NCBI GenBank assembly: GCA_007125125.1
Contig: SLDT01000034.1
Location: 1-58,878 of the forward strand
Length of the DNA stretch: 58,878 nucleotides
From: Gemmatimonadota bacterium
GTDB taxonomy: Bacteria > Gemmatimonadota > Gemmatimonadetes > Longimicrobiales > Gaopeijiaceae
Direction of reading: 5' to 3'
The notes below the pieces were generated by a model. It was given only the letters and a program-made list of their open reading frames with translations. It was not told the origin of the DNA and searched no databases. This document shows positions 1 to 58,878 of the stretch, piece by piece. Position 1 is the first letter of the stretch, and every line of letters starts with the position of its first letter. The translations under genes and the position numbers were made by a program.

Positions 1-2
1 TC

Positions 3-1583
3 GCGGTGGGGATGGTACTCCTCCCGATCGTCTCGATCCTGGTCGGGATCCTCGGCGAATCGAGCGACACCTGGCGGCATCTCGCCTCGACCGTGCTCCT
101 GGAGTACACGGTCAATTCGGCAGTGCTTGCCCTTGGCGTCGGCACCCTCACCCTCGTGATCGGCGTGGGCACCGCCTGGCTCGTCTCGACCTGCGATTTC
201 CCCGGCCGGCGCATCCTCGAAACGGGACTCGTCCTCCCCCTCGCGATCCCCACGTACATCGCGGCCTTCGCCTACGCGGAACTCCTCTCGCACACAGGCC
301 CGATCCAGAGCGCCCTGCAGCTCTTTCTGGATCCTGTCCAGACCGCGGCCCTGCGCACGGGCCTGATGTCGGTCGGCGGCGCCATGGTGATCCTGTCGCT
401 CGTCCTGTACCCGTACGTCTACCTCATCACCCGCGCCTCGTTCATGAAGCAGTCGGGTGGTATCCTGGAGACGGCACGGATCATGGGAAAAGGGAGCTGG
501 GAGACCTTCTTCCGCGTTGGCCTGCCGCTCGCCCGCCCCGCCGTCGTTGCTGGCGTGACACTCGTCCTCATGGAGGTCCTCAACGAGTACGGGGCCGTCA
601 AGTACTTCGGGGTGTCGACCTTCACGACGGGGATCTTCCGTGCCTGGTTCGCGCTCGGCGATGCGCCGGCGGCGATCCGCCTCTCGGCCTGCCTCCTCCT
701 CTTCGTCTTCATCCTGATCCTTGGCGAACGCATGCAGCGGGGCCGGGCCCGCTTCGACCATGGATCGGCCCGCTTTCGCCCCGTCGTGCGGTACAGGCTC
801 TCGGGCCAAAGAGCGATTCTCGCCTTCACAGCATGTGCCATCCCACTTGCTCTCGGCTTCGTGCTCCCCCTCCTGCAGCTCCTCGCCTGGGGGGTCGAGG
901 CATCCCACCACATAGCGGACCGCGCCTTCATCATCCTTGTTCTGAACTCGTTCGGCCTCGCCCTGGCGGCCGCCGCCGCAACCGTGGTCACCGCCGTCAT
1001 CATCGTCTACGCGGTGCGTCTGACCCCCACGCCGACCCTTCGCTTCACCTCCCGCATCGCTTCGCTCGGCTACTCGATTCCCGGAGCGGTCATCGCGGTG
1101 GGCATCCTGGTTCCCTTCATCCAACTCGACCGCTGGATCTCAGGAGCATGGGCCAGCCTGACGGGTGAGGCGCTCGGACTCGTCCTCACGGGAACGGTCC
1201 TGGCACTTCTGTTTGCGTACGTGATTCGCTTTCTGGCCGTCGCCCTGAACCCGATCGACTCGGGCTTCGAGCGGGTCTGCGGAAACCTCGACGAGACCTC
1301 CCGTTCGCTCGGAGCCTCCCCCCTTCGGACCCTCGTCAGGGTCGACCTGCCCATGCTGAAGGGGATCCTGGCCTCGGCCGGGCTTCTCGTCTTCGTCGAC
1401 GTCCTGAAGGAGCTTCCGCTGACACTCATCCTCCGTCCCTTCGACTTCGACACCCTCGCGACCGCCGCCTTTCAGCTCGCATCCGACGAGCAACTGGCTC
1501 GCTCGGCCCTTCCGGCACTCCTCATCATTGCCGTGGGCCTCGTGCCGGTCGTGCTCCTGAACCGGCTGATCAGCCGGGGTTGA
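3..1583 (+). CDS. ABC transporter permease, ferric iron (FbpB-like) type, 5' end cut off
   Basis: Inner-membrane permease of a binding-protein-dependent importer, of the fused two-half kind used for ferric iron (FbpB/SfuB family). About ten to twelve hydrophobic segments are visible. There are two cytoplasmic EAA loops that dock on the ATPase: ETARIMGKGSWETFFRVGLP in the first half and SRSLGASPLRTLVRVDLP in the second. The reading frame is open to the left edge (GCG at base 3, then GTG at 6), and the protein begins directly in a membrane segment, so the true start lies outside the window. About 525 residues remain of a family that is usually about 540. The periplasmic binding protein and ATPase are not in view. 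Iron as substrate is inferred from the fused architecture; thiamine or 2-aminoethylphosphonate permeases of the same fold are possible. Confidence 0.8.
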   Translation, partial: AVGMVLLPIVSILVGILGESSDTWRHLASTVLLEYTVNSAVLALGVGTLTLVIGVGTAWLVSTCDFPGRRILETGLVLPLAIPTYIAAFAYAELLSHTGPIQSALQLFLDPVQTAALRTGLMSVGGAMVILSLVLYPYVYLITRASFMKQSGGILETARIMGKGSWETFFRVGLPLARPAVVAGVTLVLMEVLNEYGAVKYFGVSTFTTGIFRAWFALGDAPAAIRLSACLLLFVFILILGERMQRGRARFDHGSARFRPVVRYRLSGQRAILAFTACAIPLALGFVLPLLQLLAWGVEASHHIADRAFIILVLNSFGLALAAAAATVVTAVIIVYAVRLTPTPTLRFTSRIASLGYSIPGAVIAVGILVPFIQLDRWISGAWASLTGEALGLVLTGTVLALLFAYVIRFLAVALNPIDSGFERVCGNLDETSRSLGASPLRTLVRVDLPMLKGILASAGLLVFVDVLKELPLTLILRPFDFDTLATAAFQLASDEQLARSALPALLIIAVGLVPVVLLNRLISRG

Positions 1584-1622
1584 AGCGCACGAACCCGCAG
1601 CGCTTCGACAGCCCTCGCGGGT

Positions 1623-3779
1623 TCAGTGCGGCAGCTCGGCGCCGGGCTCGAAGTCTCCCGAGGTTCGGGGGGGGGCTTCCGGGGCTGCCTCGCCCGCAGC
1701 TTCGTCCCGTCCTGGTCGGGAAGCCGGAACGGCACGCTGCTCTCCCATGGCATTGCGCACCGCCATGAGAAGGCTTGCAGGAGCCACCGTGAGGCCCTCG
1801 AAGGATCCTTCCCTGCCTCGTCCGGAAGGAGCGACGCGGAGAAGTGGAAGTCCCTCGTCAAGGAGCCGGGCAAGGATGGGCAGACCCCTCGGGAGCAGCT
1901 CCGCCTCCGGACCGGTCCGGGCGATCAGCACGAGCGCTGGACGAACCCCGTGGAGGGCGAGCTGACGCTCGAGTTCTCCGATGGTCGACAGGGCGAGGAC
2001 CGGATGGCCCTCCGGCTCGAGGACCCGGCTCAGGTAGCGGGCAACCACGGGTTCGTCGGCGAGGAGCAGGATGGGTGGTGGTCCTCCCGTCACAGGCGCC
2101 GATTCGGGGTCATCGGACGCCAGCGGAAAATGCATTGTCACCCGGGTTCCTCCACGGGCGTCCGAGTGCAGGTCAACCCAGCCTCCGTAGAGCTCGCAGA
2201 CGGCCTGCACGAAGGGGAGGCCGAGTCCGTCCCGGTCTCCCCCCTCCTCGCCAGGGGTCGTGGAGAAGCCCGGTTCGAACACCCACGGGAGCGCTTCCCG
2301 AGCAATTCCCCTCCCGTTGTCGTCGACCTCGATTCTGGCAACTTCCCGCGGAGTCCCGGTCCCTTCCCCGCGCTCGGCGGTCCCCGGTGTTCCCTCGAGT
2401 CGCGCCCTTTCCCAGGAGATGCGAACTCGACCTTCGCCAGTGATCGACTGTCCCGCATTCCGAACCAGGTGCTCGATGGCCCGGGAGAGAAGCATGGGGT
2501 CGATGTCGACCGACACCTCCTCGATCGACGGGGAAAGGAGCAGACGCACGCCACTGCCGACGCCGAGGAGTTCCGCAAAAGCCCGAACCCGCTCGGACAT
2601 GAAGCGTCCCAGCTCGACCGAGGTCTCTCGACCTGCCACGTTGCCACCGGGATGCCGGGCAGCGATCGCCTCGAGTGCCTCCCTTGCTTTCCGCGACACC
2701 TCACGCAGATCACCAAGCAGACGCGTGTCGATGGCGACGGCCTCGGTCTGCGAGCCCTCCGTCTCTGCAAGGTCCAGAAGTCCCTCCTGAATCTCGAGCA
2801 GAAGGCGCAGGTTGTCGGTGAACTCCGAGCCCGCGAGGCCCGCAGCCTCGAAGGGGCGCAGCGTTCGCAACTGGGAGTGAAGCGTGCGCCGAGCCGGCAG
2901 CGTTCCGGCCGAAGCCTCCCGGACGGCTGGCGAACCCACGGCAGGTGACTCGACTTCGGAGGACCGCGGAGCTCGAGACTCGGCGACCGGGTCGGGAGTC
3001 GACGTCTCGTGAACGGCGCTCCGAAGGTCGGGGGCTGCTCGACCAGCCGGTCTTCGTTGCGCAGGCTGGAGGTCGGTTGCCGAGCGGAACTCTTCCCCGG
3101 CACCGTGACCTGGGTTCCGGTCACCCCCGCGCAGGAGCGCCATGGTGTCCGGCACGAGGAGGTGCCCGATTCGCCGGGCCACCTCCTGGGCACGCGTACG
3201 GTCGCTCGATGACCACGATCTCGGACCTCCCGTCACCTCGAATGACAGGAAGCCGGCAATGGCATCGCTGCCATCGGGACCGGTAGCACGAAGAGGAACG
3301 GTCAGGAGACCCCGAACACCTGCGGACTCCAGGTAGTCCCGCATGGCCCCGGGGGGCGGGGCCTGCTCCTGCAGATCCACGACCTCGACACGGGAGACCG
3401 ACTCGAGCAGGGAGAGTACCTCCCTGCGGAGTCGGGCAGGGTGGGTCGAACCTTCCTCGAATCGCCGCTCTTCGAGATGGAAGGTGACGACCCGTCGGGT
3501 GGGCACCTCTCCTTCGCCGAAGATGAAGACCGAACTCCGGTCCGATCCGAGGATGAGCCCGCCCTCTCGCAGCAGTCGCCGAAGCTCGACCACCTCCGGC
3601 GAAGATGCTCCGTCGTCGAGTCGTCTTCCGGCGGGCACGATGAATCGGCGAGGCCCGGCACTGCCCCCCGAGCCCGCGGTAGCACGGCGCGGGTCGAGCG
3701 AGGGGGTCACCCCCGGACCGACGATCCCGAGGGGTGCTCGCAGACCGAAGGGGAACCAGGCGTGGCGTGGCGGCATCAT
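1623..3779 (-). CDS. GAF-domain sensor kinase homologue with pseudo-receiver; phosphoacceptor His not found
   Basis: A 718-residue signalling protein without membrane segments. A GAF-like domain lies around residues 70-220, followed by a Pro/Ser/Arg-rich linker, a dimerisation-like helix pair around 305-385, an HATPase_c domain around 415-560 and a receiver-like C-terminal domain around 565-680. The ATP-binding motifs are good: N box HLVRNAGQSI, G1 DNGRGI, F box VFEPGFSTT, G2 GLGLPFVQAV. The H box, normally AHDFNN in this group, reads GSEFTDN, with Ser318 where the phosphorylated His should be. The receiver-like domain has LVLIART where the phospho-Asp strand end should be, so it too looks inactive. 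The ATG pair at 3774-3779 has no clear Shine-Dalgarno, so the start is uncertain. A G9 run near the 3' end (1667-1675) could shift the last residues. It converges with the permease gene. Target unknown. Confidence 0.75.
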   Translation of the reverse strand: MMPPRHAWFPFGLRAPLGIVGPGVTPSLDPRRATAGSGGSAGPRRFIVPAGRRLDDGASSPEVVELRRLLREGGLILGSDRSSVFIFGEGEVPTRRVVTFHLEERRFEEGSTHPARLRREVLSLLESVSRVEVVDLQEQAPPPGAMRDYLESAGVRGLLTVPLRATGPDGSDAIAGFLSFEVTGGPRSWSSSDRTRAQEVARRIGHLLVPDTMALLRGGDRNPGHGAGEEFRSATDLQPAQRRPAGRAAPDLRSAVHETSTPDPVAESRAPRSSEVESPAVGSPAVREASAGTLPARRTLHSQLRTLRPFEAAGLAGSEFTDNLRLLLEIQEGLLDLAETEGSQTEAVAIDTRLLGDLREVSRKAREALEAIAARHPGGNVAGRETSVELGRFMSERVRAFAELLGVGSGVRLLLSPSIEEVSVDIDPMLLSRAIEHLVRNAGQSITGEGRVRISWERARLEGTPGTAERGEGTGTPREVARIEVDDNGRGIAREALPWVFEPGFSTTPGEEGGDRDGLGLPFVQAVCELYGGWVDLHSDARGGTRVTMHFPLASDDPESAPVTGGPPPILLLADEPVVARYLSRVLEPEGHPVLALSTIGELERQLALHGVRPALVLIARTGPEAELLPRGLPILARLLDEGLPLLRVAPSGRGREGSFEGLTVAPASLLMAVRNAMGEQRAVPASRPGRDEAAGEAAPEAPPRTSGDFEPGAELPH

Positions 3780-3982
3780 GCCGCAGCCGCCGTATCACAG
3801 GGTCGAGTCACGGAAAGCTCGTTCGTGGCCGGAACGGTCGAGGAGTTCGTCAAGGTAGAGGGGGCCGATCACCCCTGCAAGGTGTTCATGCCCTGATGAT
3901 CATGCAGGGATCGGGCCAGCCCCAGCCCCCGGATGGAGGAGTTCCGGACCCCGGTGAGGATCCGGTTCTCCCTTGGAACGCC

Positions 3983-4031
3983 GTTGAAGAAGTAGAGCAG
4001 CCCCCGTTGGGAGCTGCTCTACTTCTTCAAC
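3983..4031. terminator. Perfect 18-bp inverted repeat, probable terminator
   Basis: The arms 3983-4000 and 4014-4031 are exact reverse complements of 18 bases, with a 13-base loop. The sequence is AT-richer than its surroundings, and one arm ends CTACTTCTTCAAC. It lies 23 bases past the stop of the S10 peptidase gene and about 200 bases upstream of the sensor kinase gene, both on the minus strand. No run of T follows on either strand, so a rho-independent terminator is likely but not textbook. The 200 bases between it and the kinase start hold no gene that I can support. Confidence 0.6.
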
Positions 4032-4053
4032 AGCCTTTCAGGCCCGGCCACGG

Positions 4054-5586
4054 TCAGTAGCGTGCCGGCACCCCGTCGGCCGGAATCGAGTTTCGGATGA
4101 ACTCGCGAATGTGCTCGTTCGAGGTGGCGAGGTCTTCCTGGCGGAGGTACATCATGTGCCCGCTCCGATAGGTGTCGAAGCGGAATCGATCACGCAGCTT
4201 CCCGGAGGGATCCATGCGCCACATCGTGTACTTCGCTCCGAAGTAGTCCGTGCCCCCATCGTAGTATCCGGCCTGGATCATTGTATGGAGGAAGGGATTC
4301 TCGGCCATGGCCCGCCGCAGGTCCTCGGCCGTGTTGTCCGATGCGCGCTCCCAGGGGCTGACCGACCCGAAGATGTTGTACTCCAGGTCCGTCTCGTACT
4401 GGAGTTCCCCGCGGAGGTACAGATTGATGGCGGGGGTGAAGCTGTGGTTCCACGCGGTCAGAGCGGGGTCGTAGTCGTAGTTGATCCCGCCATCGTCGCG
4501 GTCGATTCCACGGTAACGGGAGTCGAGACGGCCGACCGTGAAGCCTTCATGGCGCAGAAGCTCCTTGCGCCACCGGCCGATCGGGAGCGCGAGGTTGTTG
4601 TTCAGCACGAAGTCGACGCTGGTGCCGGAGTAGCGCGCAACGCGCTCCGCGATGTCCCGGCGCCGTTCCGGCGCCAGGAACCCGCCTCGGGTGAGGGCAG
4701 GGATGTACTCCTCGACAGTGAACTCCTCGACGTCGTCGAGAAAGTCGTAGAGGTCGCCGCTCTGGAGGTCGGGCGCGAGAGCACCGTGGTACCAGGCAGT
4801 CGCCGCGTAGTGCGGCAGGAGGAGGGCCTCGCCCACGGGTCCGCCCCGGTCGACCCCCATCGAGGTCGGAGACACGAGGACGACTCCATTCACGTACATC
4901 CAGTGCGAGGAGAGAAGACGTCGAGCGAGTCCGGCAACCCGGGTCGTCCCGTAGCTCTCCCCGATCAGGAACTTTGGCGAGGCCCATCGATCATGCCGGG
5001 TCACGAAGAGGCGGATCCAGTCGGCAAGGTAGCGGATGTCGTTCTGGACTCCGAAGAACTGGCCCGTGCTCACGCCGGGAAGTGCCCGGGAGTACCCCGT
5101 GTTTACCGGGTCGATGTACACGATGTCCGTGACATCGAGGATCGAGTGGGGGTTCTCCGAGAAACCGTAGGGACGCACGGGGAAGCCCTCGTCGTCGATG
5201 TTCAGGAAGCGCGGTCCCGTGTACCCGATGTGCATCCAGACCGAGGCGGAGCCCGGTCCTCCGTTGAAGGAGAAGCTGAGCGGACGGTCCGTGCGGTCCT
5301 CGATGTCGGACCGTTCGTAGTAGACGAAGAAGATCGAGGCGATCGGCTCGTTGTCGTTCCCGTAGACCGGGAGGGTTCCGGCAGTTGCCCTGTAAGGAAT
5401 CGTCCGATCCCCGATTGTCACCGTGTGCTCCGTCGTGACACCCCCTTCGGGCGGGATTTCGATCTGCTGCGCCCCGACACCTGTGGGACGGAGCACCGCG
5501 AGCCCGAGGGCAAGAAGGACGATGAGGCCGCCCACCCTGGGGCGATCGGCGTCGGGCAGACGTCGGACATCGGAAAGCTGCATCAT
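4054..5586 (-). CDS. Secreted S10 family serine carboxypeptidase
   Basis: Exported serine carboxypeptidase that removes C-terminal amino acids from peptides. An N-terminal signal peptide (hydrophobic core GGLIVLLALGLAVL, likely cut after VGAQ) is followed by one S10 catalytic domain, 510 residues in all. The oxyanion loop reads FNGGPGSASVWMH, the nucleophile is Ser211 in GESYG, the acid is Asp443 or Asp447 (GYYDGGTD), and the base is His477 in YRSGHMMYL. I chose the ATG at 5586 because AGGAGA sits just upstream; the open frame runs further up but without signal-peptide character. It stands alone, with the hairpin at 3983-4031 behind it and a 461-base divergent spacer in front. S10 enzymes are best known from eukaryotes but occur in soil and marine bacteria that degrade peptides. 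Confidence 0.9.
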   Translation of the reverse strand: MMQLSDVRRLPDADRPRVGGLIVLLALGLAVLRPTGVGAQQIEIPPEGGVTTEHTVTIGDRTIPYRATAGTLPVYGNDNEPIASIFFVYYERSDIEDRTDRPLSFSFNGGPGSASVWMHIGYTGPRFLNIDDEGFPVRPYGFSENPHSILDVTDIVYIDPVNTGYSRALPGVSTGQFFGVQNDIRYLADWIRLFVTRHDRWASPKFLIGESYGTTRVAGLARRLLSSHWMYVNGVVLVSPTSMGVDRGGPVGEALLLPHYAATAWYHGALAPDLQSGDLYDFLDDVEEFTVEEYIPALTRGGFLAPERRRDIAERVARYSGTSVDFVLNNNLALPIGRWRKELLRHEGFTVGRLDSRYRGIDRDDGGINYDYDPALTAWNHSFTPAINLYLRGELQYETDLEYNIFGSVSPWERASDNTAEDLRRAMAENPFLHTMIQAGYYDGGTDYFGAKYTMWRMDPSGKLRDRFRFDTYRSGHMMYLRQEDLATSNEHIREFIRNSIPADGVPARY

Positions 5587-6047
5587 GCCTGAAGGTCTCC
5601 TGTCTCCGGGAGGTTTCCACTTTGCTGGACGCGGACCGGGGCGCGTGGGACCCGGTCGGCTCCGACCAGAATGCCTTGAACGGGGTGGCAGTCGCACCCG
5701 CGGCTCCCATGGAGGATGACCGGAGGGCGCGGACCAGACAAGTCCGCGCAGCCGCAGTGCATTCGGTGGCGCCACCGCCGGACCCTCCGCGTGAGAAGAG
5801 ATTCTCACTTGTTTCGACCTTGTTGCGCAGTCGAAGCCCACGTGACATGTTGGAGACACATGATCGGATTCTCTACGGTCCAGAGGCTGAAGGCTGGCCC
5901 GGCCCACGGCGACGGGATTCGATCCGGCGGGTGCAGGCTCTCCCGTTCCGGGTCGCAGGGTTTCTTCACCGTGACCCCTTGCGGGAGGGCGAACGGCACG
6001 TATTATGAAGCCGATCCCAGTTCACTACCATCTTCGGGAGGTATCGC
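5587..6047. other. Divergent intergenic spacer with two perfect palindromes
   Basis: No gene is supported in this 461-base spacer between the S10 peptidase (leftward) and a lipoprotein gene (rightward). It holds the Shine-Dalgarno of the peptidase near 5597, a 14-base palindrome CGGTGGCGCCACCG at 5764-5777, and a 7-bp inverted repeat GTGAGAA/TTCTCAC with a GAGA loop at 5791-5808. A promoter-like pair for the rightward gene lies at 5979-6006. The palindromes could be operators. I could not assign a leftward promoter. Confidence 0.5.
5979..6006 (+). promoter_or_regulatory. Candidate sigma-70 promoter for the small lipoprotein gene
   Basis: TTGCGG (5979-5984), 16 bases, then TATTAT (6001-6006). 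The -10 element matches five of six consensus bases; the -35 matches only TTG. Transcription would start about 35 bases before the ATG at 6048, leaving room for the GGGAGG ribosome site. Confidence 0.4.
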
Positions 6048-6497
6048 ATGACCTTGGTTGGCGTGCGCAAAGGTGTGGGGCTGCTCGCCCTCATCGCGCT
6101 GATTGCGGTTGGGTGCCAGCAGGGCATCGACCGCAGCCTGACTCCGGACGGCACCTGGATTCTTGACACCGTTCGGCCCCTGACAAGTGACGAGGCAGAG
6201 CCGCTTCCCTTCGTGCTCGTCGGTGAGCCCGAAGACGAGGACCGTCTGGAACTCGTTCAGGGGACCATCATCATCCGTGGCGACCGGACCTGCCAGGGTG
6301 TGCTCTCTTACAGGCAATTCTTCGGGCCGGGCGCGGACGACTTCACCCCGGATGCGTCTCCGGATACCTGCACCTGGTCCACGAACGGCGACGAGATCAC
6401 CATGAACTGGTCGCAGAACCCGACTCAGGTCGGCACGTGGGGCTTCAACCGCCTTCGGTTCGAGGTCGACGGAAACGTCTACACCTACCGGCGGTAA
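6048..6497 (+). CDS. Small putative lipoprotein, function unknown
   Basis: A 149-residue exported protein. A basic N-terminus and hydrophobic stretch end in a lipobox-like IAVGCQQG, so Cys24 is probably lipidated and the protein anchored in the envelope. The mature part is acidic and beta-rich, with WILDTVRPL near its start, two further Cys (RTCQGVL and PDTCTW) that could pair, and a C-terminus ending in an aromatic strand (FEVDGNVYTYRR). The general pattern resembles lipocalin-like lipoproteins, but I do not recognise the family. A good GGGAGG site precedes the ATG. The divergent spacer upstream has a candidate promoter. The next gene downstream starts 280 bases later. Confidence 0.7.
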   Translation: MTLVGVRKGVGLLALIALIAVGCQQGIDRSLTPDGTWILDTVRPLTSDEAEPLPFVLVGEPEDEDRLELVQGTIIIRGDRTCQGVLSYRQFFGPGADDFTPDASPDTCTWSTNGDEITMNWSQNPTQVGTWGFNRLRFEVDGNVYTYRR

Positions 6498-6777
6498 GAA
6501 CCTGGTTACAGGGAGCCGGCCCCTTCCGGGGAGTGCCGACGCTTCCTGACAACGGGAATACGCGGTTGCAGCATGAGTACCGTGCGGCCGGCGCCTCGGT
6601 CCTTCCGGAGCGTCGGCCGCTTCCGTTCCACCATGCGTCGGCAGGTGCCAGTCGGCTGACCCCCGTCCGTTCCCGATCCATCCGGCGAGCCGTTCCGAGT
6701 ACAACGTTCTCGGGAGTTCCCGACTCCAACAAGAAGACAGCGTCTCTTCATTCCTCAACCCCGGGAGCACGTCCCCG

Positions 6778-7398
6778 ATGAATCGTCACCAGCCCCCAGC
6801 CACCCTCTTCCTGCGGGCTTTCGCGATGGCCGTCGCCCTGGTCGCCATCGCCCCCCCCCCATCGCAGTTAGCGGCACAGGCATCGGATTACGAGAATCCT
6901 CTCGTCACGTACCAGGGCTCCTTCTATCACGGCTTCGCCCTGCACGCGAGTGATCAGGACTGGCAGAGCAGCATCAACATCACGGGGATCCGGGGAGAAC
7001 TGGGCGTCTACGAGTTCATCTCCCCGTGGGCGGGGATTGCTTGGGGCACTGCGAACCCGGAAGGATGCATCGAGCAGACGATCACCGGACAGACGGATTG
7101 CCCCATCAACCCGAAGGGATGGACCGCCCAGGCGGGGGTGAACTTCCGCCTCTACACCCGCCCATTCCGCCCGCGCGATCGTGACCCCGTTCGCCTTGTC
7201 CCCTTCATGGGGGCTGGAACCGGATTCTCCTTCAAGGCCGAGGAAGATGGCCGTCAGACGGGACGAATCTACCAGATGGGGCTGGACCTGAATCTCGGAC
7301 ATGCCTTCGCCTTTCGAATCTTCGGAATGGTCGATCGAGTTCTCTGGCCGGAATCCGCTCCGCTTCTCGCGATCGGAATCCGGGTAGGCGACCTCTGA
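6778..7398 (+). CDS. Outer-membrane beta-barrel protein with C10 tract in its signal peptide
   Basis: A 206-residue exported protein. The signal peptide (core AFAMAVALVAIAPPP, cut near LAAQ) leads into alternating amphipathic strands, with Gly/aromatic turns and a C-terminus ending in a strand (LLAIGIRVGDL), as in small OmpA/OmpW-type barrels. It has Cys in EGCIEQTITGQTDCPI, possibly one surface disulfide. Ten consecutive C bases (6851-6860) encode the Pro residues at the end of the signal peptide, so a slip of one base would shift the frame early in the gene. The TetR gene follows after 16 bases and may be cotranscribed. Role unknown; no channel or binding function can be assigned from the sequence. 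Confidence 0.7.
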   Translation: MNRHQPPATLFLRAFAMAVALVAIAPPPSQLAAQASDYENPLVTYQGSFYHGFALHASDQDWQSSINITGIRGELGVYEFISPWAGIAWGTANPEGCIEQTITGQTDCPINPKGWTAQAGVNFRLYTRPFRPRDRDPVRLVPFMGAGTGFSFKAEEDGRQTGRIYQMGLDLNLGHAFAFRIFGMVDRVLWPESAPLLAIGIRVGDL

Positions 7399-7414
7399 GG
7401 AGCATGGTGCCTGC

Positions 7415-8086
7415 ATGAGTGCGACCCGTACGGCGCGCCGGCGGTCATCCTCACGTACCCGCCGTCCCCGGCGCTCCCCGGAAGAGGTGAGAGACCGAAT
7501 CTACACCGTCGCGCTCCGCCGCATCCGTGAAACAGGCTTCGAGGACACCTCCGTCTCGCAGGTCACCCGCGAAGCGGATGTGGCGAAAGGAACCTTCTTC
7601 AATCATTATGCGACGAAGGATCACCTCCTCGCCCGGGCGCTCGACGAGATCCTGACGCGGGTTCTCGACTCCGCGTCCTCGGGACCGGGAGGAACCGACG
7701 CTGTTACGGCCGTCCTGAACGCACTCGCGCTCGAGATGGCCCATGATCCCTCCCTGGCCCGAGCGATCGTCCCGAGGCTCGGGACACTTCCTCCCACCGG
7801 GACACCCGGTGCCGGAGTGGACGAAGCTGCAGACCTGCCCGCGCACGAGCGGCTCCGACGCTGGATCCGCGATCGACTCTCCGAATCACTCCGGCTCTCG
7901 GTTCCACTGGAAGAACCGGATGACCAGACCCTCTCCGTGCTGCTCGTCGCGGTCTTCGAAGCCACCCTCCGGGAGTGGCTGAGCGCGACCGGGGGCGAGC
8001 CACCCTTCCCACGGGGACTCCTGCACGCCCGGGCCGCCTACCTCCTCGTCTCGGCCGGCTTCGCACGTCCCCCTTCGCCCTCCTGA
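7415..8086 (+). CDS. TetR/AcrR family transcriptional regulator
   Basis: A 223-residue one-component repressor-type regulator. The N-terminus is basic (RTARRRSSSRTRRPRR), then comes the TetR helix-turn-helix around residues 25-70. The recognition part reads VAKGTFFNHYATKDHLL, a standard TetR signature. The C-terminal helical domain, which would bind an effector, is not like any named subfamily that I can recall. It lies 16 bases after the barrel gene and 139 bases before imuB, so either neighbour could be its target. No efflux pump or obvious palindromic operator sits next to it. Confidence 0.88.
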   Translation: MSATRTARRRSSSRTRRPRRSPEEVRDRIYTVALRRIRETGFEDTSVSQVTREADVAKGTFFNHYATKDHLLARALDEILTRVLDSASSGPGGTDAVTAVLNALALEMAHDPSLARAIVPRLGTLPPTGTPGAGVDEAADLPAHERLRRWIRDRLSESLRLSVPLEEPDDQTLSVLLVAVFEATLREWLSATGGEPPFPRGLLHARAAYLLVSAGFARPPSPS

Positions 8087-8225
8087 GTCGGAAGTCGGGC
8101 GTCACCTGCACACCTCCGTCTTGCACGCTCCCGACCTTCGGCATATCTTCGGTATTCGGAAATTGTTCGGTCTTGCCGGGCATTCCGTCCGACCACCCAA
8201 CCGCACTCTCCGAAACAACCTCAGC

Positions 8226-9515
8226 ATGCCGCACCCCTCCATCCCATGGGAAGAAGGTACAAGTCGCACCTCCCTCTGCCTCTGGCTCCCCACCTTCGAG
8301 CTTCGGCTCGAACTCGTGCGCACCCCCGAGCTGGACGCCACCTCCGTCGCCCTCCTCGCTCCGGCCGACCGAGCCGGTCGAGGAGAGATCTGGCAGGTTT
8401 CGGAGCGGGGAGCAGAGGCGGGAGTGCTCCCGGGAATGCCCGTCTCGAGGGCCCTTGCTCTCTGTCCCTCCCTCACCCTCCTCGAGCCGGACCCCGCGCA
8501 CTACGATGCCGCCATGGAAGCAATTCTGGAGGGTCTGGGCGGGCTCAGTCCGATCCTGCAACCAGGGGAGGAGCGCGGCCTCATCCATGTCGGCGTGGAC
8601 GGACTCGAGCGTCTCCACGGCTCACCCCCGAGGCAGGTGGAACGAATGCTCCATGCCCTTCTCGAGATCCTTCCCCACCCTCTCGTTGCAGCGATCCGGT
8701 CCGGCAGGGCCCCCGGAACCTTCGGGGCCCGGGTGGCAGCACACGCAGCCCGTCCCGGTCATCCCATCTGCGTCGGGGACGAGGAGCTCGCACGCTTCCT
8801 CGCTCCCCGACCGGTTGGGGCCCTTCCCCTTCCGCGCGATGCCCTCGACCGGCTCGCACGACTCGGGGTCGAGACGCTCGGGGACTTCGGAGCTCTTCCC
8901 ACATCCGACCTCTTGCGCCACTTCGGAGCTGCGGGTAGAGAAGCCCGGGCACTGGCACGGGGCGAGCGGATCGATCCGGTGCGTCCCCTGCACCGTCCTC
9001 ATCCGATCCGTGTATCGATGGACTTCGCCGCCCCCTTGGGCGAACGGGAGGCCCTGCACCGTGCGCTTGATCGGCTCCTCACGCGAGGGCTTGCGCGAAG
9101 CGAGCGGAGGGAGCGAGCGATCCGCAGTCTCCGTTGTGGTGGCCACCTTGAGGAGGGCGGCTCCTGGATCATCGAATGCACCCTGCGCGAGCCGTCGGCA
9201 CGTGTGGCTGAACTCGCCTACCCTCTTCGCTCTCGTCTCGCCCTGCACCCTCCCCCCCGTGCACTCGAGAGCCTCTTCGTGGAATTCACGGACTTCGGGG
9301 TTCCCGTCATCCAGACCACCCTCTTCGAACGGCACGAAGAAGGTGCGCGAGAGCGGAGAGGAGCTGGAATGGACGAGCTATCCCCCTCCCTGCGCGAGGC
9401 ACTGCGGGAGCTGAAGCTCAAGATTGGCCATTCACCCCTCTACAGGGTCGTCGAGGTGGATCCCTGGTCGCGGATCCCGGAGCGTCGACACGCCCTGATG
9501 GCCCTCGAACCTTGA
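8226..9515 (+). CDS. imuB: ImuB-like Y-family polymerase homologue (catalytically inactive type)
   Basis: Homologue of ImuB, the non-catalytic Y-family protein that bridges the beta clamp, ImuA and the error-prone polymerase DnaE2 in damage-induced mutagenesis. The N-terminal strand, LCLWLPTFELRLE, lacks the metal-binding Asp of active DinB (DMDAFF), and the second acidic motif SIDE is replaced by VGVDGLERLHG, as is usual in ImuB. A helix-hairpin-helix-like part around residues 190-240 (LARLGVETLGDFGALP) and a little-finger-like C-terminal half follow. I chose the ATG at 8226 because homology begins shortly after it; the frame is open from 8121. No imuA or dnaE2 is in the window. The stop overlaps the next gene by one base (TGATG). 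Confidence 0.82.
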   Translation: MPHPSIPWEEGTSRTSLCLWLPTFELRLELVRTPELDATSVALLAPADRAGRGEIWQVSERGAEAGVLPGMPVSRALALCPSLTLLEPDPAHYDAAMEAILEGLGGLSPILQPGEERGLIHVGVDGLERLHGSPPRQVERMLHALLEILPHPLVAAIRSGRAPGTFGARVAAHAARPGHPICVGDEELARFLAPRPVGALPLPRDALDRLARLGVETLGDFGALPTSDLLRHFGAAGREARALARGERIDPVRPLHRPHPIRVSMDFAAPLGEREALHRALDRLLTRGLARSERRERAIRSLRCGGHLEEGGSWIIECTLREPSARVAELAYPLRSRLALHPPPRALESLFVEFTDFGVPVIQTTLFERHEEGARERRGAGMDELSPSLREALRELKLKIGHSPLYRVVEVDPWSRIPERRHALMALEP

Positions 9516-9814
9516 TGACCAGCGGCGTGCGACGCAGTCCGACCGGTCGTCGGCAGGGCTGCGAGGCGCTGCGCCTTCGTCCCCTGGGGGGGGCACGTCC
9601 GCTTCGGGTCAGGGTGGACGAGCAAGGCCTTCCCCTGGCTGTTGAGGACGGCCCGGGGGTGCGCCGGGTCCTTCAGCAGAGGGAGCGCTGGCAGATCGAC
9701 GATGAATGGTGGCGATCGCCAATCCACCGCATCTATCATGAGGTTGTTCTGGAGCCCGGAGAACCGATGGTGCTCTACCATGACCTGTGTGAAAGCCTGT
9801 GGTACAGGCAGTGA
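9515..9814 (+). CDS. DUF6504-like small protein coupled to imuB
   Basis: A 99-residue cytoplasmic protein. The C-terminal half carries the pattern ERWQIDDEWWRSPIHRIY, then VLYHDLCESLWYRQ. This matches my memory of DUF6504, a small family found next to imuB-type genes in actinobacteria. The ATG overlaps the imuB stop by one base, so the two are translationally coupled and probably act together. By context a role in translesion synthesis is likely, but none has been shown. A G8 run sits at 9586-9593 near the start. phhB begins 116 bases later. Confidence 0.72.
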   Translation: MTSGVRRSPTGRRQGCEALRLRPLGGARPLRVRVDEQGLPLAVEDGPGVRRVLQQRERWQIDDEWWRSPIHRIYHEVVLEPGEPMVLYHDLCESLWYRQ

Positions 9815-9930
9815 ACGGGGAGCTGACCGGGATCGAACCAACCCCGGATCTCACTCCGGACTGCAGGGTAGCGGGCAGGACCGAACCCGATCCACTGTTC
9901 CCTGCCACACACTCACTCCGGACGACTCCG

Positions 9931-10266
9931 ATGACGATGGACCTCCTCTCGCGTCACTGCCGCCCCCTTCCCGAAGGCTCACCCGGGCTTCAAGGCGAAG
10001 CACTCGAGCACTACCTCGAGGCAGTGGGCGAGCCATGGACGATCGTGGACGGGCATCACCTCGAAGGAGAGTTCGACTTCGAGAACTTCATGGAAGCCCT
10101 CGAGTTCACGAACCAGATCGGCGAGATCGCGGAAGCCGAAGAGCACCACCCCGAGATCACCCTGACCTGGGGGCATGTCACGGTCCGGATCTGGACCCAT
10201 TCGATCGACGGCCTCAGTGAGAATGACTTCATCCTCGCCGCACGCATCAACGCCTCACGGCGCTGA
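9931..10266 (+). CDS. phhB: Pterin-4a-carbinolamine dehydratase
   Basis: Recycles the 4a-hydroxy-tetrahydropterin made by aromatic amino acid hydroxylases, and can also act as a dimerisation cofactor. The whole family signature is present in 111 residues: EEHHPEI, then VTVRIWTHSIDGLSENDFIL. The two adjacent His of EEHHPE and the His of WTH are the active-site residues of the family. I chose ATG 9931 (a second in-frame ATG follows at 9937); an upstream extension lacks similarity. No phenylalanine hydroxylase or pterin gene is in the window, so its partner must lie elsewhere. Its 3' end overlaps the probable start of the glycosyltransferase gene by about 47 bases. Confidence 0.9.
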   Translation: MTMDLLSRHCRPLPEGSPGLQGEALEHYLEAVGEPWTIVDGHHLEGEFDFENFMEALEFTNQIGEIAEAEEHHPEITLTWGHVTVRIWTHSIDGLSENDFILAARINASRR

Positions 10267-11476
10267 GTCCATCTCCACGCGCAACGAGGAAGCTTCGCAG
10301 GGCACCTCCCTCCGGATTCTCTTCCTCGATTCCTGGAAGCGGGGTACTGCCGAGGGATCCGGAACGAGAGTCGGAATCGAAGGGCTCGCCGCCGGACTTC
10401 GGGACCTCGGACACACCGTCGAAGTGATGAGTCCTCGAGGCACGGGGAGCGCATTCCGCCTTCGCCGACTTCTCTTCAACCTGGGACTCCGTCGGCGGAT
10501 TCGAACCATGGGACCGTTCGACCTCGTCGTCGGCTTCGACATGGACGGATTCCTCGTCGGTCGTCACCTCACGGCTCCCTACGTGCTCTGCCTGAAGGGT
10601 GTGGCAGCCGACGAAGCCAACTTCGCTTCCGGATTCGATCGGCTGGAACTCTCCGTTCTGGCACGCCTGGAGCGATGGAACGCGCGGGCGGCTGCCGCCG
10701 TGATTGTACCGAGTCAGTACTCGGCCGATGTCGCGAGCGAGGTCTACGGGATCCCCCCAGATCGCCTTCGTGTCGTTCCGGAGCCCCTCGACGAACGCGC
10801 CTTCCCGGACGATGCCGACCCTTCGACCCGGGACCGTACGCCCACCCATCCGTTCGTCCTCAGCGTGGCGCGTCAGTATCCGCGCAAGGACACCGCAACC
10901 CTCCTGCGCGCCTTTGCCTCGGTCGTGCAGCGGATTCCGCGCGCTCGCCTGCGGATTATCGGAGGGGGTCCGCAACTCGCCGCCCTCCGGGCACTCGCCG
11001 AAGAGCTCGTGCTCGGCGACCATGTGATCTTCGACGGGGCCGTCGATGAGGACGCCGCGGTTCGGGCGGCCTACGGCGAGGCCGATCTCTTCTGCCTGCC
11101 CTCTCTCCAGGAGGGGTTCGGAATCGTCTTCCTCGAGGCGATGGCAGCCGGCCTCCCTGTCGTGGCTGCCCGTGCGGGCGCCGCACCCGAAGTGATCGAG
11201 GAAGGGGTCACGGGTGTCCTGGTTCCCCCGCGAAGTGCGGCCGAACTCGCCGATGTGCTCCTCACCCTCCTGAGCGACCACGACCGCCGGCGTGCAATGG
11301 GCGAGGCCGGGCGCCGTCACGCGCGCACCTTCGGCCGCGACCGGGTTGCCGCACTCTTCCTCGAGGCGTCGGGTGTCGCGCCTGGCCGATCGGGCAAGAG
11401 GCCCGCCTCGGAGGTCGAAGTACAGGTCAAAGGGATCGGCACCCTCGCGGCTCCCCCGGCCCCGGGCCGACGATGA
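10220..11476 (+). CDS. GT-B glycosyltransferase, family 4 type
   Basis: Retaining glycosyltransferase with two Rossmann-like domains, expected at the cytoplasmic face of the membrane and acting on a lipid or envelope glycan. The N-terminal domain starts LRILFLDSWKRG with a Gly-rich turn (GTRVGIEGLA). The C-terminal donor-binding domain carries LSVARQYPRKD, IIGGGP and the E-x7-E motif EGFGIVFLE, followed by AMAAGLPVVAARAG. No start codon exists after the phhB stop in this frame, so translation must begin inside phhB, at GTG 10220 or ATG 10226. Length is about 418 residues. It overlaps the next gene by ATGA. Sugar donor and acceptor cannot be read from the sequence. Confidence 0.85.
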   Translation, partial: RMTSSSPHASTPHGAESISTRNEEASQGTSLRILFLDSWKRGTAEGSGTRVGIEGLAAGLRDLGHTVEVMSPRGTGSAFRLRRLLFNLGLRRRIRTMGPFDLVVGFDMDGFLVGRHLTAPYVLCLKGVAADEANFASGFDRLELSVLARLERWNARAAAAVIVPSQYSADVASEVYGIPPDRLRVVPEPLDERAFPDDADPSTRDRTPTHPFVLSVARQYPRKDTATLLRAFASVVQRIPRARLRIIGGGPQLAALRALAEELVLGDHVIFDGAVDEDAAVRAAYGEADLFCLPSLQEGFGIVFLEAMAAGLPVVAARAGAAPEVIEEGVTGVLVPPRSAAELADVLLTLLSDHDRRRAMGEAGRRHARTFGRDRVAALFLEASGVAPGRSGKRPASEVEVQVKGIGTLAAPPAPGRR

Positions 11477-12045
11477 CCGGAAGAGAACGTCCCTGCGCCC
11501 GGACCGGACCCGTGGTCCTCGGGGTGATCTCCGACACGCACGGCCTCGTACGCCCCGAACTCCATCGACGCCTCGCGGGGGTCGACCGAATTCTCCATGC
11601 GGGAGATGTGGGTCCGCAGGGGGTCCTCGACGAGCTCTCCCTGATCGCGCCGGTCCACGCGGTGCTCGGAAACACGGACCCGCCCGATCACCCCGCGCGA
11701 CTGCAGGACCGGATCGACCTCGTGATCGCGGGAATCCGCATCGGGATCATCCATGGTCACCAGGTCGGGCGACCTGCGCCGCTGCAGCTCGCCCCGCTCT
11801 TCCCCGACGCCGACCTCGTGGTCTTCGGACACACGCACGAGCCCCTCTCGGAGCGGTTCGCGGGTTGCCACTTCCTGAACCCGGGGAGCTGCGGGCCACG
11901 TCGTTTCAGCCTCCCTGTGGCCGCCGCCCGGGTGACGATCGAGTTGGCCGGGGAGGCTGCGGGCACCGCGGAGACGGTGGGGCCCGGGGGGCCTTCGTCC
12001 GATGGGCGGTTCCGGATCGAGCGCTTCGAACTCGTCCCCGGCTAG
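11473..12045 (+). CDS. YfcE/MJ0936-type metallophosphoesterase
   Basis: Two-metal phosphodiesterase of the YfcE family, active in vitro on model phosphodiesters; the natural substrate in most bacteria is unknown. All metal-binding motifs are present in order: SDTHG near residue 20, HAGDVG around 46, LGNTD around 66, IHGHQ around 94 and FGHTH around 117, ending with the structural NPGSCGPRR. At 190 residues it is about 30 longer than usual, because of an Ala/Gly/Glu-rich C-terminal tail. The start overlaps the glycosyltransferase stop as ATGA. Its TAG stop shares bases with the stop of the convergent ATPase gene. Confidence 0.88.
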   Translation: MTGRERPCARTGPVVLGVISDTHGLVRPELHRRLAGVDRILHAGDVGPQGVLDELSLIAPVHAVLGNTDPPDHPARLQDRIDLVIAGIRIGIIHGHQVGRPAPLQLAPLFPDADLVVFGHTHEPLSERFAGCHFLNPGSCGPRRFSLPVAAARVTIELAGEAAGTAETVGPGGPSSDGRFRIERFELVPG

Positions 12046-12049
12046 CCGG
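12038..12049. other. Interlocked stop codons in a 12-bp palindrome
   Basis: CCGGCTAGCCGG is a perfect palindrome. The central CTAG provides TAG for the plus-strand phosphoesterase gene (12043-12045) and TAG for the minus-strand ATPase gene (12044-12042), so the two genes overlap by four bases with no room for a separate terminator. Confidence 0.9.
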
Positions 12050-14795
12050 CCCGCTCGCGGGCGATTCGGCGCCGGCCGATCGCCTTCTCCCCCTCGACGA
12101 CGAGGTAGAGGCCAAGCCCGACGGAGAGGACCCCGACCCAGCTGGCAGCCGGCAGGGGTGCCGTGCCGAAGAGGAGGTGGAAGAGGGGAAGGTAGGTGAA
12201 GGCTCCCTGGAAGACGAAGAGCATCCCTGCCGCAACGAGGACCGCCCGGTTGCCGACGAGGGCCTGCCAGCCGATCGAGGGGCGCCACTGGAACCGACAG
12301 GTGAAGAGGTACCAGAGCTGCGCGGCCACCAGGGCGTTGATCACGACGGTGCGTGCGGTGGCCAGGTCGGCTCCACGCGAGATCTCCCACTCGAAGAGGG
12401 CGAGGCACCCTGCCGACACGAGGACGGAGACATAGACGATCCGACGGAGGAGGAAGCGGGAGAGCACGGGTTCGTCCGGATCTCGGGGCGGGCGCTCCAT
12501 GATTCCCTCCTCCGAGGGCTCGAAGGCGAGGGCGAGGGCGAGGGTGACGGCGGTGATCATGTTCACCCAGAGGATCTGGGCGGGAGTGATCGGAAGGTCT
12601 CCGGCGATGAGGAGCACGGCGGTGAGGACGATGAGGGCCTCGGCGCCATTCGTCGGAAGGATGAAGAGGATCGTCTTCTTGATGTTGTCGTAGATCGTGC
12701 GCCCCTCTTCGACGGCGCGTTCGATCGTCGCGAAGTTGTCGTCGGCGAGGACCATCTCCGAGGCGCCCTTCGCGGCCTCGCTCCCCTTGATTCCCATCGC
12801 GACCCCGATGTCGGCACGCTTGAGGGCAGGGGCATCGTTCACACCGTCGCCCGTCATCGCGCAGATCTCCCCCTCGGCCTGGAGGGCTCGGACGAAGCGG
12901 AGCTTGTGCTCGGGGCTGGCGCGGGCCACGACGTCGCACTCGAGGGCCACCTTGCGGAGCTCCTCCTCGGAGAGAGTTTCCAGTTCCGCGCCGGTGAGCG
13001 CCTCTTCTCCGCTGCCGATACCCATGCGCTCGCCGATCGAACGGGCGGTCGTGGCATGGTCGCCGGTGATCATGACGACGCGAATCCCCGCGCTTCGGCA
13101 CTTCTCGACCGACTCGATCGCCTCGGGACGCGGGGGGTCCATGAGGGCGAGGACGCCGAGAAGGACACACTCGGACGGGATGGACTCCTCGGAGAGCTCT
13201 CCCTCGAGCTCCGTGTCGGGGAGTTCGGCGCAGGCAAGCATCCGATACCCCTCGGCAGCCATCGCCTCGACTCGCTCGCTCCAGGCATCCGGGTCGAATG
13301 CGGTCACCTCCTCGCCCTCGCGGACCCCGGAGCACATGGCGAAGATCCTCTCGGGCGCCCCCTTGACGAAGAGCGTGCGTCCGTTCTGAGGGGAGCGGTG
13401 CAGGCTCGCCATCCAGCGGCGTTCCGACTCGAAGGGGAGGAGGTCGAGCCGCTCCCACTCGGCCTCCTCCTCGTGCCGGTCGAGCCCCGCCTTCTCGGCG
13501 AGCACGAGGAGCGCACCCTCCGTGGGGTCGCCCTGGAGCACCCGCTCCCCGGAGCCCTTCTCCGGTTCGCGTGCGAACTCCGCCTCATTGCAGAGGAGCC
13601 CGGCGCGGATCGTCTGGATCAGGGTGGAGTCCTCGCCCGGGTCGCGCGCCTCGCCCTCGAGCTCGAACTGGCCCTCGGGGATGTAGCCGGAGCCGGTCAC
13701 TGTCCAGTCACTGCCGGCGAGGAGAACGCCCTCGACCGACATCTCGTTGCGTGTAAGCGTCCCGGTCTTGTCCGTGCAGATCACGGTGACGGAGCCGAGG
13801 GTCTCGACGGCCGGAAGGCGCCGGATGATGGCGTTCCGACTCGCCATCCGCTGGACCCCGAGGGCGAGAGTGATCGTGAGGATGGCGGGGAGGCCCTCGG
13901 GAATCGCCGCCACCGCGAGAGCTACGACGGCGAGAAATGCCTCGGTGGCGGGAAGGCCACGGACGAGCCACCCCAGGACGAAGACGAGCGCCGCACCCCC
14001 GACGATCGCGATCGAGAGCTGGTGTCCGAAGCGGTCGATGCGCCGCAGGAGGGGAGTGCGAACCTCCTCGACCCGGGAGACGAGCTCCCCGATGCGGCCG
14101 ATTTCAGTCCGGGTGCCCGTCGCGGTGACCACGCCGGTGATGCGCCCGGAGGTAAGCAGGGTTCCCGAGTACGCCATTGAGCGCCGGTCTCCGATCGGGG
14201 CACCCTCGTCAACCGGGTCCGGCCCCTTCGAGACGGGCTCGGATTCGCCGGTGAGGGCCGCTTCCTCGAGGCGCGCGTTCCGCGCCGAGACGATTCGGAG
14301 GTCGGCCGGCACCCTGTCGCCGCTCTCGAGCCGGACGAGGTCGCCGGGCACGAGCTCTTCGGCCGGGATTCGCCGCCGCTCCCCCGCGCGCACCACATCG
14401 GCCTCGAGGGAAAGAAGGCGCCGGATTCCCTCCATGGCCTCGGCCGCCTTCCCCTCCTGCACGAAACCCACGATGGCGTTGACCAGGACCACGAGCGCGA
14501 TGACCCCGGTATCGATCCACTCCCCGAGGAAGGCGGTGAAGACCGCCGCGACGAGGAGGATGTAGATGAGGACGTTCCGGAACTGCGCGATGAGGCGGGC
14601 CAGGGCGCCGGGCCCCTCCTCCTCGGGAAGGCGGTTCGGGCCGAAGCTCTCGAGGCGGGCGGCGGCCTCCTCGTCAGTCAGCCCTTCGCGCGGGTCGACC
14701 TCGAGTTGGCCCGCCACCTCCTTTTCGGAGAGGGCGTGCCATGCCGGAGTCCGCTCGTCGTTCCCGGTCAGTTCGGGGGGAGCCTCTCGTGTCAT
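12042..14795 (-). CDS. P2-type cation-transporting ATPase
   Basis: A 917-residue membrane cation pump. In order: cytoplasmic N-terminal domain, M1-M2 (ILLVAAVFTAFLG), actuator domain with TGES at 182-185, M4 with IPEGLP (Glu300), phosphorylation site DKTGTLT at 342-348, nucleotide domain with KGAPE, hinge GDGVNDAPALK, and six C-terminal membrane segments. IPEGLP and the overall order match the SERCA/PMR1/Na,K-ATPase branch. However, M6 reads WVNMITAVTLALALAF: Asn and Thr are kept, but the Asp that in SERCA (Asp800) binds calcium is replaced by Ala. Calcium is therefore not a safe call; sodium, potassium or manganese transport, or one-site calcium transport, are alternatives. It stands alone, and the Shine-Dalgarno is weak. 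Confidence 0.88.
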   Translation of the reverse strand: MTREAPPELTGNDERTPAWHALSEKEVAGQLEVDPREGLTDEEAAARLESFGPNRLPEEEGPGALARLIAQFRNVLIYILLVAAVFTAFLGEWIDTGVIALVVLVNAIVGFVQEGKAAEAMEGIRRLLSLEADVVRAGERRRIPAEELVPGDLVRLESGDRVPADLRIVSARNARLEEAALTGESEPVSKGPDPVDEGAPIGDRRSMAYSGTLLTSGRITGVVTATGTRTEIGRIGELVSRVEEVRTPLLRRIDRFGHQLSIAIVGGAALVFVLGWLVRGLPATEAFLAVVALAVAAIPEGLPAILTITLALGVQRMASRNAIIRRLPAVETLGSVTVICTDKTGTLTRNEMSVEGVLLAGSDWTVTGSGYIPEGQFELEGEARDPGEDSTLIQTIRAGLLCNEAEFAREPEKGSGERVLQGDPTEGALLVLAEKAGLDRHEEEAEWERLDLLPFESERRWMASLHRSPQNGRTLFVKGAPERIFAMCSGVREGEEVTAFDPDAWSERVEAMAAEGYRMLACAELPDTELEGELSEESIPSECVLLGVLALMDPPRPEAIESVEKCRSAGIRVVMITGDHATTARSIGERMGIGSGEEALTGAELETLSEEELRKVALECDVVARASPEHKLRFVRALQAEGEICAMTGDGVNDAPALKRADIGVAMGIKGSEAAKGASEMVLADDNFATIERAVEEGRTIYDNIKKTILFILPTNGAEALIVLTAVLLIAGDLPITPAQILWVNMITAVTLALALAFEPSEEGIMERPPRDPDEPVLSRFLLRRIVYVSVLVSAGCLALFEWEISRGADLATARTVVINALVAAQLWYLFTCRFQWRPSIGWQALVGNRAVLVAAGMLFVFQGAFTYLPLFHLLFGTAPLPAASWVGVLSVGLGLYLVVEGEKAIGRRRIARERAG

Positions 14796-14933
14796 GGTAA
14801 CGAGGGGTTTGGATGACCACTGGAACAGGTGTGGCCTCGCCGAGCCCTCCCTTGCCTGAGGGCTCTCTGTTCAGGGGTCGTGTCCAGCGGGGAGCACGCT
14901 CGTTCGCTCATCCTTGCCGCAACACGTTGACAA

Positions 14934-15017
14934 TGCCGGGAGTGGGACTCGAACCCACAAGGCCCGAAGGCCAGAGGTTTTTGAGACCTCCGCGTCTACC
15001 GATTCCGCCATCCCGGC
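14934..15017 (-). tRNA. tRNA-Leu (anticodon CAA)
   Basis: On the minus strand the molecule starts GCCGGGA and closes with TCCCGGC plus discriminator A. The D arm GCGGAATCGGTAGACGC, anticodon arm GAGGT-CTCAAAA-ACCTC (anticodon CAA, reads UUG), long variable arm GGCC-TTC-GGGCC as expected for a class II tRNA, and T arm with GGTTCGAGTCC are all present. It is 84 bases long. The 3' CCA is not encoded. It stands alone between the ATPase and hydrolase genes. Confidence 0.96.
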
Positions 15018-15110
15018 CCAGGAGATGCCTGCAGCCCCTCCCTGCCCTGCCAAGGTCCGAGAGGAAGAGAGCAAGCGCGCTTCGAAGAGTCGCGCCCCAG
15101 GGGAGCCGCG

Positions 15111-16193
15111 TCAACGTGCGGGACTGACCGCCAGATGGTTTCCGAGCCAGTCAAGCACCCGGGGAAGGACCTCGCCCACGATCAGGGTGTGGCCTTCGTC
15201 CTCGAGGAGGACGAAGGTCACATCACGCCCCAACTCGTTCATGGCACGCGCCTGGGCCTCGAGGACGGGGGCCCGGGAGATCGGATCGAGGGCTCCGGCG
15301 CCGATCCAGACCGGTGGGGGGGCGACCTCGGGGCGGGTCGACCCGCAGGACCCCGCGATACAGGCGACTGCGCGGAAACGCTCCGGTGCGGATTCACCGG
15401 CCCGCCCCGCGATTCCGGCGCCCATGGAGTGGCCGAGCAGAGCGACCCGGGAGAGGTCGATTCTTGCCTGGTGGACCACGGCCTCGAGGAGCTCGAGGAC
15501 TTCATCGACAGAAGCCGCATTTCCCGGTGCGATGACCGCGAGGCCTCGCTCAGAGGCGAGGGGACGGATACTACCCGCGCCGTACCCCCCGAAGAACATC
15601 CGCTCGTCGCCGCCGGCACCGTGGAGGGCAACGACGACGGGCCAGCCATCCGCCGGCGGGTCCCCGTCCGGGAGATGGAGGAGGTAGGGCAAGGACCGCC
15701 GGTCAGTCTCGAAGACCCTGGTCTCGCCGTTGAGGGAGTCGAGAATCGAGTCCGCGGCGGCGTCCCATCGCTCGAAACCCTCGCCGAGCTCCTCCGCGAC
15801 CCCTTCGATCAGACGCCCCAGCCCCTCGAGGGCCCGCGTGACATCTCCCATGAAGAATGCGAGAGTGACCTCGTCGAAGCCCCGGTTCACCTCGCGACGC
15901 GCCTCGCCTCGGTGAAGGAGCCCCTGGCCGCTCGCCTCCTCGAGCCCGAGCTCGAGACGGAGATACGCCCGCGCCAGGGCATCTCGATCGGCCGAGGGGT
16001 CGGACCGCCAGCCGACCACCGGGACCTGTGCCTCGAGCGCTCCAACCGCCCGGAATGTCACGCGTTCCATGGCTCCGCCCACCCCCCCCACGGAGGTGAG
16101 CGAAAGGGTCGGGACGAGGCAGGCCAGGGCGAGGGTAGCCGCAGTCAGGATGCCGAGCCGAGGCAGGGTGTGACGGAGGTCAAAGCGGTCCAT
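15111..16193 (-). CDS. Exported or anchored alpha/beta-hydrolase (esterase/poly-ester hydrolase type)
   Basis: A 360-residue hydrolase. The N-terminal hydrophobic segment (LGILTAATLALACLVP) is a signal peptide or anchor. A helical region of about 130 residues follows, then an alpha/beta-hydrolase domain with oxyanion strand VVVALHGAGGDERMF, nucleophile elbow GHSMGAG and a late His in LEDEGHTLI. The catalytic Asp is probably in GAGALDPIS. The arrangement resembles the LpqC/dienelactone-hydrolase group of esterases. I chose ATG 16193 because AAGGAGA precedes it. The start overlaps the end of the phospholipase-like gene by 14 bases, so the two are cotranscribed and may act on the same lipid or ester substrate. 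Substrate unknown. Confidence 0.8.
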   Translation of the reverse strand: MDRFDLRHTLPRLGILTAATLALACLVPTLSLTSVGGVGGAMERVTFRAVGALEAQVPVVGWRSDPSADRDALARAYLRLELGLEEASGQGLLHRGEARREVNRGFDEVTLAFFMGDVTRALEGLGRLIEGVAEELGEGFERWDAAADSILDSLNGETRVFETDRRSLPYLLHLPDGDPPADGWPVVVALHGAGGDERMFFGGYGAGSIRPLASERGLAVIAPGNAASVDEVLELLEAVVHQARIDLSRVALLGHSMGAGIAGRAGESAPERFRAVACIAGSCGSTRPEVAPPPVWIGAGALDPISRAPVLEAQARAMNELGRDVTFVLLEDEGHTLIVGEVLPRVLDWLGNHLAVSPAR

Positions 16194-17127
16194 GGGGACG
16201 TGTCTCCTTGAGGAGTGCAAGTTTGCGAGCGGCAAGGTCGCTGGCGGGATGCCCCCTTCCCGGACCCGCTGGCTCACCGGTCTCGAGGTTGGGGTTCGAT
16301 GGCTCGGAGAGGCCACGGGCCAGCCAGGACTGGAATGCACCTGGAAAGGCCCGAATCTGCTCCCGGACCTCGGCGAGGAACCAGGGACGCGGTGCCTCCG
16401 GGCGGAAGAACCCGCGCTGGGCGGAGCCGCTCGGGGTGATGCCCCTCGCCACGAGCGCGGCCGGCTGCCCCGGAAACCTTCCTCCGACAGCGGGGCCCAC
16501 GCCACCGGCGGGATGCAGGGGCAGGCGCGAGATCGCGCGGGGCCACCAGCGGACCTGCCATCCGGCACGGCGGTGGTCCCTGACGAGGCCACGGATGTCC
16601 CACGCGATCCCGTAGACGGATTCGAGTGAGGAGGCGAGGTGCTCGGCGTCAGCTTCGGATCGGAAGAGGGGCGTTCGAGGAGCCCGAAGCCGGGGGGCGG
16701 ACTTCCTCAGAAGGGCGATGTCGAGCCCCACCTCCAGGCTCACGTGTGTCTCGGTGTCCTCGATCGCGTCGACCCTGACCGAAGGGTCCCCGTGGAGTCG
16801 TTCGCCGACCGCCCGGCCCACGATGGGGTGTATGAAGGCGTCTCCGAGAACATGGGTGGCCCACCCCCAGGCGAAGGCCGCCTCGGTACGGGTCGAGGCT
16901 CGATCGATCAGGTCGCGAAGGAGGTCTCCGGGTTGCAGGTAATGGGCGAACTCGGAGACGAGCCGTTCGGTGCCCGGGACGAATCCTACGTCGGGCCCGA
17001 GGGCGCCATGCACGAACGCCTCCTCGATGCGGGCATCCGAGATCGAGAGGGGAGCTCGACGGGGGCGCATGCGCCATTCCTGAAGAACGGCTTCGGCGAG
17101 GGCGAGATGAACGGTGGCACAAGGCAT
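16180..17127 (-). CDS. Zinc-dependent phospholipase C-like protein
   Basis: A 315-residue protein with the His/Asp pattern of the zinc-dependent phospholipase C / S1-P1 fold, as in the Zn_dep_PLPC family. The N-terminus is [12 protein letters not shown], and [19 protein letters not shown] and the central [16 protein letters not shown] supply the expected metal ligands. No signal peptide is visible, unlike secreted clostridial phospholipase C, so it is probably cytoplasmic or exported by another route. The last 60 residues are Pro/Gly-rich and likely disordered. First gene of a two-gene unit with the alpha/beta-hydrolase, with which it overlaps. It is divergent from aconitase across 202 bases. 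Substrate uncertain; many such bacterial proteins are uncharacterised. Confidence 0.72.
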
Positions 17128-17329
17128 GGTCGTCGGTCTGGAACACCCCGGACCGTCTCAAGGATCCCTCCCCGGATTCCCTGTCCCTCGCCGGGCACCC
17201 TGTTTAACTTGGGGAGTCCGAATCAATGCGATGCGACCGCCGACGTTGACCTCTCCACCCGACGCTCGGAGACGTCGAACCGGCGTCGTCGTCATCCTTC
17301 ATCACGACCCGCTCGCGGGAGATACGACT

Positions 17330-20200
17330 GTGGCAGACCACCGGAACGACCCCTTTGGAGCACTGACGAGCCGAACCCTCTCGGAGGGCGAGACGCACTA
17401 CTACCGACTGGGACGACTCGAAGAAGATGGGATGACCGAGATCGCTCGGCTTCCCTTTTCCATACGTATCCTCCTGGAGAATGCCCTTCGGAACGCGGAA
17501 CAGGGGTACGTCTCGGCGGACGATGTCCGGGCCATCGCGGAGTGGAGCCCGGAGAAGGCTGGGGCGAACATCCCCTTTCTCCCGAGCCGGGTGGTGTTGC
17601 AGGACTTCACCGGTGTGCCCGCCGTCGTCGACCTCGCCGCAATGCGGGAGGGCATCCATGCCCTCGACGGGGATCCCGCGAAGATCAACCCCGTCGTGCC
17701 GGCTGACCTCGTGATCGACCACTCGGTGCAGGTGGACTACTTCGGTTCGCCCGACGCCTACCGGCTCAACGTGGAGCGCGAGATGGAGCGCAACCGTGAG
17801 CGCTACCAGCTCCTGCGTTGGGGCCAGCACGCCTTCGAGAACTTCCGGGTGGTGCCGCCCGGCACCGGAATCGTGCACCAGGTGAACCTCGAGTACCTGG
17901 CCTCTGTGGTACACCGGCGGGCCGAGGACGGGATGCAGCTGGCCTACCCCGACACCCTCGTCGGGACCGACTCCCATACGACGATGATCAATGGCCTGGG
18001 CGTCGTGGGTTGGGGCGTCGGCGGAATCGAGGCCGAGGCCGTCCTTCTCGGGCAGCCCTACTACATGCTCCTCCCCGAGGTGGTGGGCGTGAAGCTGACC
18101 GGGACTCTTCCGGAGGGCGCCACCGCCACGGATCTCGTGCTCCACGTGACGGAACTCCTGCGCGGGCACGGCGTGGTTGGTCGCTTCGTGGAGTTCTTTG
18201 GCCGCGGGCTCTCCGGCCTTCCCCTCCCGGACCGGGCGACGATCGCGAACATGGCACCCGAGTACGGGGCCACGATCGGGTTCTTCCCCGTGGATCGGGA
18301 GACCCTGCGGTACCTCGAGGGCACGGGCCGCCCCGAAGCTCTGGTGGAGCGGGTCGAGGCGATCAGCAGGGAGCAGGGGCTCTTCCGGACCGACGAGACG
18401 CCGGATCCCGAGTACACGACAACGCTCCACCTCGATCTCTCCGACGTGGTGCCCTCCCTGGCAGGGCCTCGCCGACCGCAGGATCGCGTCGCACTGGCGA
18501 AGCTGCCGGCCTCCTTTGACCGCGAGCTTCCCGGACTCCTCCCGCAGGGGTTCTCCCTCCCGGAGAAGGAATCCGGGTCGCGGGGACGTGCATGGGAGTC
18601 CTGGGCCGGGGAGGGGGGCGGATCTCACAAGGTGACGGCAGAAGGGGGGACCGCTCCCGAGCCGGCTCTCGCGACCGGGGGCGCGCGGCACTCGGCACCC
18701 GTGGGTGAGATCGGCCAGGAAGGGTCCCGAGAGGCGATCATCGAGATGGAGGGCCGCACGATGCCGATCACGGACGGGACGATCGTCATCGCGGCGATCA
18801 CCTCCTGCACGAACACCTCGAACCCCTCCGTGATGGTGGGCGCGGGCCTGCTTGCGCGAAACGCGGTCGAACGGGGGCTCGACGTGAAGCCCTGGGTCAA
18901 GACCTCGATGGCCCCGGGATCGAAGGTCGTCACGGACTACCTCGACAACTCAGGGGTCCTGCCCTTCCTCGAGAAACTCCGGTTCGACGTGGTCGGATAC
19001 GGATGCACGACCTGCATTGGCAACTCCGGTCCACTCCCAGAGCCGATCGCCGAAGCGGTCGTCGAGAAGGGGCTCGTCGTGGCCTCCGTCCTATCCGGAA
19101 ACCGCAACTTCGAGGCGAGAATCCACCCCCTCGTGCGAGCGAACTACCTCGCCTCCCCGATGCTCGTCGTGGCCTATGCCCTTGCGGGGCGCATCGACAT
19201 CGACATGGAGAAGGAGCCCCTCGGTCTGGACCGCGATGGCGACCCCGTCTTTCTTCGTGACATCTGGCCGGCACAGGAAGAGATCCGCGACACGATCCGT
19301 GCCTCGCTTCGGCCGGAGATGTACCGGGAACGCTACGCCGAAGTCTTCGAGGGCGACGAGCTCTGGAAGGCACTTCCCCTCCCCGAGGGTGACGCGGCTC
19401 TCTACGCGTGGGACGACGACTCCACCTACATCCGGAACCCTCCCTTCTTCGAGGAGATGTCGCTCGACCTCGACGCCCCCCGGGATGTCGAGGGGGCACG
19501 GGTGCTCGCACTCCTCGGGGACACGGTCACGACCGACCACATCTCCCCGGCCGGCGCGATCCCGAAGAACGAACCGGCCGGGCGCTACCTTCAGGAGCAT
19601 GGCGTGAAGCCCTGGGAGTTCAACACTTTCGGCTCCCGACGAGGCAACCACGAGGTCATGATGCGCGGCACTTTCGGGAATGTCCGGATGCGCAACCTCC
19701 TCCTCGAGGGCAAGGAGGGTGGCTACACCCGATACTTCCCCGACGGCGAGGAGATGACCATCTACGATGCCGCGATGCGGTACCGTGACGAAGGCACGCC
19801 TCTGGTCGTCCTGGCAGGCCGCGAGTACGGCACCGGCTCCTCTCGGGACTGGGCCGCAAAGGGAACCCTTCTCCTGGGCGTCCGCGCGGTCATCGCGAGT
19901 TCCTACGAGCGCATCCACCGATCGAATCTCGTGGGGATGGGCGTCCTGCCTCTGCAGTTCCCCGAGGGCGAGGATGCTGCCTCGCTCGGTCTCGACGGGA
20001 CCGAGCGCTTCGACATCCGAGGGATCTCCGAGGGTCTGGCCCCCGGCGGCACCGTGGAGGTCATCGCGCGGAAGGACTCGGGCGAGGAGGTCCGCTTCGA
20101 CGCCGACGTTAGGCTCGAGTCCGAGGTCGACCTCGACTACTACCTGAACGGAGGCATCCTCCACACCGTCCTGCGCAAGATGGGCCGGGGCGAGATGTAG
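17330..20200 (+). CDS. acnA: Aconitate hydratase
   Basis: Interconverts citrate and isocitrate in the TCA and glyoxylate cycles; cytoplasmic [4Fe-4S] enzyme. The three cluster cysteines lie in [13 protein letters not shown] and [12 protein letters not shown], and the swivel domain shows [10 protein letters not shown]. The GTG at 17330 is preceded by GGGAG and gives [14 protein letters not shown], the normal AcnA N-terminus, so the longer open frame upstream is not used. At 956 residues it is longer than the usual 890-930. The excess is mainly a Gly/Ser/Glu-rich insert of about 50 residues (DNA roughly 18560-18720) between the [12 protein letters not shown] segment and the segment before ITSC. 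It stands alone, divergent from the phospholipase-like gene. Confidence 0.95.
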
Positions 20201-20205
20201 CCGCC

Positions 20206-20223
20206 CCGGCCCCCTGCGGCCGG
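20206..20223. terminator. Possible bidirectional terminator hairpin between convergent genes
   Basis: CCGGCC (20206-20211) and GGCCGG (20218-20223) pair around a 6-base loop in the 25-base gap between the ends of acnA and the opposite anchored-protein gene. It has a short GC-only stem and no T run, so this is a weak candidate. Confidence 0.3.
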
Positions 20224-20225
20224 CG

Positions 20226-21113
20226 CTACTCCATCCAGCTCCGGCCGATGTCTTCCCGGAAGGCGACCGGGCGTCCGAGCACCTCGCGCAGGACGATCGC
20301 CTTGCGAAGGTCGTCCACGCTCCCGGACTCGAGAAGACGGGTGTAGTGAGAGGCAGGGCCGTCCGGCCCACGCTTGTCGTAGGCGCTCCTGCGGCGAGAA
20401 GGGGTCTTCTCCCCTCCTCGTCGCAGGGGCGCATCCCCTGTCGTAAGGTCACCCGCCGTGATGTCTTCGAGTTCACCCCAGGGCTCATCGAGCCCGGCGT
20501 AGACCCGCGCTTCCTCTTCGCGAATGGCGTCGCCCGGGTCATTCCCGTCCCGCCCGCTCTCCACCCCCTCCATCCACCGGGCCGAGCGCCGGGTGGGCCG
20601 TCCCGCGTCCGCACCCGCTCGCCCCGTACTCATCCGGTCACCCGGAACAGGCACCGGGATCCGGGGCTCGGCGGGCGGGTCGCCGGCACTCCTGCGTCCC
20701 CGTTCGTCGGCCTCCGGGAGGGGCCGGTCGCCCTCCCGTTCCCGCCGGGCGGAAGACTCCCTGGCGACTTCTCCCTCGTCCGGCGCCGAAGGCCCCGGCT
20801 GCGGGCGCGGTTGCCCGGTCAGGATCGCCCAGAAGTCCTCCGGGAGCATCGACTCGGCACTCTCCTCGCCCGTTGCCTCGACGCGCTTCCGCGCTTCCTT
20901 CTCCCTGGCTGGAGCCCGCTCCGCGGCAGTCGTGCCCGCAGGGGCGTCGGACGAGCGCTCACGCCAGGGCTCCCGGCCGTTTTCCGGGTCCGCCTCGGCG
21001 GACTCCATCTCTTCCATGCGACGCTGCTTCTTGCGCTTCCTCCCCACCGCATCCATCACGGAGACGAGGATCATGAAGCCGATGAAGAGAAGGGTGAAGA
21101 CCCCTTCATCCAT
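20226..21113 (-). CDS. Membrane-anchored, highly charged protein of the flotillin operon
   Basis: A 295-residue protein of no recognised family. One N-terminal membrane segment (VFTLLFIGFMILVSVMDAV) is followed by a basic stop (GRKRKKQRR) and about 230 residues rich in Glu, Arg, Pro and Gly, probably disordered and cytoplasmic. A short ordered motif lies near the middle (MLPEDFWAILTGQPRP). The C-terminal end (LRKAIVLREVLGRPVAFRE) looks like a conserved amphipathic helix plus Pro-containing tail. A near-perfect GGAGGTGA ribosome site precedes the ATG. It is last in the unit lipoprotein-nfeD-floA-this gene (48 bases after floA) and is a candidate partner or adaptor of flotillin; that role is inference from position. 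Confidence 0.65.
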   Translation of the reverse strand: MDEGVFTLLFIGFMILVSVMDAVGRKRKKQRRMEEMESAEADPENGREPWRERSSDAPAGTTAAERAPAREKEARKRVEATGEESAESMLPEDFWAILTGQPRPQPGPSAPDEGEVARESSARREREGDRPLPEADERGRRSAGDPPAEPRIPVPVPGDRMSTGRAGADAGRPTRRSARWMEGVESGRDGNDPGDAIREEEARVYAGLDEPWGELEDITAGDLTTGDAPLRRGGEKTPSRRRSAYDKRGPDGPASHYTRLLESGSVDDLRKAIVLREVLGRPVAFREDIGRSWME

Positions 21114-21161
21114 GCGTCACCTCCGGCACCGCGCCGCCCATCATCGCCCCGGGATGCCGGG

Positions 21162-22178
21162 TCACGAGCCGGACCCGCGCGGTCCGCCCGGTCCCGGGCT
21201 CTGCGGCCCGTCATCCGAGCCAGCGATCGACGAGCGCATCGATGTGTCGGACTGGATGTTGCGATAGCGCATGTAGTCCATCACACCAAGGTTGCCCTCC
21301 TTGAACGCCTCCGCGATCGCGAGGGGCACCTGCGCCTCGGCCTCGACGAGCCGGGCCCGCATCTCCTGCACCTTGGCCCGGTTCTCCTGCTCGAGCGCCA
21401 CCGCCATCGCACGCCGCTCCTCGGCTCGTGCCTGGGCGACCCGCTTGTCGGCCTCGGCCTGGTCGGTCTGGAGCTCGGCGCCGATGTTCTTCCCGACGTC
21501 GACGTCGGCAATGTCGATCGAGAGGATCTCGAAGGCCGTCCCCGAGTCGAGCCCCCGCGAGAGCACCGTCTTCGAGATCGAGTCGGGGTTCTCGAGCACG
21601 GCCTTGTGGGAGTCGGACGAACCGATCGAAGAGACGATCCCCTCACCGACACGGGCAAGGATCGTCTCTTCCCCCGCGCCACCCACGAGCCGGTTGATGT
21701 TCGCCCGGACCGTGACCCGGGCCATCGCGATGAGCTGGATCCCGTCACGCGCCATCGCCGCCACGCGCGGCGTCGTGATCACCTTCGGGTTCACGGAGAC
21801 CTGCACCGCCTCGAACACATCACGTCCCGCCAGGTCGATCGCCGCCGCCTGCTGGAACGAGAGGTCGATGTTCGCCTTGTCGGCCGAGATCAGAGCCCGG
21901 ACGACCCGGTCGACCCGTCCCCCCGCGAGGTAGTGGGCCTCGAGGTCACCGACACTCACGCTGAGCCCCGCCTTCGTGGCCCAGATCAGGGGCCGGACCA
22001 CCGCGGGTGGATTCACTTTTCGGAGACGCATCCCCACGAGGTACCCGATCCCGACCCGGGCACCCGCCGAGATCGCCTCGATCCAGAGCCTGACCGGAAC
22101 GATCCAGAGAAGGACCAGAATGAGGAAGATGAAGCCAAAAAGGGAGAAAATGGTCACGCCAGCCGCGAATTCATCCAT
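21162..22178 (-). CDS. floA: Flotillin-like protein FloA
   Basis: A 338-residue membrane scaffold of the FloA (formerly YqfA, UPF0365) family, which forms membrane microdomains and affects fluidity and protein assembly. An N-terminal hairpin membrane segment ([19 protein letters not shown]) is followed by an SPFH-type domain ([31 protein letters not shown]) and a Glu/Ala-rich coiled coil ([20 protein letters not shown]). The Gly/Pro/Ser-rich tail is short. AGGAG precedes the ATG at 22178. It follows an NfeD-family gene, which is the usual arrangement: NfeD proteins are encoded next to flotillin or stomatin genes and are thought to act with them. Confidence 0.95.
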
Positions 22179-22289
22179 CCGCCGTGCACTCCTGGAACTG
22201 GGTTTGATGTCCGGCCCCGCCCGATCGTTCGGAGGGGCCCGAAGCCGTATTCCCTGCGCCTGCTGCTCGCCTGCCTGCTCTTCGAACCC

Positions 22290-23750
22290 CTATGGCTCGA
22301 AGGTGTTCTCCTCGTCGGAACCCGTCTCGCCCGGCGGGCGCTCCACGAGGCGCACCACATGCCGGTATCCCTCCGAGGCAACGATCCGAATCGGACTCCC
22401 GCTCTCGATCCAGTCCTGCTCGGAAACCACGTCGATCCGCTCCTCGCCGAAGAGTCCGGTGCCGGCGGGGCGGAGGTCCGTGATCGCCCGCCCCTCGAGG
22501 CCGACGAGTTCGTCCCGTCGGTGCGAAGAGGTGTACCCCGTGTCCCGATCCGTCGACTCCCCGAGGAAGATCCCCAGCTTGAAGAGTCTGCGGTTCGCCG
22601 GAAGACGCCTGAGGAGGGCCCAGGAGCTCACCATCACCAGGGCGATCGAGGCACTCAGCACGCCGCCCGCCCGCGTGAAGTCGGGTGCGGTCGGGAGTCC
22701 CCCGAGCATGGACATGTAGACCCCCGCGAGAACCCCGAGCGCACCCACGATACCGAACACACCGAACCCGGGGAGAACAAACGCCTCGACCAGGATCAGA
22801 ACGATTCCGAGGGCGAAGAGGAGAATCCCCTCCATCCCGGCGAGCCCGATGATGAGGTGGGACCCGAAGAAGAGGGAGAGAGAGAGCACCCCCGCCGCAC
22901 CCGCGAGCCCGACTCCGGGCGACTTCACCTCGACGATGAGCCCGAGGAACCCGAGCGAGAGGAGGAAGGGCGAAACCACCGGGTGCGTGAGGAAGCGCAC
23001 CAGCCGCTCGGCCCAGTTGATCGATGCCTCCCGTACCTCCCGGTCGGCGACCCCGAGCCGCTCGAGGAGCTCGTTCCAGTCCGACACCTGCTCCGCGTAA
23101 CCGATCCGCACCGCGTCCTCCGTCGTCAGGGTCAGGAGCCGACCGGCGGGGCTCACCTCCGGCACCTCGACATCCTCGTCGACCATGGCCTCTGCCACGG
23201 CCGGGTCGAGCCCGCGCGATTCCGCGAGCGCCCGCATTGAGCTCCGCATCGCCGAGACGATCTTCTCAGGGGCCTTCTCCCCGGTCCCGTCGACCGGCGT
23301 CGCCGCGCCCATGACCGACCCCGGCCTCATGAAGATCCCGTCTGTCGCGATCGAAATCAGCGCGCCGGCCGAGAGCGCCCGCCGGTTCACGTAGGCATAG
23401 ACCGGCACTTCGGAGTCACTGATCGCATCCGTGATTCGCTCCGCCGCGTCGACGCGCCCCCCCGGGGTGTCGATGTCGAGGACGACGAGCGCCGCATCCT
23501 CCGCCGCCGCCTCGCGGAGCACCCTTTCGATGAAGGGGGCGAGCCCGAGCTCGATCACCCCCTGGACGGGAACGCGCACGACGTCGCCCGGCCCGGGAGC
23601 CCTCGCCTCCTGGAACCCGGTCGTCACCCGCGTCTCGGGCGTGGAAGCACGGCCCTCGGCCAGGACCCCCGCCAGGAGCAGCCCCCCTCCTGCCAGGAGA
23701 AGTGCCCCGCTCAGGGCCCTCTGAACTCTCGCTCCGGTCGCTTGTGCCAT
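22290..23750 (-). CDS. NfeD family protein with ClpP-like serine protease domain (NfeD1b type)
   Basis: A 486-residue membrane protein of the long NfeD class. A signal/anchor segment is followed by a ClpP/SppA-like protease domain around residues 55-240 (DIDTPGGRV, RRALSAGALISIATD with the candidate catalytic Ser, and GEKAPEKIVSAMR with the candidate Lys). Next come four to five membrane segments around 260-390, and a C-terminal OB-fold NfeD domain around 405-475 (LVGLEGRAITDLRPAGTG). Related archaeal proteases cut the C-terminus of stomatin. With floA 111 bases downstream, FloA or another membrane protein is the likely partner. Twelve bases separate it from the preceding lipoprotein gene. 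Confidence 0.92.
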   Translation of the reverse strand: MAQATGARVQRALSGALLLAGGGLLLAGVLAEGRASTPETRVTTGFQEARAPGPGDVVRVPVQGVIELGLAPFIERVLREAAAEDAALVVLDIDTPGGRVDAAERITDAISDSEVPVYAYVNRRALSAGALISIATDGIFMRPGSVMGAATPVDGTGEKAPEKIVSAMRSSMRALAESRGLDPAVAEAMVDEDVEVPEVSPAGRLLTLTTEDAVRIGYAEQVSDWNELLERLGVADREVREASINWAERLVRFLTHPVVSPFLLSLGFLGLIVEVKSPGVGLAGAAGVLSLSLFFGSHLIIGLAGMEGILLFALGIVLILVEAFVLPGFGVFGIVGALGVLAGVYMSMLGGLPTAPDFTRAGGVLSASIALVMVSSWALLRRLPANRRLFKLGIFLGESTDRDTGYTSSHRRDELVGLEGRAITDLRPAGTGLFGEERIDVVSEQDWIESGSPIRIVASEGYRHVVRLVERPPGETGSDEENTFEP

Positions 23751-23762
23751 CTCGGTATCCCC

Positions 23763-24581
23763 TCAGTCGAACGATTCGTTTGCGGCGCAGCTGCCTGCCG
23801 CCGAGAGTGCCTCGGGCCCGCCCTCGATCTCCTGGTGCAGGCGGAAGGCATACCAGGCCCGGCGCAGCGCCAGGATGGGAACGCCGTCGTCCAGCGCCAT
23901 TCTGGCCCCGGCCTCGAGACGCCGAATCCGGTCGATCTCCTGCTCCAACCCGGAATACGAATCGCCCACCCGCATTCTTCGATCGAGCGCCTCGATGCAG
24001 CCAAGGAGTTCGGAGGCGAGCATCGAGGGCGTGACTTCGCGCAGGGCATCGCTCCCCAGGAGGAGGGCTTCGAGGGCAACAGCGCGCTGACCGGCATCGA
24101 ACGCCGTTCTTGCCCCCTCGCGGAGGGCGCGCGCCTCCTCGAGGGCGGGGACGAGGCCCGCCGGGTAGGAGTCGCCCGAAATCCCTTCCACCCCTCGAAC
24201 GGCACGTTCGAAGTCACCCAGGAGCTGACCCAGCTCCGGCTCCGACATCCGGTCGACGAGGGCGGGGGCGGCGCCCCGGATGGCCTCCGTGCGCAAGGCA
24301 CGGCCTTCGAGGGAGGGCCGCTCCCAGGATGCCTTCCACCCGTTCCGCGCCCCGTCGAGCGGGAGACCCCGTCCCCAGCGGGCCAGCGCGGCATCGAGCG
24401 AGGGGAGCTCGCTCCCGAACTGGAGGGCGGCGAGGGACTCGGCAGCAACGATCTCGACCTCGTCCGAGCCGGTCAGATCACCGCATCCCGCCATGAGGAG
24501 CACCGCCGGGACAAGGAGCACCGGCGCCCACGGGGCGAAAGGACGGGGCGGGACGGCCGAACGAAAGCGGGTGCGAAGCAC
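23763..24581 (-). CDS. Putative lipoprotein heading the nfeD-floA operon
   Basis: A 272-residue exported protein of no recognised family. Hydrophobic APVLLVPAVLLMAGCGD ends in a lipobox, so the Cys near residue 33 is probably lipidated. The rest is almost all alpha-helical with Ala/Leu/Glu/Arg-rich repeats (ALEEARALREGARTAFDAGQ, LGCIEALDRRMRVGD), suggesting a tetratricopeptide-like or spectrin-like solenoid. Two further Cys occur. The probable start is GTG 24581, without a strong ribosome site. First gene of the four-gene flotillin unit, with 12 bases to nfeD, so a periplasmic partner of the NfeD protease is a reasonable guess. Confidence 0.65.
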   Translation of the reverse strand: MLRTRFRSAVPPRPFAPWAPVLLVPAVLLMAGCGDLTGSDEVEIVAAESLAALQFGSELPSLDAALARWGRGLPLDGARNGWKASWERPSLEGRALRTEAIRGAAPALVDRMSEPELGQLLGDFERAVRGVEGISGDSYPAGLVPALEEARALREGARTAFDAGQRAVALEALLLGSDALREVTPSMLASELLGCIEALDRRMRVGDSYSGLEQEIDRIRRLEAGARMALDDGVPILALRRAWYAFRLHQEIEGGPEALSAAGSCAANESFD

Positions 24582-24693
24582 GCGAGGGCTCGGGGACGAG
24601 GTGAAGGTGGAGCGGTTGCCACGGAGTTACCTGGGATCGCACGTCGGTACCCTCGGGGGGCGCGAGGGATCCGGGGCTCGGGACCCTCCCGAC

Positions 24694-24722
24694 TTGTTCG
24701 GCTCCTCGGCAGGGAATAGCTT
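24694..24722 (+). promoter_or_regulatory. Candidate promoter for the beta-oxidation cluster
   Basis: TTGTTC (24694-24699), 17 bases, TAGCTT (24717-24722), about 95 bases before the first start codon of the cluster. The -10 match is poor, but the spacing is ideal, and the same TAGCTT with 17-base spacing occurs upstream of aspS. Confidence 0.28.
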
Positions 24723-24816
24723 GCGAGTGTCTTTCCCGTCCGGGAAGTCGGGGTCGCGCTCACGCTTCCCCCCCCGGGTCCACTCCACTCATGCGAGAAC
24801 GCAGGAGACGACGACG

Positions 24817-25632
24817 ATGACGCAGGCTTCCGAAACCGAAAAGACGCTCGTGCGCTACGCGGTGGATGGCCGGGTGGCCATCATCACCCTCGACGACCCT
24901 CCCGCCAATACCTACACGCACGAGATGATGAAGCAGCTCGATGCGGCGATCCTGAAGGCGCGGATGGACGATGACGTCGATGTGGTCGTGGTCACGGGGG
25001 CGGGGGAACGGTTCTTCTCGGCGGGAGCGAACATCCAGATGCTCTCCGAGGTCACGACCGGATTCAAGTACTGCTTCTGCCTCCATGCGAACGAGACCCT
25101 CCTCCGGCTCGAGCACACCCCGAAGCTGACGATCGCGGCCCTGAACGGGCACACGGTGGGCGGGGGGCTCGAGATTGCCATGGCCTGTGACATCCTCATC
25201 GCACGCCGGGGCGGAGGAAAGGTGGGTCTGCCGGAGGTGAACCTCGGGGTGCTCCCCGGCACGGGGGGCACGCAGAGGCTCGCACGTCTCGTCGGCAAGG
25301 CGCGGGCGATCGAGCTCATGGTGACCGGCGAGACTTTCGACTTCGATCGCGCGGTGGACCTGGGCATCGTGAACCGGGTTGTCGAGGCCGAGTCGGCCGA
25401 GGCCTTCATGGCCGAGGTGATGGAGTATGCCCGCTCCTTCACCGTCCCGGTACGGGCGACGAAGGCGGTCGGGCATATCAAGCGCTCGGTGCAGACCGGC
25501 TCCCAGCTCCCGCTCGAGCAGGGGCTGGCGGTCGAGCGCGAGCTCCAGCAGCAGCTCTTCGCCTCGAGAGATGCACGGGAGGGGCTCACGGCCTACGTCG
25601 AGAAGCGCACCCCCGAGTTCCGGGGCGAGTGA
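24817..25632 (+). CDS. Enoyl-CoA hydratase/isomerase (crotonase family)
   Basis: A 271-residue cytoplasmic hydratase that adds water to 2-enoyl-CoA during beta-oxidation. Both catalytic Glu of classical crotonase are present (GGGLEIAMACD and GLPEVNLGVLPGTGGTQRL), and the oxyanion-hole segment reads FFSAGANIQML. An unusual KYCFCLHANE helix lies in the substrate pocket. The ATG at 24817 has AGGAG upstream; the open frame extends further but as antisense of the lipoprotein gene. It is first in a plus-strand catabolic series, with one base to the aldehyde dehydrogenase start. The substrate cannot be told; short-chain, branched or aromatic-derived enoyl-CoA are all possible. Confidence 0.9.
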   Translation: MTQASETEKTLVRYAVDGRVAIITLDDPPANTYTHEMMKQLDAAILKARMDDDVDVVVVTGAGERFFSAGANIQMLSEVTTGFKYCFCLHANETLLRLEHTPKLTIAALNGHTVGGGLEIAMACDILIARRGGGKVGLPEVNLGVLPGTGGTQRLARLVGKARAIELMVTGETFDFDRAVDLGIVNRVVEAESAEAFMAEVMEYARSFTVPVRATKAVGHIKRSVQTGSQLPLEQGLAVERELQQQLFASRDAREGLTAYVEKRTPEFRGE

Positions 25633-25633
25633 G

Positions 25634-27100
25634 GTGGCTGGCACGATCGAGGGCCTGCCGGAAACCGGGGTCTGGATCGACAATGCCTCGCACCCGGCGG
25701 CGTCAGGAGAGACCTTCGCAACGTTGAACCCCGCCACGGGCGAGGTCATCACCCGGGTGGCGAGCGGGGACGAACCCGATGTGTCGCGGGCCGTGGATTC
25801 GGCCCGCGCGGCCCTCCGTAATCCCGCATGGGGGCGCATCGACCCCCACGAGCGTGCCCGACTCCTCTGGCGGCTCGCGGAGCTGATCGAGGAGAACGCC
25901 GACGAACTGGCCCGCCTCGAGACGGCCGACAACGGGAAGACCTGGTTCGAGTCGCGCAAGGTCGACCTCCCGCAGGTCGTGAGCACCTTCCGCTACTTCG
26001 CCGGGATGGCCGACAAGGTCCATGGGGAGACGATTCCCGTCCCCGGACCCTTCATGAACTACACCCGGCGCGAGCCGGTCGGGGTCGTGGGGTGCATCGT
26101 CCCCTGGAACTTCCCCCTCTCGCTCGCCTCGTGGAAGGTGGCGCCCGCCCTTGCCTGCGGAAACACGGTCGTGCTCAAGCCGGCCGAGGAAACCCCCCTG
26201 AGCGCGCTCCGCCTCGGGGAGCTGGCCGCCGAGGCGGGCCTTCCCCCCGGCGTGCTGAACGTGGTGCCCGGCTTCGGGACGAAGGCCGGAGCGGCGCTCG
26301 TCCAGCACCCCGACGTCGCCCTCATCTCCTTCACGGGCTCGACCGAAACGGGCCGGCTGATCGTGCGAGAGGCTGCCGGAACGCTCAAGCAGGTCTCGCT
26401 CGAACTCGGCGGCAAGTCGCCGAACGTGATCTTCGCGGACGCGGACGTGGGTGCCGCGATCCGCGGGGCTGCGAGCGGAATCTTCTACGGAAAGGGGGAG
26501 GTGTGCGCGGCGGGCTCGCGGATCCTCGTCGAGCGGCCGGTCTACGACGAGGTGGTCGATGCGCTCGCGGAGCGCGCAGCGTCGCTCACCCCCGGCGATC
26601 CGATGGCTCGGGAGACGCGGATGGGCGCGATCGTGAGCGAGACCCAGCTCGAGAGGGTGCTCGGCTACATTGATGCAGGAAGGCGCGAGGGTGCCCGCCT
26701 GGTGGCGGGGGGGCGCCGGCACGACCCGGGTGGGCGCGGGTTCTTCGTCGACGCGACGGTCTTCGCCGATGTGACGCCCGAGATGACGATCGCGCGAGAG
26801 GAGATCTTCGGGCCGGTGGCGGCCGTGCTCCCCTTCGACGACTTCGAGGAGGGAATCGAGCTCGCCAACCGGACGATCTATGGGCTTGCGGCCGGAGTCT
26901 GGACGCGCGACGTCGCGAAGGCCCACCGCTTCGCGGCGGCGGTCGACGCGGGGGTGGTCTGGGTCAACACCTACAACCGCTATGACCCGGCCACCTCCTT
27001 CGGAGGCTTCAAGGCGAGCGGGTCGGGGCGCGAGCTCGGGATGAAGGCGGCACTCGAGAAGTACACGCGCGAAAAGAGCGTGTGGGTGTCCCTGGCATGA
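25634..27100 (+). CDS. Aldehyde dehydrogenase (NAD(P)-dependent)
   Basis: A 488-residue enzyme that oxidises an aldehyde to its acid. The ALDH motifs are in order: PWNFPLSLASWKVAPALACG with the NAD-site residues, FTGSTETG, LELGGKSPNV with the general-base Glu, nucleophile Cys291 in GKGEVCAAGSR, and EEIFGPV near 390. The GTG at 25634 follows the upstream stop after a single base; no other start fits, so translation is likely coupled. Closest in style to betaine- or phenylacetaldehyde-type dehydrogenases, but substrate is not assignable. A strong hairpin follows at 27107-27131, so the hydratase and dehydrogenase may form their own transcript. Confidence 0.93.
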   Translation: MAGTIEGLPETGVWIDNASHPAASGETFATLNPATGEVITRVASGDEPDVSRAVDSARAALRNPAWGRIDPHERARLLWRLAELIEENADELARLETADNGKTWFESRKVDLPQVVSTFRYFAGMADKVHGETIPVPGPFMNYTRREPVGVVGCIVPWNFPLSLASWKVAPALACGNTVVLKPAEETPLSALRLGELAAEAGLPPGVLNVVPGFGTKAGAALVQHPDVALISFTGSTETGRLIVREAAGTLKQVSLELGGKSPNVIFADADVGAAIRGAASGIFYGKGEVCAAGSRILVERPVYDEVVDALAERAASLTPGDPMARETRMGAIVSETQLERVLGYIDAGRREGARLVAGGRRHDPGGRGFFVDATVFADVTPEMTIAREEIFGPVAAVLPFDDFEEGIELANRTIYGLAAGVWTRDVAKAHRFAAAVDAGVVWVNTYNRYDPATSFGGFKASGSGRELGMKAALEKYTREKSVWVSLA

Positions 27101-27106
27101 GCTTGG

Positions 27107-27131
27107 GGCGGGGGGCGGCCGACCCCCCGCC
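27107..27131 (+). terminator. Probable terminator after the aldehyde dehydrogenase gene
   Basis: GGCGGGGGG (27107-27115) pairs perfectly with CCCCCCGCC (27123-27131) around a 7-base loop, beginning six bases after the stop codon. A pyrimidine-rich stretch (TCTTCTCTTTC) follows about 10 bases later in place of a clean T run. Confidence 0.5.
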
Positions 27132-27234
27132 TCGCTGACATCTTCTCTTTCGAAGGCCGGTACGCATCTTTGGGGAGAGGGCCGCCGGACGCGGTCCCCC
27201 CCGATTCCGAACCCCATCTCCGGAGGCCCGACCC

Positions 27235-28437
27235 GTGCGCGACGTCTGGATTCTCGATGCCCTGCGAACCCCGATCGGCCGCCATGGGGGTGGGCTGGCC
27301 CCGGTGCGTCCCGACGATCTCGCCGCCCACCTCCTCCGTGCCCTTGCGGAGCGCAACGCTTTCGAGGCCGATTCGATCGACGACGTGATCCTTGGGTGCA
27401 CGAACCAGGCGGGCGAGGACAACCGCAATGTCGCCCGGATGGCCCTCCTCCGCGCGGGGTGGTCCCCCTCCGTGCCTGGGCAGACGGTGAACCGCCTCTG
27501 CGGCTCGGGGCTCCAGGCGGTCCTCTCGGCCTTTCACGCGGTGCGGGCCGGCGAGGGCGACGCCTTCGTCACGGGTGGGGTCGAGAGCATGAGCCGCGCG
27601 CCCTGGGTGCAGCTCAAGCCCGAGCGCGGATGGCCGCGGGGGGCACCCGAGATGGCCGACACCGTCCTCGGCTGGCGCTTCGTGAACCCCGCCCTCCCGG
27701 CGGCGTGGACGGTCGGGCTCGGCGAGACCGCCGAGATCGTCGCCGAGGAGTTCGGTGTGAGCCGGGAGGAGCAGGACGCCTTCGCCCTCGAGAGCCAGGG
27801 GCGCGCCGCCCGGGCGATCGAGGCCGGTCGCTTCGCTCGCGAGATCATCCCCGTCGAGGTGCCCAGGCGACGAGGCGCACCCCTCCTCGTCGAGACCGAC
27901 GAGCACCCCCGCCCGGAGACGACCCCCGAAGCGCTCGCTGCCCTCCGCCCGGTTTTTCGCGAGGGAGGCACCGTCACGGCCGGAAACAGCTCCGGGATCA
28001 ACGATGGCGCCGCCGCCCTTCTCGTCGCGGACGCGGAGTGGGCGCGCGCACGCGGACTCGCCCCGATGGCGAGAGTCCGCGGGGGCGCGGTCGCGGGCGT
28101 CGAGCCGCAGCGCATGGGCATCGGCCCCGTCCCGGCGACCCGGCGCGCCCTCGAACGCCTCGGGATGGCGATCGGGGACATCGAGCTCGCCGAGGTGAAC
28201 GAGGCCTTCGCCGCCCAGGCGATCCCCTGCCTCCGTGAGCTCGGGCTCGATCCGGAGCGCACGAATGTGAACGGGGGTGCGATCGCCCTCGGCCACCCGG
28301 TCGGCTGCTCCGGGGCCCGGATCCTCACGACCCTCGTCCACGAGATGGGCCGCCGCGGCTCGGCGACCGGACTCGCGACGATGTGCATCGGGGTCGGTCA
28401 GGGGATCGCCCTCGTCGTCGAGGGGGTCGAGCGATGA
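27235..28437 (+). CDS. Acetyl-CoA acyltransferase (thiolase)
   Basis: A 400-residue thiolase that cleaves 3-oxoacyl-CoA to acetyl-CoA plus a shortened acyl-CoA. The acylated Cys89 is in NRLCGSG, the His of the second site in [19 protein letters not shown], and the proton-shuttle Cys in GHPVGCSG. The sequence style ([20 protein letters not shown]) is that of degradative thiolases such as PaaJ/PcaF and FadA rather than biosynthetic acetyl-CoA acetyltransferase. The start is GTG 27235 with CGGAGG nine bases upstream. It overlaps the dehydrogenase gene by ATGA, so the two successive steps of beta-oxidation are coupled. Confidence 0.93.
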
Positions 28438-29345
28438 GCGCCCCGCAGGAGCCGCGCGCCCCGCGGGAGGGCCGTACCCCCCGCGAACGCGGGCAGGTCG
28501 CGGTCATCGGCGCCGGAACGATGGGGCACGGGATCGCCCAGGTCGCGGCCGCCGCCGGCCGCCGGGTCCTTCTCCATGACGCCGACCCCAGCTCTCTCGA
28601 GCGGGGCCTCGCACAGGTCGGCGCGAACCTCGACAAGGGGGTCTCCCTCGGCAAGGTCACCCCCGGCGAGCGGGAGACGGTCCTCGCGAGGGTCGGGGGC
28701 GCCGACACCCTCGCCGACGCAGTCCGGGAGGCGGAGCTCGTCATCGAGGCGGTCCCGGAGAAGCTCGAGCTCAAGCGCGCCCTCTTCGCGGCGATCGAGC
28801 CCCTCGCGCCCCCCGACGCCCTCCTCGCAACGAACACCTCGTCCCTCTCGATCGCCGAGCTCGCACGCGACCTCGAGCGACCGGCGAACCTCCTCGGGCT
28901 CCACTTCTTCAACCCGGTCCACATCATGAAGCTCGTCGAGGTCGTCCATGGGCCCGCCACCTCGGAGGCAACGCTCGAGCAGGGCGTGTCCTTCGTGCGC
29001 GAGATCGGACGCGAGCCGATCGTCGTCCGCGACTCGCCTGGCTTCGCCTCGTCGCGCCTCGGGGTGGCGCTCGGCCTCGAGGCGATCCGGATGCTCGAGG
29101 AAGGGGTGGCTTCGGCCGAGGACATCGACCGCGCGATGGAGCTCGGCTACCGGCACCCGATGGGCCCCCTGCGCCTCACCGACCTCGTCGGGCTCGACGT
29201 GCGCCTGGGGATCTCGGAGTACCTCCACGAGACCCTCGGCGGTGAGCGCTTCCGGCCCCCCGAGCTCCTGCGCCGCATGGTGGCCGAAGGCCGCCTCGGC
29301 CGCAAGACCGGACACGGCTTCCACGAGTGGAACGAGCCCGACTGA
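28434..29345 (+). CDS. 3-hydroxyacyl-CoA dehydrogenase (Hbd/PaaH type)
   Basis: A 303-residue NAD-dependent dehydrogenase that oxidises (S)-3-hydroxyacyl-CoA, the step before thiolase. The Rossmann motif is [19 protein letters not shown]. The catalytic region has NTSSLSI and the His of LHFFNPVH, and the C-terminal helical dimer domain carries [17 protein letters not shown]. An 18-residue Pro/Arg-rich N-terminal extension precedes the domain. The ATG overlaps the thiolase stop (ATGA). Size and style suit short-chain substrates such as 3-hydroxybutyryl-CoA or 3-hydroxyadipyl-CoA. Confidence 0.95.
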
Positions 29346-29346
29346 C

Positions 29347-29376
29347 CCCGCGCGGGAGGAAGGCACCCCGCGCGGG
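29347..29376. repeat. Perfect GC-only inverted repeat between two catabolic genes
   Basis: CCCGCGCGGG occurs at 29347-29356 and again at 29367-29376. Each copy is itself a palindrome, so they form a 10-bp stem around a 10-base loop, or two small hairpins. It begins two bases after the dehydrogenase stop. It could slow or end transcription, or protect the upstream mRNA; no T run follows. Confidence 0.5.
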
Positions 29377-29436
29377 GCCACCGCCGGGGACCCTTCTTCC
29401 CACAGACGAACACCCCCTCGGAGGTGAATGCGACGG

Positions 29437-30216
<780 letters not shown>

Positions 30217-30217
30217 G

Positions 30218-30565
30218 ATGTCGACCGACGCAGACGAGGGCCGGGACGAACTCGAGCGGCTCCGCGAGCGGATCATCGCCCTCGACGAAGAACTCGTGCG
30301 CCTGATCGGGGAGCGCCGTGACCTCGCCCTCCGGATCGGGGAGCTGAAGGCGGGCCTGGGCCTCCCCGTCCTCGATCCGGCGCGGGAGGCCCGGGTCGTG
30401 CGGCGGGCGGCCGAGCGGGCCCGCGCGCTCGGAGTCGACGAGGAGATGGCGCGCGACGTACTCTGGCGCATCATCTCCTCGGCGCGGGCCGTTCAGGAGG
30501 CAAGGCCAGCGGGGTGGCCGGAACGGCCTCCGGCCGGGGAAGGCACGCCGGGATCGGCGGAGTGA
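30218..30565 (+). CDS. Chorismate mutase, AroQ class
   Basis: A 115-residue all-helical protein that converts chorismate to prephenate, the entry to phenylalanine and tyrosine. The AroQ pattern is clear: LERLRERIIALDEELVRLIG, then ERRDLALRIGELK with the Arg and Lys that hold the substrate, then DPAREARVVRR, then WRIISSARAVQE with the late Gln. No signal peptide and no fused dehydratase, dehydrogenase or DAHP synthase domain. It starts one base after a hydratase stop, so it is translated from the catabolic mRNA, an odd place for a biosynthetic enzyme. Related folds that use other substrates, for example salicylate-forming lyases, cannot be excluded by eye. Confidence 0.88.
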   Translation: MSTDADEGRDELERLRERIIALDEELVRLIGERRDLALRIGELKAGLGLPVLDPAREARVVRRAAERARALGVDEEMARDVLWRIISSARAVQEARPAGWPERPPAGEGTPGSAE

Positions 30566-30616
30566 GTGGATTCGTGCCCGCCGCCTCGGCCGGGTGCGCG
30601 CCCGCCCTCGTCCCGG

Positions 30617-31594
30617 TCAGCCCCCGCGGGTCGAGAGGGCCCGGACGATCTTCTGCGACTCGCCCTGTGGAACCCGTACGAGAACGGAGCGGTCCGGCGG
30701 TGTCGCGCCGCGGATGAGGTGCGGGTTCAGCTCTCGAAGGAGCGAGGGCTGAATCTCGAGGACTCCGGCAAGTGCGCGCAGCGATGTGCCGGCCGGGACA
30801 AGGACCTGGTCGAAGAGGTACGGTAGCGCGGGTTCGACATCGAAGCCGAAATGCTCCGGCTGCTGGGCCAGAAGGGCGGCGGCGAGAAGCTTCGGGACGT
30901 AGTGGCGGGTCTCGCGCGGGAGATCCTGGATGATCTCCCAGTATAGTGCCTCCTCCCCCCCCTCGGCGCGGCCGTGACGAATCAGAGCGCGCTCGACCGC
31001 CCACGGTCCGGCATTGTAGGCTGCAGCGGCGAGGTACCATGAGCCGAACCGCGCGTGGAGCTCCTCGAGGTAGTCGAGGGCCGCTTCCGTCGCCCGAATG
31101 GGGTCGCGCCGCTCGTCGACCCAGGCATCGATCACGAGGCCGTAGGCACGGGCTGTGGTCCCCATGAACTGCCATACGCCGGTGGCCGCCACGGGAGAGG
31201 TGGCCGAGGGGAGAAATCCGGACTCGATCATCGCGAGGTAGAGGAGCTCCTCGGGCATCCCGCGCTGGTGGAGCCGGTCGCGGATCATTCCCCCGTAGAG
31301 GCCCTCGCGGACGAGGTACTCTTCGAAAGTGACACGGTCGGAGCCCAGGAATCGACGCACCCAGTGCTCCACACGGGCGTTCACCTCCATGGGGAGACGA
31401 GTGTCCATCAGGGCTGCGGCAGCGTCGCCGACCGGGAAGGGCGACTCGGGTTCGTCCGGCGCGGGGGCGAACCAACCGAGGTTGCCCACGAGCAGGACGG
31501 GGATGCCCAGAAAAACGAGGGCTCCGAAGACCCCCGCCACGGGACGTGGGAAGGGGGACCGTTCCGGCGAACCGCGCCGGTGAGTGAATCTCAT
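30617..31594 (-). CDS. Membrane-bound lytic transglycosylase with LysM-like end (MltD type)
   Basis: A 325-residue periplasmic enzyme that cleaves peptidoglycan to 1,6-anhydro products. One N-terminal anchor (VAGVFGALVFLGIPVLLVGN) is followed by an SLT domain around residues 95-235, with catalytic Glu124 in AMIESGF, then SPVAATGVWQFM and AAAYNAGPWAVERAL. Residues 260-320 (VPAGTSLRALAGVLEIQPS, LRELNPHLIRG, VLVRVPQGE) look like one LysM glycan-binding repeat. I chose ATG 31594; the longer frame would begin with a TTG inside the T run of the rpmA terminator. It converges with the chorismate mutase gene. Confidence 0.9.
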   Translation of the reverse strand: MRFTHRRGSPERSPFPRPVAGVFGALVFLGIPVLLVGNLGWFAPAPDEPESPFPVGDAAAALMDTRLPMEVNARVEHWVRRFLGSDRVTFEEYLVREGLYGGMIRDRLHQRGMPEELLYLAMIESGFLPSATSPVAATGVWQFMGTTARAYGLVIDAWVDERRDPIRATEAALDYLEELHARFGSWYLAAAAYNAGPWAVERALIRHGRAEGGEEALYWEIIQDLPRETRHYVPKLLAAALLAQQPEHFGFDVEPALPYLFDQVLVPAGTSLRALAGVLEIQPSLLRELNPHLIRGATPPDRSVLVRVPQGESQKIVRALSTRGG

Positions 31595-31622
31595 GGTGTC
31601 TCTCTTACCGCATGAGAACGCC

Positions 31623-31662
31623 AAAAGGTCCGGGGAGCGGAGTGTCTTCCGCCCCCCGGACC
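31623..31662 (-). terminator. Rho-independent terminator of the rng-rplU-rpmA unit
   Basis: On the minus strand GGTCCGGGG and CCCCGGACC (plus-strand 31627-31635 and 31654-31662) form a 9-bp stem. It continues as an inner 5-bp stem GCGGA/TCCGC with a 6-base loop, and is followed directly by TTTT (31626-31623). It lies 21 bases past the rpmA stop. This is the cleanest intrinsic terminator in the window. Confidence 0.88.
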
Positions 31663-31683
31663 CTCATGACGCGCTCGGGCGAC

Positions 31684-31938
31684 TCAGTCGACCGGATAGA
31701 CCGAAACGGAGGGTCGCCGCCGGATGTGCTCAAAGCGGACCACGCCGTCGGACACCGCGAAAAGGGTGTCGTCGCCACCTCGGCGAACATTCGTCCCCGG
31801 ATGGAAGCGGGTGCCGCGCTGCCGGACGATGATCCCGCCCGCCCGCACGTGCTGGCCCCCGTAGCGCTTCACGCCGAGGCGCTTCGGGTTGCTGTCGCGG
31901 CCATTGCGGCTCGATCCTACGCCTTTCTTATGTGCCAT
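31684..31938 (-). CDS. rpmA: 50S ribosomal protein L27
   Basis: Structural protein of the large ribosomal subunit, whose N-terminal tail reaches the peptidyl-transferase centre. At 84 residues the length is normal. The start [17 protein letters not shown] and the segment [20 protein letters not shown] are diagnostic. It has the Gram-negative type of N-terminus with no cleavable extension. A GGGGAGAG ribosome site precedes the ATG. It follows rplU by 46 bases and is followed by the terminator at 31623-31662. The GTPase gene obg, often next in other genomes, is not here. Confidence 0.98.
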
Positions 31939-31984
31939 GGGTCTCTCCCCTGACTGGAAATCTCGGTCTTCGCGCCTTCGCCCC

Positions 31985-32296
31985 TCAGAGGACGATCTCG
32001 CTCACCTTGATCTCGGTGTACCCCTGCCGATGGCCCTGCTTCTTGCGATACCCCTTGCGGCGCTTCCGCTTGAAGACAATGACCTTCGGGTCGCGGCCCT
32101 GCGCGACAACTTCGGCCCGGACGGAAGCTCCCTCGACGACAGGGCTTCCGACCGTGATGTCCTCGCCCGTCGAGGCGAGGAGGACTTCGTCGAAGACCAG
32201 CTCGTCGCCGGCTTCTGCATCCAGAGTGGGGACGCGAAGTCTGGAGCCGGGCTCAGCCCGGAACTGCTTCCCGCCCGTTTTGAAGACCGCGTACAT
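31985..32296 (-). CDS. rplU: 50S ribosomal protein L21
   Basis: Large-subunit ribosomal protein that binds 23S rRNA, 103 residues. The start [17 protein letters not shown] and the basic loop [20 protein letters not shown] are diagnostic. GAGG lies just upstream of the ATG. The 104-base gap to rng contains an AT-rich patch (around 32358-32385) in otherwise GC-rich DNA, which may carry the promoter for rplU-rpmA, though I see no good -35/-10 pair. The order rng, rplU, rpmA is a familiar bacterial arrangement. Confidence 0.98.
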
Positions 32297-32400
32297 TCGG
32301 AACCTCGATCCCGGTGTTCTGGTTCGTTGCGGCGTGGAGGAGAGAACCTCGCCCCCACATATGCCTTAGCCTGTATAAGGTAGTCCCTTCGCGCCGCGGG

Positions 32401-33957
32401 TCAACCCGTCTGGCGCGTAGCGTACCTCTCCGTCACATCGGTGCCGGCGGGCCCCGAGAGGAGTCGGAACTCGTCTTCGCGCAGGAGTGGGTCGTCGCGC
32501 AACTCGAGCTCGAGAGGGATGCGCCTCCGGACGCGTGGAAGGAACTCGGGCTCTTCTTCAAGGACGTGGAGTGCGACCTCGGGGTGCACCCGTACCATGA
32601 TTCTACGCTCATTTCCGGAGGCGGCCGCGCGGGTCAGACTCCGCTCGACCCGGCGAATCACCGTGGGAGGCGTGAAGACCCGCCCTCCGCCCCCGCAATG
32701 ATCGCAGGGGCGGGTCAGCGTCTGGAAGAGGGAGGGCCGCACCCGTTGCCGGGTCATCTCCACGAGACCCAGATCGGAGACGGCGAAGGCCTTCGTCCTG
32801 GCTCGGTCACGGCCGAGCTGAGTCCTTAGTTCCTGGAGGACCCTGTCGCGGTTCTCCTGGGAGTCCATGTCGATGAAGTCGACCACGATGATTCCCCCGA
32901 TGTCGCGAAGCCTGAGCTGTCTCGCGATCTCCTTCGCGGCATCGAGATTCGTCCGAAGAATCGTCTCCTCCGGGTCTTTGCGGCCCCGGCCCGTGAAGCG
33001 ACCCGTGTTCACGTCGATGGAGACCAGGGCCTCCGTCGGCTCCACGATGATGTAGCCACCCGACGCAAGGTCGACCCTCCGCTCGAACGCCTCCGCAACC
33101 TCCTCCTCGATGTCGTGGCGATCGAAGAGGGGCACTCCCCCCTCGTCGAGTCTGACCCGATCAAGGAGGTCGGGGTCCACCCCCTTCACGTACGCTGCGA
33201 TTTCGTCGTAGACCTCCCGGTTGTCCACGATCAGGGCGTCGAACTTGTCGGAGAAGAGGTCGCGGATCACCCCGGAGATGAGACGGGCCTCGCGGTGGAT
33301 GAGGGCGGGCGCCCTGCTCGCGTCGGCCTTCCGCTTCATCTTCGTCCAGGCGGAGTGCAACCGGGAGAACTCGCCCTTGAACTTGTCTCGGGTGAGCTCT
33401 TCGCCGACAGTGCGAATGATCACGCCACCGGCGCCCGGGGCCATCGTCTCCCGGGCCAGCTCCTTCAGTCGAGCCCGTTCCTCGCGCTGGTCGATCTTCC
33501 GGCTCACTCCCACATGGTCCGCGAAGGGCGTGTAGACGAGGAAACGGCCCGGAAGGGAGACCTGGGCAGTGAGGCGCGGCCCCTTGGTCCCGATCGGCTC
33601 CTTCGTCACCTGAACCATGAGCGTCTGGCCCTTCTGAAGCTGGTCCTGGATCGGCGGGTGCTTCCCCCCGCGTCGGTGACGGCCCCCGTTGCGGCGCCCC
33701 CCTTCCCCATTCTCGTCGGACTCTTCCTCGTCACTGACAAGGTCGGAGACGTGCAGGAACCCGGCTTTCTCCATTCCGATGTCCACGAAGGCCGCCTGGA
33801 TCCCGGGCAGCACCGCCTCGACGCGTCCCAGGAAGATGTCGCCCACAATTCGGTCCTGGTCCGGCCGGTCGAGCATGAGCTCGACGAGCCGACCCTCTTC
33901 GAGGAGCGCGACCCACGACTCCTGCGGAGTCGCGCTGATGAGGATCTCTCGTTTCAA
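32401..33957 (-). CDS. rng: Ribonuclease E/G family endoribonuclease (RNase G-like)
   Basis: A 518-residue endonuclease for rRNA maturation and mRNA decay. The S1 domain around residues 40-120 (VGDIFLGRVEAVLPGIQAAF, GFLHVSDL) holds an acidic insert with Glu/Asp/Gly/Arg repeats. Then come the 5'-sensor and DNase I-like domains, with the magnesium-binding Asp of VSIDVNTGRFTG and of VVDFIDMDSQENR, and the zinc-link region at PCDHCGGGG. It lacks the long C-terminal scaffold of RNase E. The N-terminus typical of RNase G (KREILISATPQESWVALLE) follows a TTG at 33957, with GGGAG 10 bases before it. The upstream open frame has no similarity, so TTG is very likely the start. Confidence 0.95.
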   Translation of the reverse strand: MKREILISATPQESWVALLEEGRLVELMLDRPDQDRIVGDIFLGRVEAVLPGIQAAFVDIGMEKAGFLHVSDLVSDEEESDENGEGGRRNGGRHRRGGKHPPIQDQLQKGQTLMVQVTKEPIGTKGPRLTAQVSLPGRFLVYTPFADHVGVSRKIDQREERARLKELARETMAPGAGGVIIRTVGEELTRDKFKGEFSRLHSAWTKMKRKADASRAPALIHREARLISGVIRDLFSDKFDALIVDNREVYDEIAAYVKGVDPDLLDRVRLDEGGVPLFDRHDIEEEVAEAFERRVDLASGGYIIVEPTEALVSIDVNTGRFTGRGRKDPEETILRTNLDAAKEIARQLRLRDIGGIIVVDFIDMDSQENRDRVLQELRTQLGRDRARTKAFAVSDLGLVEMTRQRVRPSLFQTLTRPCDHCGGGGRVFTPPTVIRRVERSLTRAAASGNERRIMVRVHPEVALHVLEEEPEFLPRVRRRIPLELELRDDPLLREDEFRLLSGPAGTDVTERYATRQTG

Positions 33958-34147
33958 GTAGTTGTCACTCCCTTCCCCGAACGACGCCAGGCCCTCGTTC
34001 CCCCTCGCCGGCCTGCTCCGCTCCCGAGCTCTCCCGGATCGGGAAGAGACTCCGGAACCGGCTGCACCCGGCAAGGCGGCCTCCGGTCCTGCGCAGGTTC
34101 GCCCGAGTCGGTTTCTGTCGTTTGCCGACATCCCGTCGGCGGGGCTA

Positions 34148-35365
34148 TCAGACCGCTTCGGCAAACTCCGCCGCGAGGCGTCGGCCGATCACGATCTTCT
34201 GGATCTCACTCGTTCCCTCGCCGATCTCGCAGACCTTTGCATCCCTCAGCATCCGCTCGACCGGGTATTCGTCCGTGTATCCCGCGCCGCCCATTACCTG
34301 GACCGCCTGAATCGTTGCCTTCATGGAGAGTTCGGAGGCGAAGAGCTTGGCCATCGCCGCCTCTCGCGTGTAGGGCAGCCCCCTCTCCATGCGCCAGACG
34401 GCATGGTAGGTCAGGTGCCGCGCTGCCTCGATCTCCGTCGCGAGTTCGGCGAGTCGGAACTGGACCGCCTGGAGGTCGAAGACCTCACGTCCGAATTGCC
34501 GCCTCTTTTTCGTGTACCCCACGGCCACCTCGAGGGCTCCCTCTGCGAGTCCGAGCGAAAGTGCCGCGATCCCGATGCGCCCCGAGTCGAGGATCTTCAT
34601 GAAGTTCGTGAAGCCCTCGCCCGGCTCCCCGAGCCGGTTGGCGTTGGGAACGAGGGCATTCTCGATCAGGAGCTCACGGGTATCCGAGGCGCGCCACCCC
34701 ATCTTGTCTTCCTTCTTGCCGGCGCGAACCCCCTCGATGTATCCGAGTTCCGAAGCGCTCCCCATCCCGACACGCCCGGCCTCCTCCGGATCCGAGGTCG
34801 GCTTGGTCACGACGAAGCTCGTGATGCCGCGGGCCCCCTGCTCCGGATCGGTCACCGCCGTGATCGTGAAGATCTCCCCAACTCCGGCATGGGTGATGAA
34901 GATCTTCGAACCGTTAACCCTCCAGGCTCCATCTTCCTGAATCGCCCGGGTCCGGCTCCCCGAGGCGTCCGATCCCGCTCCGGGCTCGGTGAGCCCGAAA
35001 CCACCAAGAACCTCACCTCGGGCCAGGAGGGGGAGGAACCGCTCCTTCTGCTCCTCGCTCCCGAAACGCTCGATCGGCGAGCTCCCGAGGGTCGTGTGCG
35101 CCGACACGGTGATCGCATGGCTCGCATCGACCTTCGCCAGCTCCTGGATCAGGAGGATGTAGCTCAGGGCATCGAGCCCCTGCCCCCCGTAGCGCTCCGG
35201 AACCGGAAGCCCGAGCCAGCCCCGCTCGCCCATCGCCCGAACGTTCTCCCAGGGGAATCGGGACTCGCGATCGAGCTCTCCGGCCACGGGCGCGATCGCC
35301 TCCTTCCCGAATCCCCGCACCTCGCGCACGAGGGCGTGGTGTTCGTCTCTCAAGTATGGATGCAT
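34148..35365 (-). CDS. Acyl-CoA dehydrogenase, short/branched-chain type
   Basis: A 405-residue FAD enzyme that makes the 2,3-double bond of acyl-CoA. The FAD-site motif is [16 protein letters not shown] and the C-terminal domain has [20 protein letters not shown]. The catalytic base is Glu383 in IGEGTSEIQ, the position used by short-chain (butyryl) and short/branched dehydrogenases. Isovaleryl-CoA dehydrogenase normally has Ala there (GAGTSE), so that annotation does not fit despite the leucine-type genes nearby. Last gene of the long minus-strand series that begins with meaB, 83 bases after recQ. Butyryl-, isobutyryl- or 2-methylbutyryl-CoA are the likeliest substrates. Confidence 0.92.
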
Positions 35366-35448
35366 GCCTGGTCCTCGTTGCCTTGTTCGGAAGGCCGGCC
35401 CTACCCCTCCGGGGCGACCCCCGCGGAGATTGCCGACAGGCCTCTAAA

Positions 35449-36756
35449 CTATCCGGAAACGACCCTTCCAAGAACCCCGGTCCACCCCGAGCAGCGGTCG
35501 CACCCGGAGCACCCCCCTTCGGGAAGGGTGTCCCCGAACCAGGTCAGGAGAGTGCGGCGCCGGCACCCCCCGCCTCCGGCATAGCGCTCGACCGCCCGCT
35601 GCTTCGCCCGCTCGGCTCGGCGGCGCACCAGCCGGTATCCGAGCACCCCTTCCCGACTCGCCGCCCGGATCTCCGAGAGAGAGCGAAGGGGTGGATGCGT
35701 CCGGTCGAGGAAGGCCCGGTGGACCCGCTCGTCACCCGGCGCCCGCAACCCGACGCAGAGGGCATGCCCCCCGTCACGCCCCGCTCGCCCGGCTTCCTGA
35801 TAGTAGTCCTCGAGGCTCCCCGAGAGCTGGTCGTGGATCACGATCCGGACATCCGGCCGGTCGATTCCCATCCCGAAGGCATTCGTGGCCACGATGAGTG
35901 GGCGTGGGTCCTCGAGGAAATACGACTGCACCCGTCCCCGCTCCGCCTCCGGGATTCCCGCATGGTACGCCTCCGAACGCATCCCCCAGCGCGCCATCGC
36001 GTCCCGGATCCGCTCCACCCGGCGCCTCGTCGCCGCGTAGATCATGCGCGCCCCCGAGATGCTCCGCACCATGGCCCTCGCGAGCTGGAGCTTCTGGTCG
36101 TGCCCCGTCGCCCGCCGCACCGCCCAGAGGAGGTTTGCCCGGTCGAATGTTCCGATCTCGCGGAAGGGATCACGCATCTGGAGCACTCGTTCGATGTCGG
36201 CCCGCACGCGCGGCGTCGCCGTTGCCGTGAGCGCCAGAACCGGGGCCCGCACCTGCCCGCGCACCTCCCCGAGCCTCCGGTACGCGGGCCGGAAGTCATG
36301 CCCCCAGCACGAGATGCAGTGCGCCTCGTCGACCACGAGGAGCGAGACCGGGAGCCGCCCCAGGATCTCCCGGAAGGAGCGCGAATCGAGGCGTTCCGGG
36401 GCGACGAGGAGCACCCGCAGACGCCCCTCGACCGCGTCCCGCTCGATCCGTTCCCGCTCGCCCGCCGGAATCCCGGAGTGCAGCGCCTCCCCCGTCATCC
36501 CCGCCGCCCGTGCCCGTCGGAGCTGATCGGCCATGAGCGAGATGAGGGGACAGATGACCAAGGTCAGTCCGGGGAGCATGAGGGCGGGCACCTGGTAGCA
36601 GATGCTCTTCCCTCCCCCCGTCGGAAGGATCCCCACCGCATCGCGCCCCGCGACCGCGGCCTCCACGATCCCGAGCTGCCCCGGCCGAAAGGCGGGGAAG
36701 CCGAAGTGGGCACGGAGGACCTCCTCCGGTGAGCGTGTCGCGGTCCGGACATCCAT
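35449..36756 (-). CDS. ATP-dependent DNA helicase of the RecQ family, short form without HRDC
   Basis: A 435-residue 3'-5' helicase. Motif I ILPTGGGKSICYQ, motif II VVDEAHCISCWGHDFRPAY and motif III ALTATATPRV are present, as are motifs V and VI (TNAFGMGIDRPDVR, YYQEAGRAGRDG). The RecQ zinc site has four Cys (GGCRRR, then GGCSGCDRC). The chain ends soon after the zinc site, so the winged-helix and HRDC domains of E. coli RecQ are absent or very short; family members usually have 600 residues or more. It sits among acyl-CoA catabolism genes on the same strand, with 63- and 83-base gaps, and probably has no functional link with them. Confidence 0.93.
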   Translation of the reverse strand: MDVRTATRSPEEVLRAHFGFPAFRPGQLGIVEAAVAGRDAVGILPTGGGKSICYQVPALMLPGLTLVICPLISLMADQLRRARAAGMTGEALHSGIPAGERERIERDAVEGRLRVLLVAPERLDSRSFREILGRLPVSLLVVDEAHCISCWGHDFRPAYRRLGEVRGQVRAPVLALTATATPRVRADIERVLQMRDPFREIGTFDRANLLWAVRRATGHDQKLQLARAMVRSISGARMIYAATRRRVERIRDAMARWGMRSEAYHAGIPEAERGRVQSYFLEDPRPLIVATNAFGMGIDRPDVRIVIHDQLSGSLEDYYQEAGRAGRDGGHALCVGLRAPGDERVHRAFLDRTHPPLRSLSEIRAASREGVLGYRLVRRRAERAKQRAVERYAGGGGCRRRTLLTWFGDTLPEGGCSGCDRCSGWTGVLGRVVSG

Positions 36757-36819
36757 CCCGGAATCTCTCCCACCCGCCCGGGCGATGACATGGGAGGAAG
36801 GGCCTCCGCGCGCCCCTCC

Positions 36820-37137
36820 TCAGCGGGGGTCCGCCGGACCCTCCCCCACGTCCACGTCGCTCGTCTCTTCGCCGGCCTCCTCCTCGGGCTCCTCCCCGTG
36901 CTCCCCCTCGCCCCCAAAGCCGTCTTCCGCCTCCTCGAGGGTGACGCCCTTGCCCCCGGGAAGGAATCGGATGAGGAAGCCCGCAGCGAGGAAGGCGACC
37001 GCGACGAGGATGAGCCAGTCCATCTCGAGGACCATCCCCCCGACGGCGAGCGCCGCCCCGATCACGAAGAGACGCACCTTCCACTCGAGCCATGGATACT
37101 CGTCGGCCCTGCGGTCCCGGTCAACGAAGAGGAGCAT
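36820..37137 (-). CDS. Small two-helix membrane protein with acidic tail
   Basis: A 105-residue protein of no recognised family. A short basic/acidic head (FVDRDRRADEYPWLEWKVR) is followed by two close membrane segments (LFVIGAALAVGGMVLEM and WLILVAVAFLAAGFLIRFL), and then about 40 residues dominated by Glu, Gly and Asp. The open frame starts with GTG 37149, but AAAGGTGG sits at the right distance for ATG 37137, which I prefer. It follows the hydratase gene by only a few bases and so belongs to the same operon. Function unknown. Confidence 0.65.
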   Translation of the reverse strand: MLLFVDRDRRADEYPWLEWKVRLFVIGAALAVGGMVLEMDWLILVAVAFLAAGFLIRFLPGGKGVTLEEAEDGFGGEGEHGEEPEEEAGEETSDVDVGEGPADPR

Positions 37138-37152
37138 CCCGAGAACCACCTT

Positions 37153-37929
37153 TCAGCGCCCCCGCGCGCGTTCCAGGAAGGCGCGCACCCCCGCCCGGCA
37201 CTCCGCGGTGAGCCGCGCCAGCGCATTCACCTCGGCGCCGCGTGCGACGCCTTCGGCCACGGTGGCCTCCTCGATCCCGTAGAGGAGCCGCTTCGTGAGC
37301 CGGACCGCCGAGGGGGGCCGCCGCGCGAGCTCGCGGGCGAGGGCGAGGACCTCTTCCTCGAACCCCTCGGCCGGCAGCACCCGGTTCACGAGCCCGATCC
37401 GCCGCGCCTCCGCGGCATCGATCCGCCCGCCCAGCGTGACGAGCTCGAAGGCCGCACCCTCGACGACCTTGCGCCGGAGAAGGGCCATCACCATCGCCGG
37501 GACAAACCCCAGGTGCACCTCGGGGAAGCCGAACTGCGCCTCCTCCTCGGCGAGGATCAGGTCGCAGGCGGTGGCCAGGCCGCACCCTCCGGCGAGGGCC
37601 CGGCCCCGCACCCCGGCAACAATCGGGACGGGGTGCTCGCGCATCGCGACGAAGAGCCGCCCCATCCGCCCCGCGTCGTCGAGCGAGGCCTCCGGTCCCG
37701 CCTCCGCGATCGCCTCGAGCTCCGCGAGGTCGGCACCCGAGCAGAAGTCCTTCCCCGCCCCGCACAGGACGACTACCCGCACCTCAGGCTCGCGTGCGCT
37801 GGCGGTGAGTGCCTCGAGGAGCGCCTCCACGAGGGCGCCATTCAGGGCGTTCCGCCGCTCGGGCCGGTTCAGGACGAGCTCGAGGACTCCCCCCTCGGGC
37901 CCCTTCCGCAGGAGGACCGGCTCAGCCAT
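37153..37929 (-). CDS. Enoyl-CoA hydratase, methylglutaconyl-CoA hydratase (LiuC/AtuE) type
   Basis: A 258-residue crotonase. Of the two classical catalytic Glu only the second is present (FGFPEVHLGFVPA); the first is replaced by Gly (LAGGCGLATACD), and the usual GGTQRL is replaced by AMVMALLRRKV. As I recall, this combination occurs in bacterial methylglutaconyl-CoA hydratases of leucine breakdown and in the Atu isohexenyl-glutaconyl-CoA hydratase, so the Glu loss does not mean inactivity. The neighbours (carboxyltransferase, AtuA) support that reading. ATG 37929 overlaps the preceding small gene by eight bases. Confidence 0.85.
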   Translation of the reverse strand: MAEPVLLRKGPEGGVLELVLNRPERRNALNGALVEALLEALTASAREPEVRVVVLCGAGKDFCSGADLAELEAIAEAGPEASLDDAGRMGRLFVAMREHPVPIVAGVRGRALAGGCGLATACDLILAEEEAQFGFPEVHLGFVPAMVMALLRRKVVEGAAFELVTLGGRIDAAEARRIGLVNRVLPAEGFEEEVLALARELARRPPSAVRLTKRLLYGIEEATVAEGVARGAEVNALARLTAECRAGVRAFLERARGR

Positions 37930-38314
37930 CGACTGCAACTCCGGGGTCGAACCCGGGCGGGACGCGTCCCCGCCCCCGCACCCGCTCCGCCACCTCGGCC
38001 GGCACCTCGAGCTCCATCCGGAGGAGCGCCGTCGAGAGCACCTTCCCCTGCGCATCCGTCATGAGCGAGACCGTGCCCCCGCCTCCGAGCGCGCCGTGCA
38101 GGAGAAAGTTCAGGGCATGGAGGTTCGGGAGTTCGAAGCGCTCGACCTCGCCCTTCACGAGGGGCCCGAAGTGCTCGCGCACCCTCTCCGGGGTGAGCGC
38201 GCCACGCACGAGCTCCCAGTCCCGGGGGTCGTAGACCGCCACCCCCACATTCGCGGTGTCGCCCTTGTCGCCCGAGCGGGCGTGGGCCACGTCGACGAGC
38301 TGGACCTTCGGCAT
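37922..38314 (-). CDS. AtuA C-terminal domain as a separate small protein
   Basis: A 130-residue protein corresponding to the C-terminal domain that is fused to AtuA in Pseudomonas. Signature segments are VDVAHARSGDKGDTANVGVA near the start and ALNFLLHGALGGGG in the middle. It starts at ATG 38314, one base after the stop of the AtuA main-chain gene, so the two chains are made together and probably form one complex. Biochemical activity is unknown. It overlaps the hydratase start by eight bases. Confidence 0.85.
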   Translation of the reverse strand: MPKVQLVDVAHARSGDKGDTANVGVAVYDPRDWELVRGALTPERVREHFGPLVKGEVERFELPNLHALNFLLHGALGGGGTVSLMTDAQGKVLSTALLRMELEVPAEVAERVRGRGRVPPGFDPGVAVDG

Positions 38315-38315
38315 C

Positions 38316-39707
38316 TCAGACCTCCAGGATCCGGACATTCAGGTGGGGCTCGACCTCGTCCCTCCGGAGGAGGGCGGGCCAGAAAGCCATGATCTCCTGC
38401 ACGCGGGGCCTTCCTCCCGCGAAGCCGGTCACGCTCGGCGGTCCGGTGAGCACGAGGGGCGCGATCTCTCGGGTGAAACGTTCGACCGCTCCCCGGTCCC
38501 CGCTCCTCACCCCGATCCGGAGCTGGACCTCGGGGAGGTCGGGGGGCGGGGGCCCGGCCAGGTGCCCGTGCGTGCTGTCCCACCCCACGAGCTCGACCCG
38601 GATCTCGTCGAAGGCGAGCCCCAGGCGATCGAGGCGGGCGCGCAGGATCCGCTCCGCCGCCCGTGCCTTCGCCGCCGCATCGGGCCAGGCATAGACGAGC
38701 GTCCCGACCGCCTTGTAGCCATCGGCGTATGCGATCGAGACCTTGAGGAAGTCGGTCCGGGCGCTCCCGCGCACCCCGGAGACCCGCACCCGGTCCGGCC
38801 CGACCTCGTCGAGCGCGAGCGAGGTGAAGTCGGCAACCACGTCCGGAGTGATGTACTCCCGCGGATCGCCCATCTCGTAGAGGAGCTGCTCCGTCACGAT
38901 CGCGCGCGTCACCCGCCCCCCGCTCCCGGGGTGCTTCGTGACGACGAAGCTCCCGTCCTCGTGCGCCTCGATCACCGGGAAGCCGACCTGCTCCATCGCG
39001 GGCACCGTCCACCAGTCGACGAGGGCGTTCCCTCCGCTGGCCTGTGCCCCGCATTCGTTGATGTGCCCCGCCACGACGCCCTGGGCGATCCGGTCGTGGT
39101 CATCCGCGTCCCACCCGAACTCGTGCATCATCGGCGCATAGGTGAGGGCGGTGTCGGTCGAGCGCCCGGTCACGATCACATCGGCCCCCTCCTCGAGCGC
39201 CCGTACGATCGGGGCCGCTCCGATGTAGGCATTCGCACTCTGGACACGCTCCCGTATCGCGGCGAGGGGCTCGCCCGTCTCCATGTGGCGGAGCTCGTGC
39301 CCCCCCTCGATCAGCGCATCGAGGCGATCCATGAGGTCGTCGCCGGTCACCACCCCGATCCGGGCTCGTCCCCCGACCCCCGCCGCGCGGCCCGCCTCCA
39401 CGAGCGCCTCCCCGCACCCCGGGGGATTCACCCCGCCGGCGTTCGTGACCACCCGGATCCCCTGCTCGATGCAGCGGGCGAAGATCCGCTCCATGAGGGG
39501 GGGGAAGTCCCGTGCGAAGCCCGCCTCCGGATCACGCTGCCGCTGCTTCTGCATGATCGACATCGTGACCTCGGCCAGGTAGTCGAGCATCAGGTAGTCG
39601 AGGGGTCCCTCCTCGACCTGGCGCACCGGCGCCTCCAGATCATCGCCCCAGAATCCCTGCCCGCTCCCGATCCGGATCATGCGTCCCATCGCCTCGGTCT
39701 GGTCCAT
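38316..39707 (-). CDS. AtuA family protein (DUF1446), acyclic terpene utilization type
   Basis: A 463-residue cytoplasmic protein of the AtuA/DUF1446 family. The start MIRIGSGQGFWGDD, the middle VTNAGGVNPPGCGEAL, and VIVTGRSTDTALTYAPMMHE are characteristic. In Pseudomonas atuA is required for citronellol/geraniol use, but its reaction has not been settled; homologues also occur in leucine and other branched-acyl clusters of bacteria that do not use terpenes. It lies six bases after the carboxyltransferase gene and one base before its own detached C-terminal domain. A role in handling the carboxylated branched glutaconyl-CoA intermediate is inferred from context. Confidence 0.88.
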   Translation of the reverse strand: MDQTEAMGRMIRIGSGQGFWGDDLEAPVRQVEEGPLDYLMLDYLAEVTMSIMQKQRQRDPEAGFARDFPPLMERIFARCIEQGIRVVTNAGGVNPPGCGEALVEAGRAAGVGGRARIGVVTGDDLMDRLDALIEGGHELRHMETGEPLAAIRERVQSANAYIGAAPIVRALEEGADVIVTGRSTDTALTYAPMMHEFGWDADDHDRIAQGVVAGHINECGAQASGGNALVDWWTVPAMEQVGFPVIEAHEDGSFVVTKHPGSGGRVTRAIVTEQLLYEMGDPREYITPDVVADFTSLALDEVGPDRVRVSGVRGSARTDFLKVSIAYADGYKAVGTLVYAWPDAAAKARAAERILRARLDRLGLAFDEIRVELVGWDSTHGHLAGPPPPDLPEVQLRIGVRSGDRGAVERFTREIAPLVLTGPPSVTGFAGGRPRVQEIMAFWPALLRRDEVEPHLNVRILEV

Positions 39708-39713
39708 GTCGTC

Positions 39714-41375
39714 TCAGCGTCCCTCCCCCGGGACGCCGTGCCCCGGGAGGGTGAAGGGGCCCAGGTGAGGCCCCGGATTGTTCATCGCCGTGCGCAGGAG
39801 GAGGGAGAGCGCCGGGCGCACCTCCTCCGGGAGCACGACCTCGTCCACGAAGCCCCGCGCCCCCGCGAAGCGCGCATCGAGCTGCCGCTCGTACTCGGCC
39901 CGCACCTCGTCCATCCGGGTCGTGAGCGCCTCGTCGGGTACGAGCCCCTCGGCACGAAGCCGCTCGATCTGGCCCGAGAAGAGCGCCATGACCGCGCTCT
40001 CTCCCTCCATCACGCCCATCCGCCCCGTCGGGAGGGAGAGGATGAAGTCGGGGTCGAAGCCCTGCCCCGCCATCGCGTAGTAGCCCGCCCCGGAGGCATG
40101 GTTCACCGTCAGGACGACCCGGGGCACCGTTGCCGTCGCCATCGCCTCCACGAAGCGCGCTCCCGCCCGGATGATCCCCGAGTGCTCGGCCTCGCTCCCC
40201 ACCATGAAGCCCGAGACGTCCTGCACGAATAGGAGGGGCCGTCCCTGCCGGTTCATCATCTCGATGAAGTAGGCCACCTTCTCGGCGCTCTTCGTGTAGA
40301 CGATGCCCCCGAAGGTCGGACGCTCCTCCCCTGGGTTGCGTACGAGCCCGCGTGCATTCGCGATCACGCCCACCGGGACACCGTCGACCCGTCCCGTCCC
40401 GCAGATCATCTCGCGCGCCGTGTCGGGCTGGAACTCCTCGAGCGCGCCTTCGTCCAGGATGCACTCCAGGAGCTCGCGCGTCTCGTAGGGCTGCCGGTGG
40501 TCGTCCGGAAGGATGCGGGCCATCTCGCCGGCACCTCGCAGGGGCGGCTCTCGCCCTTCGCAAAGCTCCATCGCGGGCGTGCTTCTCGGGAGTTCCGCCA
40601 CGAGTTCGCGCAGCTTCTCAAGGCACGCCTCGTCGTTCGCCACCCGGTAGTGAGCGACCGCACTCACCTCCGTGTGGATCCGTGCGCCCCCGAGCTCTTC
40701 TGCATCGACCACCTGCCCCGTCGCCCCCTTCACGAGGTTCGGCCCCCCGAGCCCCATGAAGCTCGTGCCCTCGACCATGATGATCGAGTCCGAGAGCGCC
40801 GGGAGGTAGGCCCCCCCCGCGATGCAGGGCCCCATGACCGCCGCGAGCTGCGGAACGCGGAGGTAGCGGCGCATGATCGAGTTGTAGTAGAAGATCCGCG
40901 CCGCGCCGTACTGTCCCGGGAACACCCCCCCCTGGTAGGGGAGGTTCACCCCCGCCGAATCGACCAGGTAGAGGATCGGGACCCGGGAGCGCATCGCGAT
41001 CTCCTGGGCCCGCAGGATTTTCGTGATCGTCTCCGGCCACCAGGAGCCCGCCTTCACCGTGGCATCGTTCGCGACCACGACGACCTCCCGGCCCTGCACC
41101 CGACCCACTCCGGTCACGACCCCCGCCGCGGGCGCCTCGCCCTCGTAAAGGTCGTGCGCCACGAGGAGACCCACCTCGACAAAGGGCTCCCCCGGATCGA
41201 GGAGCCGCTCGATCCGCTCGCGCGCCGTCAGCTTCCCCTGCTGGTGCTGGCGCTCGATCCTCCGGGGTCCCCCACCGGCCCGCAGCCGCTCGCGCAGCTC
41301 GACAAGCTCACGGGAAAGTGCTCCGAGCCGACCCTCGGCGCCCTCCACCGCCGTCTCCGTTCCAGCCTCAGACAC
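39714..41375 (-). CDS. Acyl-CoA carboxylase carboxyltransferase subunit, methylcrotonyl/geranyl-CoA type
   Basis: A 553-residue carboxyltransferase beta subunit that moves the carboxyl group from biotin to an acyl-CoA. Crotonase-fold halves carry [15 protein letters not shown] with [17 protein letters not shown], then [17 protein letters not shown] and [21 protein letters not shown]. The [11 protein letters not shown] form and [13 protein letters not shown] style are those of methylcrotonyl-CoA and geranyl-CoA carboxylase rather than propionyl-CoA carboxylase. The start is GTG 41375, overlapping the mutase small-subunit gene by eight bases; the longer frame lacks similarity. The biotin-carrying alpha subunit is not in the window and must be supplied from elsewhere. 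Next to AtuA and a LiuC-like hydratase, this suggests leucine or isoprenoid acyl-CoA breakdown. Confidence 0.9.
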
Positions 41376-41808
41376 TCTCGTGGCTCCGTTCCGTCTCGAA
41401 CCAGGCCCTGATGTAGGCCACGGCCTCCGTCGTCGGCGTCCCCGGTCCGAAGAGGCGGCCCACCCCACGCTCGCGCAGCTCGGTCATGTCGTCCTCGGGA
41501 ATGATCCCGCCCCCGGTCAGGAGGATGTGCTCGGCTCCCTCCGCGTCGAGGAGCTCACGCACCCTCGGGAAGAGGGTCATGTGGGCCCCCGAGAGGACGG
41601 ACATCGCAACCACGTCGACATCTTCCTGGACGGCGGCTGCCACGATCATCTCCGGCGTCTGGTGGAGTCCCGTGTAGATTACCTCGAAGCCGGCATCCCG
41701 GAACACGCTGGCAATCACCTTTGCCCCCCGGTCGTGTCCATCCAGCCCCGGCTTGGCAACGAGCACCCTGATCCGGCGCTCTCCAGTCTCCTGTCCTGCA
41801 GCGCTCAT
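41368..41808 (-). CDS. B12-binding small subunit of an acyl-CoA mutase
   Basis: A 146-residue flavodoxin-like cobalamin-binding protein, the detached C-terminal domain of methylmalonyl/isobutyryl-CoA mutase. The base-off motif is complete: [12 protein letters not shown], with His25 as the cobalt ligand, then [13 protein letters not shown] and [12 protein letters not shown] lining the nucleotide tail. At 146 residues it is about the size of IcmB of Streptomyces. ATG 41808 begins the conserved region. The large subunit gene lies 770 bases upstream, separated by a HAD phosphatase gene. The stop overlaps the carboxyltransferase start. Confidence 0.95.
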
Positions 41809-41863
41809 CGAAGTCGCGCTCCTGTGCAAGTGATATTGGATTGGCCCGCACCCGCGGACCAGC

Positions 41864-42574
41864 TCATCGGACCGGGCTCGAGACCCCGGCCAGGTGGCAC
41901 GGCAGCTCCCTGACCGCGCGAATTCGCTCGACGGGCCAGGGCGCATGCCCCTCAGGGTCGACGAGGAGCGCGTGCATCCCTGCGCCGCGAGCCCCCACCA
42001 CGTCGACCGGGTAGAGATCGCCAACGTAGAGGCAGTGCTCCGGCGGAACACCTGCCTGCCGCGCCCCCTCGAGGAAGATCGCGGGGTCGGGTTTTGCCCG
42101 CCCGAAGAGTCCCGAGTCGATCACGAAATCAAGCTCTTCGCGCAGGCCGGCCCCGACGAGCGCGCCCTCCATGCGCCCGTCCGCATTCGAGACCACCCCG
42201 ACCCCGAAACCCCGTTCCCGCAGTGTGCGGAGTGCCTCGCGAGTTCCCGGCTCGACATGGGTCCAGAGGTGCTCCCGCGCGTGCTCGTCCCGGAGGCGGG
42301 CACCCACCTGCCGGGCCACCTCACCCGAGGGCACGCCCGAAACCTCGAACAGAATCTCGAAGTATTCCCTCCATAGTTCCGGTTCCGTGCCCTCGTGCCC
42401 CTCGACCACACGGCCGGTGAGGACCCGTCGAGCCTCGACCTCGGCACGGTCGAAGCGCTCCCGGTCCCACATTGCCCCGGCCCATCGGTAGATTTCCCGC
42501 ATCCGTGTGCGGTCGGGAAAGACAAGGGTGTTTCCTGCGTCCAGCAGGACCGCCCGGACCCCGGCCGAGGACAC
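41864..42574 (-). CDS. HAD-superfamily phosphatase between the two mutase subunit genes
   Basis: A 236-residue haloacid dehalogenase-type hydrolase. Motif I reads LLDAGNTLV: the nucleophile Asp is present, but the usual second Asp (DxDxT) is Gly, as in several HAD members of the DxGxT form. Motif [10 protein letters not shown], motif III with Lys in [10 protein letters not shown] and motif [15 protein letters not shown] are intact, and a helical cap lies around residues 20-95. GTG 42574 starts two bases after the large-subunit stop, so it is part of the mutase operon. The substrate is unknown. A housekeeping role, such as removing a phosphorylated or damaged cofactor or CoA metabolite, is only a guess. 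Confidence 0.88.
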
Positions 42575-42576
42575 GC

Positions 42577-44301
42577 TCAGAAGAAGACCGGCTCGCGGAA
42601 GGATCCGAAGACCTCCTCCATCGCGTGCCGAATCTCGAAGAGGGTGCAGTAGGCCCGCGCGCAGTCGAGGATACGGGGAACGAGGTTCTCACCCGAACGC
42701 GCCGCCTCCGTGAGAGCCGAGAGCGTTCGGTCGACCTCGGCCTGGTCGCGCGCGGCCCGGAGGGTGGCAAGCCGCTCGCGCTGCCGCGCCTCGACCCCGG
42801 GATCGATTCGGAGCGTCTCGACCTCGATCTGTCCGGAGCCGTCCGTGTACTCGTTGACCCCGACGATCACGCGTTCCCCCAGCTCGAACTCCTCCTGCTG
42901 GCGGAGCGCCGAGTCGGCGATCTCGCGCTGGAACCAGCCGGCCTCGATCCCGGGCACAACCCCTCCCACCTCCTCGATTCGGTCGAAGATCGACTCCGCC
43001 TCGGCTTCCAGCTCATCCGTGAGCGACTCGACGTAGTACGAGCCCGCGAGGGGATCGATCGTATTCGCCACTCCCGTCTCGTTGGCCAGGATCTGCTGGG
43101 TGCGCAGCGCGATGCGGACCGCCTTTTCCGTGGGAAGCGCGAGGGTCTCGTCGAGGGAGTTCGTGTGGAGCGACTGCGTGCCGCCGAGCACTGCGGCGAG
43201 GGCCTGATAGGCGACCCGCACGACATTGTTCTCGGGCTGCTGGGCCGTCAGCGTCACCCCGGCCGTCTGGCAGTGGGTCCGGAGCCGCCAGGAGTCCGGG
43301 TTCTTCGCGCCGTAGACATCCCGCATGCGTCGGGCCCAGATACGCCGGGCCGCCCGAAGCTTCGCGATCTCCTCGAAGAAGTCGTTGTGGATGTCGAAGA
43401 AGAAGGAAAGCCTGGGGGCAAAGGCATCCACATCGAGCCCGCGCGCGATACCCCGTTCCACGTACTCGAACCCGTTTCGCAAGGTGAAGGCGAGCTCCTG
43501 CGCTGCCGTCGCCCCGGCCTCCCGAATGTGGTAGCCCGAGATCGAGATCGGATTGTAGCGCGGAGCATGCTCGGAGCACCATTCGAACATGTCGACGATG
43601 GCCCGAAGCGCCGGCTCGGGCGGGAAGACCCAGGCATGCTGGGCCTGGTACTCCTTCAGGATGTCGTTCTGGACCGTTCCACGCAGCCGGTCCGGGCCAA
43701 CCCCCTGTTTCTCGGCTGCCGCCACGTAGAAGCAGAAGAGGATGATCGCCGGACCGTTGATCGTCATGGAGACGGAGACCTGGTCCAGGGGAATCCCCTC
43801 GAAGAGGGTCTCCATGTCGGCGAGGGAGGAGATCGCGACACCGCACACCCCAACCTCGCCGAGAGAACGCGGGTGATCCGAGTCATACCCCATGAGGGTC
43901 GGGAAGTCGAAGGCGACGGAGAGCCCTGTCTGACCGTTTCGCAGGAGGTAGTGGTAGCGTTCGTTCGTCTCCTCGGCCGTCGCGAAGCCCGCGAACTGAC
44001 GCATCGTCCAGAGTCGCGTCCGGTACATCGTCGCATAGGGCCCTCGCGTGAAGGGGAACTCCCCCGGCAGCCCCAGGCTTTCCAGGTAGCCCTCGTCCCC
44101 GTCCCGGTCGAGCGGAGTGTACAGGGGACGTATCTCGCGACCCGAGATCGAGGTGAAGGCCGCATCGCGCGTCGGAGTCCCCGCAGCGCCCTCCTCCCAG
44201 CCTTCGAGGCGCGCGCGCAGGAGCTCGAGCTCCCGCTCGCGGCGGCGGATCTCGGCCTCCAGTTCGGAGGCGGGAAGCTGGCTCTCGATCGTCGACATCA
44301 T
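42577..44301 (-). CDS. Coenzyme B12-dependent acyl-CoA mutase large subunit, isobutyryl-CoA mutase signature
   Basis: A 574-residue TIM-barrel subunit of a split acyl-CoA mutase; it lacks the B12 domain, which is encoded at 41368-41808. CoA-site motif [13 protein letters not shown] and barrel motifs [15 protein letters not shown] and [13 protein letters not shown] are intact. In methylmalonyl-CoA mutase Tyr89 (WTIRQY) and Arg207 bind the substrate. Here they are Phe103 (WTMRQF) and Gln221 (KEYQAQHAW), with the same 118-residue spacing. Phe and Gln are the isobutyryl-CoA mutase residues (Phe80/Gln198), and Arg207 is what holds the free carboxylate of methylmalonyl-CoA. I therefore expect interconversion of isobutyryl- and n-butyryl-CoA or a close analogue. 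ATG 44301 (or 44298) follows a promoter-like pair at 44377-44405. Confidence 0.92.
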
Positions 44302-44376
44302 TCTTGCTCGTTCGTGAGGAACGCGACACGCCACCCCGCCACCGAGCGGGATCCGGCGTCCTGACCTGACCCTCTG

Positions 44377-44405
44377 AAAATGCCCCCGACGGGAGGAAGG
44401 GTCAA
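44377..44405 (-). promoter_or_regulatory. Candidate promoter for the acyl-CoA mutase genes
   Basis: On the minus strand TTGACC (44405-44400), exactly 17 bases, then CATTTT (44382-44377), about 75 bases before the large-subunit ATG. The -35 element matches five of six bases; the -10 is weaker. It lies just past the TonB receptor gene and would let the mutase genes be transcribed apart from meaB and the receptor. Confidence 0.4.
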
Positions 44406-44436
44406 CGCGCCCCCCCGCGCAACGACCTCTCCGGCC

Positions 44437-46236
44437 CTACCGCCCGGGGCGGGAGAATCCAAGGTAGAACGCCCGTCCCGGGATTGGATTCCCCGTCAGG
44501 TCCGGGGCATCGGCACCGCCGAGGTTGCGACCGTCGAGGTGAACCCGGCCTCCCGCAAAGGGTGCCTCGAGCCGCAGATCCACGACTCCGTGGCCTGACC
44601 CGCCTCCGAGTCGGGACCGCGCCCCGACCACCCTCGCGCGCAGGCCCCGGGGAAGCTCCCGGTCGAGGACGAGCTGGAACTGGTCGCGCAGAGGGCGAAG
44701 GGCGTACTTCGACTCGACCCCTTCTTCCACATCGGCCTCGAGCCCGAGGGCCGAGAAGCCGGCCCTCAGCCGCGTCGCCGCGTCGACGCGAAGGGTACCC
44801 TCGACCTCGATCCCCCGGAAGCGGGCCTCGTTCACATTCCGCGTGACCCAGCGCGCATCCCCGTCGTCGGCAGGGCGGGCCCAGTCGATCAGGTCGCGGC
44901 TCGTCCGGTCGAAGAGGGTGAGGGCGAGGGCGGCCGCCCTCCCCTCTCCGAGGTGGACTCCCGCCTCGACGGAGCTCGAGCGCTCCGGTCGGAGCTCCGG
45001 GTCGGCGAGGTGGGCGGGGTCCTCGTAGTAGCGCTCGGTGAAGGTGGCGCCGCGGAAGGCCCTTCCTCCCGAGGCCCGCAGGCGGAGCTCCGGCGCGAGC
45101 GGAAGGCTGAGGGCGAGCGAGGGCGAGGTGAAGCCGCCCCACCGCTCGTGGTCGTCGTGGCGGAGCCCCGCGGTGACCTCGAGGCCGCCCGGGAAGGTGC
45201 GAACGAGTTCGGCGAAGAGGGCCGAGCGGTCCTCGTCGTGGTCGCCGAGGGTCGCGCTCCGGAGTCGGTGGCGGGCCACCTCGGCCCCGGCCGCGAAGGC
45301 CACCTCCGCGGGGAGGCGGCCCCGCACGACGAGCTCGCCCTGGAGCTGCGCCGAGGTGTGGAGGTTTCGGTAGATCGAGGGGTCCTCGCGCACGAGGATG
45401 AAGTCGTCGTCGTGCGAGCGCCATGCGAGGACCGGTTCGAGACGAAGGCCCCGCGGACCCTCGCCGCTCCAGGTGACACGGGCAGTACCGACACGGGTGG
45501 TCTCGAACGAGGGGAAGGGCGCGTAGAAGTCCCCCGCCCCGAAGGCGCGGCGCGCACGGCCTCCCTCGACGACGAGCCGCCCGCCCGCAAGGGGTGCCTG
45601 GAGCGCGAGGGTCCCCAGGCGCTGGTCCCAGTCCGTGTCGTCCCGATGGCCGTCGGAGCGCCCCGACTCCGCCGAGAGTTCGAGGGTCACGCCCTCCCCC
45701 AGTGGCACGGCTCCATGGAGCGCGGCGGTCGCGGTCCCGAAGCTTCCTCCCTCCAGCCGGACGCCCCACCCGGCCTCCCGGCGGGTCACGATGTTCACGA
45801 CACCACCGACGGCATCGCCCCCGTACATCGCCGAGGCGGCGCCGCGCAGGATCTCGATCCTTTCGATCCGGTCGAGCGGCACGGTGAGGTTGAGGTCGAA
45901 GTGGCCTGTCTGAGGATCGCTCATCCGGACGCCGTCGACCATGACAAGCACGTGCTCGAACCCCGCGCCCCGGATCGAGAGGTCGGACTGTGCGGGGGAT
46001 CGCGCGCCGACCTCGACCCCGAGGGTCGCCCCGAGGAGCTCGGCGAGGTGGCGTGCCGGAAGGGCGCGGATCTCCTCCACATCGATGATCCGGACCGAAC
46101 GGGTCCGGAGGGCAACGTCGGATGACGCGCGCGACCCGATCACGGGAATCGTGTCGAGGGTGACCTGGGCAGCGGCGGCTCCCGGAAGGAGGAGCGCACC
46201 GAAGACAAGGAAGAGGAGAATGCAGCCCTTCGTCAT
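44437..46236 (-). CDS. TonB-dependent outer-membrane receptor, BtuB-like
   Basis: A 599-residue outer-membrane active transporter. After the signal peptide (ILLFLVFGALLLPGAAAAQ) a TonB-box-like VTLDTIPVIGSRA is followed by the plug around residues 45-150 (AELLGATLGVEV, DLSIRGAGFEHVLVMVDGVR, IERIEILRGAASAMYGGDA) and a barrel of about 22 strands ending in FYLGFSRPGR. Plug wording and size resemble BtuB and other small cobalamin/corrinoid receptors rather than the 700-900-residue siderophore or SusC types. Its ATG overlaps the meaB stop (ATGA), and a B12-dependent mutase follows, so uptake of cobalamin or a precursor is the best guess. No inner-membrane BtuCDF genes are in the window. Confidence 0.9.
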   Translation of the reverse strand: MTKGCILLFLVFGALLLPGAAAAQVTLDTIPVIGSRASSDVALRTRSVRIIDVEEIRALPARHLAELLGATLGVEVGARSPAQSDLSIRGAGFEHVLVMVDGVRMSDPQTGHFDLNLTVPLDRIERIEILRGAASAMYGGDAVGGVVNIVTRREAGWGVRLEGGSFGTATAALHGAVPLGEGVTLELSAESGRSDGHRDDTDWDQRLGTLALQAPLAGGRLVVEGGRARRAFGAGDFYAPFPSFETTRVGTARVTWSGEGPRGLRLEPVLAWRSHDDDFILVREDPSIYRNLHTSAQLQGELVVRGRLPAEVAFAAGAEVARHRLRSATLGDHDEDRSALFAELVRTFPGGLEVTAGLRHDDHERWGGFTSPSLALSLPLAPELRLRASGGRAFRGATFTERYYEDPAHLADPELRPERSSSVEAGVHLGEGRAAALALTLFDRTSRDLIDWARPADDGDARWVTRNVNEARFRGIEVEGTLRVDAATRLRAGFSALGLEADVEEGVESKYALRPLRDQFQLVLDRELPRGLRARVVGARSRLGGGSGHGVVDLRLEAPFAGGRVHLDGRNLGGADAPDLTGNPIPGRAFYLGFSRPGR

Positions 46237-47420
46237 GAACCGGACTCCGTCGATCTGTCGGCCTTCGTGCGGCGTGCAGCGAGAACGCGGGCAGCCTCGG
46301 AGTAGGGGGTCGCGCTTCCGGACTGGATCCGGTCGAGCATCGCATCGGTCGTGGTGCCGGGCGCCAGGAGGCGCCGGACCTCACGCTTCGCCTCCCGATC
46401 CATCACGTCGCGGACCCGGGCGAGCATCCGGTCACGCCGCCGTCGCTCGAGCTCCCCGGTCGCCTCCATGTGCGCGCGGTGTTCCTCGACCACCTCGATG
46501 AGTTCCTCGACCCCCTCGCCCGTCTGGGCGGTCGTGAGGAGAACCCGGGGCACCCAGCGCTTCGGATCGACCTCGGGGTGGGTATCTCCCGTACCGTTCC
46601 CCTCCCCCTTGCGTACTTCAAGCGCACCGGGCGTGCGGGTCGAGGCCGGCCCGTGGTGCCCGGCCCCTGCCGGCATGCCACCGACGCGGAGCTTGAGCGC
46701 CCCCCGGATCTCCCGGACGAGTCGATCGGCACCGGGGCGGTCGGCCTTGTTCACCACGAAGATGTCGGCGATCTCCATGAGCCCCGCCTTCATCGCCTGG
46801 ACCCCGTCGCCCGACTCCGGCACGAGAACGACGACAACGGTGTCGGCAGCCCCCGTGATCTCGAGCTCGGTCTGGCCGACCCCTACCGTCTCGATGAGAA
46901 GTCGCGGAAAGCCGTAGGCATCCATGAGGTCGATGACTTCCTTCGTGGTCGTCGCCAGCCCGCCGAGCGATCCCCGCGAGGCCATCGAACGGATGAAGAT
47001 CCCCGGGTCCGTGGCCAGTTCGTTCATGCGAATGCGGTCCCCGAGGAGCGCGCCGCCCGAGTAGGGGGAGGTCGGATCGACCGCAACGACACCGACGTCC
47101 TCCCCTCCCCTGCGGCAGAGTCGGGCGAACTCCGTGACGAGCGACGACTTTCCCGCCCCGGGGGGGCCGGTGATCCCGACGCGCGCGGCGCTCGGGGGCC
47201 GCTCCCGGAGGAGGTGGTGCAGGAGCGCCTGGAACCCGGGACCCTCGTTCTCGACAAGGGAGATCGCCCTGGCGAGGGCGCTCCTGCGCCCCGCACGGAC
47301 CCCTTCGAGAAGGGTGCGTGCGAAGGTGGGGAGCTCGACGTCATCGGCGCCCTCCCTGTCGGGGAGGGCGGAAGGACCGCCGGCGGGCGGGCGCGGAAAC
47401 GTCGGTTCGGAGTCGGCCAT
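46233..47420 (-). CDS. meaB: MeaB/ArgK-family GTPase chaperone of B12-dependent acyl-CoA mutase
   Basis: A 395-residue G3E P-loop GTPase that gates adenosylcobalamin loading and protects the mutase from inactivation. P-loop GPPGAGKSS around residue 85, VVAVDPTSPYSGGALLGDRI, FIRSMASRGSLGGLA, the switch region LIETVGVGQTELEI, and VVNKADRPGAD as guanine-specificity motif are all present. A C-terminal dimerisation arm follows (HRAHMEATGELERRRR). An insert of about 35 Gly/Pro-rich residues follows LKLRVGG. ATG 47420 begins the conserved region. It is first in the mutase region and overlaps the TonB receptor gene by four bases. Confidence 0.94.
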   Translation of the reverse strand: MADSEPTFPRPPAGGPSALPDREGADDVELPTFARTLLEGVRAGRRSALARAISLVENEGPGFQALLHHLLRERPPSAARVGITGPPGAGKSSLVTEFARLCRRGGEDVGVVAVDPTSPYSGGALLGDRIRMNELATDPGIFIRSMASRGSLGGLATTTKEVIDLMDAYGFPRLLIETVGVGQTELEITGAADTVVVVLVPESGDGVQAMKAGLMEIADIFVVNKADRPGADRLVREIRGALKLRVGGMPAGAGHHGPASTRTPGALEVRKGEGNGTGDTHPEVDPKRWVPRVLLTTAQTGEGVEELIEVVEEHRAHMEATGELERRRRDRMLARVRDVMDREAKREVRRLLAPGTTTDAMLDRIQSGSATPYSEAARVLAARRTKADRSTESGS

Positions 47421-47513
47421 CGTCGCCTTTCGCTGTCGTCGCACATGCCCCGAGGGAGGGGTCGAGCAAGGACGGAGCACTCCCCTGGGCCGAGATTGGA
47501 TCCAGCCGCAGGG

Positions 47514-47542
47514 AATCTCACACCCCGGACACCTGTCGCCAA
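47514..47542 (-). promoter_or_regulatory. Weak candidate promoter for meaB
   Basis: On the minus strand TTGGCG (47542-47537), 17 bases, GAGATT (47519-47514), about 95 bases before the meaB start. GAGATT also pairs with AATCTC at plus-strand 47492-47497 to form a 6-bp hairpin. The spacing is good but the elements are weak. I see no B12-box or other cobalamin riboswitch core in the 139 bases ahead of meaB. Confidence 0.25.
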
Positions 47543-47559
47543 CCCCGAAGCTCCCCGGA

Positions 47560-50235
47560 TCAACCCCCTGCGGGCCCGAGGGACCCGTCTGGTGCCGCCC
47601 TCCACCCACGCACCCCGTCCGAGAAGAGGAATTCCATGGAAGCCAGCTCACCTTCGAGCGCCACCTCGCCCGACCGGAAGAACCCCCGAATCTCACCGGT
47701 CTCCGGATCTCTCGCCACTGCGAGAGGAAGGACGGCCGGATCCCAGCTCAGCCGCTCGACTCCCCCCCCTGCCGGCGAGCTGCGAAGCAGTCGTGCCCCG
47801 GCTGGGGGAGCGTCCGGGAAGGCTCCGGGCCGGACAACGCGGACGGCGGCGCCCCCTGGACCTTCGACCCTGAGTTCGCCAAGAGACGCGAGGGCGCCCG
47901 GATCGAGGGGAATCACGAAGGCAAAGTGCCGTTCCGTGGGGTCGGGTGCGTGCGGCACGGCGTCCGGCTCGAACCGGAAGTCGAAGAGCACCCGCCCCCT
48001 CCGGTCGATCCCGAGGGCCCGGTGCGAACCCCCGGCTCCCGCTGGAACGAGTGCGGGTGCCTCGACCGGGAGCGCGGGCTCGAGCTCGATCCCGCCGGCA
48101 TGGGAGCGCCCCCAGAGAAGCAGGCCCGGACTCGCCGCGACAGCGGGCGTGGCGAGGGTTGGGGTCCCGAAGGGCGCCGCGAGTCGCCAGCGCAGCATCC
48201 GGTCGAAGCTCCTGTCGCTCGGCCACCGGGGCTGGCAGTAGCCCATGAAGTCCCGGTGGCTCGAGGGCGAGACGAGGCGCCCCTGCTGGAGGTCCCATCC
48301 CGGGTAGCCGATCGTGCCCCCCTCCCGGAGTCCTCCATCCAGATCCGGGGGCATCGGATCGCCGCAGGGGGCGTGGCCAAGCCCCATGTTGTGTCCCAGC
48401 TCGTGGGCGACCGTGCCCGCGGCCTGCGGGAGGCGGTCGTAGCTCTGCCCGATTGGCGCCGGACGCGACGGATCGGCCGGACGGTAGGCCACCCCGAAAA
48501 AGCGGCGGGGCAGATCCGCGGAGAAGATTCCGTGCACGTAGTGGTCACGGAAGGCCGACACCGCCCACGCCGCGCGCAACTCCGGAAGGGCGACAGTGAC
48601 GCGCCCGGAGGCATCGATGAGGTCAAGGTGAAGGGGCGGTCCGACGCTGATCCGGTCGTCGGCCAGGGGAAGCATCCGACGCGTGGCACTCATGAAGTGG
48701 TGCGCGTTCGCCTCGTCGATCCTGCCCTCGAGACCCGAGGCATTGTCGCGCAGGGGTATGAAGCGTATCCGGAAGGGCTCGAGGACCTCGACGCCGGGGG
48801 CGATCCCATCGCGCTCTTTCCCGAGGTGATGGAGTCGGCGGGAGTTGACCCCGATGCGGTGCTCCGGATCGACCTCCGCCTCGATCCGGAGCCCGGGGCC
48901 GATCCAGCTCGCCGGGAGCACGAGCGACCACGCGGGGGTCCCTGCATCGCTCGTGACTTCGGCCGGGGTGGTCTCGAGGAAGGCCGGTGGTGCAAGGAGG
49001 GTGTCGATCACCTGGCCCCCGGGGAGGTGCAGGCGCGCCCGGACATCCGGGAGCGGCCCCGCCGCCCGGGAAGCCGAAACCCAGACGCGAAGGAGCCCCG
49101 GACGTCCGGCGACGAGGGGAATCTCGCCCGACATCGTCTGGCTCCCCTGGTTCACGTGTGCACCTTCGACACGGAAGTGGAACCCCTCCGGAGGCAGGGC
49201 CGGGTCGGCGAGAGGGACCTCGAGGCGTTGGGCGGGGAGTCCTTCCGGGCGGGCCTCGAGTCGTTGTGGGGCCGGCCCCGATCCGAGGGTCCAGCGACCG
49301 GGCCGGGCGAGGCCGTCCCCACCCGTGGCGAGGTCGGGCTCGACGAGGAATCCTTCGCCCGACAGGACCTCGAAGCGGACGGGATGCCCGGGAACCGGAT
49401 TCCCATGGACGTCCGTCACAAGGAGCGCCGGGTCACCCGGGACGAAGAGCCCGGCATCGACGGCCCCTTCGAACTCCAAACGCCAGACAGCCCCCGCGGC
49501 GGGGCCCGCCACGACCTCGATATGGAGTCGCTGCACCACATCGTCGCCCACCGAGGCCATGAGCGTATGGACCCCCACCGTGGTCCCGGCCTCCCAGGCT
49601 GGAAGCGATGCCTCGCCCTCGTCGTCGGTCAGGACGAGGGACCTTGCGAGCGTTCCCCCTCCGGTCACTGAGAGCTGGACCTCGGCCCCCGGAACACGGT
49701 GACCGAAGCGATCCCGCACCAGGATCCGCGGAAGCCCCCGGACCTCGTCGCCCGCTTCGATCCGATTCGGTGCGGGTCCGACGAAGGAGAGGCTCCCGGG
49801 TGTGCCGGGAAGGGCCTGCACCTCGACAAAGGCGGGTCTGAGACCGGCAACTCTGGCCTCGAGACGTTGAAGGCCCGTCTCGCGTCCGAGGGTCCAGCGA
49901 GGCACCGTTGCGCGGCCATTCCCATCGGTCCGCAGCGTGCGGCGCTCGAGCGTGGCACCGGGAGTGCTTGCCGAGAGGCTGACCGTGACCCCCGGAACCC
50001 CGCGCCCCTCCCGGTCAACAACCCGGATGGTGATCTCGGCGGTGAAGCCCTCGCCGACCTGCCCATGGTCGAGGCCGGGAGACTCGATGAGGATCCGGTC
50101 CGGAGCCGCAAAGAGGAGGGGCTCCGCGTCCGAGCAGGCAAGGAGAACGAGTGCGAGAACGAGGGCGACAGGCAGCACGAACCCGTTCCGGCCGTGCGGC
50201 CGGTCGGCCCCGCCCCCGTGACGACTCCCCTCCAT
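47560..50235 (-). CDS. Surface lipoprotein metzincin with three Ig-like domains (M66-like)
   Basis: An 891-residue exported zinc protease. The signal peptide ends in the lipobox LVLLACSD. Three Ig-like (Big_1-type) repeats of about 95 residues follow, each with a DREGRGVPGVTVSLS- or DRFGHRVPGAEVQLS-like strand and a PRWTLG/PAWEAGTTVG-like end. A beta domain leads to the catalytic region with HELGHNMGLGH (zinc ligands His611, His615, His621; base Glu612) and DFMGYC, probably the Met-turn. A C-terminal beta-sandwich closes the protein. The HExxHxxGxxH plus Met-turn pattern is metzincin; the layout is closest to M66 (StcE-like) proteases, but I cannot confirm the family. ATG 50235 has GAGGAG upstream. 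Substrate unknown. Confidence 0.82.
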   Translation of the reverse strand: MEGSRHGGGADRPHGRNGFVLPVALVLALVLLACSDAEPLLFAAPDRILIESPGLDHGQVGEGFTAEITIRVVDREGRGVPGVTVSLSASTPGATLERRTLRTDGNGRATVPRWTLGRETGLQRLEARVAGLRPAFVEVQALPGTPGSLSFVGPAPNRIEAGDEVRGLPRILVRDRFGHRVPGAEVQLSVTGGGTLARSLVLTDDEGEASLPAWEAGTTVGVHTLMASVGDDVVQRLHIEVVAGPAAGAVWRLEFEGAVDAGLFVPGDPALLVTDVHGNPVPGHPVRFEVLSGEGFLVEPDLATGGDGLARPGRWTLGSGPAPQRLEARPEGLPAQRLEVPLADPALPPEGFHFRVEGAHVNQGSQTMSGEIPLVAGRPGLLRVWVSASRAAGPLPDVRARLHLPGGQVIDTLLAPPAFLETTPAEVTSDAGTPAWSLVLPASWIGPGLRIEAEVDPEHRIGVNSRRLHHLGKERDGIAPGVEVLEPFRIRFIPLRDNASGLEGRIDEANAHHFMSATRRMLPLADDRISVGPPLHLDLIDASGRVTVALPELRAAWAVSAFRDHYVHGIFSADLPRRFFGVAYRPADPSRPAPIGQSYDRLPQAAGTVAHELGHNMGLGHAPCGDPMPPDLDGGLREGGTIGYPGWDLQQGRLVSPSSHRDFMGYCQPRWPSDRSFDRMLRWRLAAPFGTPTLATPAVAASPGLLLWGRSHAGGIELEPALPVEAPALVPAGAGGSHRALGIDRRGRVLFDFRFEPDAVPHAPDPTERHFAFVIPLDPGALASLGELRVEGPGGAAVRVVRPGAFPDAPPAGARLLRSSPAGGGVERLSWDPAVLPLAVARDPETGEIRGFFRSGEVALEGELASMEFLFSDGVRGWRAAPDGSLGPAGG

Positions 50236-50319
50236 GGACTGGTCTCCTCGGCTGCGGGATGCTCCGGCCGGAAGCCCTACCTGCCGGGCACGGTCCGCAC
50301 CCCACCTGGATCGTGTCTC

Positions 50320-50348
50320 AGAATACCCCTCGCCCCCGGTCATGCGAA
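50320..50348 (-). promoter_or_regulatory. Candidate sigma-70 promoter for the metzincin lipoprotein gene
   Basis: On the minus strand TTCGCA (50348-50343), 17 bases, TATTCT (50325-50320), about 85 bases before the ATG. Each hexamer matches four of six consensus bases. It lies in the 185-base gap after the barrel gene, so the protease gene is probably transcribed on its own. Confidence 0.4.
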
Positions 50349-50420
50349 AGGGGTGTTCCCTCTCCTGCTACCGGGGGAACGCGCAGACCTCACACCCAGG
50401 GGATCACGCCGCGTCGGTTC

Positions 50421-51197
50421 TCAGCTACCCCGTTCGGTCCGTGTCGCCCCGAAGGTCAGCCCGATCGTCCACATCAGAAAGTCCGCGTCGGACCGTCTCG
50501 GGTTGAGCTGGATCTCCCCCCCGGGGAGTTCCTGGATGTCACCTCGGGTCAGGTATTCCCTCCGACCGTTGCGCTGGCGTGCGAGCCCGGCCTCGAGTCG
50601 GACGGGGATCCGTCCCCGCGCGATCGGGATCCGGAAACCCCCTCCCCAGTTCCAGCCCCACCCCCCGTCGCCATAGTTCTCGCTGCTCGCGAAGGGTTCC
50701 TGGTCGCGCGTGCCCTGGACCGAGGAGGTGGTCGAGAAGTAGCTGAACCCTCCGGTCACGGCTCCGTGGAGTTCGAGGAACCCCACGGGCACGACGAGCT
50801 CGGGGCCAAGGCCGCCAACGAAGATGTTGTTCGAGGTCGTGAGGTCGACCGTGATCCGGCATCCAACCGTCTCGCTCAGGCACACCTGCTTCGTCTCCCT
50901 TCCATACGTCATCGCCGCGAATTCGATCCGCAGTCCGAGCCGTCCGGTCTCCTCGAAGTCGAAGCGCACGAAGCCGCGGATCCCTCCCCCGAAGTCGACA
51001 TAGTCACGGAACTCACCCGTCGGTTGGGCGAAGACGAGCCCGAGCCCAAGGTGGAGGCCCGGGGGTAGCTCGTCCTGACCCGCGGCCTGTGCACCAAGCT
51101 CTCCTGGAGGTCCGGCGACCAGGAGGCCGGCGAGCAGGGGGGCCAGAAGGAGGGTGGAGAAGGCCCTCGATGAGGGCCGAAGGTTCTGGAGTGACAT
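50421..51197 (-). CDS. Outer-membrane beta-barrel protein
   Basis: A 258-residue exported protein. After a signal peptide (FSTLLLAPLLAGLLVAGPPG, cut near LGAQA), amphipathic strands alternate with Gly/Asp turns (LHLGLGLVFAQPTGEF, GLRIEFAAMTYG, LELHGAVTGGFSYFS), ending in MWTIGLTFGATRTERGS. The chain length suits an 8-10-strand barrel. Two Cys in KQVCLSETVGCR probably pair in a surface loop. No specific family recognised. The ATG is two bases past the ubiB-type gene stop, so it is the last gene of the phoH-pgpH-ybeY-ubiB transcript. Confidence 0.7.
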   Translation of the reverse strand: MSLQNLRPSSRAFSTLLLAPLLAGLLVAGPPGELGAQAAGQDELPPGLHLGLGLVFAQPTGEFRDYVDFGGGIRGFVRFDFEETGRLGLRIEFAAMTYGRETKQVCLSETVGCRITVDLTTSNNIFVGGLGPELVVPVGFLELHGAVTGGFSYFSTTSSVQGTRDQEPFASSENYGDGGWGWNWGGGFRIPIARGRIPVRLEAGLARQRNGRREYLTRGDIQELPGGEIQLNPRRSDADFLMWTIGLTFGATRTERGS

Positions 51198-51199
51198 CG

Positions 51200-52855
51200 T
51201 CAGCGCGGTGGAGGTCGGATCCCGCGCGCGTGCCGGAGCGGGTTCTCGAGCAGGTGCGTAGGAATGAGAAGGGTGAACAGGAACATCACAAGGGCGGCGA
51301 GGAGTCCGAGCACGAGGAGCCAGACACTCCGCAGGGCGATGAAGAGGATGGCCGAGATCACGGCGGTGGCGGTCGCGAAGACCGAGAGGAGGAGCCGGCG
51401 TGCCTGGAGGTGAATGATCCGCTCCTGCTGTTGCGCGTCCCGCGGATGAACTCGGACCCGGAACTCTTCCCGCTCGACCCGCGTGATGAGGTCTCGCACC
51501 GACCTCAGGCTCGTGATCGCCTCCGTCATGACGTCGCGGGCCATCGTGACCGGCTCCCGCGCCGTCTCCTTGAGAATGTTCGAGCGATGGCGACCGATCA
51601 CGCGCCGAATCGCATGGAGACCATTGAAGTCCGGGTCATAGTGAAGGGCGATGCCCTCGAGAAGCACGGCCGACCGGAAGAAGTAGACGAGTTCCTGCGG
51701 AAGCATGATGGGCCAGGTGTAGAACGTGTCCCAGACCTCCTGGATGATCTCCTGGGCCCGTTGCCGCGAACTCGTCCTGGCCCGCTCGAAGATCCGCATC
51801 ACCTCCGTCGCCGCCTCCCGCACATCGCCGCGCGAGACCTCGGGCGAGATCATCCCGAGCCGGTACATCCCGTTGATCATTCCGTCCAGGTCCTCCCGCT
51901 CGACCGCAAGTGCCACCTGGAGGATGCTGTCCCGTGTCCAGCGCGGGATCTCGAGTGCCATGCCCCAGTCAAGGATTACGATCGCCCCGTCATCCGCGAT
52001 CAGGAGATTCCCCGGATGCGGGTCCGCGTGCAGGAATCCGTCGAGCATCATCATCCTGAGGTAGAGCCCGAGCAGCCGCTCCATGAGCTGCTCGAAAGCG
52101 AGCTCTCCGCGGGCGAAGCGGTCCTGGAGGCGGTCCACCTTCGTCCCACGCATGTACTCCATCACGAGGACCCTCTTCGTCGTGACCGGGTCCAGGACCC
52201 GGGGCACCCGAACCCCGCGATCCCCCCTGAAAGCCGTGCGGAAGCGCTCCATGTTCCCCGCCTCCGCCCGGAAGTCCATTTCTTCGCGCACCCGCACCGA
52301 GAACTCCCGCACCACATTCGTGATACCCCGAACGTGGTGATTCGGAAAGAGGATGTTGAGCCAGAAGAGGATGCGGAACGAGAGGTCCAGATCGAGGGCT
52401 ACCATCTCCTCGACGCCGGGACGCAGCACCTTCACGGCGACCTCCTGTCCGCGGTAGCCCGCTCGATGCACCTGCCCGAGTGACGCCGCCGCCATGGGCT
52501 CCTTGTCGAAGGTCTCGAAGAACTCCTCGACCGGGCCTCCGAGTTCGTCTTCCAGGACGACTCTCAGCTCCTCGAACGGAATGGGTGGCACCCGGTCCTG
52601 CAAGGTGCCCAGAGCCGAGAGATACGGTTCGGGAAAGAGGTCGGCGCGTGCGCTGAAGATCTGCGCCAGCTTGATGAAGGTGGCCCCGAGCCGGGCGATC
52701 GTCGCCACGAGCTTCGCAGCTCGCTCCTCGTGAAGACCCGGCCGCCGCCGCGCCGGGGAGCCCACCAGGAAGAATCGTCTCCGGTCCCGGAGAAAGTAGA
52801 AGAGGAAGGGCGCCAGTGCGACGACAATGCGAAGCCCCCGAAGCACCCGCCTCAC
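51200..52855 (-). CDS. ABC1/AarF/UbiB-type atypical kinase
   Basis: A 551-residue membrane-associated atypical protein-kinase-like ATPase needed in many bacteria for quinone (ubiquinone) biosynthesis or export. The KxGQ-type helix reads FIKLAQIFSARADLFP. The Ala-rich loop that replaces the glycine loop is AAASLGQVHRA, the invariant Lys lies in VAVKVLRPG, the catalytic loop in FLHADPHPGNLL, and the metal motif is DWG in VILDWGMA. Two C-terminal membrane segments (VFATATAVISAILFIAL, VWLLVLGLLAALVMFLFTLL) anchor it. It starts with GTG in a GTGA overlap with ybeY. Whether it serves ubiquinone, menaquinone or another lipid is not shown here. Confidence 0.92.
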   Translation of the reverse strand: MRRVLRGLRIVVALAPFLFYFLRDRRRFFLVGSPARRRPGLHEERAAKLVATIARLGATFIKLAQIFSARADLFPEPYLSALGTLQDRVPPIPFEELRVVLEDELGGPVEEFFETFDKEPMAAASLGQVHRAGYRGQEVAVKVLRPGVEEMVALDLDLSFRILFWLNILFPNHHVRGITNVVREFSVRVREEMDFRAEAGNMERFRTAFRGDRGVRVPRVLDPVTTKRVLVMEYMRGTKVDRLQDRFARGELAFEQLMERLLGLYLRMMMLDGFLHADPHPGNLLIADDGAIVILDWGMALEIPRWTRDSILQVALAVEREDLDGMINGMYRLGMISPEVSRGDVREAATEVMRIFERARTSSRQRAQEIIQEVWDTFYTWPIMLPQELVYFFRSAVLLEGIALHYDPDFNGLHAIRRVIGRHRSNILKETAREPVTMARDVMTEAITSLRSVRDLITRVEREEFRVRVHPRDAQQQERIIHLQARRLLLSVFATATAVISAILFIALRSVWLLVLGLLAALVMFLFTLLIPTHLLENPLRHARGIRPPPR

Positions 52856-53307
52856 GGGTTCTCCGAGGTTTCCATGACCCGCGACACGATCGCTTCCTGG
52901 CGACGGTACATCTCCGACTCCATCCGTGCCTCTCCCTCCGGGTGCTCCTGGCCAAGCACGTGGAGGACTCCGTGGACCGCCAGGCGGACGAACTCCTCCT
53001 CTGCCGGGACCCCTTCGTCACTGGCCTGGCGCAGCGCCTGCTCGAATCCAATGTAGACGTCGCCCACGGGGGGCTCTCCTTCGGCATGCAGGGCAAAGCT
53101 GAGCACGTCCGGAACCCAGTCATGTCCGAGGTATCGAAGGTTGAGGTCGCGGGCGCCGGCATCGTCGACAAAGGTGATCGACAGTTCCCCGCCTTCGACG
53201 GGAATGCCCTCGGCACTGGCTTGACCGAGGACCTCGGCAACCCCCGCGCGAATCTTCTCGAGGGGAAGGCCGCGCCCCTCCGTTCCGTTCAGGCAGACCT
53301 CGTGCAA
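52852..53307 (-). CDS. ybeY: Endoribonuclease YbeY (16S rRNA 3'-end maturation)
   Basis: Single-strand metalloendoribonuclease for 16S rRNA 3' processing and ribosome quality control. The zinc motif AVHGVLHVLGQEHPEGE gives the three His ligands (HGxLHxxGxxH), preceded by VPDVLSFAL and GDVYIGFEQA. A TTG at 53307, seven bases after the pgpH stop, with GAGG at the right distance, gives 151 residues, the normal length. In-frame ATGs exist only inside the pgpH gene and would give up to 190 residues. The GTGA overlap with the ubiB-type gene shows cotranslation. Confidence 0.93.
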   Translation of the reverse strand: MHEVCLNGTEGRGLPLEKIRAGVAEVLGQASAEGIPVEGGELSITFVDDAGARDLNLRYLGHDWVPDVLSFALHAEGEPPVGDVYIGFEQALRQASDEGVPAEEEFVRLAVHGVLHVLGQEHPEGEARMESEMYRRQEAIVSRVMETSENP

Positions 53308-53314
53308 CGCGACC

Positions 53315-55672
53315 TCAGCGCTCCACCGGGTCGACGACTTCGTCCTCGCCCATCCCTTCTGCATCGCGAGGGGCGTCATCTTCACCGAGGGGCCCCGCGG
53401 CTGCGTCGGCCGTGCCGCTCTCACCTTCTTCGCCTTCCCGGGGCGAACGTGTCAGATGCCGCGTCGCAGGGTAGTCGATTCGGTGGTGGTATGCGCCCCC
53501 GAGGACCTTGGCAAACTGGTCCTTGATGATTCTCAGGTCTCGGAGCGTCAGGGGCGCCTCCTCGAGCTGACCGGACTCGATCCTCTGCTGGACCAGGCCC
53601 TCGATGAGTTCGCGGATCCGATCCGGGTTGGGGTCCTGGAGGGCACGAGTCGCGGATTCCGCCGCGTCGGCAAGCATCACGATTGCCGTCTCCCGGGAAC
53701 GCGGGCGAGGGCCAGGGTACCGGAACGCCTCCGGGTCGATGGCCTCCCCGCTGGCCTCGGCCTCTTCCCTCGCCCTCGAGAAGAAGTAACTGATCTCCTG
53801 GGTCCCGTGGTGCTCGGGAATGAAGTCGATGAGCACGTCCGGAAGCTTGGCCTCCCGTGCAAGCCTGATCCCCTCGGTGACATGCTCGCGCACGATCGCT
53901 GCGGAGGTCTGTGGCTTCAGCTTGTCGTGGGGATTGCGCCCCCCGGGCTGGTTCTCGATGAAGTACTGCGGCTTGAGCATCTTCCCCACGTCGTGGTAAT
54001 AGACCCCCACCCGGCAAAGGAGGCCGTTCGCCCCGATCGCGTTCGCCGCTGCCTCGGAGAGGTTCGCCACATTGATCGTATGGGCGTAGGTCCCCGGAGC
54101 TTCGAGGGAAAGGCGTTTCAGGAGTGGGCGGTTCGGATCAGCCCATTCCAGGAGCGTCTGGTCCGTCGTGATGCGGGTGAACCACTCGAAAACCGGAAGA
54201 AAACCCATCGCAAGGATCCCGCTCGTCACCGCATTCCCTCCCGCCCAGATCCAGGCTCCTGCGACCTCGCCCAGCCCGCGCCCCGTCGCCAGACCGAGCA
54301 TGCCGATCGTGATCACGTAGGCAAGGGCGATGAGGGCGATGAAGATCCAGGTCTGGGCCCGGCGCCGGACGGCCCGGACCGAGAGAGCGGCAGCGGCCCC
54401 TCCGATGAACACCGGGAGCCAGGCATGAACCGGTTGGAAGGGGATCTGGATTCCCGTCAGGACCGTGAGTACGGCAGTGAGCACGAGGGCCAGACGCCCG
54501 TCCCACAGAACCGCAACGGCAAGCGAGACGAAGGCGACTGGCAGCACCTCCGGAGGGAGGGCGTTCGAGGCCACGATCCCTGCCGCGCCAAGGAAGGTGG
54601 CCACCAGGACCGCTTGGAGAAGCAGCCAGCGGAAGTTGTGGTACACGTCCGGTCGAAAGAAGTACAGAAGCGTCCCGTAGACCAGTAGAACGAGGAGGTT
54701 GAGTACGATCGTCCCCGTGAAGGCCCCGGCCCGGAATCCGGGTTCGGCGAGGCGTCCGGCCCCCCGCAATGCCTCTTCGTAGGCCCGAAGCCGCTCGATC
54801 TCGGTTTCCCCGATCTGCTGGTTCGCTCGCACGACCGCCTCTCCCTCGAGGACGGTCGCCCGGTTCGGGTTCACCGCACGCCGCGAGGTTTCCCGGTCCC
54901 GCTCCGTTGCCTCGGGGTCGTATCGCAAGGTCGGATTCATGAAGCGGATCAGGAGGAGACGCAAGACCTCCTCGGCATCCGCCGACGCGGTGCCCGGCAG
55001 GAGCATCCGTGCCCGCCGATGGAAGTCCTGCGTAGAGAGCACCTCATCGCGCTGCGCGAAGCGCTCCTCCCCGTCCGGCTCCACTATCTGGAGCCGACCT
55101 CCTGCGAGGAGGTCCTCCCGGACCGCGTCGTCCAGCACGCCCTGGGGAAGGATCTCGCGCACGGCCTCGAGCGCGGAGCGCCGCACCACCTCGCGGGAGC
55201 GCTCCTCGAGGAGCACCCGACGCTGGACGGGCGAGAGGACGAGCCCGAGGTCGGAGAGGATTCTGGCAAGCGTGACGTCCGGGTCTTCCTCGTCCGTCGC
55301 CCCCTCCACACGATCGAAGAACTGCGTGAGGACTCCCTCCATCTCCTGCGCGGCCTCGGGCCGGAGGCTGAAGGTCGGCGGAACGGAGGCCGCCGCGGCC
55401 GCCCTCTCCCGCTCGAGGTCGTCCTGGTTCTTCGGAACACCGAAGGTGAGCGATGCGATCACGTCCTCGGTCGCGACCATCCCGACCTGGTAGCGCCCCA
55501 TCTCGGGCCCCGGCGCAGCCGGGAAGAGGAGCGCACCCAGGATGGCAAGGACGAGGACGACCCCCGCCCGGCTTCCGTGGTGCAGCACCCCGTCGGGCCA
55601 CCGCCGAACCGGCGGACGGGAGAGACGGGCCAGGGGGGTTTCGTTGGCGGACCGCCACTCGCGAACGCTCAC
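53315..55672 (-). CDS. pgpH: PgpH-family cyclic-di-AMP phosphodiesterase (7TM-HD)
   Basis: A 785-residue membrane protein that hydrolyses cyclic di-AMP. An N-terminal anchor (AGVVLVLAILGALLFP) is followed by an extracytoplasmic 7TMR-HDED sensor domain to about residue 300, seven membrane segments around 305-490, and a cytoplasmic HD domain. The HD domain carries HTINVANLSEAAANAIGANG, YYHDVGKMLKPQYF, a His pair in PEHHGTQEI and a later Asp in VMLADAAES. The C-terminal tail is acidic. GTG 55672 overlaps the phoH stop (GTGA). The phoH-pgpH-ybeY order is conserved widely. It implies that the organism makes c-di-AMP, though no diadenylate cyclase is in this window. Confidence 0.94.
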   Translation of the reverse strand: MSVREWRSANETPLARLSRPPVRRWPDGVLHHGSRAGVVLVLAILGALLFPAAPGPEMGRYQVGMVATEDVIASLTFGVPKNQDDLERERAAAAASVPPTFSLRPEAAQEMEGVLTQFFDRVEGATDEEDPDVTLARILSDLGLVLSPVQRRVLLEERSREVVRRSALEAVREILPQGVLDDAVREDLLAGGRLQIVEPDGEERFAQRDEVLSTQDFHRRARMLLPGTASADAEEVLRLLLIRFMNPTLRYDPEATERDRETSRRAVNPNRATVLEGEAVVRANQQIGETEIERLRAYEEALRGAGRLAEPGFRAGAFTGTIVLNLLVLLVYGTLLYFFRPDVYHNFRWLLLQAVLVATFLGAAGIVASNALPPEVLPVAFVSLAVAVLWDGRLALVLTAVLTVLTGIQIPFQPVHAWLPVFIGGAAAALSVRAVRRRAQTWIFIALIALAYVITIGMLGLATGRGLGEVAGAWIWAGGNAVTSGILAMGFLPVFEWFTRITTDQTLLEWADPNRPLLKRLSLEAPGTYAHTINVANLSEAAANAIGANGLLCRVGVYYHDVGKMLKPQYFIENQPGGRNPHDKLKPQTSAAIVREHVTEGIRLAREAKLPDVLIDFIPEHHGTQEISYFFSRAREEAEASGEAIDPEAFRYPGPRPRSRETAIVMLADAAESATRALQDPNPDRIRELIEGLVQQRIESGQLEEAPLTLRDLRIIKDQFAKVLGGAYHHRIDYPATRHLTRSPREGEEGESGTADAAAGPLGEDDAPRDAEGMGEDEVVDPVER

Positions 55673-56673
55673 CGACCGGCCTCCGGCTCATCGGCGACGG
55701 TCCGGTCCCATTCGGCGTAGGCCCGGATGATGTCCTGGACGAGCCTGTGCCGCACGACATCGGAACCGTCGAGGTAGACGAAGCTGATTCCCTCGATCCC
55801 CGACAGAACCCGCTCGACCTGGAGGAGCCCGGAATCGTCGCGCCGCGGGAGGTCGATCTGGGTCTTGTCCCCGGTGATCACGACACGGGAGTTCAGACCG
55901 AGGCGGGTCAGGAACATCTTCATCTGGGCCGAAGTGGCATTCTGCGCCTCGTCCAGGATCACGAAGGCATCGGAGAGGGTGCGACCGCGCATGTAGGCCA
56001 GAGGGGCAATCTCGATCGTCCGGTCCTCGAGCGCCCTTCGAACACGATCCGCAGGCATCATGTCTTCCAGCGCGTCGTAGAGCGGTCGCAGATAGGGATC
56101 GACCTTCTCCTGGAGATCGCCGGGAAGGAATCCGAGGTTTTCCCCGGCCTCCACGGCTGGACGTGCCAGGATGATTCTTCGCACACGCTTTCGGTAGAGC
56201 GCATCGACCGCCGCAGCGACCGCGAGATAGGTCTTGCCGGTTCCGGCCGGACCGATCCCGATCACGATGTCGTGCTCGCGAATCGCGGAGAGGTAGCCCG
56301 CCTGTCCCTCGGACCTGGGAGAGATCACCTTGCGGGAACCCGGGAGAGCGATGCGGAGCTCGTCGCGCTCCGTGCGGTCCGGTGGAACCCCGCCGCGACG
56401 CTCGAACTCGTCGATGAACCGGGAGACATCGGCCGTGTCGAAGGGAGCACGCATCCGCGCCAGTTCGATCATGTGCTGGAGCACGGGCACCGCCTTTTCG
56501 AGCCGACCCACCTCACCCGACAGAATGAGCTGGTCACCGCGCAGGACGACGCGAATTCCGAAGCGCCGCGCCGTCTCCTGCATGTTCACATCGTTGACCC
56601 CCGCGAGGAGGAGCTGGTCCGCCCCCTCGGCGTCGAGCCGGTGCTCGACCATGACCTCTTCACTCGCTCCCAT
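55669..56673 (-). CDS. phoH: PhoH family ATPase
   Basis: A 334-residue P-loop ATPase of the PhoH (YbeZ) family, which acts with YbeY in rRNA processing and RNA decay. An N-terminal PhoH-specific domain (RFGIRVVLRGDQLILSGE) is followed by Walker A GPAGTGKTY, IILARPAVEAGENLGFLPGD, and Walker B VILDEAQNATSAQM, with the downstream VVITGDKTQIDLPR sensor. GGAGGAG precedes the ATG. It lies 65 bases after aspS on the same strand and overlaps pgpH by four bases, heading a coupled run of genes. Confidence 0.97.
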   Translation of the reverse strand: MGASEEVMVEHRLDAEGADQLLLAGVNDVNMQETARRFGIRVVLRGDQLILSGEVGRLEKAVPVLQHMIELARMRAPFDTADVSRFIDEFERRGGVPPDRTERDELRIALPGSRKVISPRSEGQAGYLSAIREHDIVIGIGPAGTGKTYLAVAAAVDALYRKRVRRIILARPAVEAGENLGFLPGDLQEKVDPYLRPLYDALEDMMPADRVRRALEDRTIEIAPLAYMRGRTLSDAFVILDEAQNATSAQMKMFLTRLGLNSRVVITGDKTQIDLPRRDDSGLLQVERVLSGIEGISFVYLDGSDVVRHRLVQDIIRAYAEWDRTVADEPEAGR

Positions 56674-56738
56674 GCTCCTCCGTGGTTCGTGAACCGCTGC
56701 GTCCGACCCCTCGGCCTGGACCCCGCCCCTCCTTGAAC

Positions 56739-58565
56739 CTACTCCGGGTCCCGGGGTTCCGCACCCTTCAGCGCACCCGTCGGCTCCCGGAGCCCGATCC
56801 CCAGGTCGGCGAGATCGCCCTCCGCGACGGGGACGGGCGCCCCCTCGAAGGTCGCGCGGGCCGCTGTCGTCTTCGGAAAGGCGATCACGTCGCGAAGGCT
56901 CGGAGCACCGAGGAAGTCCTTCACGATCCGGTCCATCCCGAGGGCGATGCCCCCGTGCGGAGGTGCTCCGGACGCGAGCGCCTCCAGGAGAAAACCGAAC
57001 TTTTGTTCGGTTTCTTCGGCCGATAGCCCGAGAAGCGAGAGGATCGTCCGCTGGAGCGCCGGATCATGCACCCGGAGACTCCCGGAGCCGAGCTCGGATC
57101 CATTGTAGACGAGGTCATAGGCGAGACCGCGCACCGAGAGGGGATCGAACTCGAGGCGGTCCAGGTCATCGGGGTGCGGGAGCACGAAGGGGTGGTGGTT
57201 CGCGTAGAGGCGCCCGTCGGCTTCCTCGAAGAGGGGGAAGTCCAGGACCCAGAGCCAGGCATGCTCTCGAACCTTGGGAAGCTCGAGTGCCCGGATCACC
57301 GCGCCCCTGACCGCAGAGAGCGCCGGAGAGGTCATGCCATCGGGGCCTGCGGCAACGAGGAGGAGGTCCCCCTCGCCCGCACCGGTCGCATCCCAGTGTC
57401 CCGGCCCCATCCAGCGTGCGAGAGGCCCGCTTCCCCCCTCCGCGCTCCCCTTTGCCCAGAGGAGCCCGGGCGCCCCGGCCTTCCTCGCCACCCCCTCCAG
57501 CTCCTCGATCTGGCGACGGGAGAGGCGGGCGCCACCCGCGAGTCGGAGCCCGCGAACCCTTCCTCCCGAGCCGATGATCGACTGGAGGATCTCGGCGTCC
57601 GTGTCGGAGAAGGCCGCCGTCCAGTCGTGGAGTTCGAGATCCCAGCGCAGGTCCGGCCGATCGGAGCCATAGCGCTCCATCGCCTCGGCCCAGGTCAGGC
57701 GTGCGAACGGAGGGTGGGCCTCAACCCCGGCGACCGCCGCCATCTCGGCCATGAGCCCCTCGATCCATGCGAGGATGTCGTCCGGCTCGACGAAGGAGGC
57801 CTCGAGGTCGATCTGCGTGAACTCCGGCTGCCGGTCGGCACGCAGGTCTTCGTCCCGGAAGCAGCGAGCGATCTGGACGTACCGGTCGAAGCCCGCCGTC
57901 ATCAGGATCTGCTTGTATATCTGGGGGCTCTGGGGCAGGGCGTAGAACTCCCCGGGGTGGACCCGGCTCGGGACGAGGTAGTCACGCGCACCCTCCGGGG
58001 TGGGTTTCGTCAGGATCGGGGTCTCGACCTCGACGAACCCAATGCGGTCGAAGTAGTTCCGCGCAGTGAGAATCAGCCGGTGCCGCAGGATGAGGTTCTC
58101 CTGCAACTCACGACGACGCAGGTCGAGGTTGCGATAGCGAAGGCGGAGATCCTCTCCGGGAAGCTCGTCTTCGGGCCCTCGAAAGACGGGGATCGGGGGG
58201 GTCGCCGCCCTGTTCAGGAGCTCGATGTCGTGTGCGCGGAACTCGATGTCGCCCGTCGCCATCTCCGGGTTGCGCGCCTCCTCGGGCCGGAGCGCGATCT
58301 CGCCCCGCACCCGCACGACGTCCTCGGCACCGAGCCCCTGTGCGGCGGCCAGCCCTTCGGCCGAACTCCAGGCTGGCCCGACACTCACCTGCAGAATCCC
58401 ACTGCGGTCCCGCAGGTCGAGGAAGAGGAGCCCGCCAAGGTCACGCCGCCGGTGGACCCAGCCGACGAGCGTGCAGGCGTCTCCCGCGTTCGAGGCATCG
58501 AGCGTTGCGAGCATGCGGTCGCGCTGGCCGGTGGCGTCGTGCCGGACTGTCTCGGAGTTCGTCAT
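56739..58565 (-). CDS. aspS: Aspartate-tRNA ligase
   Basis: A 608-residue class IIb synthetase that charges tRNA-Asp. The order is: anticodon-binding OB fold (GWVHRRRDLGGLLFLDLRDR), catalytic core with motif 1, the bacterial flipping loop, motif 2 FRDEDLRADRQPEFTQIDLE, the bacterial GAD insert, and motif 3 GIALGMDRIV. The residue after RRRD is Leu, as in the tRNA-Asp-specific E. coli enzyme; the non-discriminating Pseudomonas type has His there. This single residue hints at, but does not prove, a discriminating enzyme. ATG 58565 has AAGGAAGG upstream. Probably first gene of the phoH group, with a candidate promoter at 58772-58800. Confidence 0.97.
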   Translation of the reverse strand: MTNSETVRHDATGQRDRMLATLDASNAGDACTLVGWVHRRRDLGGLLFLDLRDRSGILQVSVGPAWSSAEGLAAAQGLGAEDVVRVRGEIALRPEEARNPEMATGDIEFRAHDIELLNRAATPPIPVFRGPEDELPGEDLRLRYRNLDLRRRELQENLILRHRLILTARNYFDRIGFVEVETPILTKPTPEGARDYLVPSRVHPGEFYALPQSPQIYKQILMTAGFDRYVQIARCFRDEDLRADRQPEFTQIDLEASFVEPDDILAWIEGLMAEMAAVAGVEAHPPFARLTWAEAMERYGSDRPDLRWDLELHDWTAAFSDTDAEILQSIIGSGGRVRGLRLAGGARLSRRQIEELEGVARKAGAPGLLWAKGSAEGGSGPLARWMGPGHWDATGAGEGDLLLVAAGPDGMTSPALSAVRGAVIRALELPKVREHAWLWVLDFPLFEEADGRLYANHHPFVLPHPDDLDRLEFDPLSVRGLAYDLVYNGSELGSGSLRVHDPALQRTILSLLGLSAEETEQKFGFLLEALASGAPPHGGIALGMDRIVKDFLGAPSLRDVIAFPKTTAARATFEGAPVPVAEGDLADLGIGLREPTGALKGAEPRDPE

Positions 58566-58878
58566 GCCTTCCTTTCGGCTTCGTTGCCGGGGGGCCCGCA
58601 AACCGTGTGCGACCACCGCGGGACGGGCGGGTTGAGGTGGGGACAACCGCGACCCCATCCTGCCCCTCCGGGCAGAGAGTCGCTAACTTCATTGGCTGTG
58701 AGGGTCTGCACACCGGACAGGCCGCGGGGTGTCGGGCGCCCCCCGGGAGAGCCCCGTGCCGGAGTGCGACCAAGCTAATCGCACCGGGAGGAAGGCTCAA
58801 GCGACCTCCGACCTTGCCCCGCAGCATCCCCCCTGCCCCCGACCCCGCCCCCCTCATCCAAAGAAACCCCCCCCCCCA
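58566..58878. other. aspS upstream region and window end
   Basis: No gene is supported in these 313 bases. They hold the aspS ribosome site, a promoter-like pair at 58772-58800, and low-complexity C-rich sequence at the edge, with 11 consecutive C at 58867-58877, which may mark an assembly break. Confidence 0.5.
58772..58800 (-). promoter_or_regulatory. Candidate promoter for aspS
   Basis: On the minus strand TTGAGC (58800-58795), 17 bases, TAGCTT (58777-58772). The -35 has TTGA plus a changed end; the -10 is the same TAGCTT seen at 24717-24722. It would give a leader of nearly 200 bases before aspS. Confidence 0.3.

Follow-up and report, generated by a model that had tools for sequence, protein, structure and literature searches.

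Several BtuB proteins can occur in a single Bacteroides genome, and the BtuBG systems of these bacteria are controlled by riboswitches and paired with a BtuG lipoprotein (PMC10404256). In contrast, the receptor described here has neither a riboswitch nor a BtuG partner. With BtuB of E. coli it shares a small TonB-dependent barrel (599 aa for the receptor, 614 aa for BtuB), a TonB box, the fold and similarity in the plug, yet it belongs to another clade with motifs of its own, lacks a riboswitch and the calcium-site aspartates, and scores below the TIGR01779 cut-off. Plug and fold resemble the catecholate receptors CirA and FepA at the level seen for BtuB; however, CirA and FepA form a separate clade (support 100), and siderophore genes were not seen near the receptor. 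Stand-alone TonB receptors of Bacteroidota (L079-L085, L087) fall in the same clade (support 99), nearly all carry QTGH and FGAxxFY and likewise lack a riboswitch, but they are 25-30% identical to the receptor and do not lie beside B12 genes.

The window is the whole 58,878-nucleotide stretch of a Gemmatimonadota bacterium that was analysed, and all genes of the receptor, meaB and mutase locus lie on its minus strand (Table 1). A sequence-only reading of the window described the receptor gene as translationally coupled to meaB and as part of an operon for a B12 enzyme. Both the coupling and the layout hold: the receptor ATG (46236-46234) and the meaB TGA (46235-46233) overlap within an ATGA, and 135 bases separate the receptor stop from the mutase ATG (44301). 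The plug (PF07715, 86.9 bits) and the barrel (PF00593, 95.6 bits) both exceed the curated Pfam cut-offs. In the ortholog alignment an LDTLxV segment, judged by eye to be the TonB box, is conserved directly after the signal peptide. Additionally, the loop segments are strongly conserved across orthologs, which speaks for what would be one specific ligand throughout the family.

Table 1. Coordinates of the receptor gene, its operon and the upstream kinase gene in the window.
Feature	Coordinates	Strand	Remarks
TonB-dependent receptor	44437..46236	-	599 aa; signal peptide, TonB-box-like LDTIPV, plug, barrel
meaB, encoding a G-protein chaperone for B12 mutases	46233..47420	-	PF03308 295 bits; TIGR00750 over cut-off
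ATGA overlap, receptor start / meaB stop	46233..46236	-	
Acyl-CoA mutase large subunit	42577..44301	-	ICM-like by its pocket residues (Phe/Gln); 2-hydroxyisobutyryl-CoA mutase is the closest relative with a solved structure
HAD-family hydrolase, between the two mutase subunits	41864..42574	-	
ORF with separate B12-binding mutase subunit (last ~147 codons)	41368..42051	-	PF02310, TIGR00640 over cut-off
Acyl-CoA carboxyltransferase	39714..41468	-	PF01039; ORF as listed, real start probably further in
AtuA-family protein	38316..39707	-	PF07287
AtuA ferredoxin-like domain protein	37922..38338	-	PF23544
Enoyl-CoA hydratase/isomerase	37153..38055	-	PF00378; ORF as listed, real start probably further in
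UbiB/ABC1-type kinase gene	51200..52855	-	PF03109; syntenic anchor upstream of meaB or receptor in relatives

The relation of the receptor to BtuB was examined in a maximum-likelihood tree of 96 rows, obtained by a quick search, in which deep branches are moderately supported. Here 27 orthologs form a single clade (support 100), which the Bacteroidota stand-alone receptors join. The BtuB clade (45 rows, support 91) contains E. coli BtuB, Proteobacterial receptors whose genes stand directly behind a riboswitch, and 13 riboswitch-linked receptors of Gemmatimonadota, one of them from the source genome itself (G000:C251, L070 8981-11176). All receptor orthologs fall outside this clade. A topology that groups them with the Gemmatimonadota riboswitch-linked receptors was rejected (p-AU 0.021). 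Sisterhood to the whole BtuB clade was not rejected (p-AU 0.157), and thus a deep kinship with BtuB may exist. The tree and the first of these comparisons also reject the idea that the receptor arose by recent duplication of the local riboswitch-linked receptor. Four further riboswitch-linked receptors of Gemmatimonadota (L166, L168, L171, L172), of a different receptor type, sit outside both groups; therefore, riboswitch linkage alone defines no single clade.

The clade of the receptor is marked by two motifs: the plug carries QTGH, and a barrel loop carries FGAxxFY. Both are present in 34/35 of its rows, including the window receptor, all 26 other orthologs and seven of eight Bacteroidota receptors, and the pair is found in 0/49 riboswitch-linked rows and in none of the E. 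coli references. TIGR01779 (TonB-B12) is the best NCBIfam match of the receptor; it scores 150.8 bits where the cut-off is 599.7 and aligns best within the plug. This cut-off is a weak test for BtuB, as the Gemmatimonadota riboswitch-linked receptors miss it too. The riboswitch-linked receptor of the source genome reaches 221 bits over its full length. Against PRK10641 the window receptor scores 100.3 bits (cut-off 836). The calcium-site aspartates of BtuB, which we take to be those at positions 179, 193, 195, 230 and 241, are missing from the orthologs, where 179 is deleted, 230 is variable, and Thr stands at 195 and mostly also at 241, and they are missing also from the Gemmatimonadota riboswitch-linked receptors. 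In most of the latter (L157-L164, L070) an FPTDGSG-like loop motif replaces the Proteobacterial calcium site.

An AlphaFold model of the receptor (pLDDT 83.9) has the TBDR fold. The nearest solved structures in a fold search were CirA and BtuB, with equal E-values, and superposition on BtuB (1nqe) gave a TM score of 0.79-0.86. Thus the description of the receptor as BtuB-like was right in part: size and fold resemble those of BtuB, but the protein clusters neither with BtuB nor with known siderophore receptors in the 96-row tree, misses TIGR01779, lacks the calcium-site aspartates and coexists with a BtuB-clade receptor elsewhere in the genome. The sequence-only reading had named a grouping with siderophore or carbohydrate receptors as a possible refutation, and the receptor does not show it. 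Judged by these comparisons, the receptor is predicted not to be the ordinary BtuB of the cell.

The other B12 uptake genes of the source genome lie elsewhere. Its one cobalamin riboswitch stands ~40 bases ahead of the earliest start of the BtuB-clade receptor gene. A BtuFCD-like operon (G000:C78), apart from any receptor, contains the only FecCD permease over the cut-off in the genome. The neighbours of the window receptor include neither BtuFCD nor cobalamin salvage genes. At the gathering score the window yielded no cobalamin riboswitch, in line with the sequence-only reading, and a permissive scan of 43000-53500 at E<=5 gave chance matches only, which rules out a riboswitch overlooked there through strict thresholds. 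Similarly, none was found on any ortholog contig or in the eight Bacteroidota loci.

The mutase beside the receptor carries Phe at the pocket Tyr of human methylmalonyl-CoA mutase and Gln at its Arg in an alignment with solved structures (human reference segments RQYAGF for Tyr and ILKEFMVR for Arg). The same Phe/Gln pair is found in the mutases of all linked relatives. We take this pair to be the signature of isobutyryl-CoA mutase (ICM), and no table of ICM and methylmalonyl-CoA mutase pocket residues was found in openly available text. Because of these pocket residues, the operon mutase is probably isobutyryl-CoA-mutase-like and not of the methylmalonyl type. The second mutase of the source genome (L202 3308-4840) has Tyr and Arg, as expected for the methylmalonyl type. 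As in 2-hydroxyisobutyryl-CoA mutase, the large and B12-binding subunits of the operon mutase are encoded by separate genes. Within the same operon AtuA and its ferredoxin-like domain are two genes (37922-39707), and their presence suggests that the operon may serve a branched acyl-CoA pathway.

The survey of the family covered 121 genomes, with orthologs called at E<=1e-40 and their positions matched manually at the level of contigs; many of these genomes are fragmented drafts, in which single absences are uncertain. The orthologs are sharply distinct from the remaining TonB receptors of 98 relatives, and they are present in 29/121 genomes. Among these 29, the full meaB-receptor-mutase triplet occurs in 13, and in four more (G187, G021, G048, G208) the receptor has one partner and then a contig end. 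Together the two sets span ten genera. Adjacency unique to the source genome, which the sequence-only reading had named as a possible refutation when it proposed a search of related genomes, is therefore rejected. Where the gene order recurs in other genera, meaB and the receptor are spaced by -4 to +58 bases, and a four-base ATGA or GTGA overlap is available in G001, G016, G039, G043 and L078. The last of these, Gemmatimonadetes bacterium CSSed162cmA_149, has a receptor of 57% identity, the same kinase-meaB-receptor-mutase order and the four-base overlap. Because gene order and short spacing recur across genera, the meaB-receptor coupling is confirmed as more than chance. No paper describing a meaB-linked TonB receptor was found in the literature.

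The linkage is not universal. In 7/29 ortholog-bearing genomes (G057, G034, G183, G019, G002, G028, G054) the receptor is on one contig and a meaB-mutase pair on another, and in G057, G034, G019 and G018 the kinase, meaB and mutase genes are contiguous without the receptor. In G015 (L195 2090-7771) the same joint between meaB and the mutase is occupied by what appears by eye to be a biotin-synthesis cluster (bioB and neighbours). Five ortholog-bearing genomes (G050, G023, G180, G004, G181) lack an ICM-type mutase, and three of them (G050, G023, G180) also lack MeaB; G004 is a single contig, and completeness is 94-95% for G023 and G050. In G023, G050 and G004 the receptor stands directly behind the UbiB-type kinase gene, which elsewhere precedes meaB. 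Outside this family, in families f2 and f3 of the same order, 11/11 orthologs lie apart from meaB and mutA. The linked state requires at least three changes on the tree. The neighbours of stand-alone orthologs gave no functional clue, being unrelated genes only (by eye prfC, mutS, katG, glycerol kinase and similar genes).

An ICM-type mutase without the receptor was found in at least 64 family genomes, and presence of the two was not significantly associated across the 121 genomes (receptor in 24/89 with and 5/32 without the mutase; Fisher p=0.23). Since the receptor is kept without the mutase and the mutase mostly occurs without the receptor, neither requires the other. The sequence-only reading had proposed a dedicated importer that supplies the cofactor to the mutase. 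A receptor of this kind is possible in principle but is not supported: the receptor is retained without MeaB or the mutase, lies apart from them in 18 other genomes and is missing from most genomes that have the mutase. A mutase-dedicated B12 importer is thus unlikely, because the receptor persists independently and a separate BtuB-clade receptor exists. The tight linkage over ten genera nevertheless suggests some shared need.

Taken together, we favor, as moderately probable, a receptor that is a co-expressed and independent importer of a small ligand of wider use, neither a BtuB nor a B12 supplier dedicated to the mutase. The gene would encode a TonB-energised outer-membrane importer from an uncharacterised family common to Gemmatimonadota and Bacteroidota. 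Given the coupling, its translation would follow that of meaB, and it is presumably co-transcribed and co-expressed with the mutase operon. The protein would be exported, TonB would drive uptake of the small ligand, and this ligand would be something other than a cobamide destined only for the mutase.

The main rival is an accessory corrinoid receptor, that is, a second, riboswitch-free importer of cobamides or their precursors that would be expressed together with the B12 mutase, in addition to the riboswitch-controlled BtuB. We consider this possible, though rather less probable. B12 genes alone recur as neighbours of the receptor, yet at least 64 relatives with the mutase lack it. Size and fold are BtuB-like, yet the protein has motifs of its own and does not fall in the BtuB clade. 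TIGR01779 tops the NCBIfam matches, but far under its cut-off and best in the plug, whereas the local riboswitch-linked receptor matches over its full length. The deep tree does not reject a relationship to the BtuB clade as a whole, and more than one BtuB in a genome has precedent in Bacteroides (PMC10404256), but the lack of a riboswitch in the window, on the ortholog contigs and at the eight Bacteroidota loci argues against this explanation. Persistence without the mutase is compatible with a corrinoid ligand, because B12 may still serve other enzymes in mutase-free genomes. The more specific proposal, a second, riboswitch-free family of cobamide receptors that is separate from the BtuB clade and wired to MeaB in Gemmatimonadota, with outer-membrane B12 uptake following the demand of the ICM-type mutase, seems to us doubtful.

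Import of a siderophore, a metal complex or the organic substrate of the pathway, with the operon position a convenient means of co-expression at an insertion-tolerant joint, would fit the equal plug similarity to CirA and BtuB, the biotin cluster at the joint in G015, the housekeeping genes beside stand-alone orthologs and the AtuA, carboxyltransferase and hydratase genes of the operon, but is improbable given that the 96-row tree places the receptor apart from the CirA/FepA and FhuA groups, that siderophore or iron genes were not seen beside the orthologs examined, and that the single FecCD permease over the cut-off belongs to the BtuFCD-like operon.

Whichever ligand is carried by the co-expressed, independent importer that we favor, the two diagnostic motifs define an uncharacterised TonB-receptor family over Gemmatimonadota and Bacteroidota that is easily taken for BtuB. 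Operon position alone is an unsafe basis for inferring B12 uptake. If the ligand were a cobamide, the family would be one of B12 receptors outside the riboswitch regulon.

Two further features of the locus were observed. Between the UbiB-type kinase gene and meaB, the window encodes a secreted protein that has a Big_1 domain and weakly matches M66 peptidases (47560-50343) and a 258-aa protein without a Pfam match (50421-51197), a stretch that is absent from the relatives examined. Downstream, the position of the HAD-family hydrolase gene between the large and B12-binding subunits of the mutase is kept in several genera (L040, L041, L044, L200, L201).
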